Source of the DNA: a virus
Direction: 5' to 3' (one strand)
DNA length: 38,841 bases
Virus record (IMG/VR): IMGVR_UViG_3300042691_018004
Coordinates: 1 to 38,841 of that record
Part shown: piece by piece, positions 1 to 38,841 of the stretch
Numbering within the stretch: position 1 is the stretch's first letter
Layout: each line of letters starts with the position of its first letter
The notes under the pieces: model-generated
What the model saw: the letters and a program-made list of their open reading frames with translations, nothing else
Told to the model about the DNA's origin: nothing
Databases searched by the model: none
Made by a program: the position numbers and the translations under genes

Positions 1-28
1 TGCCCGGCCCCCCGGGGGGAGGGGTCCC

Positions 29-364
29 CTAGCGCCTGCGCCGCGCCTCAGCGGATTCTCGAGCGGTCTTGAGTCGGTGACATGGGTCGGCGTGGATCGG
101 TGCGAGGTTCGACCAGTCGTCGTTGCCGCCTGCGGCGTAGGGGATCACGTGGTCGACCTGTGTCGCACCTGGCTGGTGGCAGACGTGGCAGAGGCCACCG
201 TGGTGGGCGATGACGCGGGCGTTGCGCTGCTGGAGGGCTCGGCCTCGCAGGGCGTCGGGTCTGCGCTCTGGTGCGTTGGCCCATGGCCGGGGCGCATGGT
301 CGGGGCACGGTGTCAGGTTGGGGCACCCTGGCCGTGGGCAGACCTTGGCGCGTGGCCGTGGCAT
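29..364 (-). CDS. HNH endonuclease
   Basis: A 111-residue HNH nuclease. The core lies at about residues 58-100: a CHVC pair, a VDHVIP segment carrying the first catalytic histidine, the asparagine of DWSNLAPIH, and PCHRLK with the last histidine. HNH proteins of this size lie beside the terminase in many cos-type phages and assist end cleavage during DNA packaging. Here the gene ends 28 bases from the left edge, and the terminase small subunit starts near the right edge, so on a circular map it would sit directly upstream of the terminase. The N-terminus has a second Cys/His cluster (CPRPGCPN, CPDH) that could bind zinc. The ATG start is preceded by a purine-rich GGGGGAGGGG. The family call is secure; the packaging role is inferred from family and position. 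Confidence 0.93.
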   Translation of the reverse strand: MPRPRAKVCPRPGCPNLTPCPDHAPRPWANAPERRPDALRGRALQQRNARVIAHHGGLCHVCHQPGATQVDHVIPYAAGGNDDWSNLAPIHADPCHRLKTARESAEARRRR

Positions 365-385
365 AGCCCCTCCCCCTGGGTCATT

Positions 386-410
386 CCCCGCCCGGGCGAA
401 GCGGGCGGGG
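386..410 (-). terminator. GC-rich hairpin upstream of HNH gene
   Basis: A perfect 9-bp stem (CCCCGCCCG paired with CGGGCGGGG) with a 7-base loop. No T-tract follows, as is common for hairpin terminators in high-GC actinobacterial DNA. It lies between the end of the early operon and the HNH gene start, so it could stop early transcripts or shape the 5' leader of the HNH transcript. Confidence 0.45.
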
Positions 411-482
411 CACCGGGCCTAGTCGAGCGATCCCCCGACAGCTAGGGGATGCGACACTGGCGCGGCGTCCTTGTAACGACGA

Positions 483-506
483 ACGCCCCAGCCGGAGCCA
501 GGGCGT
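483..506 (-). terminator. putative terminator of the early operon
   Basis: An inverted repeat (ACGCCC / GGGCGT, loop about 12 bases), extendable with bulges toward ACGAC/GTCGT, placed 28 bases after the stop codon of the HTH gene. On the minus strand the 3' arm runs into TTCGTCGTT. It is a plausible factor-independent terminator, but the stem is short. Confidence 0.4.
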
Positions 507-533
507 CGTGCGGGCATTGAATCTGAGTGCAAG

Positions 534-764
534 TTATACCACATCAGAGCGTCGGCGTGGACCAAACCAGTTCAGCTCGTCGGTGCCCACTTCCTGCGCC
601 TTGGCCCACGCCTGGAGGGTGGGGCCGTGGTAGCGGACGTGCTTGCCGAACTTGGAGTAGGGCGGCCCGACGCCTCTGTGCCGCCACTGGGCGAGGGTGG
701 TCGTCGGGACCCCGAGATAGATGCTGACTGAGTCGGGGTCATTCCATGTTGTGAGCTGGTCCAT
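534..764 (-). CDS. small excisionase-like HTH DNA-binding protein
   Basis: A 76-residue protein with a MerR/excisionase-type helix-turn-helix (HTH_17 style): VSIYLGVPTTTLAQWRHRGVGPP followed by a wing with KFGKHVRY (about residues 13-50). Such proteins bind DNA as excisionases or small transcription factors. The ATG at 764 was chosen because AAGGAGAG sits 7 bases upstream; the open frame continues upstream without a ribosome site. It is the last gene of the early operon, 17 bases downstream of its neighbour. A second HTH protein of this type lies next to the repressor at 11501-11686, so this one is less likely to be the excisionase and may be a regulator. The exact role is unknown. Confidence 0.8.
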   Translation of the reverse strand: MDQLTTWNDPDSVSIYLGVPTTTLAQWRHRGVGPPYSKFGKHVRYHGPTLQAWAKAQEVGTDELNWFGPRRRSDVV

Positions 765-781
765 GCTTGTCTCTCCTTGTT

Positions 782-1582
782 TCATGCCGACCGCACCTTG
801 CGCCGTGCGGCCTTCGCCTCGATCACCTGCGCCGGCGTGGCACCCTTGCCGTACTCCCAGCGCCTCACGATCGGCTCGGTCGGCAAGCACCGATGATGGC
901 CCTGGAAGGTCGCACACTGGTCGCACAGGCCGCGCACCCGGGCGATCGTCCCGGTGCGCCACGTCGAGCAGCACGAGCACTCCACGATCGCACGCTGCAC
1001 GGCGACGGGGCGATGGTCGCCTCTGCTGGCCCGCCAGATCTCCTCGCCCTTGAGCCGGAGCCATGCGGCCGACTCGGCGATGGTCGTCCGGGCGAGCAGC
1101 TCCAGATCGCCACCATCGCCGCCTATTTGCGCCGCTAAGCCGACGTGAGGCGCGATCCGGGCCAGACGGGCACCGATGAGGGCGACGGCGTCCTGGCGGC
1201 CTCTGAGCGCCTCGGTCGGATTCCAGGCGCCGATCCCGACGAGCGAGGCGACGAGGGCGTCGAGCTCTCGGGCCGCGGCGGTCATCTGCGCGAGGCAGGC
1301 GTCGATGGCGCCGACGGTGCCGTCAGCGTCGTCCAGGGCGTCAGGCTCGCCGGCGAGGGCGGCCTGGACGGTCGGATCGGCGTGGCCGCCAGCTCGGCCG
1401 CCGACGCGGGCCCGGATCGCCTGGAGGCATTCGTCGTTCGTGAGGTTGCGCTTGGAGAGCGCCCGGCCCTCGCCGAGCGACTCGGCGTAGATCCCGAGCA
1501 CCTGGTCTAGGGTGTGCGGGATCTGGAACCAGTCGAGGTCGGCGATGGCGGCGGCGATCGCCTGATCGGTCCGGTCGGTCAC
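782..1582 (-). CDS. hypothetical protein with C-terminal Cys cluster
   Basis: A 266-residue protein that I do not recognise. The first two thirds are alanine-rich and predicted helical. The C-terminal third contains CSCC, then CDQC and a later cysteine (about residues 203-232), arranged like a zinc ribbon, followed by a basic tail. It starts with GTG overlapping the stop of the primase-helicase gene as GTGA, so the two are translationally coupled. Position immediately after the primase-helicase suggests a replication accessory role, which is inference only. Confidence 0.75.
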   Translation of the reverse strand: MTDRTDQAIAAAIADLDWFQIPHTLDQVLGIYAESLGEGRALSKRNLTNDECLQAIRARVGGRAGGHADPTVQAALAGEPDALDDADGTVGAIDACLAQMTAAARELDALVASLVGIGAWNPTEALRGRQDAVALIGARLARIAPHVGLAAQIGGDGGDLELLARTTIAESAAWLRLKGEEIWRASRGDHRPVAVQRAIVECSCCSTWRTGTIARVRGLCDQCATFQGHHRCLPTEPIVRRWEYGKGATPAQVIEAKAARRKVRSA

Positions 1583-3852
1583 AAGTCCTCCATGAGCGCC
1601 TCGATGGCGCGCAGCTCGTCGTCGATGGGGCCGAGATCGGGGTCGAAGTTATCCACAGGCGGCGGGTCGGGGGCGCGGTCGTCGTTTTCTGGTGCTCCCT
1701 CGCCCTCGCTCCGCCGCGCCCCCTCCCGTAGGGAGAGGGGGCGCGGGGCGCGGTCTGTGACATCGCGCCCGGGGCGCGGTTGGGGCGCGGTGGGGCGCGG
1801 GGCGCGGTCTGGGTTATCCACAGGGTCGATTACGCTCTCCGTGGCATCGGCGCCACCATGCGTAACCGGGTCCTCGGCCTGCCGGTAGGGCTTCGCGACG
1901 ATGTAGGCGAATGCCTTCTGGGTGGGGTCGCGCTCGATCCAGCCCTCGTCCTCGAGCACGGTGCGGGCCGCCGCGATGGTCTCGTTCCTGCCCGTGAGGC
2001 GGCTCTGGATCTGGCGCGTGGAGAGGCCGGGATGGGCCTCCAGCAGCTTGCTGATCTGCTCCATGAGGATCGTCGGCCGGAAGGTGCCGTCCGGGTTGTG
2101 CGGCGTCTCGTCGGGCGCCGTGATGGTCACGCTGAGCCCCTCGGTGAGCGAGTGGGTCACATGCACCATGGCGGCCGTCGTGCCCATCGCCCGGGTCCCG
2201 TGGCGGTCCTTCGCCACGATCACCTTGAGGAGCCCGTCATCGGAGCGAGAGGGGACCTTCACGGCCTCTAGGCGGTAGCTGGCGCCGTCGATGGCCGCGG
2301 TCTTGCGCTGCGATCCGATCATGTAGCGGCTGGGGGCGTTCGGGTCCTTCGGGACGTGATCCACGATCAGCACGGCTGGGCCGCGGCGGGCGATCCACTT
2401 CGGGAAGGTCACGAACCAGCGCGCCACGTCGTCGTCGTCGTTGCCCTTCACGCCCGAGGCGGCCATCGCCTCGCCGGTGGAGTCGAGCACGACGAGCTCG
2501 GGCTGGTGCTCCTCGATGATCTGGGCCATCGCGACCCGGGCCACCGGACCCCACGAGGTTTGGGGCGAGAGGTAGATCAGCCCCTCGGTGATGGTATCCG
2601 CCGGGATACCGAGGGCGAGGAGCCGGGACGTGATGCCGTGGGCCGAGTCCTCGAGGTCGATGAGCACGACCTTCCCGCCGGCCAGGATCACCTCGACCAT
2701 CGCCGCGATCGCCACCCAGGTCTTGCCGGTGCCCGACTCGCCGAAGATCGCGTTACACCGGGAGGGGTAGAGGAGTGGGGGCTGGCCGGCCGGGGTGGCG
2801 ATGGTGGGCGCCGGTGGGGCGTAGTTGCCGCTCAGCACGTCCGAGAGGTCGACGGGCGCCCAGTCGCCGGGCTCGGCGGCCTCGGCCTCGCTCGCGGCCT
2901 CCTGGGTGCCTGTAGCGCCGCCGACGAGGTCTCGCACGTCCCAGCGCTCGCCGGCGAAGCCCTGGGCCTCGCACCAGCGCCTCGCAGCCGTGAAGTCGCC
3001 GCCGTGGCGCGTGAAGGCGATGTAGCCGAGCTTCGAGTAGGTCTCCTCGGCCCGGAGCGTCGGATGCGAGCTGGTGAACACCTTGAGCACGTCCGAGCCG
3101 CCATAGCCCACCGTGGCGCTCGGCCCTTCGCGCGGGTCCTTGCCGGGGCGCACCCATCGGTCCTCGCCTTCGGGGCCGGGGCGTAGCTTCGTCCAGCCGT
3201 CTGCGGCGAGGAGCGTGTCCCAGCTCGTGGCCGCGCTCCACTGGTCGCCTGGCCGGTCGGTGCGCTGGGTGGTGGGGCTGGTGCGCTCGCGGGTCTCGGG
3301 CTGGGCGGTGAGCAGCTCGAGGAGCCATGCCGGGGCGGCGGCGAGGTCCTCGGGCGAGCTCGCCTCCACCTCGTAGCGCCGGCCCGAGGCGTGGAGCGAC
3401 GGCGGGGCGACGACGAAGCCGCCTTCGCCTCGCACGTCCAGGCCGGGGCCGAGAGCACCCGAGGCGCTGTTGCGGATCGGCGTCCCGTCCCACCGGAAGT
3501 AGATGTGCCGCCCGCCGGACCCGGTGATCACCTCGAAGGTCTCGGGGAGCGGGCCGTAGCGCTCGACGAGCTCGGCCAGGGTCTCGTCGCCGGCCTTGCC
3601 GTCGGCCACGTCCACGTCGAGGACCCAGAGGCCCGAGGCGGCGCCGCAGACGATGCCGATGCCATGGTCGGGTGCTTCGGTCCACCAGTGGCGGATGCGC
3701 GCCTCGTCGGTGGTGCCCTCTCTCTGCCACGCGGTCACGGTCGGCACCTTGCGACCAGCGGGCACCGGGACGACCCGCCACCCGCGTCGGGCGTAGTGGA
3801 GGGCGTGCTCGAGGTTGCTGAGCTCGGGGGTGGCGGTCATGGCGGCGGTCAC
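1579..3852 (-). CDS. bifunctional primase-polymerase / replicative helicase (PrimPol + RecA-like ATPase)
   Basis: A 757-residue replication protein. Residues about 15-180 form a PrimPol (archaeo-eukaryotic primase) domain: LDVDV (D79, D81) supplies metal-binding acids, SGGRHIYF supplies the basic/His motif (H116), and GLDVRGEGGFVVAPPS is the third motif. A middle region leads to a RecA/RepA-like ATPase with Walker A GESGTGKT (about 372-379) and Walker B LVVLDS (about 455). A winged-helix-like segment (about 610-660) and a low-complexity DRAPRP-rich tail follow. It probably primes and unwinds DNA at the phage origin. The GTG start at 3852 overlaps the upstream stop as GTGA; an ATG four codons in is an alternative. 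No separate DNA polymerase is seen in the window, so the host replicase is presumably recruited. Confidence 0.9.
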   Translation of the reverse strand: MTAAMTATPELSNLEHALHYARRGWRVVPVPAGRKVPTVTAWQREGTTDEARIRHWWTEAPDHGIGIVCGAASGLWVLDVDVADGKAGDETLAELVERYGPLPETFEVITGSGGRHIYFRWDGTPIRNSASGALGPGLDVRGEGGFVVAPPSLHASGRRYEVEASSPEDLAAAPAWLLELLTAQPETRERTSPTTQRTDRPGDQWSAATSWDTLLAADGWTKLRPGPEGEDRWVRPGKDPREGPSATVGYGGSDVLKVFTSSHPTLRAEETYSKLGYIAFTRHGGDFTAARRWCEAQGFAGERWDVRDLVGGATGTQEAASEAEAAEPGDWAPVDLSDVLSGNYAPPAPTIATPAGQPPLLYPSRCNAIFGESGTGKTWVAIAAMVEVILAGGKVVLIDLEDSAHGITSRLLALGIPADTITEGLIYLSPQTSWGPVARVAMAQIIEEHQPELVVLDSTGEAMAASGVKGNDDDDVARWFVTFPKWIARRGPAVLIVDHVPKDPNAPSRYMIGSQRKTAAIDGASYRLEAVKVPSRSDDGLLKVIVAKDRHGTRAMGTTAAMVHVTHSLTEGLSVTITAPDETPHNPDGTFRPTILMEQISKLLEAHPGLSTRQIQSRLTGRNETIAAARTVLEDEGWIERDPTQKAFAYIVAKPYRQAEDPVTHGGADATESVIDPVDNPDRAPRPTAPQPRPGRDVTDRAPRPLSLREGARRSEGEGAPENDDRAPDPPPVDNFDPDLGPIDDELRAIEALMEDL
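1649..1822. other. candidate replication origin: two DnaA boxes and GGGCGCGG iterons
   Basis: Two exact TTATCCACA nonamers (1649-1657 and 1814-1822), identical to the consensus DnaA box, lie 165 bases apart. Seven direct copies of GGGCGCGG lie between them (starting at 1671, 1739, 1746, 1772, 1783, 1793 and 1800) plus one inverted copy (1714-1721). The array lies inside the low-complexity C-terminal coding region of the primase-helicase gene, where it encodes repeated DRAPRP and PVDN. I saw no other TTATCCACA in the window. Placing an origin within or beside the initiator/primase gene is common in phages and plasmids. The repeats could instead simply reflect a proline/arginine-rich linker. 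Confidence 0.5.
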
Positions 3853-3983
3853 CCTTCCCGCTCCAGTAGCCCCGTGATCGCCGCCACCGCCTGCTGGGGC
3901 ACAACCCCGTTCCCGAGCAGCTTGAGCTCAGCGGTGCGGGCCAGGCCGTGGCCGGTGCAGAGCGAGCCGTAGGTGAGGCTCAC
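3849..3983 (-). CDS. 44-residue remnant of a C5-cytosine DNA methyltransferase
   Basis: A 44-residue open frame joining the two ends of a phage cytosine methyltransferase. The N-terminus VSLTYGSLCTGHGLA resembles the SAM-binding motif I start of these enzymes, and the C-terminus LKLLGNGVVPQQAVAAITGLL matches the terminal motif X helix. The roughly 200 or more residues normally between, including the catalytic PC motif, are absent. The junction keeps the reading frame and both ends are still coupled to the neighbours by 4-base GTGA overlaps (GTG start at 3983, stop at 3849). It cannot methylate DNA. It may be a decayed gene kept for translational coupling, or a retained miniprotein. The family assignment rests on two short motifs. 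Confidence 0.7.
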   Translation of the reverse strand: MSLTYGSLCTGHGLARTAELKLLGNGVVPQQAVAAITGLLEREG

Positions 3984-4183
3984 CACCTGTCCTCCCACTC
4001 CTTGCGCGCCTCGTCCTCTTCGTCGTCCCAGGGCTCGACCACGATCCACGTGATGAGCGCGTCGGCCACCTTGGCGGCGAAGTCGTGCCCGAAGGCGGCC
4101 TTGATGGCCTCCGCGAGGCCGACCGGGTCGTCGCCCAGCTCCACGAGCGCCCGGAACCAGGCGGCCCGCTCTTCGGGGGTCAC
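3980..4183 (-). CDS. small acidic hypothetical protein
   Basis: A 67-residue protein of unknown function, with a helical N-terminal half (TPEERAAWFRALVELGD) and a strongly charged C-terminus (EPWDDEEDEARKEWEDRW). GTG at 4183 was chosen because it overlaps the upstream stop as GTGA. Its own stop overlaps the next start in the same way, so it is an integral member of the coupled chain between the nuclease and the methyltransferase remnant. No recognised domain. Confidence 0.7.
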   Translation of the reverse strand: MTPEERAAWFRALVELGDDPVGLAEAIKAAFGHDFAAKVADALITWIVVEPWDDEEDEARKEWEDRW

Positions 4184-5115
4184 GAGGGCGTCCCGTCGAT
4201 GATCTGGAGGAGCTCTCGCAGCACCTCGTCGCCGAGCTCCGGGCCGTACTGGCACCGGAGCTCGCCCATGGCGCCGTCGCGGTCCTTGATCGCACGCGTC
4301 AGCAGAACGTCCTCGCCGTCCTCCCAGAGCTGATAGGCGAGATCGAAGGCTTCAACGGCGCCCTGGTCGGAGGGGTGTGAGCAGCCGCGGTAGATGGCGA
4401 TCACGCGGTGAGCGATCTGGGCACCTGTGACGAAGCCGAACAGCGCCCGGTACTCGTTGTCGAGGTGGCTGGGTGTCAGCCGGCCAGACCGGACACCATC
4501 GAGCAGGTAGCGAGCTTGATCGAAAGTTAGGTCGGTCACGAGTGGGGCGGGAGGGAGGTCCTTGAGCTTCTTGTCGTAGATCGCCTGCGCTATCTGGGTG
4601 TAAGCGTCGGCCCGGGCCGCGGCGGACAACGGGTGCGGTCCCTTGTAGGGGACATCGGCCCACCGGCCGCGCCCGGAGGCGCGCTCCTGTGCCAATCGCG
4701 CCCGTGCCTCTGTCGTCGCGCGACGATCCGCTCGGTGCTGCTCCCCCGAAACCCACTCACACGCACCGCTCTTGAACCAGGCGAGCGCCCAGCCGTGCCG
4801 GTCGTAGGGGAAGCCGTTGGACGCGTACACGGCGAGCCGTGCTTCCGGGTAGGTGCTCTGAATGATCTCCATCCGCGACCGCGCCTCGGCGGCCGCGTCC
4901 ATGTCGCGCTTGAGCTCGGCCCAGAGCGTGCGTCCGTTCTCGAAGGTCACCTTGAAGTCGGGGAGGTACTGGCCGACCGTGCTGGCGAAAGCGGTGGGCT
5001 CGTACTCCCACTCGACGCCCTTGTGGTCGAGGTGTTGGGCGAAGGCCGCTTCCATGCGGCTGCGCATCTGCACGCCGTTGTAGATCGTTGGTCTTGCGGG
5101 GTAGATCGTGGTCAC
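4180..5115 (-). CDS. PD-(D/E)XK family nuclease
   Basis: A 311-residue protein whose first 75 residues carry a restriction-endonuclease-like active site: MRSRMEAAFA (E22), then LPDF (D53) and WAELK (E67, K69), giving the E...D...ExK pattern. The region after about residue 120 is helical and unrecognised. The start is set at the GTG at 5115, giving VTTIYPARP, with GAGGAG about 12 bases upstream; the open frame extends further up but lies out of frame over the SSB-like and exonuclease genes. A 86-base gap precedes it, and its stop overlaps the next start. Likely DNA processing in replication/recombination; the substrate cannot be told from sequence. Confidence 0.75.
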   Translation of the reverse strand: MTTIYPARPTIYNGVQMRSRMEAAFAQHLDHKGVEWEYEPTAFASTVGQYLPDFKVTFENGRTLWAELKRDMDAAAEARSRMEIIQSTYPEARLAVYASNGFPYDRHGWALAWFKSGACEWVSGEQHRADRRATTEARARLAQERASGRGRWADVPYKGPHPLSAAARADAYTQIAQAIYDKKLKDLPPAPLVTDLTFDQARYLLDGVRSGRLTPSHLDNEYRALFGFVTGAQIAHRVIAIYRGCSHPSDQGAVEAFDLAYQLWEDGEDVLLTRAIKDRDGAMGELRCQYGPELGDEVLRELLQIIDGTPS

Positions 5116-5201
5116 GTTGGGGGCTGTCTCCTCGTGCGATGGGCGGCGGATGCCCACCGCCCCAGCCGTGGACAAGGCCGGGACGGTGAGCAGGGCAGGG
5201 G

Positions 5202-5672
5202 CTAGAAGCCGCCGTCGTCGAGCAGGTCGCCGAGGTCGACGCCCGTGACCGGCCGGCGATACGACGCCTTGTAGAGCTTCGGGGCGTTGAAGCCGGCCTT
5301 CGTGCGCTCGCCGTCGCCCGAGTACTGGAGGGCGAGCGTGCCGCCTACCTCCAGCTTCTGAGCTCCAGCCGCCCGCACCGCGTCGGCCACGGCCTTCGAG
5401 GTGCTCGCGTACTTGTTGGAGCCCTTGAGGTACACGTTCCGGTGCCCGTCGTCGTCGCCGTCCTCGCGCTCGGAGGTGGCGAGCGTGACGACGACCTGCC
5501 ACATGGGGTTGCCGTCGTCCCAGGTCTTGGGGCGGCCGTCCAGGTCGGTCTGCTGCTTCGTCTGCACGTCGATGATCTCGCCGGCGACCTTGTCGCCGAT
5601 GGCCTCGAAGCGGGCCGACTTCGTGCCGCCCCCCATGAGGAGGGAGGAGGGGTCTGGAGGGGTCATGGTCAT
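5202..5672 (-). CDS. phage single-stranded DNA-binding-like protein
   Basis: A 156-residue protein resembling actinophage proteins annotated as SSB-like. It has an N-terminal LLMGGGTKSARFEAIGDKVAGEI, a central DGRPKTWDDGNPMWQVVVTL strand segment and a KAGFNAPKLYKASY segment, consistent with an OB-fold, and ends in an acidic LDDGGF-type tip such as SSBs use to recruit partners. ATG at 5672 overlaps the exonuclease stop as ATGA. The gene lies directly between exonuclease and nuclease genes, fitting a recombination/replication role. The identification comes from recall of family features rather than a diagnostic motif. Confidence 0.7.
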   Translation of the reverse strand: MTMTPPDPSSLLMGGGTKSARFEAIGDKVAGEIIDVQTKQQTDLDGRPKTWDDGNPMWQVVVTLATSEREDGDDDGHRNVYLKGSNKYASTSKAVADAVRAAGAQKLEVGGTLALQYSGDGERTKAGFNAPKLYKASYRRPVTGVDLGDLLDDGGF

Positions 5673-7420
5673 GGTTTGCTTTGCTCCTGTGTTGGTAGGG
5701 GTGCGGTGAGGGCGAGCGCTTTGGCGCCCACCTCTCCCGCGGTGTGGTCGTCGGTCCCGAAGGCGACGGCCACCTCAGCCAGGCGTCGGGCCTGGTCGAT
5801 TGTGAGGGCGCCGAGGAGGGCGCCGGTCTCCCAGCCGGGCGATGGGTCCTCGTCGGTGACGAGGGCGAGCGCTGCGCGCACGAGCAGGTCGGTGTCGCCG
5901 TCGTCGCCGTCGTGGACGTGCTGGAGGCAGGCAAGGGCGGCCTGGAAGATGGCGAGCTTCCGGGGTGTGAGCTCCTTCGCTGCGACCGCCCAGTGGCGCC
6001 CGCCGATCCGGCCGCCGCGCACCCATGAGGCGGCGATCTCTTTCGGCGCGGCGTCGAGGGCGCTCCAGCCGGCCTTGACGGCCTCCCTCGCCTCGGAGTC
6101 GATGGGGCCGTCGCCTTCGTCGGGCTCCCACGCCCGGGGCGGATCACCCAGCTCGACGCGCCCGAGGTCGACGGGCACGGTCGGCGGGAACTCGGGCTCG
6201 AGGCCGGCGGCCACCTCCAGGGTGGCGAGCACCTCGTGGAGCTCGGCCATCTGGGCGGCCGTCCACGAGGTGCGCTGCTTCGAGTCCATGCCCGAGGGCC
6301 AGCGACGGGCGAGGGCCAGGCCGTCACCATGCTTGGACACGGCCCGCACCCGGTCCACGAACCAGGCGCGCATCGCCTCGGGGTCGGCGTTGTCGATCCA
6401 GTCGAGGTCGGTGCGGGCGGCGTCAGCAGCAGCCTGAAACGCTGCGGTGGAGTCGGTGGCGCCCGTTGGGTCGGCTCCGAAGTCCACGGGATTGACGAAG
6501 GCGGCGGTCTGCTCGGGCTCGGCGTCGAAGAGCGAGGGCGGCGCCTCCACCGCCGTGAACATGGCGGCCACGTTGCGCACCTTGCGGCGTTCCCGCACCT
6601 GGGCGGCGAGGTCCACCAGCCCGTGGTCGAGGGTCACGGCCAGCAGCTCGCAGGTGCCCGAGCCGGCGGGCACGTGGGCGATGTAGGCCACGCTCGGGTC
6701 GATGGCCGGGAGGGGCGCCCAGCCGTCGTCGGTCCATCGGTGGGTAGCGCCCGAGTAGGCGGCGAGCTGGCAGGCGTAACCGATCCGCTGCGCCGACGAC
6801 CCCGTCTTGATGTCCACGATCCGCAGCTCGTCGCCCCACGGGCCGCGCACCAGCAGGTCGGCGGTGCCGCAGAGGCCGTCGCCGACGGGCACCCAAAGGA
6901 CGGCCTCGGTCATCACGGGCTCGAGCTGGTGGGCGGCGATCATGGCGGCGTAGGCGTCCACGTCGGCGTCCCAGGGGGCAGGGGGCCGGATGCCGGTCCC
7001 GGTCAGGTGGTGCTCGCAGGCGAGGTGGATCGCGGTCCCGATGTCGGCCTTGAGCTTCTCGCCGGCGTCGTGGAGGGCTCGGCCGATCACCTTGTCGGCC
7101 GCGGCGTTGTCGCCGGGCTCCACCTCGGAGAGATGATCGCGGTGGAGGTTCAGCCCATGGGCCAGGAGCCGGTGGCGCCACCGGACCAGCCCCTCGCCGT
7201 CGTCGAGCGCCTCGCAGAAGGTCGTCACCCGGGTCCGGGCCTTCGCCTTGCCGCCGTCGGGGTCGGGCGCCGAGTAGCGGGAGCCGTCCTTCGTCATCCC
7301 GGGGTGCGGCGTGCTGATCGAATTGGCGGCGGCCCACTCCAGCAGGGCACGCTCGGAGTCGGTGGCGCAGGCCGGGATCGGGTCGGCGCCCATGAGCAGC
7401 GCGTTCGCGTCGGGGATCAT
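5669..7420 (-). CDS. Cas4/RecB-like PD-(D/E)XK exonuclease
   Basis: A 583-residue exonuclease. Residues about 115-225 carry the RecB/Cas4 nuclease signature: GTAIHLACEHH (H132), GTADLLV (D187), IVDIKTG (D203, K205) and QLAAYS (Q218). A C-terminal helical region of about 240 residues follows. Such enzymes process DNA ends for recombination-dependent replication and pair with the SSB-like protein encoded just downstream. Residues 313-333 contain DFGADPTG...AAFQAAAD, a leader motif of pectate-lyase-type tail spikes, also present in this phage's own tail spike; this is odd for a nuclease. Codons there (TTT, GCT GCT GCT) have less GC at third positions than surrounding DNA. ATG 7420 overlaps the upstream stop as ATGA. 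Confidence 0.85.
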   Translation of the reverse strand: MIPDANALLMGADPIPACATDSERALLEWAAANSISTPHPGMTKDGSRYSAPDPDGGKAKARTRVTTFCEALDDGEGLVRWRHRLLAHGLNLHRDHLSEVEPGDNAAADKVIGRALHDAGEKLKADIGTAIHLACEHHLTGTGIRPPAPWDADVDAYAAMIAAHQLEPVMTEAVLWVPVGDGLCGTADLLVRGPWGDELRIVDIKTGSSAQRIGYACQLAAYSGATHRWTDDGWAPLPAIDPSVAYIAHVPAGSGTCELLAVTLDHGLVDLAAQVRERRKVRNVAAMFTAVEAPPSLFDAEPEQTAAFVNPVDFGADPTGATDSTAAFQAAADAARTDLDWIDNADPEAMRAWFVDRVRAVSKHGDGLALARRWPSGMDSKQRTSWTAAQMAELHEVLATLEVAAGLEPEFPPTVPVDLGRVELGDPPRAWEPDEGDGPIDSEAREAVKAGWSALDAAPKEIAASWVRGGRIGGRHWAVAAKELTPRKLAIFQAALACLQHVHDGDDGDTDLLVRAALALVTDEDPSPGWETGALLGALTIDQARRLAEVAVAFGTDDHTAGEVGAKALALTAPLPTQEQSKP

Positions 7421-7914
7421 GCGCTCACCTCTTTCGCCCATGCCCGCGCTCGGTGGAGGTCGGCGAGGTAGATCCCGTGGCGGTCGATGTAGAGGCGCCC
7501 GTCGCGGTGCAGCCGGTTCACGTGCTTCGAGACCGTGTCGCGTGCCAGGCCGAGCTCGGCGGCGAGAGCGGTGATGGTGCCGTTCCATGCGCCGAAGGTC
7601 CCGAGGTGGTCGAGGATGATCTTCTCGGGGTTGGGGCGCACAGGCTGGCCGGCGCGCCGTGCCCAGTAGCGGCGGCGGCGATGCTCGCGCTCGCGCTCGA
7701 CCTCGTCCATGCCGCCCCAGATCCCCTCTGGCTCGCGGTTGGCGATGGCGTGGTCGAGGCACGCCTGGCGCACCGGGCAGGCGGCGCAGATGGCGCGGGC
7801 GGCGGCCGTCTTGCGCCGGTTCGTCGGGTAGAACAGCTCGGGCGACTTCGTCCGGCAGGCGGCCTCGAGGCGCCAGTCGGTCGGCTCAGGCCGCGGGGTC
7901 TCGCTTCCAGCCAT
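7417..7914 (-). CDS. WhiB-family iron-sulfur regulator fused to a winged helix
   Basis: A 165-residue protein. The WhiB domain (about residues 12-80) has the four cluster-binding cysteines C20, C43, C46 and C52 (C-x22-C-x2-C-x5-C) and a GIWGG turn at 64-68. It is followed not by the usual short basic tail but by a winged-helix domain (about 97-160): ILDHLGTFGAWNGTITALAAELG, then ARDTVSKHVNRLHRDGRLYI, ending with a basic region. Host WhiB proteins bind the main sigma factor and redirect transcription; phage copies can interfere with host WhiB control. The added DNA-binding domain suggests promoter-specific action. ATG 7914 overlaps the PhoX stop as TGATG. Confidence 0.88.
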   Translation of the reverse strand: MAGSETPRPEPTDWRLEAACRTKSPELFYPTNRRKTAAARAICAACPVRQACLDHAIANREPEGIWGGMDEVEREREHRRRRYWARRAGQPVRPNPEKIILDHLGTFGAWNGTITALAAELGLARDTVSKHVNRLHRDGRLYIDRHGIYLADLHRARAWAKEVSA

Positions 7915-8969
7915 CACGAGATCCACGGTCCCGTCACCATGAACGTCTCGCCGGGCGATCGCTGCGAGGAGAACATCAGGTGCCGACCGTTGGGCGAGAA
8001 GGCCGGGCCGGTCATCTCGGAGCCGGCCACGTCGTAGCGGACCACGGGCGTCGTCGCCCCCGTCGTGAGGTTGACGCCGACGATCTCCATGTTGCCGCCG
8101 TCCTCGGCGACGAAGGCGCTCGTCGTGGTCGCTACGAGATTGTCGACGCCGGTGAGGTGCCGGGGCGTCGGCGAGCTGGAGTCGTCGTAGGCGATGTCGA
8201 GCACCATCGTCGCGATGTCGTAGCGCCAGACCCGCCCGTCGCCCTTCGTGGTGAACAGCACCAGATCCTCGGCGACGAAGATCCCCTCGCCACCGTTGAA
8301 GCGCCGGGCGTCGGCGACTTGGTAGCGGGTCGGCGTCACGGTCGCCTCGGGGTCGGGCACCATGGCCCAGCCGCCCGAGGTGGTGAGGACTCGCAGCGTC
8401 CCGGTGTCGAGGTGGTAGCGGTAGAGGCATCCATCGGACACGTCCTCGGTCTGGTACACAACGTTCGTGGCGACGTGGTGGGCGATGGCCTCGCGGTTCC
8501 AGCGCCCCCAGGGGAGCGGCGTGGCGGCGTCCAGCCCTTGCGGGTCGCAGAGCCACGCCCGGCCGCGCTCGATCTCCTCGCAGCTCACCCAGGCGCCCCG
8601 GTACGCGCCGCCCGCACAGTTGCGGGACGTGCCCGAGAGGAGCCGCCACGCGGCGATGGTGGCGCCGTCGGCGTCGAACACGATCGAGGAGGCGCCGCCC
8701 TGCCCTGAGCTCGCCTCGCTGTTGGACACGTAGACCCAGGCGCCGTCGCGGGCGTCGAAGGTGGCGCCGCCGTCGGGGTGGCCGTGCCAGGTGTAGCTGG
8801 TGCCCGGGACGGTCTGCCATGAGGTGGCGACCTTGCGGGCCGTGAAGCCCTGCGGGACCCAGAGCCCGGGGACCGACGAGGCGACGAGTGCGCCGTAGTC
8901 GGTGCGGGTCGGGATGCACCCGGCGAGGGCCACCGCCGCGGTGCCAGCCAGGAAGGTGCGGCGGTTCAT
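7914..8969 (-). CDS. secreted PhoX/DUF839-family phosphatase-like lipoprotein
   Basis: A 351-residue exported protein. The N-terminus MNRRTFLAGTAAVALAGC has a twin-arginine-like RR, a hydrophobic stretch and a lipobox (ALAGC), so it is probably a Tat-exported lipoprotein. The mature part resembles PhoX/DUF839 beta-propeller phosphatases: WVSCEE matches the conserved Cys-Glu-Glu metal site, with DGCLYRY, GGEGIFVAED and VDNLVATTTSAFVAEDGG as blade motifs. PhoX enzymes release phosphate from organic esters outside the cell. The ATG at 8969 overlaps the upstream stop (ATGA) and the stop touches the WhiB start (TGATG), so it belongs to the early operon. A phage phosphate-scavenging gene is plausible; catalytic activity is unproven. 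Confidence 0.82.
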   Translation of the reverse strand: MNRRTFLAGTAAVALAGCIPTRTDYGALVASSVPGLWVPQGFTARKVATSWQTVPGTSYTWHGHPDGGATFDARDGAWVYVSNSEASSGQGGASSIVFDADGATIAAWRLLSGTSRNCAGGAYRGAWVSCEEIERGRAWLCDPQGLDAATPLPWGRWNREAIAHHVATNVVYQTEDVSDGCLYRYHLDTGTLRVLTTSGGWAMVPDPEATVTPTRYQVADARRFNGGEGIFVAEDLVLFTTKGDGRVWRYDIATMVLDIAYDDSSSPTPRHLTGVDNLVATTTSAFVAEDGGNMEIVGVNLTTGATTPVVRYDVAGSEMTGPAFSPNGRHLMFSSQRSPGETFMVTGPWIS

Positions 8970-9172
8970 CGTTCGCCCCGTTCCCACGCCGCGCACACGG
9001 CGTCGATCCAATCGGACGCGTGGTCAAACAAGTTGGCGTCCATGCTGAAACCGCCGACATCGCGCATGTCGGTTGCGATCAGCCGCATGGTCTCGGTCGG
9101 CGGGCGATCCTCCATGAGTGCCCGCAGCGAGGTGGCGTGCAGCTCCCTCGCTCGGTCGTGATCCACTGCCAT
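8966..9172 (-). CDS. small hypothetical protein
   Basis: A 68-residue protein with no recognised domain, helical and mildly acidic. The ATG at 9172 was chosen because AAGGA lies 6 bases upstream; an ATG one codon earlier would overlap the preceding stop as ATGA. It is coupled to the PhoX gene by a 4-base overlap. The tight spacing supports its reality. Confidence 0.6.
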   Translation of the reverse strand: MAVDHDRARELHATSLRALMEDRPPTETMRLIATDMRDVGGFSMDANLFDHASDWIDAVCAAWERGER

Positions 9173-9285
9173 CATCTGTCCTTCCGGTGTTGGGCGAGCG
9201 CCTTTCGCCACGCCTCGCAGGCCTCGCAGCCGCACCCGGCCCGGGCTGCACGGGCGCAATGGTCCGCGGCAGGGTGCGCGGTCAT
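9172..9285 (-). CDS. 37-residue cysteine-rich miniprotein
   Basis: A 37-residue open frame that fills an otherwise empty gap. It starts with ATG overlapping the previous stop (ATGA at 9282-9285) and ends with TGA overlapping the next ATG. The sequence has C10 followed by CGCEAC (C18, C20, C23), a zinc-knuckle-like spacing, then a basic helix AWRKALAQHRKDR. Function unknown. Perfect coupling on both sides argues that it is translated. Confidence 0.55.
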   Translation of the reverse strand: MTAHPAADHCARAARAGCGCEACEAWRKALAQHRKDR

Positions 9286-9524
9286 CGCCGCGCCCGCCAG
9301 AACGAAACCCGATCAGCGGGCCGCACCTCAGGGCTGCGGAACCCGGGCAAATCGGCCAGGCGGCACGTACCGGCCACGGCATCACCCGGCGACACGGTGT
9401 GCCCGCAATCGCGGCACACACCATCACTGTTCGGATCGTGCAGCAGCAGCGCCGCACAAAGCCCCGGCCGCGGCGCCACCCACTGACGCAACAACTCAAG
9501 AGTGGCAGTAGTCGTGTCACCCAC
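9282..9524 (-). CDS. small hypothetical zinc-binding-like protein
   Basis: An 80-residue protein starting with GTG. Its first 11 residues (VGDTTTATLEL) match the start of the upstream XF1762-family protein, including the way the start codon overlaps the previous stop by 8 bases. The rest has C23, then CRDCGH (C37, C40) and C54, a possible zinc ribbon: cysteines of SDGVCRDCGHTVSPGD resemble short zinc-finger proteins of actinophages. Function unknown. The shared N-terminus looks like a recombination or duplication joint. Confidence 0.6.
   Translation of the reverse strand: MGDTTTATLELLRQWVAPRPGLCAALLLHDPNSDGVCRDCGHTVSPGDAVAGTCRLADLPGFRSPEVRPADRVSFWRARR
9492..9524 (-). repeat. duplicated gene-start module, copy A
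   Basis: A 32-base direct repeat of 9985-10016 (29 of 32 identical; the three differences are silent changes in third codon positions). It covers the start codon, the overlapping stop of the previous gene and the first 11 codons. The copies are 493 bases apart. Confidence 0.85.
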
Positions 9525-10017
9525 GATGGCCGACCCAACGGACCCAACGGTCCTTGTCGCCTGCGGGCTTGCGCTCGTTTCCGAACAGGTCAACGTGTTC
9601 ACGACCCAGGCGCGATTCCCACCCGTTTACTGGTGGCGATACGCGGGCATCCAAGGTGAACCCAGCTGCTCGCAGCGACGAACCCGGTTCGGTCTCAAGC
9701 GTGTACGTGATGACCCGCCGATACCCGAGTGCCCCCGCCGCCCGACAGATGGCGCCGTAGAGCATCGAATTCGCGTTCTTGGCGCCTTGCGTGCAGGTGC
9801 GGGTCACTTCAAGAGTGCGGCCGTCGTCCATATGTCGGGACACGGGGCGAGACGCGATAGCGACGCCGAGCAGGACGCCTGACCCGTCAGTTACGCCAAC
9901 GCCCCACTTCCACCCGACCGGAGGCAGATTGTGGCGGTGATGCTGGGCGACGAACCGGCGAGCCTCTGCGAGTGTCACGGGCACCAACTCGAGGGTGGCG
10001 GTAGTCGTGTCACCCAT
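9517..10017 (-). CDS. XF1762-family protein
   Basis: A 166-residue protein of the XF1762 family common in phages and mobile elements. It contains VTLAEARRFVAQHHRHNLPPVGWKW, then VGVAIASRPVSRHMDDG, LEVTRTCTQG, ANSMLYGAICRAAGALGYRRVITYT and SLRAAGF. The layout resembles a GNAT acetyltransferase fold, but the family's reaction is not established to my knowledge. The ATG at 10017 overlaps the resolvase stop by 8 bases (ATGGGTGA). The N-terminal GDTTTATLEL precedes the usual family start and is copied at the next gene. Confidence 0.82.
   Translation of the reverse strand: MGDTTTATLELVPVTLAEARRFVAQHHRHNLPPVGWKWGVGVTDGSGVLLGVAIASRPVSRHMDDGRTLEVTRTCTQGAKNANSMLYGAICRAAGALGYRRVITYTLETEPGSSLRAAGFTLDARVSPPVNGWESRLGREHVDLFGNERKPAGDKDRWVRWVGHRG
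9985..10017 (-). repeat. duplicated gene-start module, copy B
   Basis: Partner of the repeat at 9492-9524. It spans the end of the resolvase gene and the first 11 codons of the XF1762-family gene. Confidence 0.85.
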
Positions 10018-10471
10018 CAGCCATCGCCCCGTACCGTGCGATGAGCGCCGCCTCTGCCCTGCCGTCGTCCTTGACCCGTGCGAACCATGACGCCTGCGCC
10101 GGCCACAGCTCCACGGCCCTCTGTCGGGACGTGTTCTTGTCGGCGGTGACCCGCTGCGCCCGCTTCCATCCGGCGGCGCTGATGTGATGCACGGGCACGC
10201 CGAGCGCGCCGAGCGCGCCCAGGATCGCCCCGTAGTTCTCGGCGAAGGTCCAGCCGCCGCGCTGGCCGGGCATGTAGCCCACCTTCTCCACCCACGCCTC
10301 GCAGATCGTGAAGGGCTTCCAGTCCTCCAGCAGCGCAGCGATGGAGGCGCCGAGTGCGGCGCCGGTGGCCGGTGGCATGTCCTCCACGGCGACAAGGGCC
10401 ATCGTCCCGGTCTCGATGATGGCGAGTGCGCCGTTCTTGCCCGGGTCCACGCCCAGGAGCCACTCGCTCAC
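10010..10471 (-). CDS. RuvC-like Holliday junction resolvase
   Basis: A 153-residue protein of the phage RuvC-like group. GVDPGKNGA carries the first catalytic aspartate (D9) with the Gly-rich strand-turn, WVEKVG supplies a glutamate (E62), and DDGRAEAALIARYG near the C-terminus supplies the final acids (D135, D136, E140). It resolves branched DNA before packaging. The length is typical of phage versions. The GTG start overlaps the upstream stop as GTGA, and the stop overlaps the XF1762-family start. Confidence 0.87.
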   Translation of the reverse strand: MSEWLLGVDPGKNGALAIIETGTMALVAVEDMPPATGAALGASIAALLEDWKPFTICEAWVEKVGYMPGQRGGWTFAENYGAILGALGALGVPVHHISAAGWKRAQRVTADKNTSRQRAVELWPAQASWFARVKDDGRAEAALIARYGAMADG

Positions 10472-10581
10472 AGCTCGTCCTGCCAGAGCGCCCAGATGAG
10501 GGCGGCGACGCAGACGACGATGATCGCGGCGGCCAGGGCCGCGGCGGCGTAGACGCCGGGGTTCGTGATGGCGGCGCTCAC
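10468..10581 (-). CDS. 37-residue single-span membrane protein
   Basis: A 37-residue protein starting with GTG, with one hydrophobic segment (about residues 10-32: VYAAAALAAAIIVVCVAALIW) and a short acidic C-terminus. GTGA overlaps at both its start and stop. Function unknown. Small early membrane proteins of temperate phages can act in superinfection exclusion or host modulation, which is only inference here. Confidence 0.65.
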   Translation of the reverse strand: MSAAITNPGVYAAAALAAAIIVVCVAALIWALWQDEL

Positions 10582-10811
10582 GACGCGGCCTTCGGGCGGG
10601 TCATGACGAACCGGGCGCGGGTCTCGTGGTCTTGCTGCGCCTTCGCCCGGCGCACCTTGTGGAGCCACTCCAGGGCGAGCGACTCCTGCGCGTCGAGGTC
10701 GCGGTCGATGGTTACGAAGCCGATGCGACAGACCCAGTCGCCGCCGGGGTGCTGGGTGATCGTGATGTCGCCCGGTTCGGGCCAGATGGAGACGTGGGTC
10801 TGTGCGTCCAC
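10578..10811 (-). CDS. hypothetical early protein
   Basis: A 77-residue protein with a beta-rich N-terminal half (VSIWPEPGDITITQ, DWVCRIGFVTI) and a charged helical C-terminal half. It resembles no domain I can name. The start is a GTG at 10811 with AAAGGA about 9 bases upstream. It is the first gene after a 209-base non-coding structured stretch, so it may begin a transcription unit covering the resolvase and replication genes. It ends in KAAS, encoded by a sequence that recurs at two other gene ends (11301 and 11501). Confidence 0.65.
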   Translation of the reverse strand: MDAQTHVSIWPEPGDITITQHPGGDWVCRIGFVTIDRDLDAQESLALEWLHKVRRAKAQQDHETRARFVMTRPKAAS

Positions 10812-11020
10812 GGGGTGCTGTCCTTTCGTCGTGGGTCGGTGGGGTCGGGCCGGTACCGAGGGGAGCGATGCCGGTGGCCGACCCCACCTGGTCGCCCCGC
10901 CTGCTTGCCTCGGAGCGCCTCCCCGGCGGGGATGGTGGGGTGGTGCTCAGACGAGGTGCAGGCGGGGCGGCCGGATGATGCCGACCGTCGCTTCGGTCGA
11001 TCAGATGACGGCGGAATGGA
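10812..11020 (-). other. structured non-coding region with two long inverted repeats
   Basis: No gene is seen. Two perfect long inverted repeats lie side by side: GGTGGGGTCGG (10838-10848) with CCGACCCCACC (10878-10888), and CGCCCCGCCTGC (10893-10904) with GCAGGCGGGGCG (10958-10969), the second enclosing a small inner hairpin CCCC/GGGG. A smaller one (GACCG/CGGTC) lies near 10983-10999. This looks like a transcribed structured element: a terminator pair, an attenuator or a structured RNA upstream of the replication genes. No promoter could be pinned down. Confidence 0.5.
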
Positions 11021-11140
11021 TCAGGGCGGGTCCTTGCGGTCTCGCAGATGGTCGAGGCCGCAGAGGGCGGCGGCGATGACGAGGCAGATCCCGACGACGT
11101 AGATCCCGATGGCGGGGAGCAGGGTCCAGAGGCCGTTCAT
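11021..11140 (-). CDS. 39-residue single-span membrane protein
   Basis: A 39-residue open frame with one membrane segment (about residues 4-29: LWTLLPAIGIYVVGICLVIA and following) and a charged tail LDHLRDRKDPP. The ATG at 11140 overlaps the upstream stop as ATGA. Function unknown. It is one of several tiny membrane proteins near the lysogeny switch. Confidence 0.55.
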   Translation of the reverse strand: MNGLWTLLPAIGIYVVGICLVIAAALCGLDHLRDRKDPP

Positions 11141-11301
11141 GGCCGGATCTCCATCACCAGGGCGATGAGGCCGAGCCAGGCGGCGCCCACGCCGGACACG
11201 AACAGGAAGTCGTGGAAGAGCCAGCGGCCTCGGGTCGTCGGCTCGTGGTGCGCAGAGGCCACGATGGCGAGCACGCCGGCGGTCATGACGAGCAGGGCCA
11301 T
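11137..11301 (-). CDS. 54-residue two-span membrane protein
   Basis: A 54-residue protein with two hydrophobic segments (about residues 2-17 and 33-51) separated by a charged loop HHEPTTRGRWLFHD. ATG 11301 touches the previous stop as TGATG, and its stop overlaps the next ATG. Longer upstream readings of this frame run through another gene and are not supported. Function unknown; possibly superinfection exclusion or another host-membrane effect. Confidence 0.6.
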   Translation of the reverse strand: MALLVMTAGVLAIVASAHHEPTTRGRWLFHDFLFVSGVGAAWLGLIALVMEIRP

Positions 11302-11322
11302 CACGATGCGGCCTCGGTGGTC
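11298..11322 (-). repeat. duplicated gene-end module, copy 1
   Basis: A 25-base direct repeat of 11498-11522, 24 of 25 identical and exactly 200 bases apart. It encodes the final residues TTEAAS, the stop and the start of the next gene. A 14-base part (TCACGACGCGGCCT on the plus strand) recurs at 10578-10591. Confidence 0.85.
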
Positions 11323-11504
11323 AAGCGGAGCCTTGCCGCGCACTCCCCAGCCGTGGATGGGGCCTTGTGTCCGTGATGACCACACTCCACTTCCGTGCCG
11401 CCGAACACCGCCACGCCTAGCCAGGTGGTGCGCGTGTGCCGTCCATGGCTTTCCCAACAAACGGGGCGAGCAAGGATGCGATCAGGCCTCTGCGCCACCA
11501 TCAC
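11301..11504 (-). CDS. small hypothetical Cys/His protein
   Basis: A 67-residue protein (GTG start at 11504 overlapping the previous stop as GTGA; ATG one codon later is equally possible). It has scattered Cys and His residues (CWESHGRH, ECGHHGH, GEC) that could bind a metal. It ends in LTTEAAS, nearly the same as the C-terminus of the upstream HTH protein. Its codon usage is less clear than in its neighbours, so its reality rests mainly on the coupled overlaps. Function unknown. Confidence 0.45.
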   Translation of the reverse strand: MMVAQRPDRILARPVCWESHGRHTRTTWLGVAVFGGTEVECGHHGHKAPSTAGECAARLRLTTEAAS

Positions 11505-11522
11505 GACGCGGCCTCGGTGGTC
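11498..11522 (-). repeat. duplicated gene-end module, copy 2
   Basis: Partner of the repeat at 11298-11322. It covers the C-terminal TTEAAS codons of the HTH gene, its stop codon and the first bases of the next gene. Confidence 0.85.
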
Positions 11523-11686
11523 GTGGCGGCGTCGACGTCGTCGGGGTGGAACAGCATCGCCCCGGTGCGGCCGGGGAGCTGCACCGTTGGGGCGATGCGC
11601 CCCGAGGCGATCCAGCGGGTGAGGGTGCGGCGGGTGATCCCGGCACGCTCCGCGGCCTGGGTCGCCGTGAGTAGGTGGAAGGTCAT
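11501..11686 (-). CDS. excisionase/Cro-like HTH protein
   Basis: A 61-residue protein with a MerR/excisionase-type HTH: LLTATQAAERAGITRRTLTRWI, then SGRIAPT and a wing AMLFHPDDVD. It is transcribed divergently from the XRE repressor, the position of a Cro or excisionase in the lysis-lysogeny switch. No ribosome site precedes ATG 11686, and the predicted -10 (11695-11700) lies so close that the transcript may start almost at the ATG, i.e. a leaderless mRNA, which is common in actinobacteria. As the first gene of the early operon it would be directly controlled by the repressor. Confidence 0.82.
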   Translation of the reverse strand: MTFHLLTATQAAERAGITRRTLTRWIASGRIAPTVQLPGRTGAMLFHPDDVDAATTTEAAS

Positions 11687-11834
11687 AGCTAGGGACTATG
11701 GGCTAGCCCCTACCTTGGGTCAAGACCCAAACTTATGATGCTATCCATCTGTAGCGGGTGGTCCGAATGGCCCCGTTGCGCTACCCCTACCGTGTGTCCA
11801 TACTTAGGGTCCACCTAGCAACGGAGGCTCCCCC
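11687..11834. promoter_or_regulatory. divergent lysis-lysogeny control region
   Basis: This 148-base region lies between the HTH gene and the repressor. It holds a perfect palindrome TTGGGTC-AA-GACCCAA (11715-11730), an inverted pair GCTAG...CTAGC (11688-11707), and a 15-base direct near-repeat CCCCTACCTTGGGTC / CCCCTACCGTGTGTC (11707-11721 and 11784-11798, 13 of 15 identical). Minus-strand promoter: TTGACC (11720-11725), 17-18 bases, CATAGT (11695-11700). Plus-strand promoter: TTGCGC (11776-11781), 17 bases, CATACT (11799-11804). Each near-repeat copy falls in one promoter spacer, so a repressor bound there could control both directions. GGAGG (11823-11827) is the repressor gene's ribosome site. 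Confidence 0.6.
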
Positions 11835-12122
11835 ATGAGCACCACACTCCACATCCCCACCTTCACCATCGCCGACCGCCTGCGGAAGGCCCGAGAGGAC
11901 GCGGGCCTCAAGCAGCACCAGCTAGCCGACCTGCTCGAGGTCGATGCCAACACGGTCAGCAACTACGAGAACGGCAACACGAAGCGGCACCAGCGCATCA
12001 CCTTGACCCGCTGGGCGCTCGTGACCGGGGTCCCGGTGGAGTGGATCAAGACCGGCGAAATCCCGGGTGACGTGCAGAAACCGCCTACCATTTGGATGGC
12101 GACCACCCTCGCAGCAGCTTGA
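11835..12122 (+). CDS. XRE-family immunity repressor (CI-like)
   Basis: A 95-residue repressor with a canonical XRE/Cro-CI helix-turn-helix at about residues 12-66: IADRLRKAREDAGLKQHQLADLL, EVDANTVSNYENG and ITLTRWALVTGVPVEWI. It has no cleavable LexA-like C-terminal domain, so induction must work another way. The protein ends in ATTLAAA, similar to ssrA-type degradation tags that end in LAA. ATG 11835 has GGAGG 7-8 bases upstream. The gene is followed by the integrase on the same strand and divergent from a Cro/excisionase-like gene, the layout of phages with integration-dependent immunity. Assignment as the lysogeny repressor is strong; the tag function is inferred. Confidence 0.88.
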   Translation: MSTTLHIPTFTIADRLRKAREDAGLKQHQLADLLEVDANTVSNYENGNTKRHQRITLTRWALVTGVPVEWIKTGEIPGDVQKPPTIWMATTLAAA

Positions 12123-12126
12123 CCCG

Positions 12127-12211
12127 GTGAACACTGTTCGCGCTATCTTCACCGCCACTCGGAGCGGCGGGTGGCCGCTCCACGGCAGAGAGGGAGCAGC
12201 AAAGTGTTCAC
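12127..12211 (+). promoter_or_regulatory. inverted repeat pair around the integrase start
   Basis: GTGAACACT (12127-12135) and its exact reverse complement AGTGTTCAC (12203-12211) flank the integrase start region. The first overlaps a smaller palindrome GAACA-C-TGTTC (12129-12139). These may be binding sites for the repressor, excisionase or integrase arm domain, or part of the attP region. There is no direct evidence for which. Confidence 0.4.
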
Positions 12212-13073
12212 GTTGACACGCCACGTCCTCGACTACATGGCGTCCAGACGGGCCGCCGGCGTCTACGGGCAGAAATCGCAACGGGTCGTAGCCCCAAGGC
12301 TGCACGACTTCGCACGCTCACACGGCAACCGGCCCATCCACCACGTCAACACACAGACAGTCGAACGATGGCTGGCCGAGCTCGATCACCGTGGCGTCGC
12401 CCGCAACACGAAAGCGTGTTACCTCGTCAGCGTCCGGGCCTTCTGTGCGTGGATGGTGGACCGCGGGCACCTCGCAGCGAACCCGTGCGACGGCGTGCCA
12501 CCGATCCGCAGGGACCGGCCCGTGCCCCGGGCGCAGTCCACGGCCAACGTCGCCAAGATCATCGACGCCTGCACCGACGACCGCGAACGGGCGATCGTCT
12601 GGCTCATGGTCGGCTGCGGCCTGCGCCGCATGGAAGTGGCCGGGCTCCGCTGGGAGCACTGGGACGACCGGGCCGGGATCATCGAGGTGCGCCACTCCAA
12701 GTTTGGGCGGGAGCGGGTGCTGCCGGTACCCGATGAGGTGGCCGCCGTGCTCGGCCGCCTGCGTGGTGGTGGGATGACGGGGCCGATCATCGAGTCGAAG
12801 CGCGACCCGCACCAGGCGATCAGCGTCGAGCACGTCGGCCGCGTGGTGCGCCGCGTGATGGAGCGGGCCGGGGTCAAGCACCGCCCCTACGACGGGGTGA
12901 GCGGCCACGCCCTGCGCCACACGTGCGCCAGCGACGTACTCGACCGCTCCCACGATCTGCGAGTCGTCCAGGCGATGCTCGGCCACCAGTCGCTCCAGGC
13001 GTCGTCGGTGTACCTGCGGCGTGCCACGCCCGAGCAACTCCGCGAGGCGATGGCCGGGCGCACCTACGCATAG
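12171..13073 (+). CDS. int: tyrosine-family integrase
   Basis: A 300-residue tyrosine recombinase (289 if the GTG at 12204, which has AGGGAG 7 bases upstream, is the true start; the GTG at 12171 has GGAG 6 bases upstream). An N-terminal SAM-like core-binding domain (about 15-105) is followed by the catalytic domain with GLRRMEV (R152), HSKFGRERVLPV (K177), HALRHTC (H246, R249), LGHQS (H272) and VYLRR (nucleophile Y281). It inserts the phage into the host chromosome. It is co-oriented with the repressor 48 bases upstream and likely cotranscribed with it. No attP core or tRNA fragment could be recognised nearby. Confidence 0.95.
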   Translation: MAAPRQRGSSKVFTLTRHVLDYMASRRAAGVYGQKSQRVVAPRLHDFARSHGNRPIHHVNTQTVERWLAELDHRGVARNTKACYLVSVRAFCAWMVDRGHLAANPCDGVPPIRRDRPVPRAQSTANVAKIIDACTDDRERAIVWLMVGCGLRRMEVAGLRWEHWDDRAGIIEVRHSKFGRERVLPVPDEVAAVLGRLRGGGMTGPIIESKRDPHQAISVEHVGRVVRRVMERAGVKHRPYDGVSGHALRHTCASDVLDRSHDLRVVQAMLGHQSLQASSVYLRRATPEQLREAMAGRTYA

Positions 13074-13081
13074 GAACGCGA

Positions 13082-13127
13082 AGAGCCCCCGCCCATGACC
13101 GGGATCGTCCGGCGGGGCGGGGGCTCT
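13082..13127. terminator. bidirectional terminator between integrase and late genes
   Basis: A perfect 12-bp stem (AGAGCCCCCGCC with GGCGGGGGCTCT) with a 22-base loop, immediately after the integrase stop and between convergent transcription units. It is likely to end transcripts from both strands. Confidence 0.75.
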
Positions 13128-13150
13128 GGGGGCGAGGCTCGGGTGGTGCC

Positions 13151-13339
13151 TCAGGCTGCGCGGGTGTAGGTCTTGGGGAGCAGGCCGGGATGGTGGGCGA
13201 GCCACCACGACCCCTCGCAGTCGGTGTGCAGGCTCACGTCGCGTGTCACCTTCGTGCCGTCCGAGAGGATCACGCCGGCGTCGATCCGCACCGAGTCGGC
13301 CCGAGCTGGGATGGGGCTCTTGCAATGCGAGCAGATCAT
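13151..13339 (-). CDS. small zinc-binding-like hypothetical protein
   Basis: A 62-residue protein with MICSHCKSPI at the N-terminus (C3, C6) and LHTDCEG at about residue 40, together forming a possible four-ligand zinc site around a small beta sheet (VRIDAGVILSDGTKVTRDVSLH). The ATG at 13339 has CGGAG 6-7 bases upstream. It is the last gene of the leftward late block, ending 23 bases before the shared terminator. Function unknown. Confidence 0.65.
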   Translation of the reverse strand: MICSHCKSPIPARADSVRIDAGVILSDGTKVTRDVSLHTDCEGSWWLAHHPGLLPKTYTRAA

Positions 13340-13372
13340 CTGTTCTCCGTTCTCGCCGTCACGTACATAGAA

Positions 13373-13618
13373 CTAGTCGTCGTCCATAGCTGAGCTGATC
13401 TTCGTGTAGGCGAAGTCGGCGAGGCCGCGGGTGGCGGCCAGGCTCCCGGCCGTGAACATGCCCAGCCCCTGGTCGCCGTCGGTGTCGATGCAGCCGAAGG
13501 TGATGACCACGTCGGTGAGTAGCACAATCTCGCGCGGGAGGTACTCGGTGCCGGTTAGGGCGGCGTGTATCGCCTCGCGGACCCGGTCCTCGGCCACCTG
13601 GCGGTCGTGGGCGCTCAC
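13373..13618 (-). CDS. hypothetical phage protein
   Basis: An 81-residue protein with a helical N-terminus (AHDRQVAEDRVREAIHAAL) and a beta-rich middle (EIVLLTDVVITFGCIDTDGDQ), ending in an acidic MDDD. It reminds me of small actinophage proteins of unknown function. The GTG at 13618 overlaps the metallophosphoesterase stop as GTGA. No function assigned. Confidence 0.65.
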   Translation of the reverse strand: MSAHDRQVAEDRVREAIHAALTGTEYLPREIVLLTDVVITFGCIDTDGDQGLGMFTAGSLAATRGLADFAYTKISSAMDDD

Positions 13619-14673
13619 CAGCCCTCCGCCTTGCGATCGGCGCAGAAGATCGGCGCCTGGAGCGTGATCCCTCTCTCGGGCGTGGTGAGCCACATCGCCT
13701 GCTGTGGCGGCTCGAAGCCGAAGCCGTTGATGCTCGCGTACTCGTCATAGCCCTTGAGCGAGCCGTTGATCGTGAAGCCAGAGCCCCAGACCAGGGTGTG
13801 CCAGTGGCCGACGACGAGGTGGTCGAAGCGCCGGTCCATCGCCGCCGTCGCGCTCTGCACCTTCTGATGTCGACGCATCACGGGGCCGGTGGCGCCGATC
13901 CAGCCACCGCCACCTCGGGCCGAGTCGCCGTGCTCGAGGCGGTATGTCGTGCCGTAGATCTCGAAGTGGACCTCGGCCGAGTCGGGTATGTCGAAGGTCA
14001 CCCGGTCGTCGTCTCGGAACTCGCGAGCTACGAGCTGGGCGAGGAGCCAATCCCAGTTGTCCTGGGCGCGGCCCTTCGCCCGAGGCTTGCGGGACATGCG
14101 GCCATGGTTCCCGACGACTGCCGGGACGTGGACGCGGCCGAACTCGTCGGCGAGCTGGCCGACGCCGGCCGCGATCATCTCGGACCAGTAGAGCACTGTG
14201 CTCGTGATGGCGGCGTCGTTGCTGGACGTGAGCTCCTCGTGGATCGTGCCGCTCACGCCATCCCCACCCAGGAGGAGGCAGCAGCCGTCGAACTGGACGC
14301 CGGCGAGGTAGTCGCGGCTCACGAGGCAGACCTGATCGAAGTAGCGCTTGAGGCGCTTCGTGGCGATCGTGCGATCGTAGGCGTTGACCCCGTTCATCTC
14401 GGCGGGGTCCACGACCTCATCGAAGTGCATGTCCGAGAGGATCGTCGTCACGGTGGCATGGTGCGCCGACGCCTTGCGCTTCGGCGTGAGCCACCTCGGC
14501 GGCGAGGGATGGAGGTCGGTGATCTGCTCGACCAGGGTGAGCCGGGCGGCGAGCGCCTCGAGCTCGGCCTGGGATGCCTTGAGCGCCTGTCGGGCCGTGT
14601 CCCGCTCTCGGCGCACGTCGGCCAGGCGACGCTCGACCTCGGCGGCGCGCGCCTCCTCGGTGAGATCAGCCAC
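13615..14673 (-). CDS. calcineurin-like metallophosphoesterase
   Basis: A 352-residue protein. The first 50 residues form a charged coiled coil (EEARAAEVERRLADVRRERD and onward). The enzyme domain has LSDMHFDE (D81, H83), LLGGDGVSG, VVGNHGR and, near the C-terminus, HLVVGHWHT, matching the metal-binding motifs DxH, GD, GNH and HxH of calcineurin-like phosphoesterases. Such genes are frequent in actinophage genomes near the lysis or lysogeny region; their substrate is unknown. The GTG start overlaps the upstream stop by 8 bases, and its stop overlaps the next start. Confidence 0.9.
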   Translation of the reverse strand: MADLTEEARAAEVERRLADVRRERDTARQALKASQAELEALAARLTLVEQITDLHPSPPRWLTPKRKASAHHATVTTILSDMHFDEVVDPAEMNGVNAYDRTIATKRLKRYFDQVCLVSRDYLAGVQFDGCCLLLGGDGVSGTIHEELTSSNDAAITSTVLYWSEMIAAGVGQLADEFGRVHVPAVVGNHGRMSRKPRAKGRAQDNWDWLLAQLVAREFRDDDRVTFDIPDSAEVHFEIYGTTYRLEHGDSARGGGGWIGATGPVMRRHQKVQSATAAMDRRFDHLVVGHWHTLVWGSGFTINGSLKGYDEYASINGFGFEPPQQAMWLTTPERGITLQAPIFCADRKAEGW

Positions 14674-14902
14674 AGGAGCACTCGCCTTTGCGGTGGCGGT
14701 TCATCGTGTGGATCTTCGGCGGCTCCCAGCCGCGGGCCACCATCGCCTCACGTAGCGCCGTGGTCTGCACGTCGGAGGCGAGCGCCTCGACGGCCTCGGC
14801 GCGGTGCTCGGGCGACAGGGACTCCAGCAGGAGCCGCATGGTGCAGGGCGGGCCGTTCGGCCTCGCCTGGTACTGTCTCGCTTCTTCGATCAGCGATGAC
14901 AC
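14666..14902 (-). CDS. small HTH-like DNA-binding protein
   Basis: A 78-residue protein: an N-terminal helix SLIEEARQYQARP, then LESLSPEHRAEAVEALAS, and a C-terminal unit TALREAMVARGWEPPKIHTMNRHRKGECSC that resembles the helix-turn-helix of small actinophage proteins ending in HRxGEC. The GTG at 14902 was chosen for the GGTGGAG 5 bases upstream; an ATG at 14929, 5 bases after the previous stop, is a possible longer start. It is coupled to the metallophosphoesterase gene. Role unknown. Confidence 0.65.
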   Translation of the reverse strand: MSSLIEEARQYQARPNGPPCTMRLLLESLSPEHRAEAVEALASDVQTTALREAMVARGWEPPKIHTMNRHRKGECSCG

Positions 14903-14934
14903 GCTGGCTCCACCCTTCGCCGGGGACATGGGCA

Positions 14935-15291
14935 CTAGCTGTTCGGTGGGTCGTCCACCTTCTCGGTGCGGTAGGCCGCCTCGAGGGTCTCGTAGCCGTC
15001 GCACAGGGGCGCGGCGGGAGGTGGGTTGCGCTGGCACAGGGAGTAGCGCTGCTCGGCGCGGTCGATGCGCCGCCGGTCCTCCTGCTGTTCGGCCACGCGC
15101 CGTTGCACCGCGAGGTCCTTCGACAGATCGGAGATGGAGCGGGCCACGAGGCCGAGCGTCAGTGCAAGGGTGAGCACGATCCCGATCAGCGTCCAGACCA
15201 TGCGGGTGGCCCGCGAGTAGCGCACGCGCAGGTCGATCAGCGCCTCAGCTGAGTCGCGCGGCACCAGGGGTAGGTGGTCACTTGCTGCCAT
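14935..15291 (-). CDS. membrane protein with coiled coil
   Basis: A 118-residue protein with one membrane span (about residues 31-51: MVWTLIGIVLTLALTLGLVA) followed by a charged helical segment (ISDLSKDLAVQRRVAEQQED) and two cysteines (about 86 and 97) that could form a disulfide outside the membrane. It overlaps the upstream membrane protein gene by 14 bases. Position in the lysis cluster suggests a holin-related or spanin-like accessory role, not proven by sequence. Confidence 0.65.
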   Translation of the reverse strand: MAASDHLPLVPRDSAEALIDLRVRYSRATRMVWTLIGIVLTLALTLGLVARSISDLSKDLAVQRRVAEQQEDRRRIDRAEQRYSLCQRNPPPAAPLCDGYETLEAAYRTEKVDDPPNS

Positions 15292-15562
15292 GGTGGCGCT
15301 CCAAGAGATCGGCGACGGTGAGGGCCACGCCCTCGGCGACCTTGCGGATCAGATCACCTTCGAGCACCGCGACCCGGGCGCGCAGCTCGGCCAGCTCGTG
15401 CTCGAGGTGCTCGACCTTGGCCGAGCTCGCGGCATAGAGCTCCTTGTAGGTCTCGGCGACGTCCCGGCGTCTGCGGTCGACAAGCGCCGACCAGACGAGC
15501 GCGATAGCGCCGGCGACGACGAGCGCGGTGGTGACGATCTGCCCTGCCCCGACGAGATCCAT
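15278..15562 (-). CDS. membrane protein with coiled coil (possible lysis accessory)
   Basis: A 94-residue protein with one N-terminal membrane segment (about residues 3-26: LVGAGQIVTTALVVAGAIAL) and a long heptad-like coiled coil (AETYKELYAASSAKVEHLEHELAELRARVAVL is the region at 37-67). The ATG at 15562 lies 6 bases after the endolysin stop. An N-terminal anchor plus coiled coil is reminiscent of lysis-cassette accessory proteins, but I cannot assign a family. Confidence 0.65.
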   Translation of the reverse strand: MDLVGAGQIVTTALVVAGAIALVWSALVDRRRRDVAETYKELYAASSAKVEHLEHELAELRARVAVLEGDLIRKVAEGVALTVADLLERHHGSK

Positions 15563-15567
15563 CACGG

Positions 15568-16245
15568 TCAGCTGGCAGACACGAGCCGCTTGAGGCGCTC
15601 GGCGTTCTCGAGGATCACCTGACGCATCGAGCGCCCCTTGACCGCGTAGTCGGCGTGGAGCTCGCGGACCTTCTTGAGGAGCTCGGCCTGTTCGGCATCG
15701 GTGAGTGCCATGAGTGGTCCCTTCGAGGGTGGCTGGTAGGTGAGTAGGTAGGCGATGCGCTGGCGGGCCTGATCCATGTTCACGCCGGCCGGGTCGATCT
15801 TGCGGCCCGGGTCGGTCTCGCGGTGCGCCTTGACGTGCGAGGTGTTGAGCTTGAGGTGCCGCAGGATCGCGGCGGTGCCACGGTCCCAGGCGGCGATCTG
15901 GGCGGCGGGCCAGGTCTCGCCGATCCCGTTGTTGTACGCCTCGATCCCGATCGACTGGTTGCCCCACGTGCCGTAGCCGTTGTGGTTGGACTTCCCCGAG
16001 GCGATCACGACGAAGGTGCCGTCGCGGGTTAGGCCGAGCTGGGAGAGCGGGCCGGGCAGGTCCGGGCGACCGTTGCGCAGTATCGCCGCCATGGTCGCAT
16101 CCGAGGTGCTGCGCCCGGACGCGGTGTGATGCCACACGATGCCGCGCACCTCGGAGAGCGTGCCGCCCGAAGTGCGCCATCCGGGCAGCTCGTCCACCCG
16201 GCACCCGGCGTCTCGCAGCACGTCGGCGAGCCAGGTGAGCCTCAT
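15568..16245 (-). CDS. endolysin, N-acetylmuramoyl-L-alanine amidase
   Basis: A 225-residue amidase_2/PGRP-type endolysin. It has GIVWHHTASG (zinc ligand H39/H40), SIGIEAYNNG, and HVKAHRETDPGRKIDP (H141 and D151) forming the metal site that cuts the amide bond between peptide and muramic acid in the wall. A C-terminal segment (about 180-225, TDAEQAELLKKVRELH and following) is charged and helical and may be a wall-binding or oligomerisation piece. No signal peptide is present, so release depends on a holin. The ATG at 16245 overlaps the preceding small membrane protein stop as ATGA. Confidence 0.93.
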   Translation of the reverse strand: MRLTWLADVLRDAGCRVDELPGWRTSGGTLSEVRGIVWHHTASGRSTSDATMAAILRNGRPDLPGPLSQLGLTRDGTFVVIASGKSNHNGYGTWGNQSIGIEAYNNGIGETWPAAQIAAWDRGTAAILRHLKLNTSHVKAHRETDPGRKIDPAGVNMDQARQRIAYLLTYQPPSKGPLMALTDAEQAELLKKVRELHADYAVKGRSMRQVILENAERLKRLVSAS

Positions 16246-16385
16246 GGCCGCCACCCTTCGGTGAGGTGGCCGGCCCAGCGGACCGGCCGAGTGGCCTCGT
16301 TCCACGCCCAACCGGCCACGATTGCGGCCGTCGCGGTGGCGGCCAGGGCGGCGAGGTGGAGGCGACGTGCTGCGAGCCGCGTCAT
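16242..16385 (-). CDS. 47-residue membrane protein in the lysis cassette
   Basis: A 47-residue open frame between holin and endolysin. It has a basic N-terminus MTRLAARRLHL, one hydrophobic segment (about residues 9-27) and a Trp-containing polar tail. The ATG at 16385 lies 3 bases after the holin stop and its own stop overlaps the endolysin start (ATGA). It could be a second holin or antiholin, or a holin regulator. The tight position supports its reality. Confidence 0.6.
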   Translation of the reverse strand: MTRLAARRLHLAALAATATAAIVAGWAWNEATRPVRWAGHLTEGWRP

Positions 16386-16388
16386 GGC

Positions 16389-16556
16389 TCAGCTCGTCGG
16401 ACGGTTCAGGAAGGCGAGCAGGGTGGAGATGGCACCGGCGACGGCGGCGACCCAGAGGGCGGCCTGCTCCTCGGTGATGAGCCCATAGCCCGCAGCGAGG
16501 GCGATGATCGCCGTCGCGAGCGAGTACACGGCGGAGCGGATCTCGGGTGATGGCAT
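16389..16556 (-). CDS. holin
   Basis: A 55-residue protein with two hydrophobic segments (about residues 9-25 and 32-50: SLATAIIALAAGYGLI and LWVAAVAGAISTLLAFL) linked by a short polar turn TEEQ. This is the profile of small actinophage holins, which form membrane holes that release the endolysin. The ATG at 16556 has AAGGAG 8 bases upstream. It directly precedes the small membrane protein and the amidase gene. Confidence 0.8.
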   Translation of the reverse strand: MPSPEIRSAVYSLATAIIALAAGYGLITEEQAALWVAAVAGAISTLLAFLNRPTS

Positions 16557-16588
16557 GGCGGGGTCTCCTTGTTGGGGATCTTGCGGGC

Positions 16589-19500
16589 TCAGGCGAGGAG
16601 CCAGGTATTCGTCGTGCCGGTGCCGACCTTGAAGGCGGTGAGGCGCTTGCCCTGGGCCTGCGTCGTGGTGGACCCGGTGACCAGGCCGGCAGACGCGGCG
16701 GCGCTGTGAGTGATGGTCCCGGCTCCGAGGTTGAGCACCTCGATGCATGTACCGACTGGGATAGCCGTGGCATTGGCGGGCCATTCCATCGTGGACGCGC
16801 TCGCGTTGCTGCGAGTGATCATCTTGCCCTGATCGGCCAGGACGACGGTGTAAGCGGTGCCGGTCTGTGCGTTCACTACGTGGCGGCGCCCAGCCACCAT
16901 CACGCCCGATCCATCCAGGCCAACAGCGAGCGCACCAGCAGCAGAGCGGGCGAGAAAGGCGTCAGGATCGGCGGTGCCGGACCCGAGCCCGAGCAGCGGG
17001 GTGCCGATGAAGGAACCGAACGACATCGCCGGGTGTGTGTGCGCGTCCGACGGGAACAGCTTCAGTGACGCTACCGAGGCGCTATCCGGCGACACCTCGA
17101 CGCGCCCGTTCGTGCCAGGGTCGAAGGTCGTCGAAGCGTTCACGGTGACCGCGCCGGTGACGGTGCCGCCCGAGGTCTTGAGCCACCCCATGCTGTCGAG
17201 CGCCTCGACCTCGCAGCGGGTGAGAGCCGGGAGCGTGGGCGTCAGGGCCGGGTCGGTCAGGTGTGCGTCGACGGCGAAGCCGTGCATGGTGGAATGCTTG
17301 ACCGAGGCGTCGAGCGGGAGATCCGTTCCGTAGGTGCTCCAGTTGGTGAGCAGCACGCCGTCGAGGTAGACCTTCACGTTCTCGCCGTCCGATACGCACT
17401 CGATGTCGCGCTCGGTATCGTCGGTGTGCGTCATCGCGTGCGTCGCGATGTCGTAGTTCGCGAACTGCTCCGGCGGGTCGCAGATGTAGCCGGCGATCAG
17501 CGCCGGGGCGCCCAGGATCTCAGTCGGCCAGACCCCGAAGCCGAAGCGGGTCGAGCCCGGGGTGACGTGGAGGAGCGGCGTCGCCTCCACGTGGGTCTCT
17601 TCGGTGACGCCGATGTTCCCGGACCAGCGCACGAGCACGCGCGCCGCCCTCGAGCCGGTGTCCCGCCAGGCGCAGCCGATGCCCATGTAGAGCTGGCCGC
17701 CGGTCGGCGGGTCGGCCGAGATCGGGAGCGTGTCGTAGGTGCCCGGCCGGGTCATGGGGTCAGGGATGACCACCTTCCCGCTGAGGATTCCGAGCGGCTC
17801 GAACGAGTCGGGGAACTCGGTACCGCCGTCGACCCACCGGGTGCCGACGGCGTCCAGTGGGCCGTCGGCCCGGTCGAACTCGTCGGTAAAGATCCGCTTG
17901 CCCTGCTGCGACGCGTAGGGACCCTTCTCGGCGAAGGTGTCAGAGGCCCAGGCGCGGTCGCCGTGCGGGTCTGTAGCGGCCGAGTGGGTGGTGATGGCGC
18001 CGGCGGCCTCGTAGGCCGTCGAGTCGGTCGTGGCCGCCGTCCCGAGCCCGAGAGCAGTGCGCCCTGCGGCGGCGTCGGCGAGCGCTAGGAAGGCTCGCCC
18101 GTATGCCGTCGTCGTGAGCGCGGCGATCGCGGTGAGATCGGAGTCGAGCGGTTGAGAGGCGGCGATGGCGGCGGCCTGAGCGCTCGCGGCCGAGCCGGCG
18201 GGGTCGAAGTCGCCCGTTGCGGCCACCGCGGCGCTACCGAGCCCGAGAGCGGTGCGCCCCGCAGCAGCGTCGGCGAGGGCCAAGAACGAGCGGCCGTATG
18301 CCGTCGTCGTGAGCGCGGCGATCGCGGTGAGGTCTGAGTCGAGCGGCTGAGACGCAGCGATCGCCGCGGCCTGAGCGCTCGCGGCCGAGCCGGCCGGGTC
18401 GTAGGCCGTCGAGTCGGTCGTGGCGGCCGTCCCGAGGTTCAGGGCAGCTCGAGCCGCGCTCGGATTGTCGACGCCCGAGAGGTCGTTTACGAGCCCGGTG
18501 GCGAAGTTCTGCGCGGCGGTCTGGGCGGTGGAGGCCGAACCGAGAGCGTCGTAGAGGGCGTCGTGGTCGTGGGCGCCGGCGACCGAGGGATGCATGTCCC
18601 AGACGGTCTTGTCCATCGCGGTCCGCACCGGGGCGTCGCCCAGGCCGCCAGAGCCGCGGATCTGATTGCGGAAGCGCTCGTGACCGACGCCGTCCTCGAA
18701 GCAGTCCCACTCGATCACGCCGATCGTGTTGTTGGCCCACGAGAGCGACGCGCCGGTGGCGAGCGCGAGCTTCGTCTTGCGTAGACCGCGGCAGTTGCGG
18801 AACAGCACTGAGAAGCCCATCGAGGCGGCGTAGTCGCCGGCGGCCGTCGGGCCGAAGGCGATCGTGGCGCTCGCCGGGACGGTGCCCCAGAACTCCACGT
18901 CGTCGAAGTGGATCTTCTGGCCGTTGTCGGTCGGGCTCGCGGCGATGATGCCGCCCTCGGCGTTGTCGAGGTAGGTGCATTGCAGGCGGCCGCCGTTGAC
19001 GATGAGCTTCGAGTAGGGGCCGAGGATCGCGAGCTGGTTGCTGTTCTCGCTCTGCCAGTCCTTCACGAAGAGCGTGTTGTCGGAGGTGAGGCGAAGGTCG
19101 GTGGCGCAGGCGTTGAAGGCGACGTTGTAGAGGCTCAGCGTGGAGGCGGTGCGGATGCCGGCCAGGAAGCCGGTGAAGGTGCAGTCGCGCACCGAGGACC
19201 AGACCGCCTGAGTGTGAGCGTTGCAGTCGATGCCGTAACCGAGCTGGTTCTTGTTTCGGAAGGTGCTGTTCGTGATCCGAAACTCGTCGGTGTTCACGTT
19301 GTCGCCCGAGATGAGCAGGACGGAGCTCACCTCGCCGTAGTCGGTGCCACGCGTCGCCCAGGTGTAGACCCCGGCGTGCATCGAGTCGATGGTGAGGTAG
19401 CGGTTCGCGGACTGGGTGTCCTCGGTGCGGCTCTCGTAGTGCCAGACGGCGCTCGGCTTGGCCGAGTCCTTGCCCTCGATTCGGAAGTTGCGGAAGGTGG

Positions 19501-20161
19501 CGCCGGACGTGTCGCGCAGGCGGAAGATCGGAATCCCGGCGGCGCCGTCCCAGATCACGACCGAGCCGGCGCCGTTCGAGGTTGGGGCGGCGTTGTCGTA
19601 GGTCGGGCTGTTGCCCCATCCGGCGCCCTCGAAGATCACGCCGGAGCGGTAGAGGTCGATCGTGGTCGTTACCCGGTACTGGCCGGGCGGAATGTAGACA
19701 TGAGCGCCGACGACGCCGTATTCGGGCGAGGCCGGGTAGTCGGCGGCGGCCTGGAAGGCGGCGTTGCAGATGGCGACGCCGGTCGGGTCCGCGCCGAAGT
19801 CGTCCACGAGGTTGAGCATCGTGGCGGCGGTGCCCGGATGGGTGTGGCCGAGCTGGGAGTAGCGGGCGTCGCCCCGAGCGTTGTTGAGATACTGGGTATG
19901 GTCGTCGTCGCCGAGCCCGGTGAGCGCACCGTGGTCGCTCGTGCCGCCCCCGCCGGCCGGGGTCGCCCAGGTGTTGTCGCCGCGGAGGTACGTGGTCGCG
20001 TCACGGGTCCCGGTCGCCGTGAGGTCGGTGACGCCGTGGGTGTGCGCGAGCGCCGCGTAGTCGGCGTCGTGGTCGTGCGGGACATCACCCTCGGTCGCGG
20101 CGGCGACGGCGAAGGTCGGCCCGGAGCGGGTCACGGTTCCGGTGATGACGTACTCGGCCAT
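16589..20161 (-). CDS. tail spike/fibre with pectate-lyase-like beta-helix
   Basis: A 1190-residue virion protein. The N-terminal 110 residues have HDHD/THxG repeats typical of fibre attachment regions. At about residue 118 VDDFGADPTG...AAFQAAADYP and VYIPPGQYRVTTTIDL begin a right-handed beta-helix of the pectate-lyase-3 type, running to about residue 490. Next come Ala-rich AGRTALGLG repeats, including two 65-residue units (about 588-717), a lectin-like central domain (TDEFDRADGP to about 980) and a C-terminal region with HTHPAMSFGSF and a final beta-rich tip. It probably binds and may degrade host surface polysaccharide. ATG 20161 overlaps the previous stop as TAATG. Confidence 0.87.
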   Translation of the reverse strand: MAEYVITGTVTRSGPTFAVAAATEGDVPHDHDADYAALAHTHGVTDLTATGTRDATTYLRGDNTWATPAGGGGTSDHGALTGLGDDDHTQYLNNARGDARYSQLGHTHPGTAATMLNLVDDFGADPTGVAICNAAFQAAADYPASPEYGVVGAHVYIPPGQYRVTTTIDLYRSGVIFEGAGWGNSPTYDNAAPTSNGAGSVVIWDGAAGIPIFRLRDTSGATFRNFRIEGKDSAKPSAVWHYESRTEDTQSANRYLTIDSMHAGVYTWATRGTDYGEVSSVLLISGDNVNTDEFRITNSTFRNKNQLGYGIDCNAHTQAVWSSVRDCTFTGFLAGIRTASTLSLYNVAFNACATDLRLTSDNTLFVKDWQSENSNQLAILGPYSKLIVNGGRLQCTYLDNAEGGIIAASPTDNGQKIHFDDVEFWGTVPASATIAFGPTAAGDYAASMGFSVLFRNCRGLRKTKLALATGASLSWANNTIGVIEWDCFEDGVGHERFRNQIRGSGGLGDAPVRTAMDKTVWDMHPSVAGAHDHDALYDALGSASTAQTAAQNFATGLVNDLSGVDNPSAARAALNLGTAATTDSTAYDPAGSAASAQAAAIAASQPLDSDLTAIAALTTTAYGRSFLALADAAAGRTALGLGSAAVAATGDFDPAGSAASAQAAAIAASQPLDSDLTAIAALTTTAYGRAFLALADAAAGRTALGLGTAATTDSTAYEAAGAITTHSAATDPHGDRAWASDTFAEKGPYASQQGKRIFTDEFDRADGPLDAVGTRWVDGGTEFPDSFEPLGILSGKVVIPDPMTRPGTYDTLPISADPPTGGQLYMGIGCAWRDTGSRAARVLVRWSGNIGVTEETHVEATPLLHVTPGSTRFGFGVWPTEILGAPALIAGYICDPPEQFANYDIATHAMTHTDDTERDIECVSDGENVKVYLDGVLLTNWSTYGTDLPLDASVKHSTMHGFAVDAHLTDPALTPTLPALTRCEVEALDSMGWLKTSGGTVTGAVTVNASTTFDPGTNGRVEVSPDSASVASLKLFPSDAHTHPAMSFGSFIGTPLLGLGSGTADPDAFLARSAAGALAVGLDGSGVMVAGRRHVVNAQTGTAYTVVLADQGKMITRSNASASTMEWPANATAIPVGTCIEVLNLGAGTITHSAAASAGLVTGSTTTQAQGKRLTAFKVGTGTTNTWLLA
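18011..18400 (-). repeat. two tandem 195-base repeats in the tail spike gene
   Basis: Two head-to-tail units of 195 bases (18206-18400, then 18011-18205 in gene order), each encoding 65 residues from DPAGSAASAQ to the next DPAG/EAAG. The proteins differ at only a few positions near the unit end (SAAVAATGDF versus TAATTDSTAY). The flanks carry a partial copy of the same motif. Such repeats let fibre length change by recombination. Confidence 0.9.
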
Positions 20162-20517
20162 TACGGGGCCACCTCCACGCGGGTCACGTCCGAGGTCACG
20201 GCGAGACGGTTGCGAGCTGCGCCCGGTCCCGGCCACGTGAAGGCGTCGCCGGTGATCGGGTCGGTAAACTCCACGTCCCAGACGTAGAGGGGACGGGCGA
20301 GCGCCTCGGTCGCCGCGGCCGAGAGCGTGAGGAGCATGTCGCCGGCGTCGGCCGTGATCGTGAACTCGGCGGCGACCACGGTGGCACGCTCCCGGGCGCG
20401 CACCTGGGACACGGGCAGGTAGTCCTCCCAGTCGGCCCAGGGGACTCCGTCCATCTGGAGGTCGGCGATGCGGATGGTCACGGGGTCGCCACGTAGCACG
20501 GGCACGGTCTCAGACAC
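20161..20517 (-). CDS. minor tail protein
   Basis: A 118-residue beta-rich protein (VPVLRGDPVTIRIADLQ; ATVVAAEFTITAD; PLYVWDVEFTDPITGDAFTWPGPG). It resembles small baseplate or fibre-linked proteins that describe a ligand-binding barrel, but I cannot name the family. The GTG at 20517 has GAGGAG 6 bases upstream. Its position between two large adsorption proteins implies a structural or assembly role in the tail tip. Confidence 0.65.
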   Translation of the reverse strand: MSETVPVLRGDPVTIRIADLQMDGVPWADWEDYLPVSQVRARERATVVAAEFTITADAGDMLLTLSAAATEALARPLYVWDVEFTDPITGDAFTWPGPGAARNRLAVTSDVTRVEVAP

Positions 20518-20527
20518 GAGCTCTCCT

Positions 20528-23116
20528 CTAGGGGTTCTTGGTGAGGCGCTGAATCCACTTCACGTCCAGGTAGAACGGCCAGCGATCGGCGGTTGCTAGC
20601 GGGACGTTCGCGATCGGCGAGCCGGTCGAGCCCGTGATCCCGCTGACGGTGCCGTCGAAGTTGACGTTGTTGGCGGTGCCGGTCGTGGTCGGGGTGTAGG
20701 TGCGCGAGCCGTAGGTGTGCGGCGTGGTCGGGCTCGTCACGCTCTGACCCACGTAGGAACCACCTACCCAGTTATCCAGCAAGATCGTCCAGAATGAGCT
20801 GAGCGAGGCTCCGGCCACGAAGGAGTCGTGAACCCACTTCGGGTAGTTGCCGGACCAGCCCGTAGCGTTCTGGCCGGCCGGGCCGATGCCGGTGTTCGGG
20901 TCGAACGGGTCGAGGTAGGTGCAGATCAGCTTCCCGTCGAGGTAGAACTTCATTCGGATCGTGTAGCGGGTGTTCGCCGTGCCGACGGTGTTCCAGACCC
21001 GCTCGACCTCGAAGCCGGCGCGGGTCCACGGCGGGTTATCGGGGTCCGATGGGTCGGCGATGTCGATCGCCTTGCCGTAGCGCGTCGAGCCGGGGAATGG
21101 GCCGGTGAAGTTGCGGTCGCCCGACTGGACGTGCCACGTCCAGGCGTTGCCCATCCAGGGCTTCCCGATCAGGTTCGCGCCGCCGTAGGACCCGCTCGAG
21201 CCGTCGCCACTGTGGAACACGAGTGACGCCCTGCCCGGCGTGTCAGCCGTGAAGGTCTCGGGCCAGTCCACCTCGAACCGGGAGGCCGAGCCATAGGCCG
21301 TGAACCACAGGCACGACCAGAGCGAATGGCCGAGCGGAAAGCGGATCAGCGCCTCGTAGTGCCCCTCGAGCGGCTGGTAGAAGCTGGTCTGGGTTCTGAT
21401 GTAGGCGGATGAGTAGGCGCGCAGCGAGGTGCCGGTGCCCGTGTCCACGTCGTCGGCCTTCAGCCGAATCATGCCGCCGGCCGAGGTGTCGGTCTCCACG
21501 TTCGAGGCCAGCGAGTAGGACTGGGTCCCGTACCAAAGGCCGGTGACACGGTCGGTGCTGCCCTGGCGAGCGTTGACCATGAGGTTCCAGAGCGCTTTCG
21601 CGTTGTTGTTCGTGACCGTGCCGGCGCCGTTCTTGAGCGTCCAGTTGGCCGTGTCGAACTGCATCACCCAGTCGCGGGTGTAGCCGTCCGGGACGGTGGC
21701 CACGAGCGGGTCGGGCTCCACCGGGGCCGCAGGCGTCACGGCGGCCGAGGCCGCAGACTGGGCGCCCGTGCCGACGGCGTTCGTGGCGGCCACCTTGAAG
21801 GTGTAGGCGGTGCCGTTGCTGAGGCTCGTGATCGTGCGGGTCGTGGCCGTGGTGCCTGTGACGATCGGGGACTGAGCTGTGGCGCCGATGTAGGGGGTGA
21901 TCGTGTAAGAGGTGACCGAGGTGCCGCCGGTGTTGGCCGGGGCCGTCCATCCGAGCTGCACCTGGGCGTCTCCGCCGATGATGTCGATGATCGCCGGGGC
22001 CGACGGCGTCGTGGCCGGGGTGACCGACGCCGACGCCGAGCTCTGCGCTCCGGTGCCGACGTTGTTGTAGGCCGCCACCTTGAACGTGTAGGCGGTGCCG
22101 TTCGTGAGGCCGCCGATCGTGGTCGAGGTCGCCGTCGAGGCGTGGTTCGTCTCGGCCTGCGCCGTGGCGCCGATGAAGGGCGTGACCCGGTAGCCGGTGA
22201 TCGCCGAGCCGCCATCGGAGGCAGGCGCCGACCACGTGACGGTCGCGCTCGCCGCACCGCGCACGGCCGAGACGCCGGTAGGCGCGCCGGGCACCGTGGC
22301 AGACGGCGGAGGCGGAGGCGGAGGCGTGGCAGGCGTCACGCCTTCAAGCGGGTCGAACAGTCGCAAGATGTCGAGCTCGTCGTAGCGATCGCTCAAGATC
22401 CACGCGAGGTGGCCACCGCCGGGCAGACCCTCGTCGGCCGACGGCGTGAGCTCGATCCCCGTGTCATTGCAGAAGCCCTCGAGCGAGTCCCAGTCGATCA
22501 CGGTGTCATCGCGTGCGGCGAACACGGTGATCCGGTCAGCGATGCCGGTGTAGTCGGCCGCGTTGCGCACCGGGTCCACGCCGGCCGTAGCGGCCTCGAA
22601 GGCGGCGCGGCCGCCGGTCGACCAGACCTGGGCGAGGCTGGTCTGATAGCCGGCCTGGTCATACATACTCATCATGTCGACGACGGGCACGAACAGGCGA
22701 GCGGCGCCGAAGTTGTCGGGGTTCGTCTCCGCCCAGCGCAGGGCGTTCAGGCCGCCCATGGAGACGCCGACGAGGTTGGCGCGGTCCGGCAGGCCGATCA
22801 CGCCGGCGTAGTCGAGCGCGTCGTCGATGGCGCCGAGGCCGGTCCCGCCTGCGGGATGCGATGTGGTCGGGTGTCCCCAGTTGGCGCCGCACCAGGGGAC
22901 GATGATCGTCCGGCCGGTCGAGGTGAGGGAGTAGAGCCCGAGCGCGAGGTTTGCGTCGATGATGGCGGTCGCGCTCTGCTCATCCGGGAAGGCGTGGCAG
23001 AAGATCACGGGGCGGAGGTTGGGGTTCACGCGCTCGCCGCGCAGGACGAGCAGCGTCGAGCCCGAGTGTGAGACCCACGAGGCGTGGCGGGGCGAGAAGG
23101 GGTGCAGGTAGGTCAT
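20528..23116 (-). CDS. modular tail enzyme: alpha/beta hydrolase + 2 FN3 + GH16-like domain
   Basis: An 862-residue protein with four parts. Residues 1-258 are an alpha/beta hydrolase: FCHAFP near the oxyanion hole, nucleophile GVSMGG (S119), acid in ARDDT (D203/D204) and GGGHLAW (H236). A proline run (265-271) leads to two fibronectin type III domains (about 276-368 and 371-462), each with NGTAYTFKVAA. Residues about 475-862 resemble a GH16-type jelly roll: GHYEALIRFPLGHSLW, then FEVDWPE (E615, D617, E620), the ExDxxE catalytic pattern, and FYLDGKLI. It likely deacetylates or cleaves host surface glycans during adsorption. ATG 23116 overlaps the upstream stop as ATGA. Confidence 0.83.
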   Translation of the reverse strand: MTYLHPFSPRHASWVSHSGSTLLVLRGERVNPNLRPVIFCHAFPDEQSATAIIDANLALGLYSLTSTGRTIIVPWCGANWGHPTTSHPAGGTGLGAIDDALDYAGVIGLPDRANLVGVSMGGLNALRWAETNPDNFGAARLFVPVVDMMSMYDQAGYQTSLAQVWSTGGRAAFEAATAGVDPVRNAADYTGIADRITVFAARDDTVIDWDSLEGFCNDTGIELTPSADEGLPGGGHLAWILSDRYDELDILRLFDPLEGVTPATPPPPPPPSATVPGAPTGVSAVRGAASATVTWSAPASDGGSAITGYRVTPFIGATAQAETNHASTATSTTIGGLTNGTAYTFKVAAYNNVGTGAQSSASASVTPATTPSAPAIIDIIGGDAQVQLGWTAPANTGGTSVTSYTITPYIGATAQSPIVTGTTATTRTITSLSNGTAYTFKVAATNAVGTGAQSAASAAVTPAAPVEPDPLVATVPDGYTRDWVMQFDTANWTLKNGAGTVTNNNAKALWNLMVNARQGSTDRVTGLWYGTQSYSLASNVETDTSAGGMIRLKADDVDTGTGTSLRAYSSAYIRTQTSFYQPLEGHYEALIRFPLGHSLWSCLWFTAYGSASRFEVDWPETFTADTPGRASLVFHSGDGSSGSYGGANLIGKPWMGNAWTWHVQSGDRNFTGPFPGSTRYGKAIDIADPSDPDNPPWTRAGFEVERVWNTVGTANTRYTIRMKFYLDGKLICTYLDPFDPNTGIGPAGQNATGWSGNYPKWVHDSFVAGASLSSFWTILLDNWVGGSYVGQSVTSPTTPHTYGSRTYTPTTTGTANNVNFDGTVSGITGSTGSPIANVPLATADRWPFYLDVKWIQRLTKNP

Positions 23117-23823
23117 CCGGCGCGCACCTCCAGGAGGCAGACGAGGGAGAAGGCGTGCAAGATCCCGGGCGTGATGCTCGTGTCGCTCGGATGGTTCAGG
23201 AACACGGCCACCTGGACCGAGGCGCCCGGCGTCGGGGCGGTGAGGGTGCCGACCTCGGCGAGGCGACAGGTGATCGCTGGGAACACACTCGTGTTGCTGA
23301 CGAAGTTGAGCTCGGTCACGCCCCAGAGGATCTTTGAGGTGACCCAGGCGTCGGTCGTGTAGCGGATCTGGAGCAGCGTCCCGGCAACCGATACGTTCGT
23401 CACCTTGAGAGGCGAGAGCGACACGGTGCAGGTGTTGGAGGGCATCACGAAGCTAGCGGTCGTGAGCTCGGGGACGCGGTAGTAGGTGGCGCCGTTCGTG
23501 GTCGCCAGAGCCGCGGCCGTCGTCGGGTTGGCGCTGGCGAGGATCTTGCCGGCCTCGGTGGAGATCTTGACCCAGTCGTCGGCGTGGACGACGTAGGTGA
23601 CGAGCTCGTCGGTCGCGGTGTAGAGCGTGCCATCGAGCAGACCGACGGGGTCTGGGCGTTCGGAGAGCGGGCCGGCATCGCTGCTCTGGAGCACCACTTC
23701 GCCCGAGGGCAGGAAGCCGTTCACGTCGCGGCGCAGCTCGTTCACGACCTCGCCGATCGCGTTCACATGAGAGGCGAGGACGGTCTGCCCGTCGGCGTAG
23801 TTCGTGGGTAGCGGGTCCACCAT
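23113..23823 (-). CDS. minor tail protein
   Basis: A 236-residue protein. The N-terminus (YADGQTVLASHVNAIGEVVNELRRDVNG) is the kind seen in phage fibre/baseplate proteins that precede a trimeric region; the C-terminal half is beta-rich (VSLSPLKVTNVSVAGTLLQIRY). The ATG touches the previous stop as TAATG and its stop overlaps the next ATG. It probably belongs to the tail tip or fibre base; no enzymatic motif is seen. Confidence 0.7.
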   Translation of the reverse strand: MVDPLPTNYADGQTVLASHVNAIGEVVNELRRDVNGFLPSGEVVLQSSDAGPLSERPDPVGLLDGTLYTATDELVTYVVHADDWVKISTEAGKILASANPTTAAALATTNGATYYRVPELTTASFVMPSNTCTVSLSPLKVTNVSVAGTLLQIRYTTDAWVTSKILWGVTELNFVSNTSVFPAITCRLAEVGTLTAPTPGASVQVAVFLNHPSDTSITPGILHAFSLVCLLEVRAG

Positions 23824-24992
23824 TAGCGGCGCTCCAGTCGGTCGAGGCGTGCAGCATCCCGGGTGATGCGCTTGAGAACGGAAGCGGGGGCTCGGTCGAA
23901 GGTGACCTCGACGGTCTCGCCGCCGTTGCCGTCGTCGGTCACGGTGATCTCATGCACCCGGGCCTCGGTGTCCACGTCCAGGCGACCACGGCGCACGATC
24001 AGCCGGCAGATGTCGCCGAGCCAGAAGGTGGCGGGGCCGTCCCAGACCCCGGGCATGAGCGTCACCTTGTAGCTAGGGCGGATCACTCCACGCTCAGCCA
24101 GCGCGGCGTCGGCCTTCTCGCCGAGAGCGGCCGTCGTCGTGATGTCGGTGTCGCCCTCCTGGGCGTCGAAGCGCCCCGGGTAGATCGGGTTCACCTCGCC
24201 GCTAGGCTCGTAGAGGTCGGCCACCTGGCGCGTCGTCGGCGTCACGCCGTCGGCGCCCGAGAAGCGAATCGCGTTCGCGTAGCCCGAGGGGTCGAGCTGG
24301 CGGGACACCTGCGAGACCGTGTCGCCCCAGACGGCCACGAAGTCGGCCTCGATGCCGCGGCGCGGGTACCACGTGCGGAAGCCCATCTCCGGGGAGATGT
24401 CCCAGTCGAAGCCACCGATCACCTCGGAGAGCTGCTGGATCGCCTCGCCGAGGTTCTTGCCGGCCTCGTAGGTACGATCGCGGGTGACGCCGGTGGCGGT
24501 CGAGGCGTTCGTGATGCCCATCCCGCCGATGAGCTGCGCGTCGGCGATGAGGTCCCAGGCGATCGCCGACTGGTCGATCCCGGTGTAGGTGGCGTCGGCC
24601 CAGATGATGCGCCGGTCCAGCATCGCCCTGTAGTCGGCGGCCGAGAAGGCGACGCGGTGATCGGTCGGCCCCACCTCGTCACCCGAGGGGCCGACGCGGC
24701 CACGGAACAATCGGACCCCGTTTCGCCACGCCTCCACGTCGGTCGTGAGCTCGTCCACCACGGCGGCGCCCGGGTCGTCGCCGGCCATCGCCCACTCGAC
24801 GGACGAGGGCTCGTTCAGTCGGAAGGTGAACTTCTTGGAGGTGGCGCCGATCAGGTCGCTCAGCGCCTCGCCCTGGGGGCTGAGGGCGATGAGGTCCCAC
24901 CGGACCCCGGGCAGGCCGATCTCGCCGTAGTTGACGCCGTAGAGCGAGTCGCCGTAGAGGGCGGTCCCGTAACGACCTGAGGCGTGAGCCAT
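23823..24992 (-). CDS. minor tail protein (baseplate/Gp37-like)
   Basis: A 389-residue protein similar in outline to siphovirus baseplate hub proteins (Gp37-like): an early FTFRLNEPSSVEWAMAG segment, VRLFRGRVGP, HRVAFSAADYRAMLDRR, then LGEAIQQLSEVIGGFDWDI and a C-terminal beta-rich part with FWLGDICRLIVRRGRLDV. These describe a hub domain that attaches fibres to the tail tip. The ATG at 24992 touches the upstream stop as TGATG. The role is assigned by pattern and by position after the distal tail gene. Confidence 0.78.
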   Translation of the reverse strand: MAHASGRYGTALYGDSLYGVNYGEIGLPGVRWDLIALSPQGEALSDLIGATSKKFTFRLNEPSSVEWAMAGDDPGAAVVDELTTDVEAWRNGVRLFRGRVGPSGDEVGPTDHRVAFSAADYRAMLDRRIIWADATYTGIDQSAIAWDLIADAQLIGGMGITNASTATGVTRDRTYEAGKNLGEAIQQLSEVIGGFDWDISPEMGFRTWYPRRGIEADFVAVWGDTVSQVSRQLDPSGYANAIRFSGADGVTPTTRQVADLYEPSGEVNPIYPGRFDAQEGDTDITTTAALGEKADAALAERGVIRPSYKVTLMPGVWDGPATFWLGDICRLIVRRGRLDVDTEARVHEITVTDDGNGGETVEVTFDRAPASVLKRITRDAARLDRLERR

Positions 24993-25984
24993 CAGCTAGC
25001 CGGCGTCGTCCAGCATCGGACCGAGGCCGCCGAGACGGTCACGGCCTGGGCGGTAGTGCGCCGTGCCATCACCCGGGCGCGCACCGTGCCCGAGGGCGAC
25101 ACGTTGGACCGGAGGTGCGTCGCATGGATCGACCGCGGCGTCACGTTCGTCTCGGCGATTTCGGTGACGGTCGGGCCGGCGGTCCACGTCGAGCCGCCGT
25201 CGATCGAGATTTCGACGATGAACTCACAGACCCCGTTGGAGGACCCGGTCCCGAAGGCGCCGGTGGCATCAGCGAACACGTGGACCGAGCCGGGAGGCTG
25301 GGTCAGGGTGGTCGTGCCGTAGGCCGACGAAGTGGCGGTGAGCGCCGTCGATCCGATGGCGGTCACTCCAGCCTTGAACTGGGATGACATCGGCGTCGAG
25401 ATCCAGTCGAAGCCGGTGCGGGCGACGATCTGCCCGGTCGTGCGGACCAGGAGCTGGCCGGCCGTGGCGAGAAGCGGTGCATTGTCCGAGTAGGTGACGG
25501 CCGTCGCGTAGTAACGAAGGTCGCCGATGGCGGCGTTCGTGATGGAGGCGACGTCCGAGCCGACGGTGACCTGGGCGAGGTAGATCGACCCGGCCGGGAG
25601 AGCGGGGGGCACGGGCGAAGTTGCGGGCGTGCCGGCGACGCGCACGATCTCCCAGGTATCGGAGCCGTCGCCGTACTCCGTGTCATACACGCGGGCCACG
25701 ATCAGGTCGATGCGACTGTTGGGCGCCGTCGGCGCCGCGGCGATCGCCACGTTCGTCACCGCGTCCGAGCGACACAGGTAGTTGCCGCGGGTGGCGGTGC
25801 TGTTCGGGATGATCGCCCGACCGGCGGCCACGTCGACCGACATATTCGCTCCGGCGCCGCGCTGGGTCACCTTGAGGTCGCCGTCGCCGACCACGCCGAA
25901 CCCGTGCTGGAGGTCCACCAGTTGCCGCAGGGCGCGGGCGTCGTAGGTGCCGTTCTGGGCCAACAATGGGGCGTGCAGGGTCAT
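24992..25984 (-). CDS. minor tail protein (upper fibre/baseplate)
   Basis: A 330-residue protein whose N-terminal 190 residues resemble phage baseplate/receptor-binding scaffolds: YDARALRQLVDLQHGFGVV, LKVTQRGAGANMSVDVAAGRAII, RIDLIVARVYD and IYLAQVTVGSDVASITNAAI. The C-terminus (from about 230) is beta-rich and could be the adhesive domain. The ATG at 25984 has GAGGAG upstream. No enzymatic motif is seen. Confidence 0.75.
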   Translation of the reverse strand: MTLHAPLLAQNGTYDARALRQLVDLQHGFGVVGDGDLKVTQRGAGANMSVDVAAGRAIIPNSTATRGNYLCRSDAVTNVAIAAAPTAPNSRIDLIVARVYDTEYGDGSDTWEIVRVAGTPATSPVPPALPAGSIYLAQVTVGSDVASITNAAIGDLRYYATAVTYSDNAPLLATAGQLLVRTTGQIVARTGFDWISTPMSSQFKAGVTAIGSTALTATSSAYGTTTLTQPPGSVHVFADATGAFGTGSSNGVCEFIVEISIDGGSTWTAGPTVTEIAETNVTPRSIHATHLRSNVSPSGTVRARVMARRTTAQAVTVSAASVRCWTTPAS

Positions 25985-25993
25985 CAGGTCTCC

Positions 25994-26839
25994 TCAGATC
26001 CAGGTATCTCGCCAGAGCAGATCCGCTACCGACGGCGGCGTCGCAGACTCGGCGGTGAACTCGACGAACGTCGCGCCCGGTGCCAGCGTCCACCAGCTCG
26101 AGGCGCCGAAGTCCAAGAAGCGGTAGCGGCTGGAGCCCGGGTCGCTGTTGAGCGTCACGGTGCGGGTCTGCGAGTCCACCTCGAGGTAGTCGCCGTCGAG
26201 GATCGCGAGCTCGGGGAAGCGCACCACCTGGCCGGTGTTGCGATTGGTGATCGACGGCGCAGAGCACGGGCCGAAGATCTTCGCCGTCCAGTGGGCCGGG
26301 GCGTTGCCGATGTTGTTGACCTGTACCGCGCCGGAGCCGGTGAAGGCCGGGAAGGTGAGCGGCGGATCGAGGGGCGGCGACCAGCCGCCGGCCTCGCCGG
26401 AGGGCAGCAGCGAGTCCTGATGCACCTCGGCGGAGGTCATCACGCCCGACGGTGCAACCCACTGGGCGGCGACCTCAGTGACCGTCGGATTGGTCATCGG
26501 CGCCGAGGCGTCGACCGGGCGCAGCAGCATCGTGCGCGTGCCGCCACTGGTCGGGTCGACGAACTCCATGGTCGGCCGCCGGGCGGGATGAAGGAAGCCG
26601 GTCAGGTGGTCGATCAGGGCACGGCGTGAGGACCAGGACCCGGCCACCACGGCGACCCGCACCGAGACGACCCGGGCGCCGTGATAGATCGTCGTGTCGA
26701 AGGTGCCGTCGGCGCCGGGCCGGTCCTCGACCACGTCGCGGATCGTCGGCCATCCCAGATCGAACTCCTGGCAGACCAGGCCGGCGTCCCAGTCGTCGAG
26801 CACCAGCGGGTCGAGGCCGTCGCATGTAAGGCGGATCAC
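25994..26839 (-). CDS. distal tail protein (Dit-like)
   Basis: A 281-residue protein in the position of the siphovirus distal tail protein, right after the tape measure gene. It has the N-terminal features of that family: VCQEFDLGWPTIRDVVEDRPGADGTFD, then VSVRVAVVAGSWSSRRALIDHLTGFLHPARRPTMEF. The C-terminal part is a galectin-like beta-rich region (WTAKIFGPCSAPSITNRNT, DYLEVDSQTRTVTLN). Dit forms the ring linking the tail tube to the baseplate. The GTG at 26839 overlaps the tape measure stop as GTGA. Confidence 0.85.
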   Translation of the reverse strand: MIRLTCDGLDPLVLDDWDAGLVCQEFDLGWPTIRDVVEDRPGADGTFDTTIYHGARVVSVRVAVVAGSWSSRRALIDHLTGFLHPARRPTMEFVDPTSGGTRTMLLRPVDASAPMTNPTVTEVAAQWVAPSGVMTSAEVHQDSLLPSGEAGGWSPPLDPPLTFPAFTGSGAVQVNNIGNAPAHWTAKIFGPCSAPSITNRNTGQVVRFPELAILDGDYLEVDSQTRTVTLNSDPGSSRYRFLDFGASSWWTLAPGATFVEFTAESATPPSVADLLWRDTWI

Positions 26840-29127
26840 AGGGCGCCCGCCATCTGGGCGAAGCTGAGCTTCCGGGTGAGCACGTCCACGTCGACCTCGT
26901 CTTGGAGAATCACGGGCCCGGTGAAGGTGACGCCCGAGCCGATGGCCGAGCCGTAGGCGGCGGCGCTGAGCTTGTTGTTGGGGACGACCACGCCCGAGGT
27001 GCGCGGCACGAACAGCTCGGGTCCCTCCTCGCCGACGAGGTACAGGCCGCCGGCGTTAGCCGGGCCGCCCCTCGCCAGAGGGCCGGGGATGAGGGGATTC
27101 CCGCCCGTGTCACCCGGGACTCTGAGCTTGGGGATCTTGATGTTGTTGAGCGTCGAGACGACCGACCCGGCCCACCCGAGCACGGTGATGAGCGCGTTGC
27201 TGAGAGCCTCGACCGCCCACCGCACCGCGTCGATGGCGAAGCCGATGTTGCGGAAGCCGAAGGAGATCGTGCCGCCGAAGGCTCCGGCGATGGGGCGCAA
27301 GATATCCATGGTGGTACGGGCGGCCCAACCGAGAGCGTCGAAGGCGCCCTTCACGACGTTCAGAGCGCCCATGAGCTGGCCCCGTAGGACCATGACGAGG
27401 ATGGCGAGGATGGGCAGAACGTCCCGGCGAATCCATGCGGCGAAGTCCCGCACCGCCGGGATCACGTCCTCCTCGATCGTGGTCTCGAGCCTCTCGAGCT
27501 GCGGGATGACCGTGTCGCTGATCTTGAGGGCCAGATCCTCCAGCACGGGGATCACGTCCTCATCGATGAAGGCCCAGAACTCCTCGAGGACCGGGATCAC
27601 GTTCTCATCGATGAACGTCCAGAGCCCTCGCAGGGCGCCGACGACCTCGTTCGTGATGTAGGCGGCGACCACCTGGAGGATGGGCAGAATATCCTCGGTG
27701 AACGTCTGCCAGATCCCTTGGAGCGCGGGCAGGAAGTCGTCGCGGATGAAGCGACCGACGGCGTCGACGGCGTTACGAAAGCCCTCGATGTTCTGGTAGG
27801 CCCAGACCAGGCCAGCGGCCAGCAGGGCGACGGCGCCGACCAGGAGGAGCAGTGGAGCGCTGGCGGCGATCGTGGAGACCGCCGCGGCAGCAGCCGACGC
27901 GGCCCAGGCGATGAAGGCGAGCACCAGCGGACCGGCGATGGCCGCCGCGATCACGGTGATCGTCCCGGTGTTGTCCTTCGCCCAGTTGGAGATGCTCTCG
28001 ATCGCCGGGATCACTTTCTCGGCAATGAAGGTGGCGAGCGACTGGAGAGCCTGCCGCTTGAACGCCTCGATCTTCGTCTTGACGTTGTCGTTGAGCGTGT
28101 CGCCCATCGACTTCGCCGCGCCCTCCACGTCGCCGAGGGCGTCGACGGCGGTGTCCGGGTCGATGGCGTAGAGGGCGTCGCCCAGATCCTCGGCCTGGGT
28201 GCCGAACAGCGCCACGGCGGCGGCCGTGCGCTTCACGGGGTCCTTCATGTTGCGGATCGCCTTGAGCGTCTCGCCGAGCGCCTTCTTCGCCTCGGGGCCG
28301 CCCTTCGCGATCTTGGCGGCCATGTCCTCGGCGTTCAGCCCGACCAGCTCGAAGCCCTCGGCCGTGAGCTTCGAGCCGTCCACCGCCCGGATGCTGAACT
28401 CCTTGAGGGCGTCGGCGACCTTGTCGGCGTCACGGGCACCGGCCCGGAGTCCTTGGGAGAGGATGCCCGTGGCCTCTTTGCCGGTGAGGCCGAGGTTACG
28501 GAACAGCGTCGGGTACTCGGTCAGGGTGTCGAGGAAGTCACCCTGCTTGTCGACGCCCTGCTGGAACCCACGCGTCAAGATGTCCAGCGCCTCGGCGCCG
28601 TCCTCGGCGAGCCCGGTCTTGATGAGCGTTCCGGCCGCCGCGGTCGTCTTGTTGAGGTCCTGGTCGAACGCCGTGGAGAGGTCCAGCACCTTGGCCGTGA
28701 TGGACTCGATCTGAGCGTTCGTCGCGTCCTCGGGAAGCAGCCCCTGCTGGAGCGTGCCGCGGATCGCCTCGTTCACGGTGGCGAGCGAGTCGCCATACGC
28801 CTCGCCGTAGAGCTTGCCGGCGACGGCGCCGAGCTTCTTCGACTCGGCCTCGGGGAGTCCGAGCTGGGCGCCGAGCTTGTCCTGGGCGGCGCCCTGGTCG
28901 AGCGCGTCGGTGAAGCCCTTCGTGAGCGCAGCAGCAGCGAGCACGCCGGCGGCGAGGAGTCCAGCCGTAGCGACGCCCGAGAAGCCAGAGGCGAAACCGC
29001 CACCGGCCTTGCGGCCCGAGTCGTCGGCGATGGAGTCCAGGCCGCCGAGCTCACGCTTGAGACCAGCGGACATTCCCCGGGCCGAGGGGACCAGCGACAC
29101 GTAGGCGGTAGCGAGCTCAACTGCCAT
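26836..29127 (-). CDS. tape measure protein
   Basis: A 763-residue protein, the longest helical protein of the tail block. It has hydrophobic segments (about 50-70 and 395-445) and a TP901-like core with repeated motifs of the type VIPVLEEFWAFIDEDVIPVLEDL (about 500-560). The N-terminus (ATAYVSLVPSARGMSAGLKREL) matches actinophage tape measures, and the C-terminus GGLYLVGEEGPELFVP is also characteristic. At about 1.5 angstrom per residue it predicts a tail of roughly 110-115 nm. The ATG at 29127 overlaps the end of the chaperone fusion by 11 bases. Confidence 0.93.
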   Translation of the reverse strand: MAVELATAYVSLVPSARGMSAGLKRELGGLDSIADDSGRKAGGGFASGFSGVATAGLLAAGVLAAAALTKGFTDALDQGAAQDKLGAQLGLPEAESKKLGAVAGKLYGEAYGDSLATVNEAIRGTLQQGLLPEDATNAQIESITAKVLDLSTAFDQDLNKTTAAAGTLIKTGLAEDGAEALDILTRGFQQGVDKQGDFLDTLTEYPTLFRNLGLTGKEATGILSQGLRAGARDADKVADALKEFSIRAVDGSKLTAEGFELVGLNAEDMAAKIAKGGPEAKKALGETLKAIRNMKDPVKRTAAAVALFGTQAEDLGDALYAIDPDTAVDALGDVEGAAKSMGDTLNDNVKTKIEAFKRQALQSLATFIAEKVIPAIESISNWAKDNTGTITVIAAAIAGPLVLAFIAWAASAAAAAVSTIAASAPLLLLVGAVALLAAGLVWAYQNIEGFRNAVDAVGRFIRDDFLPALQGIWQTFTEDILPILQVVAAYITNEVVGALRGLWTFIDENVIPVLEEFWAFIDEDVIPVLEDLALKISDTVIPQLERLETTIEEDVIPAVRDFAAWIRRDVLPILAILVMVLRGQLMGALNVVKGAFDALGWAARTTMDILRPIAGAFGGTISFGFRNIGFAIDAVRWAVEALSNALITVLGWAGSVVSTLNNIKIPKLRVPGDTGGNPLIPGPLARGGPANAGGLYLVGEEGPELFVPRTSGVVVPNNKLSAAAYGSAIGSGVTFTGPVILQDEVDVDVLTRKLSFAQMAGAL

Positions 29128-29862
29128 CGGGCACCTCCTCGTCGGGTTGGGGTCCGCGTGCCCGGAGCAGGGCGCGCACCTCGGTCTGTGTCAGGCGGGA
29201 GGCGTCGCCGACCCGCTTCGCCTTGTCGGTCACGCCGGGGCGCGGGATCGGCTTCGGGCGCTGGCCCTTGCCACCGCTCCTCTGCCAGTTACCGGCCGCG
29301 ATGCCGTCGGCGACCGCGGCGAGCAGTTGCCGCTCGATCGTCCAGGCGGCGTCCTCGCCGTGTACCGAGCGGCGCGTGGCGGCGTCGTCTGGCAGTTGGC
29401 GGATGAGCCGCAGGAGACGCCCGTAGGGCAGCTCGTCGCCGCCCAGGGTCTGCCATAGGTTCAGCCCGTAGAAGCGCTGGAGATCGGCTTCTACCGCCTC
29501 CTCGTGCTCGCCTAAGAGGCTGAGGGCGGCCCGGATTCCCCCAGGCGCTCGCCCTCCGGGTCGACCTTGGCGCGCTTCGCCTGCTCGGCCGAGATGATCT
29601 TCATGAGCACCGCGGTCGACCCGCCGGCGGCCACGAACCCGTCGTAGTCGTCCATCATGATGCGGGCGACCTCGAGCACGGCGGCCGGGTCGGTGGAGCC
29701 TTCGAGCTCGACCATGCGACGCATTTCGTCGTCGGTGAGCAACTCGGGGCCGCGGTAGCGGAAGTCGCCCTCGTCGGTGCGGATGATGACCGAGTGCTCC
29801 TCGACGAGCTTCTTCTTGAAGTCGGCGAGGTTCACCACGGGGGCGGTGCGGGGCTTCGGCAT
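29117..29862 (-). CDS. tail assembly chaperone GT fusion (via -1 frameshift)
   Basis: The long product of the tail chaperone pair: about the first 107 residues of the G protein, then after a -1 shift at GGGGGAA the reading frame continues as GGIRAALSLLGEHEEAVEADLQRFYGLNL to the stop at 29117. The extension is charged and about 140 residues long, with NLWQTLGGDELPYGRLLRLI, a motif usual in actinophage T extensions. The small and long products are needed in a set ratio to load the tape measure protein before tail tube assembly. Position between the major tail and tape measure genes is exactly as expected. Confidence 0.82.
29512..29862 (-). CDS. tail assembly chaperone G (unshifted product)
   Basis: A 116-residue protein (VVNLADFKKKLVEEHSVIIRTDEGDFRYRGPELLTDDEMRRMVEL and so on) with the helical, acidic profile of gpG-type tail chaperones. 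The ATG at 29862 begins the reading frame, with AGAAGGACC upstream. It terminates at 29512 just past the slippery site, giving the short product. Confidence 0.85.
   Translation of the reverse strand: MPKPRTAPVVNLADFKKKLVEEHSVIIRTDEGDFRYRGPELLTDDEMRRMVELEGSTDPAAVLEVARIMMDDYDGFVAAGGSTAVLMKIISAEQAKRAKVDPEGERLGESGPPSAS
29536..29542 (-). other. -1 ribosomal frameshift site GGGGGAA
   Basis: On the minus strand the heptamer reads GGGGGAA within CTG GGG GAA. A slip of one base backwards gives GGG GGA ATC, joining the G frame to the T extension. The site falls 8 codons before the G stop, and the two frames overlap only around here. The P-site codon re-pairs perfectly after slipping. Confidence 0.75.
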
Positions 29863-29916
29863 GGAGCTGGTCCTTCTGTTGTGGAGCCGGTGCTAGTTGC
29901 CACCCGCGAGGGGGTG

Positions 29917-29959
29917 GTGCGGCTGGGGGCCACCAGCTCCGGAGAGCCCCCAGCCGCAC
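29917..29959 (-). terminator. strong hairpin after the major tail protein gene
   Basis: A perfect 13-bp stem (GTGCGGCTGGGGG with CCCCCAGCCGCAC) and a 17-base loop, 8 bases after the major tail gene stop and before the chaperone gene. A second small hairpin (CCACCC/GGGTGG) follows. It lacks a T-tract, and probably works as a partial terminator or an mRNA-protecting 3' end so that the major tail protein is made in excess. Confidence 0.72.
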
Positions 29960-29967
29960 GTGATGGC

Positions 29968-30537
29968 TCAGGCGGCCGGGAGGCCGTTGAGCGCCGAGTT
30001 GTAGTAGTAGAAGCTGTTCCCGTTCGTGTCGGGGAACGCGGTGAGGGTGAGCGGGTAGCCGACGGGCTCACCGTTCTGGTGGATGATCTCGCCGCGCTCG
30101 GTCACCTCGGCGATGGGCAGCACGTAGCGGATCTCGGTGGTGCCGTCCACGACGTGCAGCACGTAGGCGCGGCGGTCGGGAAGCGACGACTCGACCTCCA
30201 TCGCGGCCGGGCCGGTGCCCGAGGCGTGGACGCCGGTCACGCTGGCGCCCTTGAAGTAGACTTCGAGGCCCAGCTTCGTGGTCTCGAGCAGGGTGAAGCC
30301 GAAGGTGAACTTCGTGCCCGAGATGCCGGAGCGGACCGAGACGCCGTTCTGCCACGCCTTGTAGTCGAAGGTCTCGTCCTCCGGGGTGATGGAGAAGCCG
30401 TCCGGGCCGACGTAGCCCAGATCCTTGAAGGCGGCGTTGAGCGACGCGGTCGCCGTGGTGGGCAGGGTGGTCCCGGTGGGGGCGACGTAGATCCCGCCGG
30501 TGAGCGCGACGCGGACGTTGTCGGTATTGAGTGCCAT
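29968..30537 (-). CDS. major tail protein
   Basis: A 189-residue tail tube protein. Its start NTDNVRVALTGGIYVAPTGT matches actinophage major tail proteins, followed by DLGYVGPDGFSITPEDETFDYKAWQNG and KFTFGFTLLETTKLGLEVYF. The C-terminus ends in a Tyr-rich segment. The ATG at 30537 has GAGGAG about 9 bases upstream. The hairpin downstream and the frameshifted chaperone pair after it are the standard context. Confidence 0.92.
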   Translation of the reverse strand: MALNTDNVRVALTGGIYVAPTGTTLPTTATASLNAAFKDLGYVGPDGFSITPEDETFDYKAWQNGVSVRSGISGTKFTFGFTLLETTKLGLEVYFKGASVTGVHASGTGPAAMEVESSLPDRRAYVLHVVDGTTEIRYVLPIAEVTERGEIIHQNGEPVGYPLTLTAFPDTNGNSFYYYNSALNGLPAA

Positions 30538-30648
30538 GTGATCCGCTCCTCAGCGGTCGAGTCCTGCCGCGAGGGCGCGGACGGTGGGTGTTGTTGAGGA
30601 GCTGGTTCGGATGGCCTCGCGGCCGGTCAGGCGACCCGGGCTGGGCCG

Positions 30649-31074
30649 TCAGGTGATGCGTCGGGTGCGAACGGTGAGCTCGACCCGAAACGTGAAGCGG
30701 GCCTGATCCGAGAGCGGATCAGGCTCGTCTACCGGGGGACCGAAGTCCTCGACCGTGTAGACCTGGGTGCTGCCGAGGACGGCGCCCTGGGCGGCGTGGA
30801 TCAGCGCCCGGGCGTTCTGGGCGAGGTCGTGCGCGGCGGCGGCGGTGGAGGCCCAGGCGTTGACCTCGACCTGCGCCCGGTCGATCGGCGGATTCTCCAC
30901 GGTGCGGCCAGCGCCGCCCAGGAGCTGCACCGTGACGAACGAGGACGGGCGAGGGTTCGGCACCGCCCGGTACACGCCGACGGCCGCCTGGTCGGGCAGA
31001 TCGGGGAGCTCGGCGGTGAGCCAGGCGATCAGCAGCGAGGTGACGTCAGGGGAGACGAGGGTCTCGGCCATCAT
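30649..31074 (-). CDS. tail terminator / tail-completion protein
   Basis: A 141-residue protein in the position of tail terminators (just before the major tail gene). It has the N-terminal helix VTSLLIAWLTAELP, VGVYRAVPNPRPSSFVTVQLLGG, then RAQVEVNAWASTAAAAHDLAQNARALIHA and a beta C-terminus, a pattern seen in gpU/DUF3168-like proteins. The start ATG at 31074 overlaps the previous stop (ATGA). A 110-base gap without a gene follows before the major tail gene. Confidence 0.75.
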   Translation of the reverse strand: MMAETLVSPDVTSLLIAWLTAELPDLPDQAAVGVYRAVPNPRPSSFVTVQLLGGAGRTVENPPIDRAQVEVNAWASTAAAAHDLAQNARALIHAAQGAVLGSTQVYTVEDFGPPVDEPDPLSDQARFTFRVELTVRTRRIT

Positions 31075-31313
31075 CGACCCGCCGAGATGGCTCGGGACAG
31101 GACCCGATCTTCGGCCTGTGCCCGGCGGGATGCCTCGTCGGTGGTGATGACCACGGCGCGAGCGCGGGTGCGGCCCATGTCAGAGCGGGCATCGAAGCCG
31201 GGTCCGGCCGCCGCGGCGATGCGCCTCGCCCGTGCAGCTAGATCGGCGCGCACCTCGGGCGACTTGAGCAGCGCCCGGATCGCTTTTCGGTCGACTTCAA
31301 TCCTGGTGCTCAC
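31071..31313 (-). CDS. HK97 gp10-like tail-completion protein
   Basis: An 80-residue protein with a helical, basic N-terminus (IEVDRKAIRALLKSPEVRADLAARARRIAAAAG) and a beta C-terminus (RTRARAVVITTDEASRRAQ), matching small gp10/tail-completion proteins of siphoviruses. The GTG at 31313 overlaps the preceding stop as GTGA. Assigned from pattern and order. Confidence 0.7.
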   Translation of the reverse strand: MSTRIEVDRKAIRALLKSPEVRADLAARARRIAAAAGPGFDARSDMGRTRARAVVITTDEASRRAQAEDRVLSRAISAGR

Positions 31314-31642
31314 CCCTCCACCTTTCGCAGCGTGGCGACGACGCCCCCGAGGGTCGACCCGAAGGGGTCGCGCCAGTCGGCGGGCTCGCCGTGGACCTCG
31401 TAGCGGGAGCCGCGCACCAGCACGTGGTCGGCGGCCGTGAGGTCGGCGCCGGGCGGGCAGTAGATCGCGGGCTCAGACATCACCGCGGTGCGAGCGTCGT
31501 TCACCTCACTCGAGCCGGCGGGGGCGAAGGCGCAGCCGCCGATCTCGTGGGTGATGGTGCCGCCGTAGACGCGGGAGGCGTTGCCGTATCGGTCGGTCGA
31601 GGTGGTCGGGCGGATCACGCCGACGGTCTCGCCGAAGGTCAC
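31310..31642 (-). CDS. head-tail stopper-type connector
   Basis: A 110-residue protein, beta-rich, with GETVGVIRPTTSTDRYGNA, GCAFAPAGSSE and VLVRGSRYEVHGEPADWRDPFG, a profile typical of head-closure (stopper) proteins. GTG 31642 was chosen because it overlaps the previous stop (GTGA); the frame runs further upstream but inside another gene. Position between the adaptor and tail-completion genes agrees. Confidence 0.7.
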   Translation of the reverse strand: MTFGETVGVIRPTTSTDRYGNASRVYGGTITHEIGGCAFAPAGSSEVNDARTAVMSEPAIYCPPGADLTAADHVLVRGSRYEVHGEPADWRDPFGSTLGGVVATLRKVEG

Positions 31643-32265
31643 TGTGCGCCCGCCACGATCGGCGTCGAGGTGGGGGCGTCGACCCCGCACCACTGGTCGA
31701 TGACCCGCTGCGCCGAGGCGGTGAGGGTCATGGCGGCCGACTGCAGGTCGCCCTCGGCGGCGGCGCCCTGGAAGGGGCCGACGATCGTCTGGCGCATCGC
31801 AGGGCCACCGCCGGACGCGGCGAGCGCCCGAGCCATGGAGCAGACCGCCGCGACGATCGGGCCGGGCACGATGTCCCAGCCGTGGGTGTAGGTGACCCGC
31901 ACGGTGGTGGTGCCCCAGTAGGAGTCGATGCCGTTGCGGCGGCGGATCAGCAGGGCGGGGCGACGGTTGCCGCCGGCCTCCCAGCGGTAGTCGTCGTCGG
32001 CCACCAGCACGGTGGCGACGCCGGAAGCGTCGACGGTCGCCACCTCGGTCACCTCGACCACGGGGCGCTGGGGCAGCACGACCACGCCCGACGAGGGGTA
32101 GAGGTCCACGTCGGTGGACGTGGCGAGGGTGATCTGCTGGCCGTGGGCGGCGGCCAGCACCGCCTCGGAGGCCCAGCCGAGCAGGGCGCCGACGCGGTCC
32201 AGATCACCAGCAGCGACGACCGCGCCGGTCAGGGTCTCGTAATCATTCAGCGTCGCCAGCGTCAC
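31639..32265 (-). CDS. head-tail adaptor protein
   Basis: A 208-residue protein resembling gp6/gp15-type connectors: an N-terminal helical part (LNDYETLTGAVVAAGDLDRVGALLGWASEAVLAAA), a beta middle (VVVLPQRPVVEVTEVATVDASG, TVRVTYTHGWDIVP) and a C-terminal helix region. The GTG start at 32265 overlaps the preceding gene by 23 bases. It probably forms the ring beneath the portal. Confidence 0.78.
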   Translation of the reverse strand: MTLATLNDYETLTGAVVAAGDLDRVGALLGWASEAVLAAAHGQQITLATSTDVDLYPSSGVVVLPQRPVVEVTEVATVDASGVATVLVADDDYRWEAGGNRRPALLIRRRNGIDSYWGTTTVRVTYTHGWDIVPGPIVAAVCSMARALAASGGGPAMRQTIVGPFQGAAAEGDLQSAAMTLTASAQRVIDQWCGVDAPTSTPIVAGAQ

Positions 32266-32434
32266 GGTTCACCTCGGGGGTCTTGCGGCGTGGCTTCGCC
32301 TGGGTCTTGGGCTCCTCCACCAGCACCAGATCGCCACGCTCGAGCTGAGCGTCGAACTGTTCGCGCCGATGTGTGCCGGGGTCAGGTGGGGTGATCTCCC
32401 AGATCGCTCCACCTGACCCTCGGTACAGGGGCAT
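32243..32434 (-). CDS. small hypothetical protein in the head-tail region
   Basis: A 63-residue protein with a beta N-terminus (MPLYRGSGGAIWEITPP), a charged middle and a basic/acidic tail (KTQAKPRRKTPEVNRDAGDAE). No recognised family. The ATG at 32434 lies 3 bases after the previous stop. Small proteins here are common and their role is unknown. Confidence 0.65.
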   Translation of the reverse strand: MPLYRGSGGAIWEITPPDPGTHRREQFDAQLERGDLVLVEEPKTQAKPRRKTPEVNRDAGDAE

Positions 32435-32437
32435 GGG

Positions 32438-32815
32438 TCAGGCGTTCCGGGGGACGCGGTAGACCGTGACGGTGCCGGTCGCGCCGGCCTCGACGTCCAC
32501 GTTGACCGTGCCGTCGTTCTGGATGAACCGGGACGACGAGAGCGGGCCGATCAGCTTGACCACGGCGGTCACGTTGCCGGCGCCGAACGAGACGACGAGG
32601 TCGCCCTGGCCGGCGGCGTCGGCGGGCGGCGAGTCGCCGGCCTTGACCGTGACGGTCTTGGTCGACGCGGTCGTGTGCGAGACGAGCAGGAAGAACTCAT
32701 CGAGCGCCGTGGACGGGGTGAACACGTGGGAGTTCGTGGCGTCCAGGGCGACCGACGAAGCGGTGACCGAGCTGTTCGCGACGAGCGCTACGGGGGTGAG
32801 TGCGGTACGGGGCAT
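32438..32815 (-). CDS. putative capsid decoration protein
   Basis: A 125-residue beta-rich, Ser/Thr/Val-rich protein (LTPVALVANSSVTASSVALDATN; DEFFLLVSHTTASTKTVTVKAG; GPLSSSRFIQNDGTVNVDVEAGATGTVTVYRV). It lies directly after the major capsid gene and resembles small jelly-roll proteins often found at this spot in actinophages, some of which decorate capsids. The role is inferred from position and composition. Confidence 0.6.
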   Translation of the reverse strand: MPRTALTPVALVANSSVTASSVALDATNSHVFTPSTALDEFFLLVSHTTASTKTVTVKAGDSPPADAAGQGDLVVSFGAGNVTAVVKLIGPLSSSRFIQNDGTVNVDVEAGATGTVTVYRVPRNA

Positions 32816-32855
32816 GGCGGGGTGCCTTTCGGGCGAGAAGGGGTGCGGGCCGGTG

Positions 32856-32891
32856 ACCAGCCCCGCCCGGGATCATCCGAGCGGGGCTGGT
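32856..32891 (-). terminator. hairpin after the major capsid gene
   Basis: A perfect 11-bp stem (ACCAGCCCCGC with GCGGGGCTGGT) with a 14-base loop, just after the major capsid gene stop. It probably attenuates read-through or protects the capsid mRNA end, favouring capsid protein over the downstream genes. Confidence 0.68.
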
Positions 32892-32896
32892 GCGGA

Positions 32897-33745
32897 TCAG
32901 GTGATCGACGCGGTCAGGGTGGCGAGCGCCTCGGGGCGCACGACCTTGGCGCCGTAGAGGTGCAGACCCTTGAGGGCGTCGGAGAAGGCGCCCTCGGGGC
33001 GGTATGCCTCGACCTTGTTGATCTGCTCGGCGAAGGTGATCGCCGAGGGGACGCCGGCCTGGACGATCCAGTCGTCGCCGGTCACGTTGACGCAGTTGTT
33101 CGACACGTAGATGTCGAAGCCGAAGGCCCGGCCGACCATGCCCTCGCGGAGCCCCTCGCTGGTGCCGGAGGCGTCGACCCGCACGAACAGGTCGGAGGCG
33201 AGCAGCAGCGCGTGGTACCACGGCGGCACGACGACGTAGCGGCCCTGGCGAGGGACGTTCTTGTTGTCGAGCTTGACCATGAGGTCGGTGAGACCCTTGA
33301 TCGCCTTGGCGGCGTCGTTCACCTGGGTGGTGGTGATCGCGTTGCCGGCGTCGGCGGCGGTGTAGAGCCCGGCCACGTACTGGTCGGCGGTGTCGGCGAG
33401 GGCGTAGGCGGCCTCTGCGGCGGCCTCGTCCATGAGTGCGCCGCCGTCGCGGGACTGGCGCAGGTCGATGTCGTCGACCTCGAAGTTGAACGCCTTGCTC
33501 TGGTCGATCACCAGCGTGCGGCTGGCGTCGGTCAGGGTCTCGGGGGCCGAGAGGGCGACGTCCTTCGTGTAGGTCGCGATGGTCGGGCGGCTGATCGAGG
33601 TGATCCGCACGGTGTCGCCGAAGTTGGCGATGTCGCCCTCGTAGTTGCGGTTCGCGATGGCGGGACCGGCGAAGATGAGGGACTTCTTGAGGGACGAGAG
33701 GAGCTGGGCGGACCAGACCTCGGGGATGAAGTGGGAGACGGCCAT
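32897..33745 (-). CDS. major capsid protein
   Basis: A 282-residue coat protein. FIPEVWSAQLLSSLKKSLIFAGPAIANRNYEGDI, then GDTVRITSISRPTI and KAFNFEVDDIDLRQS are characteristic of the HK97-fold coat group related to P22 coat protein, common in actinophages. YVVVPPWYHALLLASDLFVR and GRAFGFDIYVSNN mark the P-domain region. The ATG at 33745 has AAAGGA about 7 bases upstream. A scaffold gene lies just upstream, as expected. Confidence 0.92.
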   Translation of the reverse strand: MAVSHFIPEVWSAQLLSSLKKSLIFAGPAIANRNYEGDIANFGDTVRITSISRPTIATYTKDVALSAPETLTDASRTLVIDQSKAFNFEVDDIDLRQSRDGGALMDEAAAEAAYALADTADQYVAGLYTAADAGNAITTTQVNDAAKAIKGLTDLMVKLDNKNVPRQGRYVVVPPWYHALLLASDLFVRVDASGTSEGLREGMVGRAFGFDIYVSNNCVNVTGDDWIVQAGVPSAITFAEQINKVEAYRPEGAFSDALKGLHLYGAKVVRPEALATLTASIT

Positions 33746-33772
33746 GGTGGCGGTCCTTTCAGGGGGAGGGGG

Positions 33773-34330
33773 TTAGGAGATTCCGAGCATCTCGTTCAGC
33801 TGGCCCTTGGCCTTCGCCTCGGTGATCTCGTCTGAGGTCATGCGGGCGAGGTCGTCGCGGGTCAACTGCTTGGGCTTGCTCGGGTCTGGGGCGCCCTGGG
33901 GGCCGGTGTCGGCTGAGCCGGCAGGCTTCGGGGGCGTCCCGTCGGTGGGCTTCACGAGCGCCATGAGGCGGTCGGCGTCCTCTGCCAACTCCTCCTCTGT
34001 GGCCCCCACCAGTCGGTCGGCCAGGTCGGGCGGGAGTCCCTTGCTGGCGGCGACCCGGAGGCGTGCCAGGGCGGTCTCGGCCCGGGTGGCACGCTGTTCG
34101 GCCTTCGTCGCCTGGTCTGCGAGGCGTTCGGCCTCGGACTTGGCGGCGTCCTCGATCTCCGCGAGCTTGCGGGCGGCGTCGGCGTTCGCCTTGGCTGCGC
34201 CCTCATGCTTGCGGGCCATCGCCTTCCACTTGTCCACCTCGGCCGCCAGATCCTTGTCGGATGGCGGGGTGTCGGGCGGGGTGTCGGGCTCGGCCTCGGG
34301 GGTCGGCTCGGTAGGTGGGGTGTCGCTCAT
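33773..34330 (-). CDS. capsid scaffold protein
   Basis: A 185-residue protein, acidic with a Pro/Asp-rich N-terminus and a long charged coiled coil (DKWKAMARKHEGAAKANADAARK and onward) followed by a C-terminal helical tip (LTRDDLARMTSDEITEAKAKGQLNEML). This is a typical scaffold profile; the C-terminal helix would contact the capsid protein. The ATG at 34330 has GGAG 9 bases upstream; an earlier in-frame ATG is possible. It sits immediately upstream of the major capsid gene. Confidence 0.85.
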   Translation of the reverse strand: MSDTPPTEPTPEAEPDTPPDTPPSDKDLAAEVDKWKAMARKHEGAAKANADAARKLAEIEDAAKSEAERLADQATKAEQRATRAETALARLRVAASKGLPPDLADRLVGATEEELAEDADRLMALVKPTDGTPPKPAGSADTGPQGAPDPSKPKQLTRDDLARMTSDEITEAKAKGQLNEMLGIS

Positions 34331-34396
34331 GTGGCGCGTCTCCATGTCGGATAGCGGTGCGCCTGTCGGCGCAGACACGGCCCGGGTGGCCGTGCG

Positions 34397-35203
34397 TCAG
34401 GTGTCCATGAGCTCGAGTCGCCTGTCGGCGGCCTCTGCTCGGACGTTCCATGCGTCGACGCGCTGCTCCAGGCGGCGGCGTCGGGCGGGATCTTGTTCGG
34501 TGACCAGCTCGTCGGCGGCCTGGCGGCCGCGCTCGCGGGCGGTGCGGGCCGAGCGGCGCAGGCGGCTGCGAGCCTGGCCCTGGTCGTATCGCTCCTCGGC
34601 CGCAGGGTCGAAGCCCTCGGCCCTGCGGATCGAAGCGTTGCGGGCGGCCATGTTCGGCGTGACCGGGAGCGGCACGCACCGGCAGTTTGCGTGACCGAAC
34701 ATCGCCTGCGAGGCGAAGTCGAAGGTGACGTTGGAGAGCTTCATGCACCACTGGCAGCAGCCGCCGGAGAGGCGTCGCTTCCACTCGCCATTGCGGTAGG
34801 AGGTCTGGGCGATCGTGTCGCGGGTGGAGCGAAAGACGGCGTCGGAGCCCAGGCTGTTCACGACCGAGCGGGCGCCGGCGACGGCGTCGTCCCAGGTCAT
34901 GCCGGAGGCGAGGTTGCGGGCGAGGCGGTCGAAGGGGTCGAAGGCCTTGGCGGCGGCGTCGGCGGCGAAGATCGGGTCCGCTGGGGCACGTAGGGCGACG
35001 CCGGCGGAGGTGAGGTAGCCGGTCGTGGCGTCCTGCGCCGCAGCCGCCGAGGCTTCGATGAGCGGGCGGGCCAGCTCGTAGAACAGGGAGGCGCCGGCGT
35101 CTCCGTAGTCGTCGAGGGCGTCCCAGATCCCGAGCAACTCGCGGCGGGTCTCACCGCTCAACTGGTTCAGCAGGGTCAGGAAGGCGGCATCGGTGACGGC
35201 CAT
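34397..35203 (-). CDS. MuF-like minor head protein
   Basis: A 268-residue protein. The N-terminal helical part (LLNQLSGETRRELLGIWDALDDYG) is followed by FRSTRDTIAQTSYRNGEWKRRLSGG, then CCQWCMKL and FGHANCRCVP, a Cys pattern typical of the MuF C-terminal fold in actinophages. The tail is strongly charged and helical (RSRLRRSARTARERGRQAADEL). These proteins attach inside the portal vertex and may be ejected. ATG 35203 touches the portal stop as TGATG. Confidence 0.85.
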   Translation of the reverse strand: MAVTDAAFLTLLNQLSGETRRELLGIWDALDDYGDAGASLFYELARPLIEASAAAAQDATTGYLTSAGVALRAPADPIFAADAAAKAFDPFDRLARNLASGMTWDDAVAGARSVVNSLGSDAVFRSTRDTIAQTSYRNGEWKRRLSGGCCQWCMKLSNVTFDFASQAMFGHANCRCVPLPVTPNMAARNASIRRAEGFDPAAEERYDQGQARSRLRRSARTARERGRQAADELVTEQDPARRRRLEQRVDAWNVRAEAADRRLELMDT

Positions 35204-36642
35204 CAGTCGTCGGGATCAGCGGGGAGCGGCGGGGTCTGACCGACGCGGTTCAGCAGCGACTCAGCACGCGACTGGGTCGCCATACGCTGCGCCTCCTGCT
35301 GGTCGATGCCTGGAAGCTGGGCGAACACGGTGGGCTTCGGGGCGCCGAGCTCGGCGTAGGTCTTGGCGAGCGCCGCCTGCTCGGTGGCGGTGCGCTCCTC
35401 GATGTCGGCCCAGACCACCGAGGTGGCAGGGTCGTCGGCCTTCGGGTTGCCCTCGACGCGCAAGGCGAGCGCCAGGACCTCCTCCCAGAACTCGCCGAGG
35501 TGGCGGGCGTGGGAGCGGACCTTCGCCACCAGCGCGCCCTCGATGCGAGCGAGGGAGTCGGCGGCAACGTTGACCATGTCGCCGAGCAGGAAGGCGTAGG
35601 GCGGGGTGGCCGAGGTGGCGGCCATCGCCTTGACTACCTCGCGGTTCACGTCCACGAAGGGGCGCAGGTCCGCCTGGCTGAACTCGCCGACCTTGATGTT
35701 GGCGGTCTCCTCAGGGAGCCGGCCGTTGAGTACCCACATATCCGAGGCGGCGGCGCGCAGCAGGGCACGACGGTCGGGCGTGGTGCCGTCGGCGAGCGTC
35801 GGGGGCGCCCAGCCGATCACCCATCGCTGGCGGAAAGCCTGGTGCTCCATGGTGGTGAGCATCGCCATCACGTTGCTGTTGAGCTGGCGCTGAAGCGTGA
35901 TCTGCTTCGTGAACTCGGGGGAGCCACCGCCGTAGCGCATGGCCCGGATAGCGGGGTTCGCCCGGCCCTCCACGAGCGGCACGACGCCGAGCGGGTTCGG
36001 CAGGGGCCACGGTTCGCCGGGCACCTCCCGGGGGAGCCACTCGTCTCGAGGTTCCCGATTGATCCGGTGCGCCGTGTCGTCGGCCTTGTGCGCCGAGCGG
36101 TACTTGAGGATCTCGGTCGGTAGGTACAGGGTGGCGCAGACGTGGCCGTCGTCGTCAACCCACCGCTTCACGCCTGCGGCACGCCGGCGGCGTGACCCGG
36201 GCTCGTAGGCCACGATGCACTGGGCGGGGTCCTCGACCGTGATCTGGGCGAGGCCGTCACCGTCGACCCAGACCAGGGCGAACTCCTGGCCGGTCTGGAG
36301 CGCCGTGAAGTTCCCGAGGTCCGAGTCGGCGTCGAGGTGGTTCCGTTGCCAGATCGTCCACGCCTCGCCGTCGGTGGACTGCGGCGACTCGGAGAAGCGG
36401 AAGCCCTCCACGCGCAGCTTCGAGGCCGGGGTGTCCACGATCGGCGGAAGCATGTTCGTGACAGCCAGGGCGGCGAGGTTCTTGAAGGCGGCTCGGGCCT
36501 CACGGTCGGTAGCCGGGAAGGTGTTGGGCGGCGGCTCGGGCGTGGGGTGCGCGCCGTCGTACCACGCGATGCACTCAGCGACCGACTCAGCGCGACGGTC
36601 CAACTCCTCGAGCATCTTCACCAGCAGGTCTAGGGGGTCCAA
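35203..36642 (-). CDS. portal protein
   Basis: A 479-residue portal (SPP1 gp6-type). The recognisable segments are ALAVTNMLPPIVDTPASKLRVEGFRF, WQRNHLDADSDLGNFTALQTGQEFALVW, LGVVPLVEGR, LQRQLNSNVMAMLTTMEHQAFRQRWVIGW and the C-terminal KAMAATSATPPYAFLLGDMVNVAADSLARIEGALVAKV. It forms the ring for DNA entry. A TTG at 36642 with AAAGGGGG just upstream is the proposed start; GTG at 36621 is an alternative. The gene begins about 20 bases after the terminase stop. Confidence 0.92.
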   Translation of the reverse strand: MDPLDLLVKMLEELDRRAESVAECIAWYDGAHPTPEPPPNTFPATDREARAAFKNLAALAVTNMLPPIVDTPASKLRVEGFRFSESPQSTDGEAWTIWQRNHLDADSDLGNFTALQTGQEFALVWVDGDGLAQITVEDPAQCIVAYEPGSRRRRAAGVKRWVDDDGHVCATLYLPTEILKYRSAHKADDTAHRINREPRDEWLPREVPGEPWPLPNPLGVVPLVEGRANPAIRAMRYGGGSPEFTKQITLQRQLNSNVMAMLTTMEHQAFRQRWVIGWAPPTLADGTTPDRRALLRAAASDMWVLNGRLPEETANIKVGEFSQADLRPFVDVNREVVKAMAATSATPPYAFLLGDMVNVAADSLARIEGALVAKVRSHARHLGEFWEEVLALALRVEGNPKADDPATSVVWADIEERTATEQAALAKTYAELGAPKPTVFAQLPGIDQQEAQRMATQSRAESLLNRVGQTPPLPADPDD

Positions 36643-36662
36643 AGGTTCCCCCTTTCCTGGGG

Positions 36663-38300
36663 TCAGACGAACACGGAGGGCGCAGCGGGTAGGGATCGGG
36701 CGCCTGCCGCGATCGCGTCGCCGCGGGCCTCCCAGGAGATGCACCCGGCGGCGGCGGCGTCGATCTTGAGGGCCGAGTGCGGGGTCTCTTTCTGGACGCC
36801 CCACATGCGGCGGTGGTTGTCATCGAACACGTTGACGAGGCGGCGCTTCGCGTTGCCGATGTGCGCCGCGAAGCGGGGGTCGCCGTTGTGGGTGACATCG
36901 CCCGAGGTCATCGCCTGCCGGTAGGAGCGCAGGGCGTAGGCCATCGGCTTGGGGCGGTTCGTCGTCCACGAGACGACCCGGGAGCCCCACCGGCCAGCCC
37001 AGAGGTCCACGAGATGGTCGATATACTGAGGGTCGATGTAGGCACGCCAGACCTGATAGGTGCCCCAGAGATCGACCATGGCGGCGTCGATGTCGGCCAT
37101 GGGGTGCTCGTAGAGCTCGTCGGCGTCGGCCGGTCGCTCCCAGATCCCGACGGGCCACTGGAATCCGGTATCCACCTCAGTGGCGATGATCGCGACGGCG
37201 TCGTCGTAGCGGGCGCCGTCCACGCCGGCCACGACCAGGGCGCCCTGGTCGGGCATGTAGTCGGGGCGGTGCAGCCGACGCCACCGCTCCACGTCGAAGG
37301 CTGAGTCCTCTGCCGATCGGATGCGATTGCCGAAGAAGCGCTCGGCCTGGGCGGGGTCCAGCTCGAGGAGCTCGGCCGCCTCGGCCTCGATGGCGTCGAG
37401 GTCGACCCACCAGCTATCGCCGTAGACGTGGCGGTGGATCTTCGCCCGCTCCTTCTTGTTTCGGTAGCGCAGGTGCGGCGGGGCGAGGCGGTGGTCCCGG
37501 TAGAGGTCGTCGGCCTTCGACTCGGCGGTGCGCTGCGCCACCGAGCCCTCGGCGGGGTCCCAGCCGTTCGTGGTCTCCACGGCGCGCCCGCCCATGCCGG
37601 CGAGGCCGCGGCGCTGGGTCTCAGCGACCTTCACCATGCCCGACTGCGGGGTCCATAGGCCGGTCTCGTCCTGGGGGACGAAGGTCACGCGGGCACCGAG
37701 CCGGGATCGGGCGTTGCTGGTGACGATGTCGATGCGCCCGGCGCCCGGGAGGCGGATGAACTCCTCGCCGGTCTTGGGGATCACCTCGGTGAGCGGGCCG
37801 CGCTCGATCATCGGGCGCAGGGCGCCGTAGATGTTGTCGGTCTGCTCCTCGCTCGTCGCCGTGATCTGGATGAGCGGCGTCGGCCAGGGCATCCCCATGG
37901 GCTCGCCGGGCTCGTACTGGTAGAGCCAGCCGCAGCCGCAGCCGTGGTCTCTGCAGTCCCACCGCTCGCCGCCGGCCGCCCAGCCTGCGAACAGCGCGGG
38001 CCCGACGCCCTCGAGGCAGATCATCGCCGCCGTGAGCGGTCCCTTCCCCCACTTCTGGGGGCGCACCAGTTGCGACCGCCGGTAGTAGAAGGCGGGGGCG
38101 AGCTGGCCGACCTGCGCCGTGGGCTTGAGGCGGTAGTGGTGAACGAGGAAGTTGAGCTGCTCGTTCGTGAGCACGTAGGGCTCGCCCATGTGGAAGCCGT
38201 CGGGGATCACACAGTGGCGCTCGATCCAGTCGACGGCCAGCCATCCCAGGCTCGGGAACTCTCCGGGGTAGGACGGGCCGCGCCAGCTAGGCGTCGGCAT
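36663..38300 (-). CDS. terL: terminase large subunit
   Basis: A 545-residue packaging motor. The ATPase domain has a Walker A-like RPQKWGKGPLTAA (about 80-92), TATSEEQTDN, and a Walker B-like VTFVPQDETGLW. A Cys cluster CRDHGCGCGW (about 115-125) is an insert usual in actinophage versions. The nuclease domain has VVAGVDGARYDDAVAIIAT (first Asp), YIDPQYIDHLVDLW and a C-terminal DAAAAGCISWEAR acidic motif. It cuts and pumps DNA into the head. The start overlaps the small subunit gene by 14 bases. Confidence 0.94.
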   Translation of the reverse strand: MPTPSWRGPSYPGEFPSLGWLAVDWIERHCVIPDGFHMGEPYVLTNEQLNFLVHHYRLKPTAQVGQLAPAFYYRRSQLVRPQKWGKGPLTAAMICLEGVGPALFAGWAAGGERWDCRDHGCGCGWLYQYEPGEPMGMPWPTPLIQITATSEEQTDNIYGALRPMIERGPLTEVIPKTGEEFIRLPGAGRIDIVTSNARSRLGARVTFVPQDETGLWTPQSGMVKVAETQRRGLAGMGGRAVETTNGWDPAEGSVAQRTAESKADDLYRDHRLAPPHLRYRNKKERAKIHRHVYGDSWWVDLDAIEAEAAELLELDPAQAERFFGNRIRSAEDSAFDVERWRRLHRPDYMPDQGALVVAGVDGARYDDAVAIIATEVDTGFQWPVGIWERPADADELYEHPMADIDAAMVDLWGTYQVWRAYIDPQYIDHLVDLWAGRWGSRVVSWTTNRPKPMAYALRSYRQAMTSGDVTHNGDPRFAAHIGNAKRRLVNVFDDNHRRMWGVQKETPHSALKIDAAAAGCISWEARGDAIAAGARSLPAAPSVFV

Positions 38301-38748
38301 CGTCGGCCACGACCCTCAGCCGACTGCGGGACGACGAGGCCGACGCCGCGGTCTGCACCGGGCCGGCCTCTGCGGCAGGGTCGCCGATCTTCCACTTGAG
38401 CGAGAGCATCCCTGGCACCGAGATCCCGAGCGCGTCGTTCTGCTGGCGCACCCAGGTGGACACGGCGACAGACGATCCGGGCACCTCGGCCTCGGCGAAG
38501 CGCCGAACGTACAGGGCGACCTGATGCTCGAGGTGCAGGCGCTCCCACATGACGGCCTGGGGGAGCCGCCAGTGCCAGGCCCAGAGCTCGGCCTCGCGGT
38601 CAGACTGCGATCCGAGCGGCCACGATGGCGGGTCACCCGGGCGGCCCTCGTGGGGGAGGGTCGTCCAGTCGCCGTGGTCGCGAGATCGTCGGAGTGCGTT
38701 GGGGTCCGGCGGTGGGCCGGATCGGACCCTTGCGCCACCTTGTGCCAT
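38287..38748 (-). CDS. terS: terminase small subunit
   Basis: A 153-residue protein directly upstream of terL. It has a Pro-rich N-terminus, a helical core (LWAWHWRLPQAVMWERLHLEHQVALYVRRFAEAE), then VSTWVRQQNDALGISVPGMLSLKWKI, the usual actinophage small terminase pattern, and a Ser/Arg-rich tail. It recognises the packaging site. The ATG at 38748 has GGAGG 5-6 bases upstream. Confidence 0.87.
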   Translation of the reverse strand: MAQGGARVRSGPPPDPNALRRSRDHGDWTTLPHEGRPGDPPSWPLGSQSDREAELWAWHWRLPQAVMWERLHLEHQVALYVRRFAEAEVPGSSVAVSTWVRQQNDALGISVPGMLSLKWKIGDPAAEAGPVQTAASASSSRSRLRVVADDADA

Positions 38749-38841
38749 GTCGGCCTCCGGTGGGTCGTGACCTAGCCCACCATGTCGGCGGGCTGATCGG
38801 TGGGTGTTAGGGGGACTGAACTCGTCGCGCCGGCGAAAGCC
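38749..38841. other. non-coding right end, candidate terminase recognition region
   Basis: No gene. It contains a direct repeat CCATGTCGGC (38745-38754, overlapping the terS start, and 38780-38789), with GGTGGGT following each copy (38759-38765 and 38799-38805), and an inverted pair GGTGGG/CCCACC (38759-38764 and 38776-38781). Repeats next to the small terminase gene are the kind of element a terminase binds. No cos ends can be defined. Confidence 0.4.

Follow-up and report, generated by a model that had tools for sequence, protein, structure and literature searches.

A compact PhoX-like, Tat-type lipoprotein gene in a temperate actinophage's early operon

The classical PhoX phosphatase of Pseudomonas fluorescens (PDB 3zwu, 4a9v, 4alf and 4amf) is a Tat-exported enzyme in which a thiolate serves as a ligand to iron (PMC4223295), with D292 and R385 as active-site residues; the position of Arg385 is occupied by Lys in the active Psip1 (PMC11098088). 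The phage protein described here has the positions of Cys179, E273, D292 and E387 in common with this enzyme (PMC4223295), and a putative Tat signal would give it the same route of export. Phages carry other phosphate genes, namely pstS and phoA in cyanophages and phoD and ppa in soil phages (PMC10987575), and there, as here, an exported phosphatase is a possible auxiliary gene; the folds of PhoD and PhoA are, however, unrelated to that of PhoX. The parts of the soil-phage study available to us report phage phoD, ppa and other phosphate genes, whereas phoX is mentioned there solely among the phosphatase genes of bacteria (PMC10987575), and our literature search recovered no description of a phage phoX. 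Ltp-like exclusion lipoproteins, which are expressed from prophages and block DNA entry, share only the lipoprotein signal with the phage protein, whose operon position argues against prophage expression.

Its full-length bacterial homologues are compact PhoX-like Tat proteins of about 385 aa, common in actinobacteria and present in some proteobacteria (Streptomyces, Micromonospora, Actinomadura, Nitrosomonas and others). With these, as exemplified by the Streptomyces netropsis version, it shares an alignment over the full length at about 50% identity, a predicted six-bladed propeller, nine ligand-type residues and the RR signal. Another parallel is offered by PhoX-like proteins of Pseudonocardia plasmids, which, like the phage protein, are encoded in the operon of a mobile element; they are only 33-36% identical to the phage protein, are longer, lack the lipobox and are encoded beside a conjugation coupling-protein gene. 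In the two plasmid records (L005:2995-4437 and L006:3190-4719), the gene lies in what is probably a conjugation operon; a gene with a TraM-recognition domain follows it directly, and C40 peptidase and J-domain genes are nearby.

The gene, its export signal and its operon

The window (positions 1 to 38,841 of IMG/VR virus record IMGVR_UViG_3300042691_018004, 38,841 nucleotides) codes for a TerL, portal, capsid, tape measure, repressor and integrase. The phage terminase has relatives in isolated actinophages, the closest, at 55%, being that of Streptomyces phage Kromp. The gene at the small-terminase position (38287-38748) matches phrog_226, a family labelled minor tail protein, probably in error.

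The preliminary description had assigned a PhoX/DUF839-type product to the gene, and a Pfam search with the 351-aa protein confirmed this (PF05787 at 38.9 bits, above the cut-off of 24; E 7.9e-10); PD40 was matched as well, and a PHROGs search returned no convincing family match. The reading frame is intact over 351 codons, and its GC3 (0.946) and codon usage resemble those of the phage core genes. Full-length homologues at about 50% identity, a structural model with a pLDDT of 90 and the phage-like codon use and GC3 together mark it as more than a chance ORF. We rejected the plus-strand ORFs that overlie the gene, since both the homology and the intact reading belong to the minus strand; the large one among them (7659-8708) looks like a high-GC shadow. 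An assembly chimera was likewise rejected, given the overlapping codons at both junctions and codon use that matches the phage. The observation of a PhoX-like gene in a virus window thus holds.

The N-terminus, MNRRTFLAGTAAVALAGC, contains a twin arginine (RRTFLAG) followed by a lipobox that fits the pattern applied here ([LVI][ASTVI][GAS]C after a hydrophobic stretch). The residues of the Tat-like lipoprotein signal (RR, ALAGC) reported earlier are present, and the Pfam TAT_signal match (21.6 bits) falls slightly below its cut-off of 22.7. An RR-hydrophobic motif occurs near the start of 82 of 83 bacterial relatives, and a lipobox-like motif in just one of the 83, which suggests that the lipid anchor was gained, or uniquely kept, by the phage version.

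Table 1. Positions of the PhoX-like gene, its motifs and neighbouring phage features in the window; residue numbers refer to the phage protein.
Feature	Position	Strand	Remarks
Compact-type PhoX-like (PF05787) Tat lipoprotein gene	7914..8969	minus	351 aa; ATG 8969, stop 7914-7916
Tat-type lipoprotein signal peptide (predicted)	8919..8969	minus	residues 1-17, RR at 3-4; AlphaFold model disordered at 1-20
Lipobox LAGC (motif)	8916..8927	minus	residues 15-18; predicted lipidated Cys18
NCAGG	8607..8621	minus	residues 117-121; Cys118 corresponds to Cys179 of P. fluorescens PhoX
CEE	8574..8582	minus	residues 130-132; altered TPW loop just before (Y123 R124, Trp deleted)
RE	8490..8495	minus	residues 159-160; E160 aligns with PhoX E273; Arg replaces a His invariant in 81/81 relatives
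ED	8442..8447	minus	residues 175-176; D176 aligns with PhoX D292
GGEG	8283..8294	minus	residues 226-229; E228 at the place of the DRPEW Glu (E387) in classical PhoX
D276 (GVDN)	8142..8144	minus	aligns with SPDG of classical PhoX
D290 (AEDGG)	8100..8102	minus	aligns with QTDG of classical PhoX
E318 (SEMTGP)	8016..8018	minus	aligns with E[IV]TG of classical PhoX
Prim-Pol primase-polymerase with AAA_25 ATPase	1579..3852	minus	same operon
PD-(D/E)XK exonuclease	5669..7420	minus	same operon
WhiB-like regulator with C-terminal winged-helix-like extension	7417..7914	minus	start overlaps PhoX stop
69-aa ORF upstream of PhoX	8966..9175	minus	stop overlaps PhoX start (ATGA)
RuvC-like Holliday junction resolvase	10010..10471	minus	same operon
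Excisionase/MerR-like gene	11501..11686	minus	first of early operon
Putative early promoter (promoter-like site)	11695..11723	minus	directly before excisionase-like gene, divergent from repressor
Phage repressor	11835..12122	plus	divergent from early operon
Tyrosine integrase	12171..13073	plus	

Direct reading bore out the coupling by short overlaps on both sides that the preliminary description had reported: the stop of the upstream ORF and the PhoX start overlap as ATGA (8966-8969), and the PhoX stop and the WhiB start overlap as TGATG (7912-7916), with a GTG at 7917 as an alternative WhiB start. The gene was likewise correctly placed as a member of a replication operon rather than a chance insertion, being coupled within a set of replication and recombination genes (Table 1) that also holds a Mom-like gene and an endonuclease. 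We found no convincing insertion-scar repeats around it. Several neighbours have features of their own. The extension of the WhiB-like protein gives weak winged-helix matches (HTH_24, Crp-like), suggesting an apparent WhiB and wHTH fusion, and the exonuclease has a long C-terminal part past its nuclease domain, where residues 299-345 show a weak pectate-lyase/tail-spike-like match. The Mom-like DNA-modification gene, with a GC3 of 0.72, far under that of the rest, is flanked by a 36-nt direct repeat (89%; 9488-9523 and 9981-10016) and has the appearance of a recent insertion, one that left a second copy of the 5' end of the following gene. The early operon also contains a 25-nt direct repeat (96%; 11298-11322 and 11498-11522), one copy of which lies where the excisionase-like gene ends.

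A scan for sigma-70-like promoters across 7300-12300 returned one promoter-like site against 0.2 expected, about 2.7 kb upstream of the PhoX gene. No second site was found in this stretch, although a promoter of another kind could be hidden from such a scan, and no terminator-like site was found there on the operon strand. Its position in the operon, the lone promoter-like site facing away from the repressor and the lack of a terminator-like site make early lytic expression the best reading for the PhoX gene.

Ligand positions, divergence and predicted fold

A profile of the compact family retrieves the crystal sequences of P. fluorescens PhoX (E about 5e-21 and 2e-21), and in hhalign the compact and classical profiles match across 359 columns (99% probability, E 5e-20, 23% profile identity). 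Nine acidic or Cys positions are common to the compact and classical forms, and all nine are kept in the phage protein: E85, C118, E132, E160, D176, E228, D276, D290 and E318. At the sequence level, this agrees with the earlier claim that metal-ligand-type residues, the CEE motif among them, are retained. Cys179, E273 and E387, which we take to be metal ligands of PhoX, carry numbers consistent with the crystal-chain numbering in the profile match. The classical chain, however, has about 590 aa as against 351 in the phage, and its Arg385 and conserved His (272) are without phage equivalents. The former, the Arg of DRPEW, has no counterpart across the compact family, the phage included, with Gly at the aligned position; K242 or R246 of the phage protein might substitute for it.

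The bacterial homologues that align over the full length are about 43-54% identical to the phage protein, the best reaching about 50-54%. Among the matches listed in a scan of genome contigs, relatives at E<=1e-10 were counted in 23 of 396 actinobacterial genomes, none above 54% identity. We therefore rejected a recent transfer from a known host, as no relative above about 54% was seen in any of the sequences searched, these genomes included. The phage sequence forms the longest branch of a quick tree, between the actinobacterial and proteobacterial clades, a tentative placement. Genes adjoining the bacterial homologues (Lon protease, VTT protein, P450, Nudix and GDSL lipase) offered no functional hint. 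As for close relatives of the phage protein in viruses, none was found in INPHARED, and none in IMG/VR by pattern scans limited to a few peptide words.

To gauge this divergence, we took as frozen the 87 columns that are invariant across 79 compact homologues, with the phage left out. The phage copy keeps 73 of these despite about 50% overall divergence and changes 14, as against five or fewer broken by any single relative in a leave-one-out count that included similarly long branches. The changes include P124R, E140L, F157W, H159R, D165H and the deletion of the Trp next to P124, all at positions that are invariant in the Pseudonocardia forms too, and they flank the NCAGG/CEE and HE segments in sequence. 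In the TPW-G-T loop before CEE, which is invariant or nearly so in 81 relatives, TPW has given way to YR. The phage copy thus departs from the compact bacterial proteins in its lipobox, the 14 changed positions, the lost Trp and altered pre-CEE loop, and the Arg in place of His before E160. Conserved Cys, acidic and His columns are kept in 16 of 19 cases, no better than other conserved columns (59/72 and 32/35), so the comparison does not point to selection on catalysis in particular.

Structure prediction against PhoX, envisaged in the preliminary description, gave a divided result. AlphaFold yielded confident propellers for both the phage protein (pLDDT 90) and a Streptomyces homologue (pLDDT 91). 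In Foldseek searches, the Streptomyces model found PhoX at rank 1 (E 7.7e-17, TMq 0.71), whereas the top 50 for the phage model consisted of generic propellers without any PhoX crystal structure, a weaker structural match to PhoX than that of its compact homologue; a fold search among viral models also returned generic propellers only. Taken with the changed frozen residues, this indicates that the phage protein keeps the ligand positions while their surroundings have moved away from PhoX.

PhoX genes in other viral records

The gene is not part of a conserved core of related phages: none of 45 records with the same terminase carries PhoX. We found no PhoX in genuine isolate-phage records of INPHARED. 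The two PhoX hits in that collection, CAKLQH020000005.1 and CAKLQF020000005.1, were rejected as phage precedents, as both records, filed as Acinetobacter phage MD-2021a, look like mislabelled Acinetobacter chromosome contigs; the stretch read in the former has tatABC, lgt, thyA and two phoX genes, all bacterial chromosomal genes.

A scan of IMG/VR for classical PhoX recovered 20 records, 15 of which (L189-L203) are aquatic contigs of up to 138 kb with a Tat-lipoprotein PhoX. All 11 lipoprotein-type records tested have a pstS homologue, as against none of the five others tested; in L190 (7965-11327) and L203 (7980-11249) this homologue lies directly downstream of phoX. Terminase genes were found in four of the 11. 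We found no published description of this association, which is apparently a phage phosphate-scavenging cassette. The aquatic proteins resemble the phage protein in being virus-borne members of the PhoX family with a Tat signal and lipobox (LAGC, IAGC or LASC). They differ in being classical 740-aa versions with DRPEW, in their association with pstS and in their low GC, and represent a separate acquisition. Lipid-anchored PhoX has arisen in phages at least twice, once together with a phosphate transporter gene. These two origins support a phosphate-related reading in general, without proving it for the compact phage gene.

The remark in the preliminary description that a DUF839/PhoX lipoprotein is unfamiliar from replication operons of temperate actinophages stands in so far as no PhoX was found among isolate actinophages; PhoX in phages as such is not novel, given the 15 aquatic contigs.

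Possible functions of the phage protein

The reading that we favour, tentatively and at slightly less than an even chance, is that during infection the phage protein still works as a phosphoesterase on the cell surface, using an Fe/Ca-type centre with an altered substrate pocket. From the homology, lipoprotein signal, retained ligand positions and operon position, which are established at the level of sequence, we infer lipidation, metal binding and loading, catalysis, a substrate and a benefit to the phage, as follows. A compact PhoX gene would have been taken long ago from a bacterial lineage, or from an unsampled donor, and would have become a translationally coupled member of the early lytic operon. 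Its propeller would pass through the host Tat system in the folded state and be tethered by the lipid anchor to the external side of the membrane, where it would bind its metals and cleave the phosphoester. Host transporters could then take up the released phosphate for phage DNA synthesis.

Three lines of evidence favour this phosphoesterase reading: first, the PF05787 score, the profile matches to PhoX, the complete set of ligand-type positions and the propeller model; second, the intact frame, phage-like codon use, coupling at both ends and single promoter-like site; third, the aquatic virus contigs with PhoX Tat lipoproteins and pstS. It is weakened by the changed frozen columns, several of them near the active site, by the absence of PhoX from the top Foldseek matches of the phage model and by the unexceptional retention of Cys, acidic and His columns. 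Also counting against it, neither pstS nor another phosphate gene was found among those scanned for in the window, and we found no phosphatase assay of any compact PhoX.

Its main rival, somewhat doubtful in our estimate, is that the PhoX-like propeller was repurposed as a surface lipoprotein that has no hydrolytic activity or acts in another way, e.g., one that blocks or alters a receptor and so excludes other phages during infection. Such a role is suggested by the lipid anchor that 82 of 83 bacterial relatives lack, the changes in an otherwise frozen pocket, the structural drift of the model from PhoX and the lack of accompanying phosphate genes, and Ltp-type surface-exposed phage lipoproteins are known to act in superinfection exclusion (PMC3952083). 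Against repurposing stand the nine retained ligand-type residues and the lipid-anchored PhoX of large aquatic phages, found there with pstS. The gene also occupies an early lytic position rather than one expected to be expressed in lysogeny, and exclusion proteins are usually expressed from prophages. A more specific proposal, which we consider unlikely, is that a compact PhoX was remade into an anchored surface protein that acts on a new substrate or has a role other than hydrolysis. It might, for example, keep rival phages out during lytic growth by removing phosphate from a phosphorylated wall polymer or by masking that polymer, and its metal centre would be used unlike that of any bacterial homologue.

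It is distinctly improbable that the gene is merely tolerated host cargo under weakened selection, decaying towards loss and without present function. Its occurrence in one record alone (absent from the same-terminase records, from INPHARED and from IMG/VR by the few-word pattern scans) and its long branch would fit decay, but the intact frame, confident fold, large share of frozen positions kept at such divergence, overlapping starts and stops at both ends and fully adapted codon use do not. Least likely of all, and very improbable, is the suggestion of the preliminary description that the gene helps lysogens gather phosphate: although the phage is temperate, with a repressor and integrase, and the family is one of exported phosphatases, the gene lies deep in an operon reading away from the repressor, with neither a promoter-like site of its own in the sigma-70-like scan nor a separating terminator.

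Should the protein lack phosphatase activity, it would clearly exemplify a nutrient enzyme that a phage has adapted as a tool at the surface. Should it be active, then, within the searches made here, no compact-type PhoX would have been seen in a phage before, nor any PhoX in the early operon of an actinophage. The phosphate-scavenging genes of phages (pstS, phoA and phoD) would in that case take in a further enzyme family and reach into temperate phages of high GC.

Follow-up and report, generated by a model that had tools for sequence, protein, structure and literature searches.

Within the window, a 38,841-base virus record analysed as one stretch, a single gene of the tail module encodes an 862-aa protein with an alpha/beta hydrolase domain at its N terminus and a GH16 domain at its C terminus, joined by a proline linker and two FN3 domains. 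We regard it as reasonably probable that this protein is a tail-associated depolymerase that first removes acyl groups from an acylated host glycan and then cleaves the chain. Its parts lie at the following positions of the window:

20528..23116, minus strand: CDS of 862 aa, in the order alpha/beta hydrolase, Pro linker, FN3, FN3, GH16
22325..23116, minus strand: alpha/beta hydrolase domain, residues 1-264, from Pfam and similarity to the Gordonia Kroosvirus esterase
22760..22762, minus strand: predicted nucleophile Ser119 (GVSMGG), invariant in the homologue alignment
22505..22510, minus strand: Asp203/Asp204 (ARDDT), one of which would be the triad acid; both invariant
22409..22411, minus strand: His236 of the triad (GGH), invariant
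22304..22324, minus strand: seven-proline linker, residues 265-271, from the sequence
22031..22285, minus strand: FN3 domain 1, residues 278-362, from Pfam
21734..22009, minus strand: FN3 domain 2, about residues 370-461 with approximate ends, from Pfam and PDB FN3 tandem matches reaching 461
20531..21703, minus strand: GH16 domain (jelly roll), residues 472-862
21257..21274, minus strand: GH16 catalytic motif EVDWPE, residues 615-620 (E615/D617/E620), with invariant E, D, E

The CDS is intact, begins with ATG and shares an ATGA overlap with the upstream gene, while the next gene begins about 10 bases past its stop. Pfam detected two FN3 domains in the whole protein (E 3.5e-24), which also match phage minor tail proteins. 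The preliminary description had read the layout as a hydrolase, a proline run, two FN3 domains and a jelly roll with an ExDxxE motif, and the Pfam and profile/HMM evidence agrees; the residue numbers that it gave for S119, D203/204, H236, E615/D617/E620 and the proline run are all correct on the translation. The whole protein also matched titin and other proteins of eukaryotes, through FN3 similarity only. No relatives of the whole protein were found at E 1e-5 in a search in which repeats were possibly filtered, and single-sequence searches of viral_contigs returned no close relatives of either enzymatic domain. An early scan of 19 prophage-bearing genomes gave a single marginal match (E 0.0086).

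By sequence, the N-terminal domain is an alpha/beta serine hydrolase, and its nearest relatives make it esterase-like. Pfam searches with the whole protein placed Abhydrolase_1 (27.2 bits, cut-off 25.8) and Esterase (25.8 bits, cut-off 22) above their thresholds, and with residues 1-264 alone the two families reached E-values of 1.1e-7 and 2.3e-6, respectively. The closest phage relative of the domain is the esterase of Gordonia phage MoontowerMania (pairwise E 9e-10, about 28-34% identity). The earlier claim of an intact Ser-Asp-His triad is supported at this level, as Ser119, Asp203, Asp204 and His236 are invariant across the four aligned phage hydrolases (that of the window and three IMG/VR relatives, the latter from one phage group). 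Alpha/beta hydrolases with a Ser-Asp-His triad cut acyl or peptide bonds via an acyl-enzyme. Structure prediction, which the preliminary description had proposed as a check, was informative for the C-terminal domain, whose model matches GH16 folds (see below), but not for the N-terminal one, whose model (pLDDT 49, pTM 0.54) is of too low quality for its catalytic geometry to be judged. The structure matches of the hydrolase model were mostly alpha/beta hydrolases, none of them significant (E at least 4.6e-3, Z at most 6.8), and Foldseek returned no match under 1e-3 for this poor model.

The C-terminal domain had been called GH16-like by eye, and Pfam indeed reported nothing for residues 472-862, as PF00722 (GH16) does not detect the domain. 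Other comparisons bore the assignment out. Single-sequence searches found no close relatives of the domain among phages; in the PDB, a Nocardiopsis beta-1,3-glucanase was a borderline match (E 0.0033). Matches to VDAC were at chance level. Among 394 actinomycete genomes, two GH16 enzymes from one genome were recovered (E 2.9e-9 and 3.5e-7), both of which carry Pfam GH16. A profile comparison of the C-terminal domain with seven GH16 domains scored 93.6%, and hhalign against the five nearest GH16 domains scored 97.5% (E 5.4e-12) over residues 84-320 of the C-terminal domain. An HMM built from these five detected the whole protein at E 1e-13, compared with 0.037 for the best of 2,000 shuffles. 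A first alignment-based search (A1) yielded no confirmed viral relative, and a broader GH16 alignment search yielded 59 viral loci. Cellular and viral GH16 domains align with the C-terminal domain through the motif and the C-terminal strand, and the only invariant columns in 14 viral GH16 domains (that of the window and 13 others) are E, D, E and the Trp of the WPAFW region. On their own the motifs are weak evidence: shuffling the C-terminal domain at matched composition produced ExDxxE in 0.65% of cases, and shuffling the N-terminal domain produced GxSxG in 16%. They count because they fall on invariant columns of homologues.

An AlphaFold2 model of the C-terminal domain, built from the window's domain and 11 viral rows, had a mean pLDDT of 52 and a pTM of 0.65. 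All of its top 50 Foldseek matches were of the GH16 type, comprising laminarinases, agarases, carrageenases and O-glycanases (best E 9.4e-10). VIA-align superposed it on beta-agarase A (Z 18.9, rmsd 3.3, 241 aligned), and an archaeal laminarinase likewise gave Z 18.9. As the alignment behind the model consisted of GH16 rows, this result is not independent of the sequence evidence. Taken together, the alignments and the model give good support for placing the domain in GH16 (beta-bulge type) with the catalytic Glu-Asp-Glu kept. Family membership is better supported than any substrate, because the GH16 matches span glucanases and galactanases alike; substrates across the family include beta-1,3 and beta-1,4 glucans, agar, carrageenan, porphyran and mucin O-glycans. 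Such genes are frequent in the presumed host class, with 130 of the 394 genomes positive at E 1e-8, so the domain may plausibly have come from the host.

The gene lies in the tail module of what reads naturally as a temperate actinobacteriophage of the siphovirus type. The window has a GC content of 0.68-0.73 along its whole length and encodes a terminase, portal, scaffold, capsid, tail terminator, major tail protein and tail assembly chaperone, further tail genes (tape measure, Dit and a Tal-like protein), and an endolysin, an integrase, exonucleases, a primase and a WhiB-like gene. Its large terminase is closest among phages to that of Streptomyces phage Kromp (55%), and in bacterial genomes it matches mostly actinobacterial loci (58% in Streptomyces natalensis). 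The host probably belongs to soil-type actinobacteria. Around the 862-aa CDS, we annotated:

26836..29127, minus strand: tape measure protein
25994..26839, minus strand: distal tail protein Dit
23823..24992, minus strand: tail endopeptidase-like (Tal) protein, with Pfam Prophage_tail above cut-off and a PHROG minor tail protein match
23113..23823, minus strand: upstream neighbour of 236 aa, overlapping the start of the 862-aa CDS by 4 bases (ATGA)
16589..20236, minus strand: tail-spike-like protein of 1215 aa with a pectate-lyase-like domain, downstream of the 862-aa CDS
15568..16773, minus strand: endolysin

The setting is thus the tail-module one described at the outset, with Tal, Dit and the tape measure upstream and the pectate-lyase-like spike downstream, and from this gene order we infer that the 862-aa protein is located in the virion. 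The spike-like protein itself (16589-20236, minus strand) contains repeats that are near-duplicates of one another (LDSDLTAIAALTTTAYGR...) and, around residues 830-1030, what may be a lectin-like region.

To place this architecture among other GH16 proteins of phages, we compared 53 proteins (the window protein, five phage GH16 proteins and 47 from IMG/VR), which form a sample and not a census. Pfam GH16 was matched by 49 of them (E 1e-3), Lipase_GDSL_2 by five and FN3 by two, and an Abhydrolase match was present in the window protein only. Phages are known to carry each of the two enzyme types, but neither this set nor the searches made here contained another protein with the same architecture, and the pairing of an alpha/beta hydrolase with GH16 was not found elsewhere; nor did the open-access literature on GH16 in phage tails describe it.

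The nearest parallels come from Curtobacterium phages. The minor tail protein gp9 of Pippin15 carries GH16 at 143-271 and GDSL at 586-887, and its relatives in Eevee (gp9) and AddiRose (gp10) have the same GH16-then-GDSL order, their C-terminal halves containing GDSI and SPDGLH motifs. The GH16 half is common to seven Curtobacterium phages, three of which were checked for the SGNH part. The three proteins with GH16 and SGNH/GDSL parts (PQ868951.1, PQ868987.1 and PQ868986.1; L033:3817-6501, L034:3001-5826 and L035:3001-5745) are annotated only as minor tail proteins. Like the 862-aa protein, the Curtobacterium proteins combine GH16 and an ester hydrolase in one chain, and in Eevee the following gene reads as a beta-helix-type spike, as the window's CDS is followed by a spike, there pectate-lyase-like. 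Unlike it, they place GH16 at the N terminus and SGNH/GDSL at the C terminus and have no FN3, whereas the window protein begins with its alpha/beta hydrolase, ends with GH16 and has two FN3 domains; the GH16 domains themselves are distant (pairwise E 0.026). Judged by motifs, two metagenomic phage proteins also combine the two kinds of sequence: one has GH16 followed by an SGNH-type sequence (L049:3551-5332), and in the other an SGNH-type stretch seems to interrupt the GH16 sequence (L067:56-4702). Together with the Curtobacterium proteins, they make an ester hydrolase plus GH16 a recurrent tail-protein design, and, given the different esterase folds and the reversed domain order, such fusions seem to have more than one origin. 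Two GC-rich metagenomic phages, L044 and L045, have GH16 domains that are among the closest viral ones found, and in L044 the GH16-containing, actinophage-like tail protein comes directly after Tal; unlike the window protein, the GH16 proteins of these phages have no esterase. Each of these two loci also has a second GH16 gene near the first (L044:6811-8511 and L045:3881-5887; HMM E 1.3e-15 and 7.9e-30), whereas the window has only one.

Other systems share single features with the window protein. The Kroosvirus esterase, MoontowerMania gp24, has the triad in common with the window hydrolase and likewise lies inside a structural gene region, but it is a stand-alone protein of 241 aa with a separate glucosaminyl deacetylase as its neighbour (positions 8698-10830 of OR283206.1, our L001). 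The beta-glucanases of the Sinorhizobium phages phiM12, phiM19 and RHph_X2_24 are also phage-encoded GH16 enzymes, but they have no esterase domain and lie outside the tail genes in the stretches examined. Curtobacterium prophages encode depolymerases that carry an alpha/beta hydrolase or an SGNH domain (PMC9862828). The alpha/beta-hydrolase type, proposed as a depolymerase, resembles the window's domain in its Ser-Asp-His triad and comes from an actinobacterial prophage; it differs in that the description of it names no GH16 partner (PMC9862828). Gp44 of Staphylococcus phage phi11 similarly unites two enzymatic domains in one tail protein, one of them an SGNH hydrolase, but its partner is an endopeptidase and not a glycanase (PMC5380687). 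Tail proteins that only deacetylate are known as well, from the Vi phages and c341 (PMC5380687).

The preferred reading of the 862-aa protein as a two-enzyme depolymerase would work as follows. The alpha/beta hydrolase (S119, D203 or D204, and H236) would remove ester groups, that is, acyl decorations, and the GH16 domain would cut the backbone of a beta-glycan on the host surface by the retaining mechanism of its family; the esters could sit on this polymer or on a neighbouring one. In the ExDxxE type of GH16, which comprises retaining endo-hydrolases, one Glu is the nucleophile and the other the acid/base, roles that E615 and E620 would divide between them, with D617 assisting. The FN3 domains and the proline spacer may keep the two enzymatic domains apart. 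In the simplest joint role, deacylation and backbone cleavage would act on one acylated host polymer at adsorption, so that surface polysaccharide would be cleared during entry. The idea of ester removal combined with glycan cleavage, put forward in the preliminary description, agrees with the layout and the motifs, and it gains independent support from unrelated phages that pair GH16 with a different esterase (SGNH); the poor N-terminal model adds nothing on catalytic geometry.

How acyl groups bear on cleavage can be illustrated with succinoglycan. York and Walker reportedly found in 1998 that succinyl and acetyl groups both influence its cleavage, and ExoK and ExsH belong to GH16. In S. meliloti exoH mutants, which make succinoglycan without succinyl groups, only the uncleaved high-molecular-weight form is produced (PMC4916376), which shows that acylation can determine whether a glycanase acts. 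In this case succinyl groups seem to promote cleavage, not to block it, and the effect of acyl groups in the substrate of the 862-aa protein could go either way.

We weighed three other explanations. The GH16 domain might bind glycan without cutting it, as a pseudo-enzyme or lectin, making the protein an adhesin with one active enzyme. A proline inside EVDWPE, absent at that place from the viral relatives compared, leaves room for such an inactive domain; the WPAFW motif of the relatives reads WSCLW here, and the nearest folds of the model include Rv0315, which its PDB title calls a pseudo beta-1,3-glucanase. However, the catalytic E, D and E, the His after them and the Trp of the motif are all retained, whereas a domain in decay should have lost them, and we consider this explanation quite unlikely. 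Rather than glycan esters, the hydrolase might target envelope lipids (as a LysB-like enzyme or lipase), a polyester or a peptide bond, with the two domains attacking different layers. Its weak structure and profile matches do span esterases, cutinases, prolyl oligopeptidase and homoserine acetyltransferase, and the host could be one of the actinobacteria that have a complex envelope. Glycan deacylation is nevertheless favoured by other phages in which GH16 is paired with an esterase of a different family and by the position of the Kroosvirus esterase next to a glucosaminyl deacetylase, and neither a LysB nor a cutinase family was among the Pfam matches listed for the domain; a non-glycan target thus seems unlikely.

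The protein could also be a soluble late enzyme, released at lysis, that frees progeny or disperses the surrounding matrix. In its favour, no virion-attachment region was recognised in the protein, including at its N terminus, and the endolysin gene is nearby, beyond the spike gene. Gene order inside the tail module and the overlap with the upstream gene speak against it, as do FN3 domains that match phage minor tail proteins and relatives annotated as such, which leaves the soluble enzyme improbable.

If the depolymerase reading is right, an acylated beta-glycan, not usually considered a barrier in actinobacterial hosts, would be present on the actinobacterial surface as a layer that phages must strip and cut, and the protein would provide a ready two-step enzyme with which to test this. 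The design escapes annotation pipelines, as Pfam misses the window's GH16 domain and the Curtobacterium counterparts are labelled only as minor tail proteins. A broader proposal, which we offer tentatively and with some doubt, is that fusion of an ester hydrolase to GH16 has happened repeatedly and independently in phages because deacylation must precede cutting. Such fusions would mark hosts with an acylated surface beta-glycan, and the 862-aa protein would be a further architecture with an unrelated esterase fold.

Two other genes of the window stood out. The gene at 9517-10395 (minus strand) encodes a Mom-like DNA modification protein (PHROG E 4.7e-31), which suggests that the phage DNA is modified. 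In the ORF at 7417-9060 (minus strand), residues 391-470 match WhiB-like regulators and are preceded by a long N-terminal part; its true start may be further downstream.
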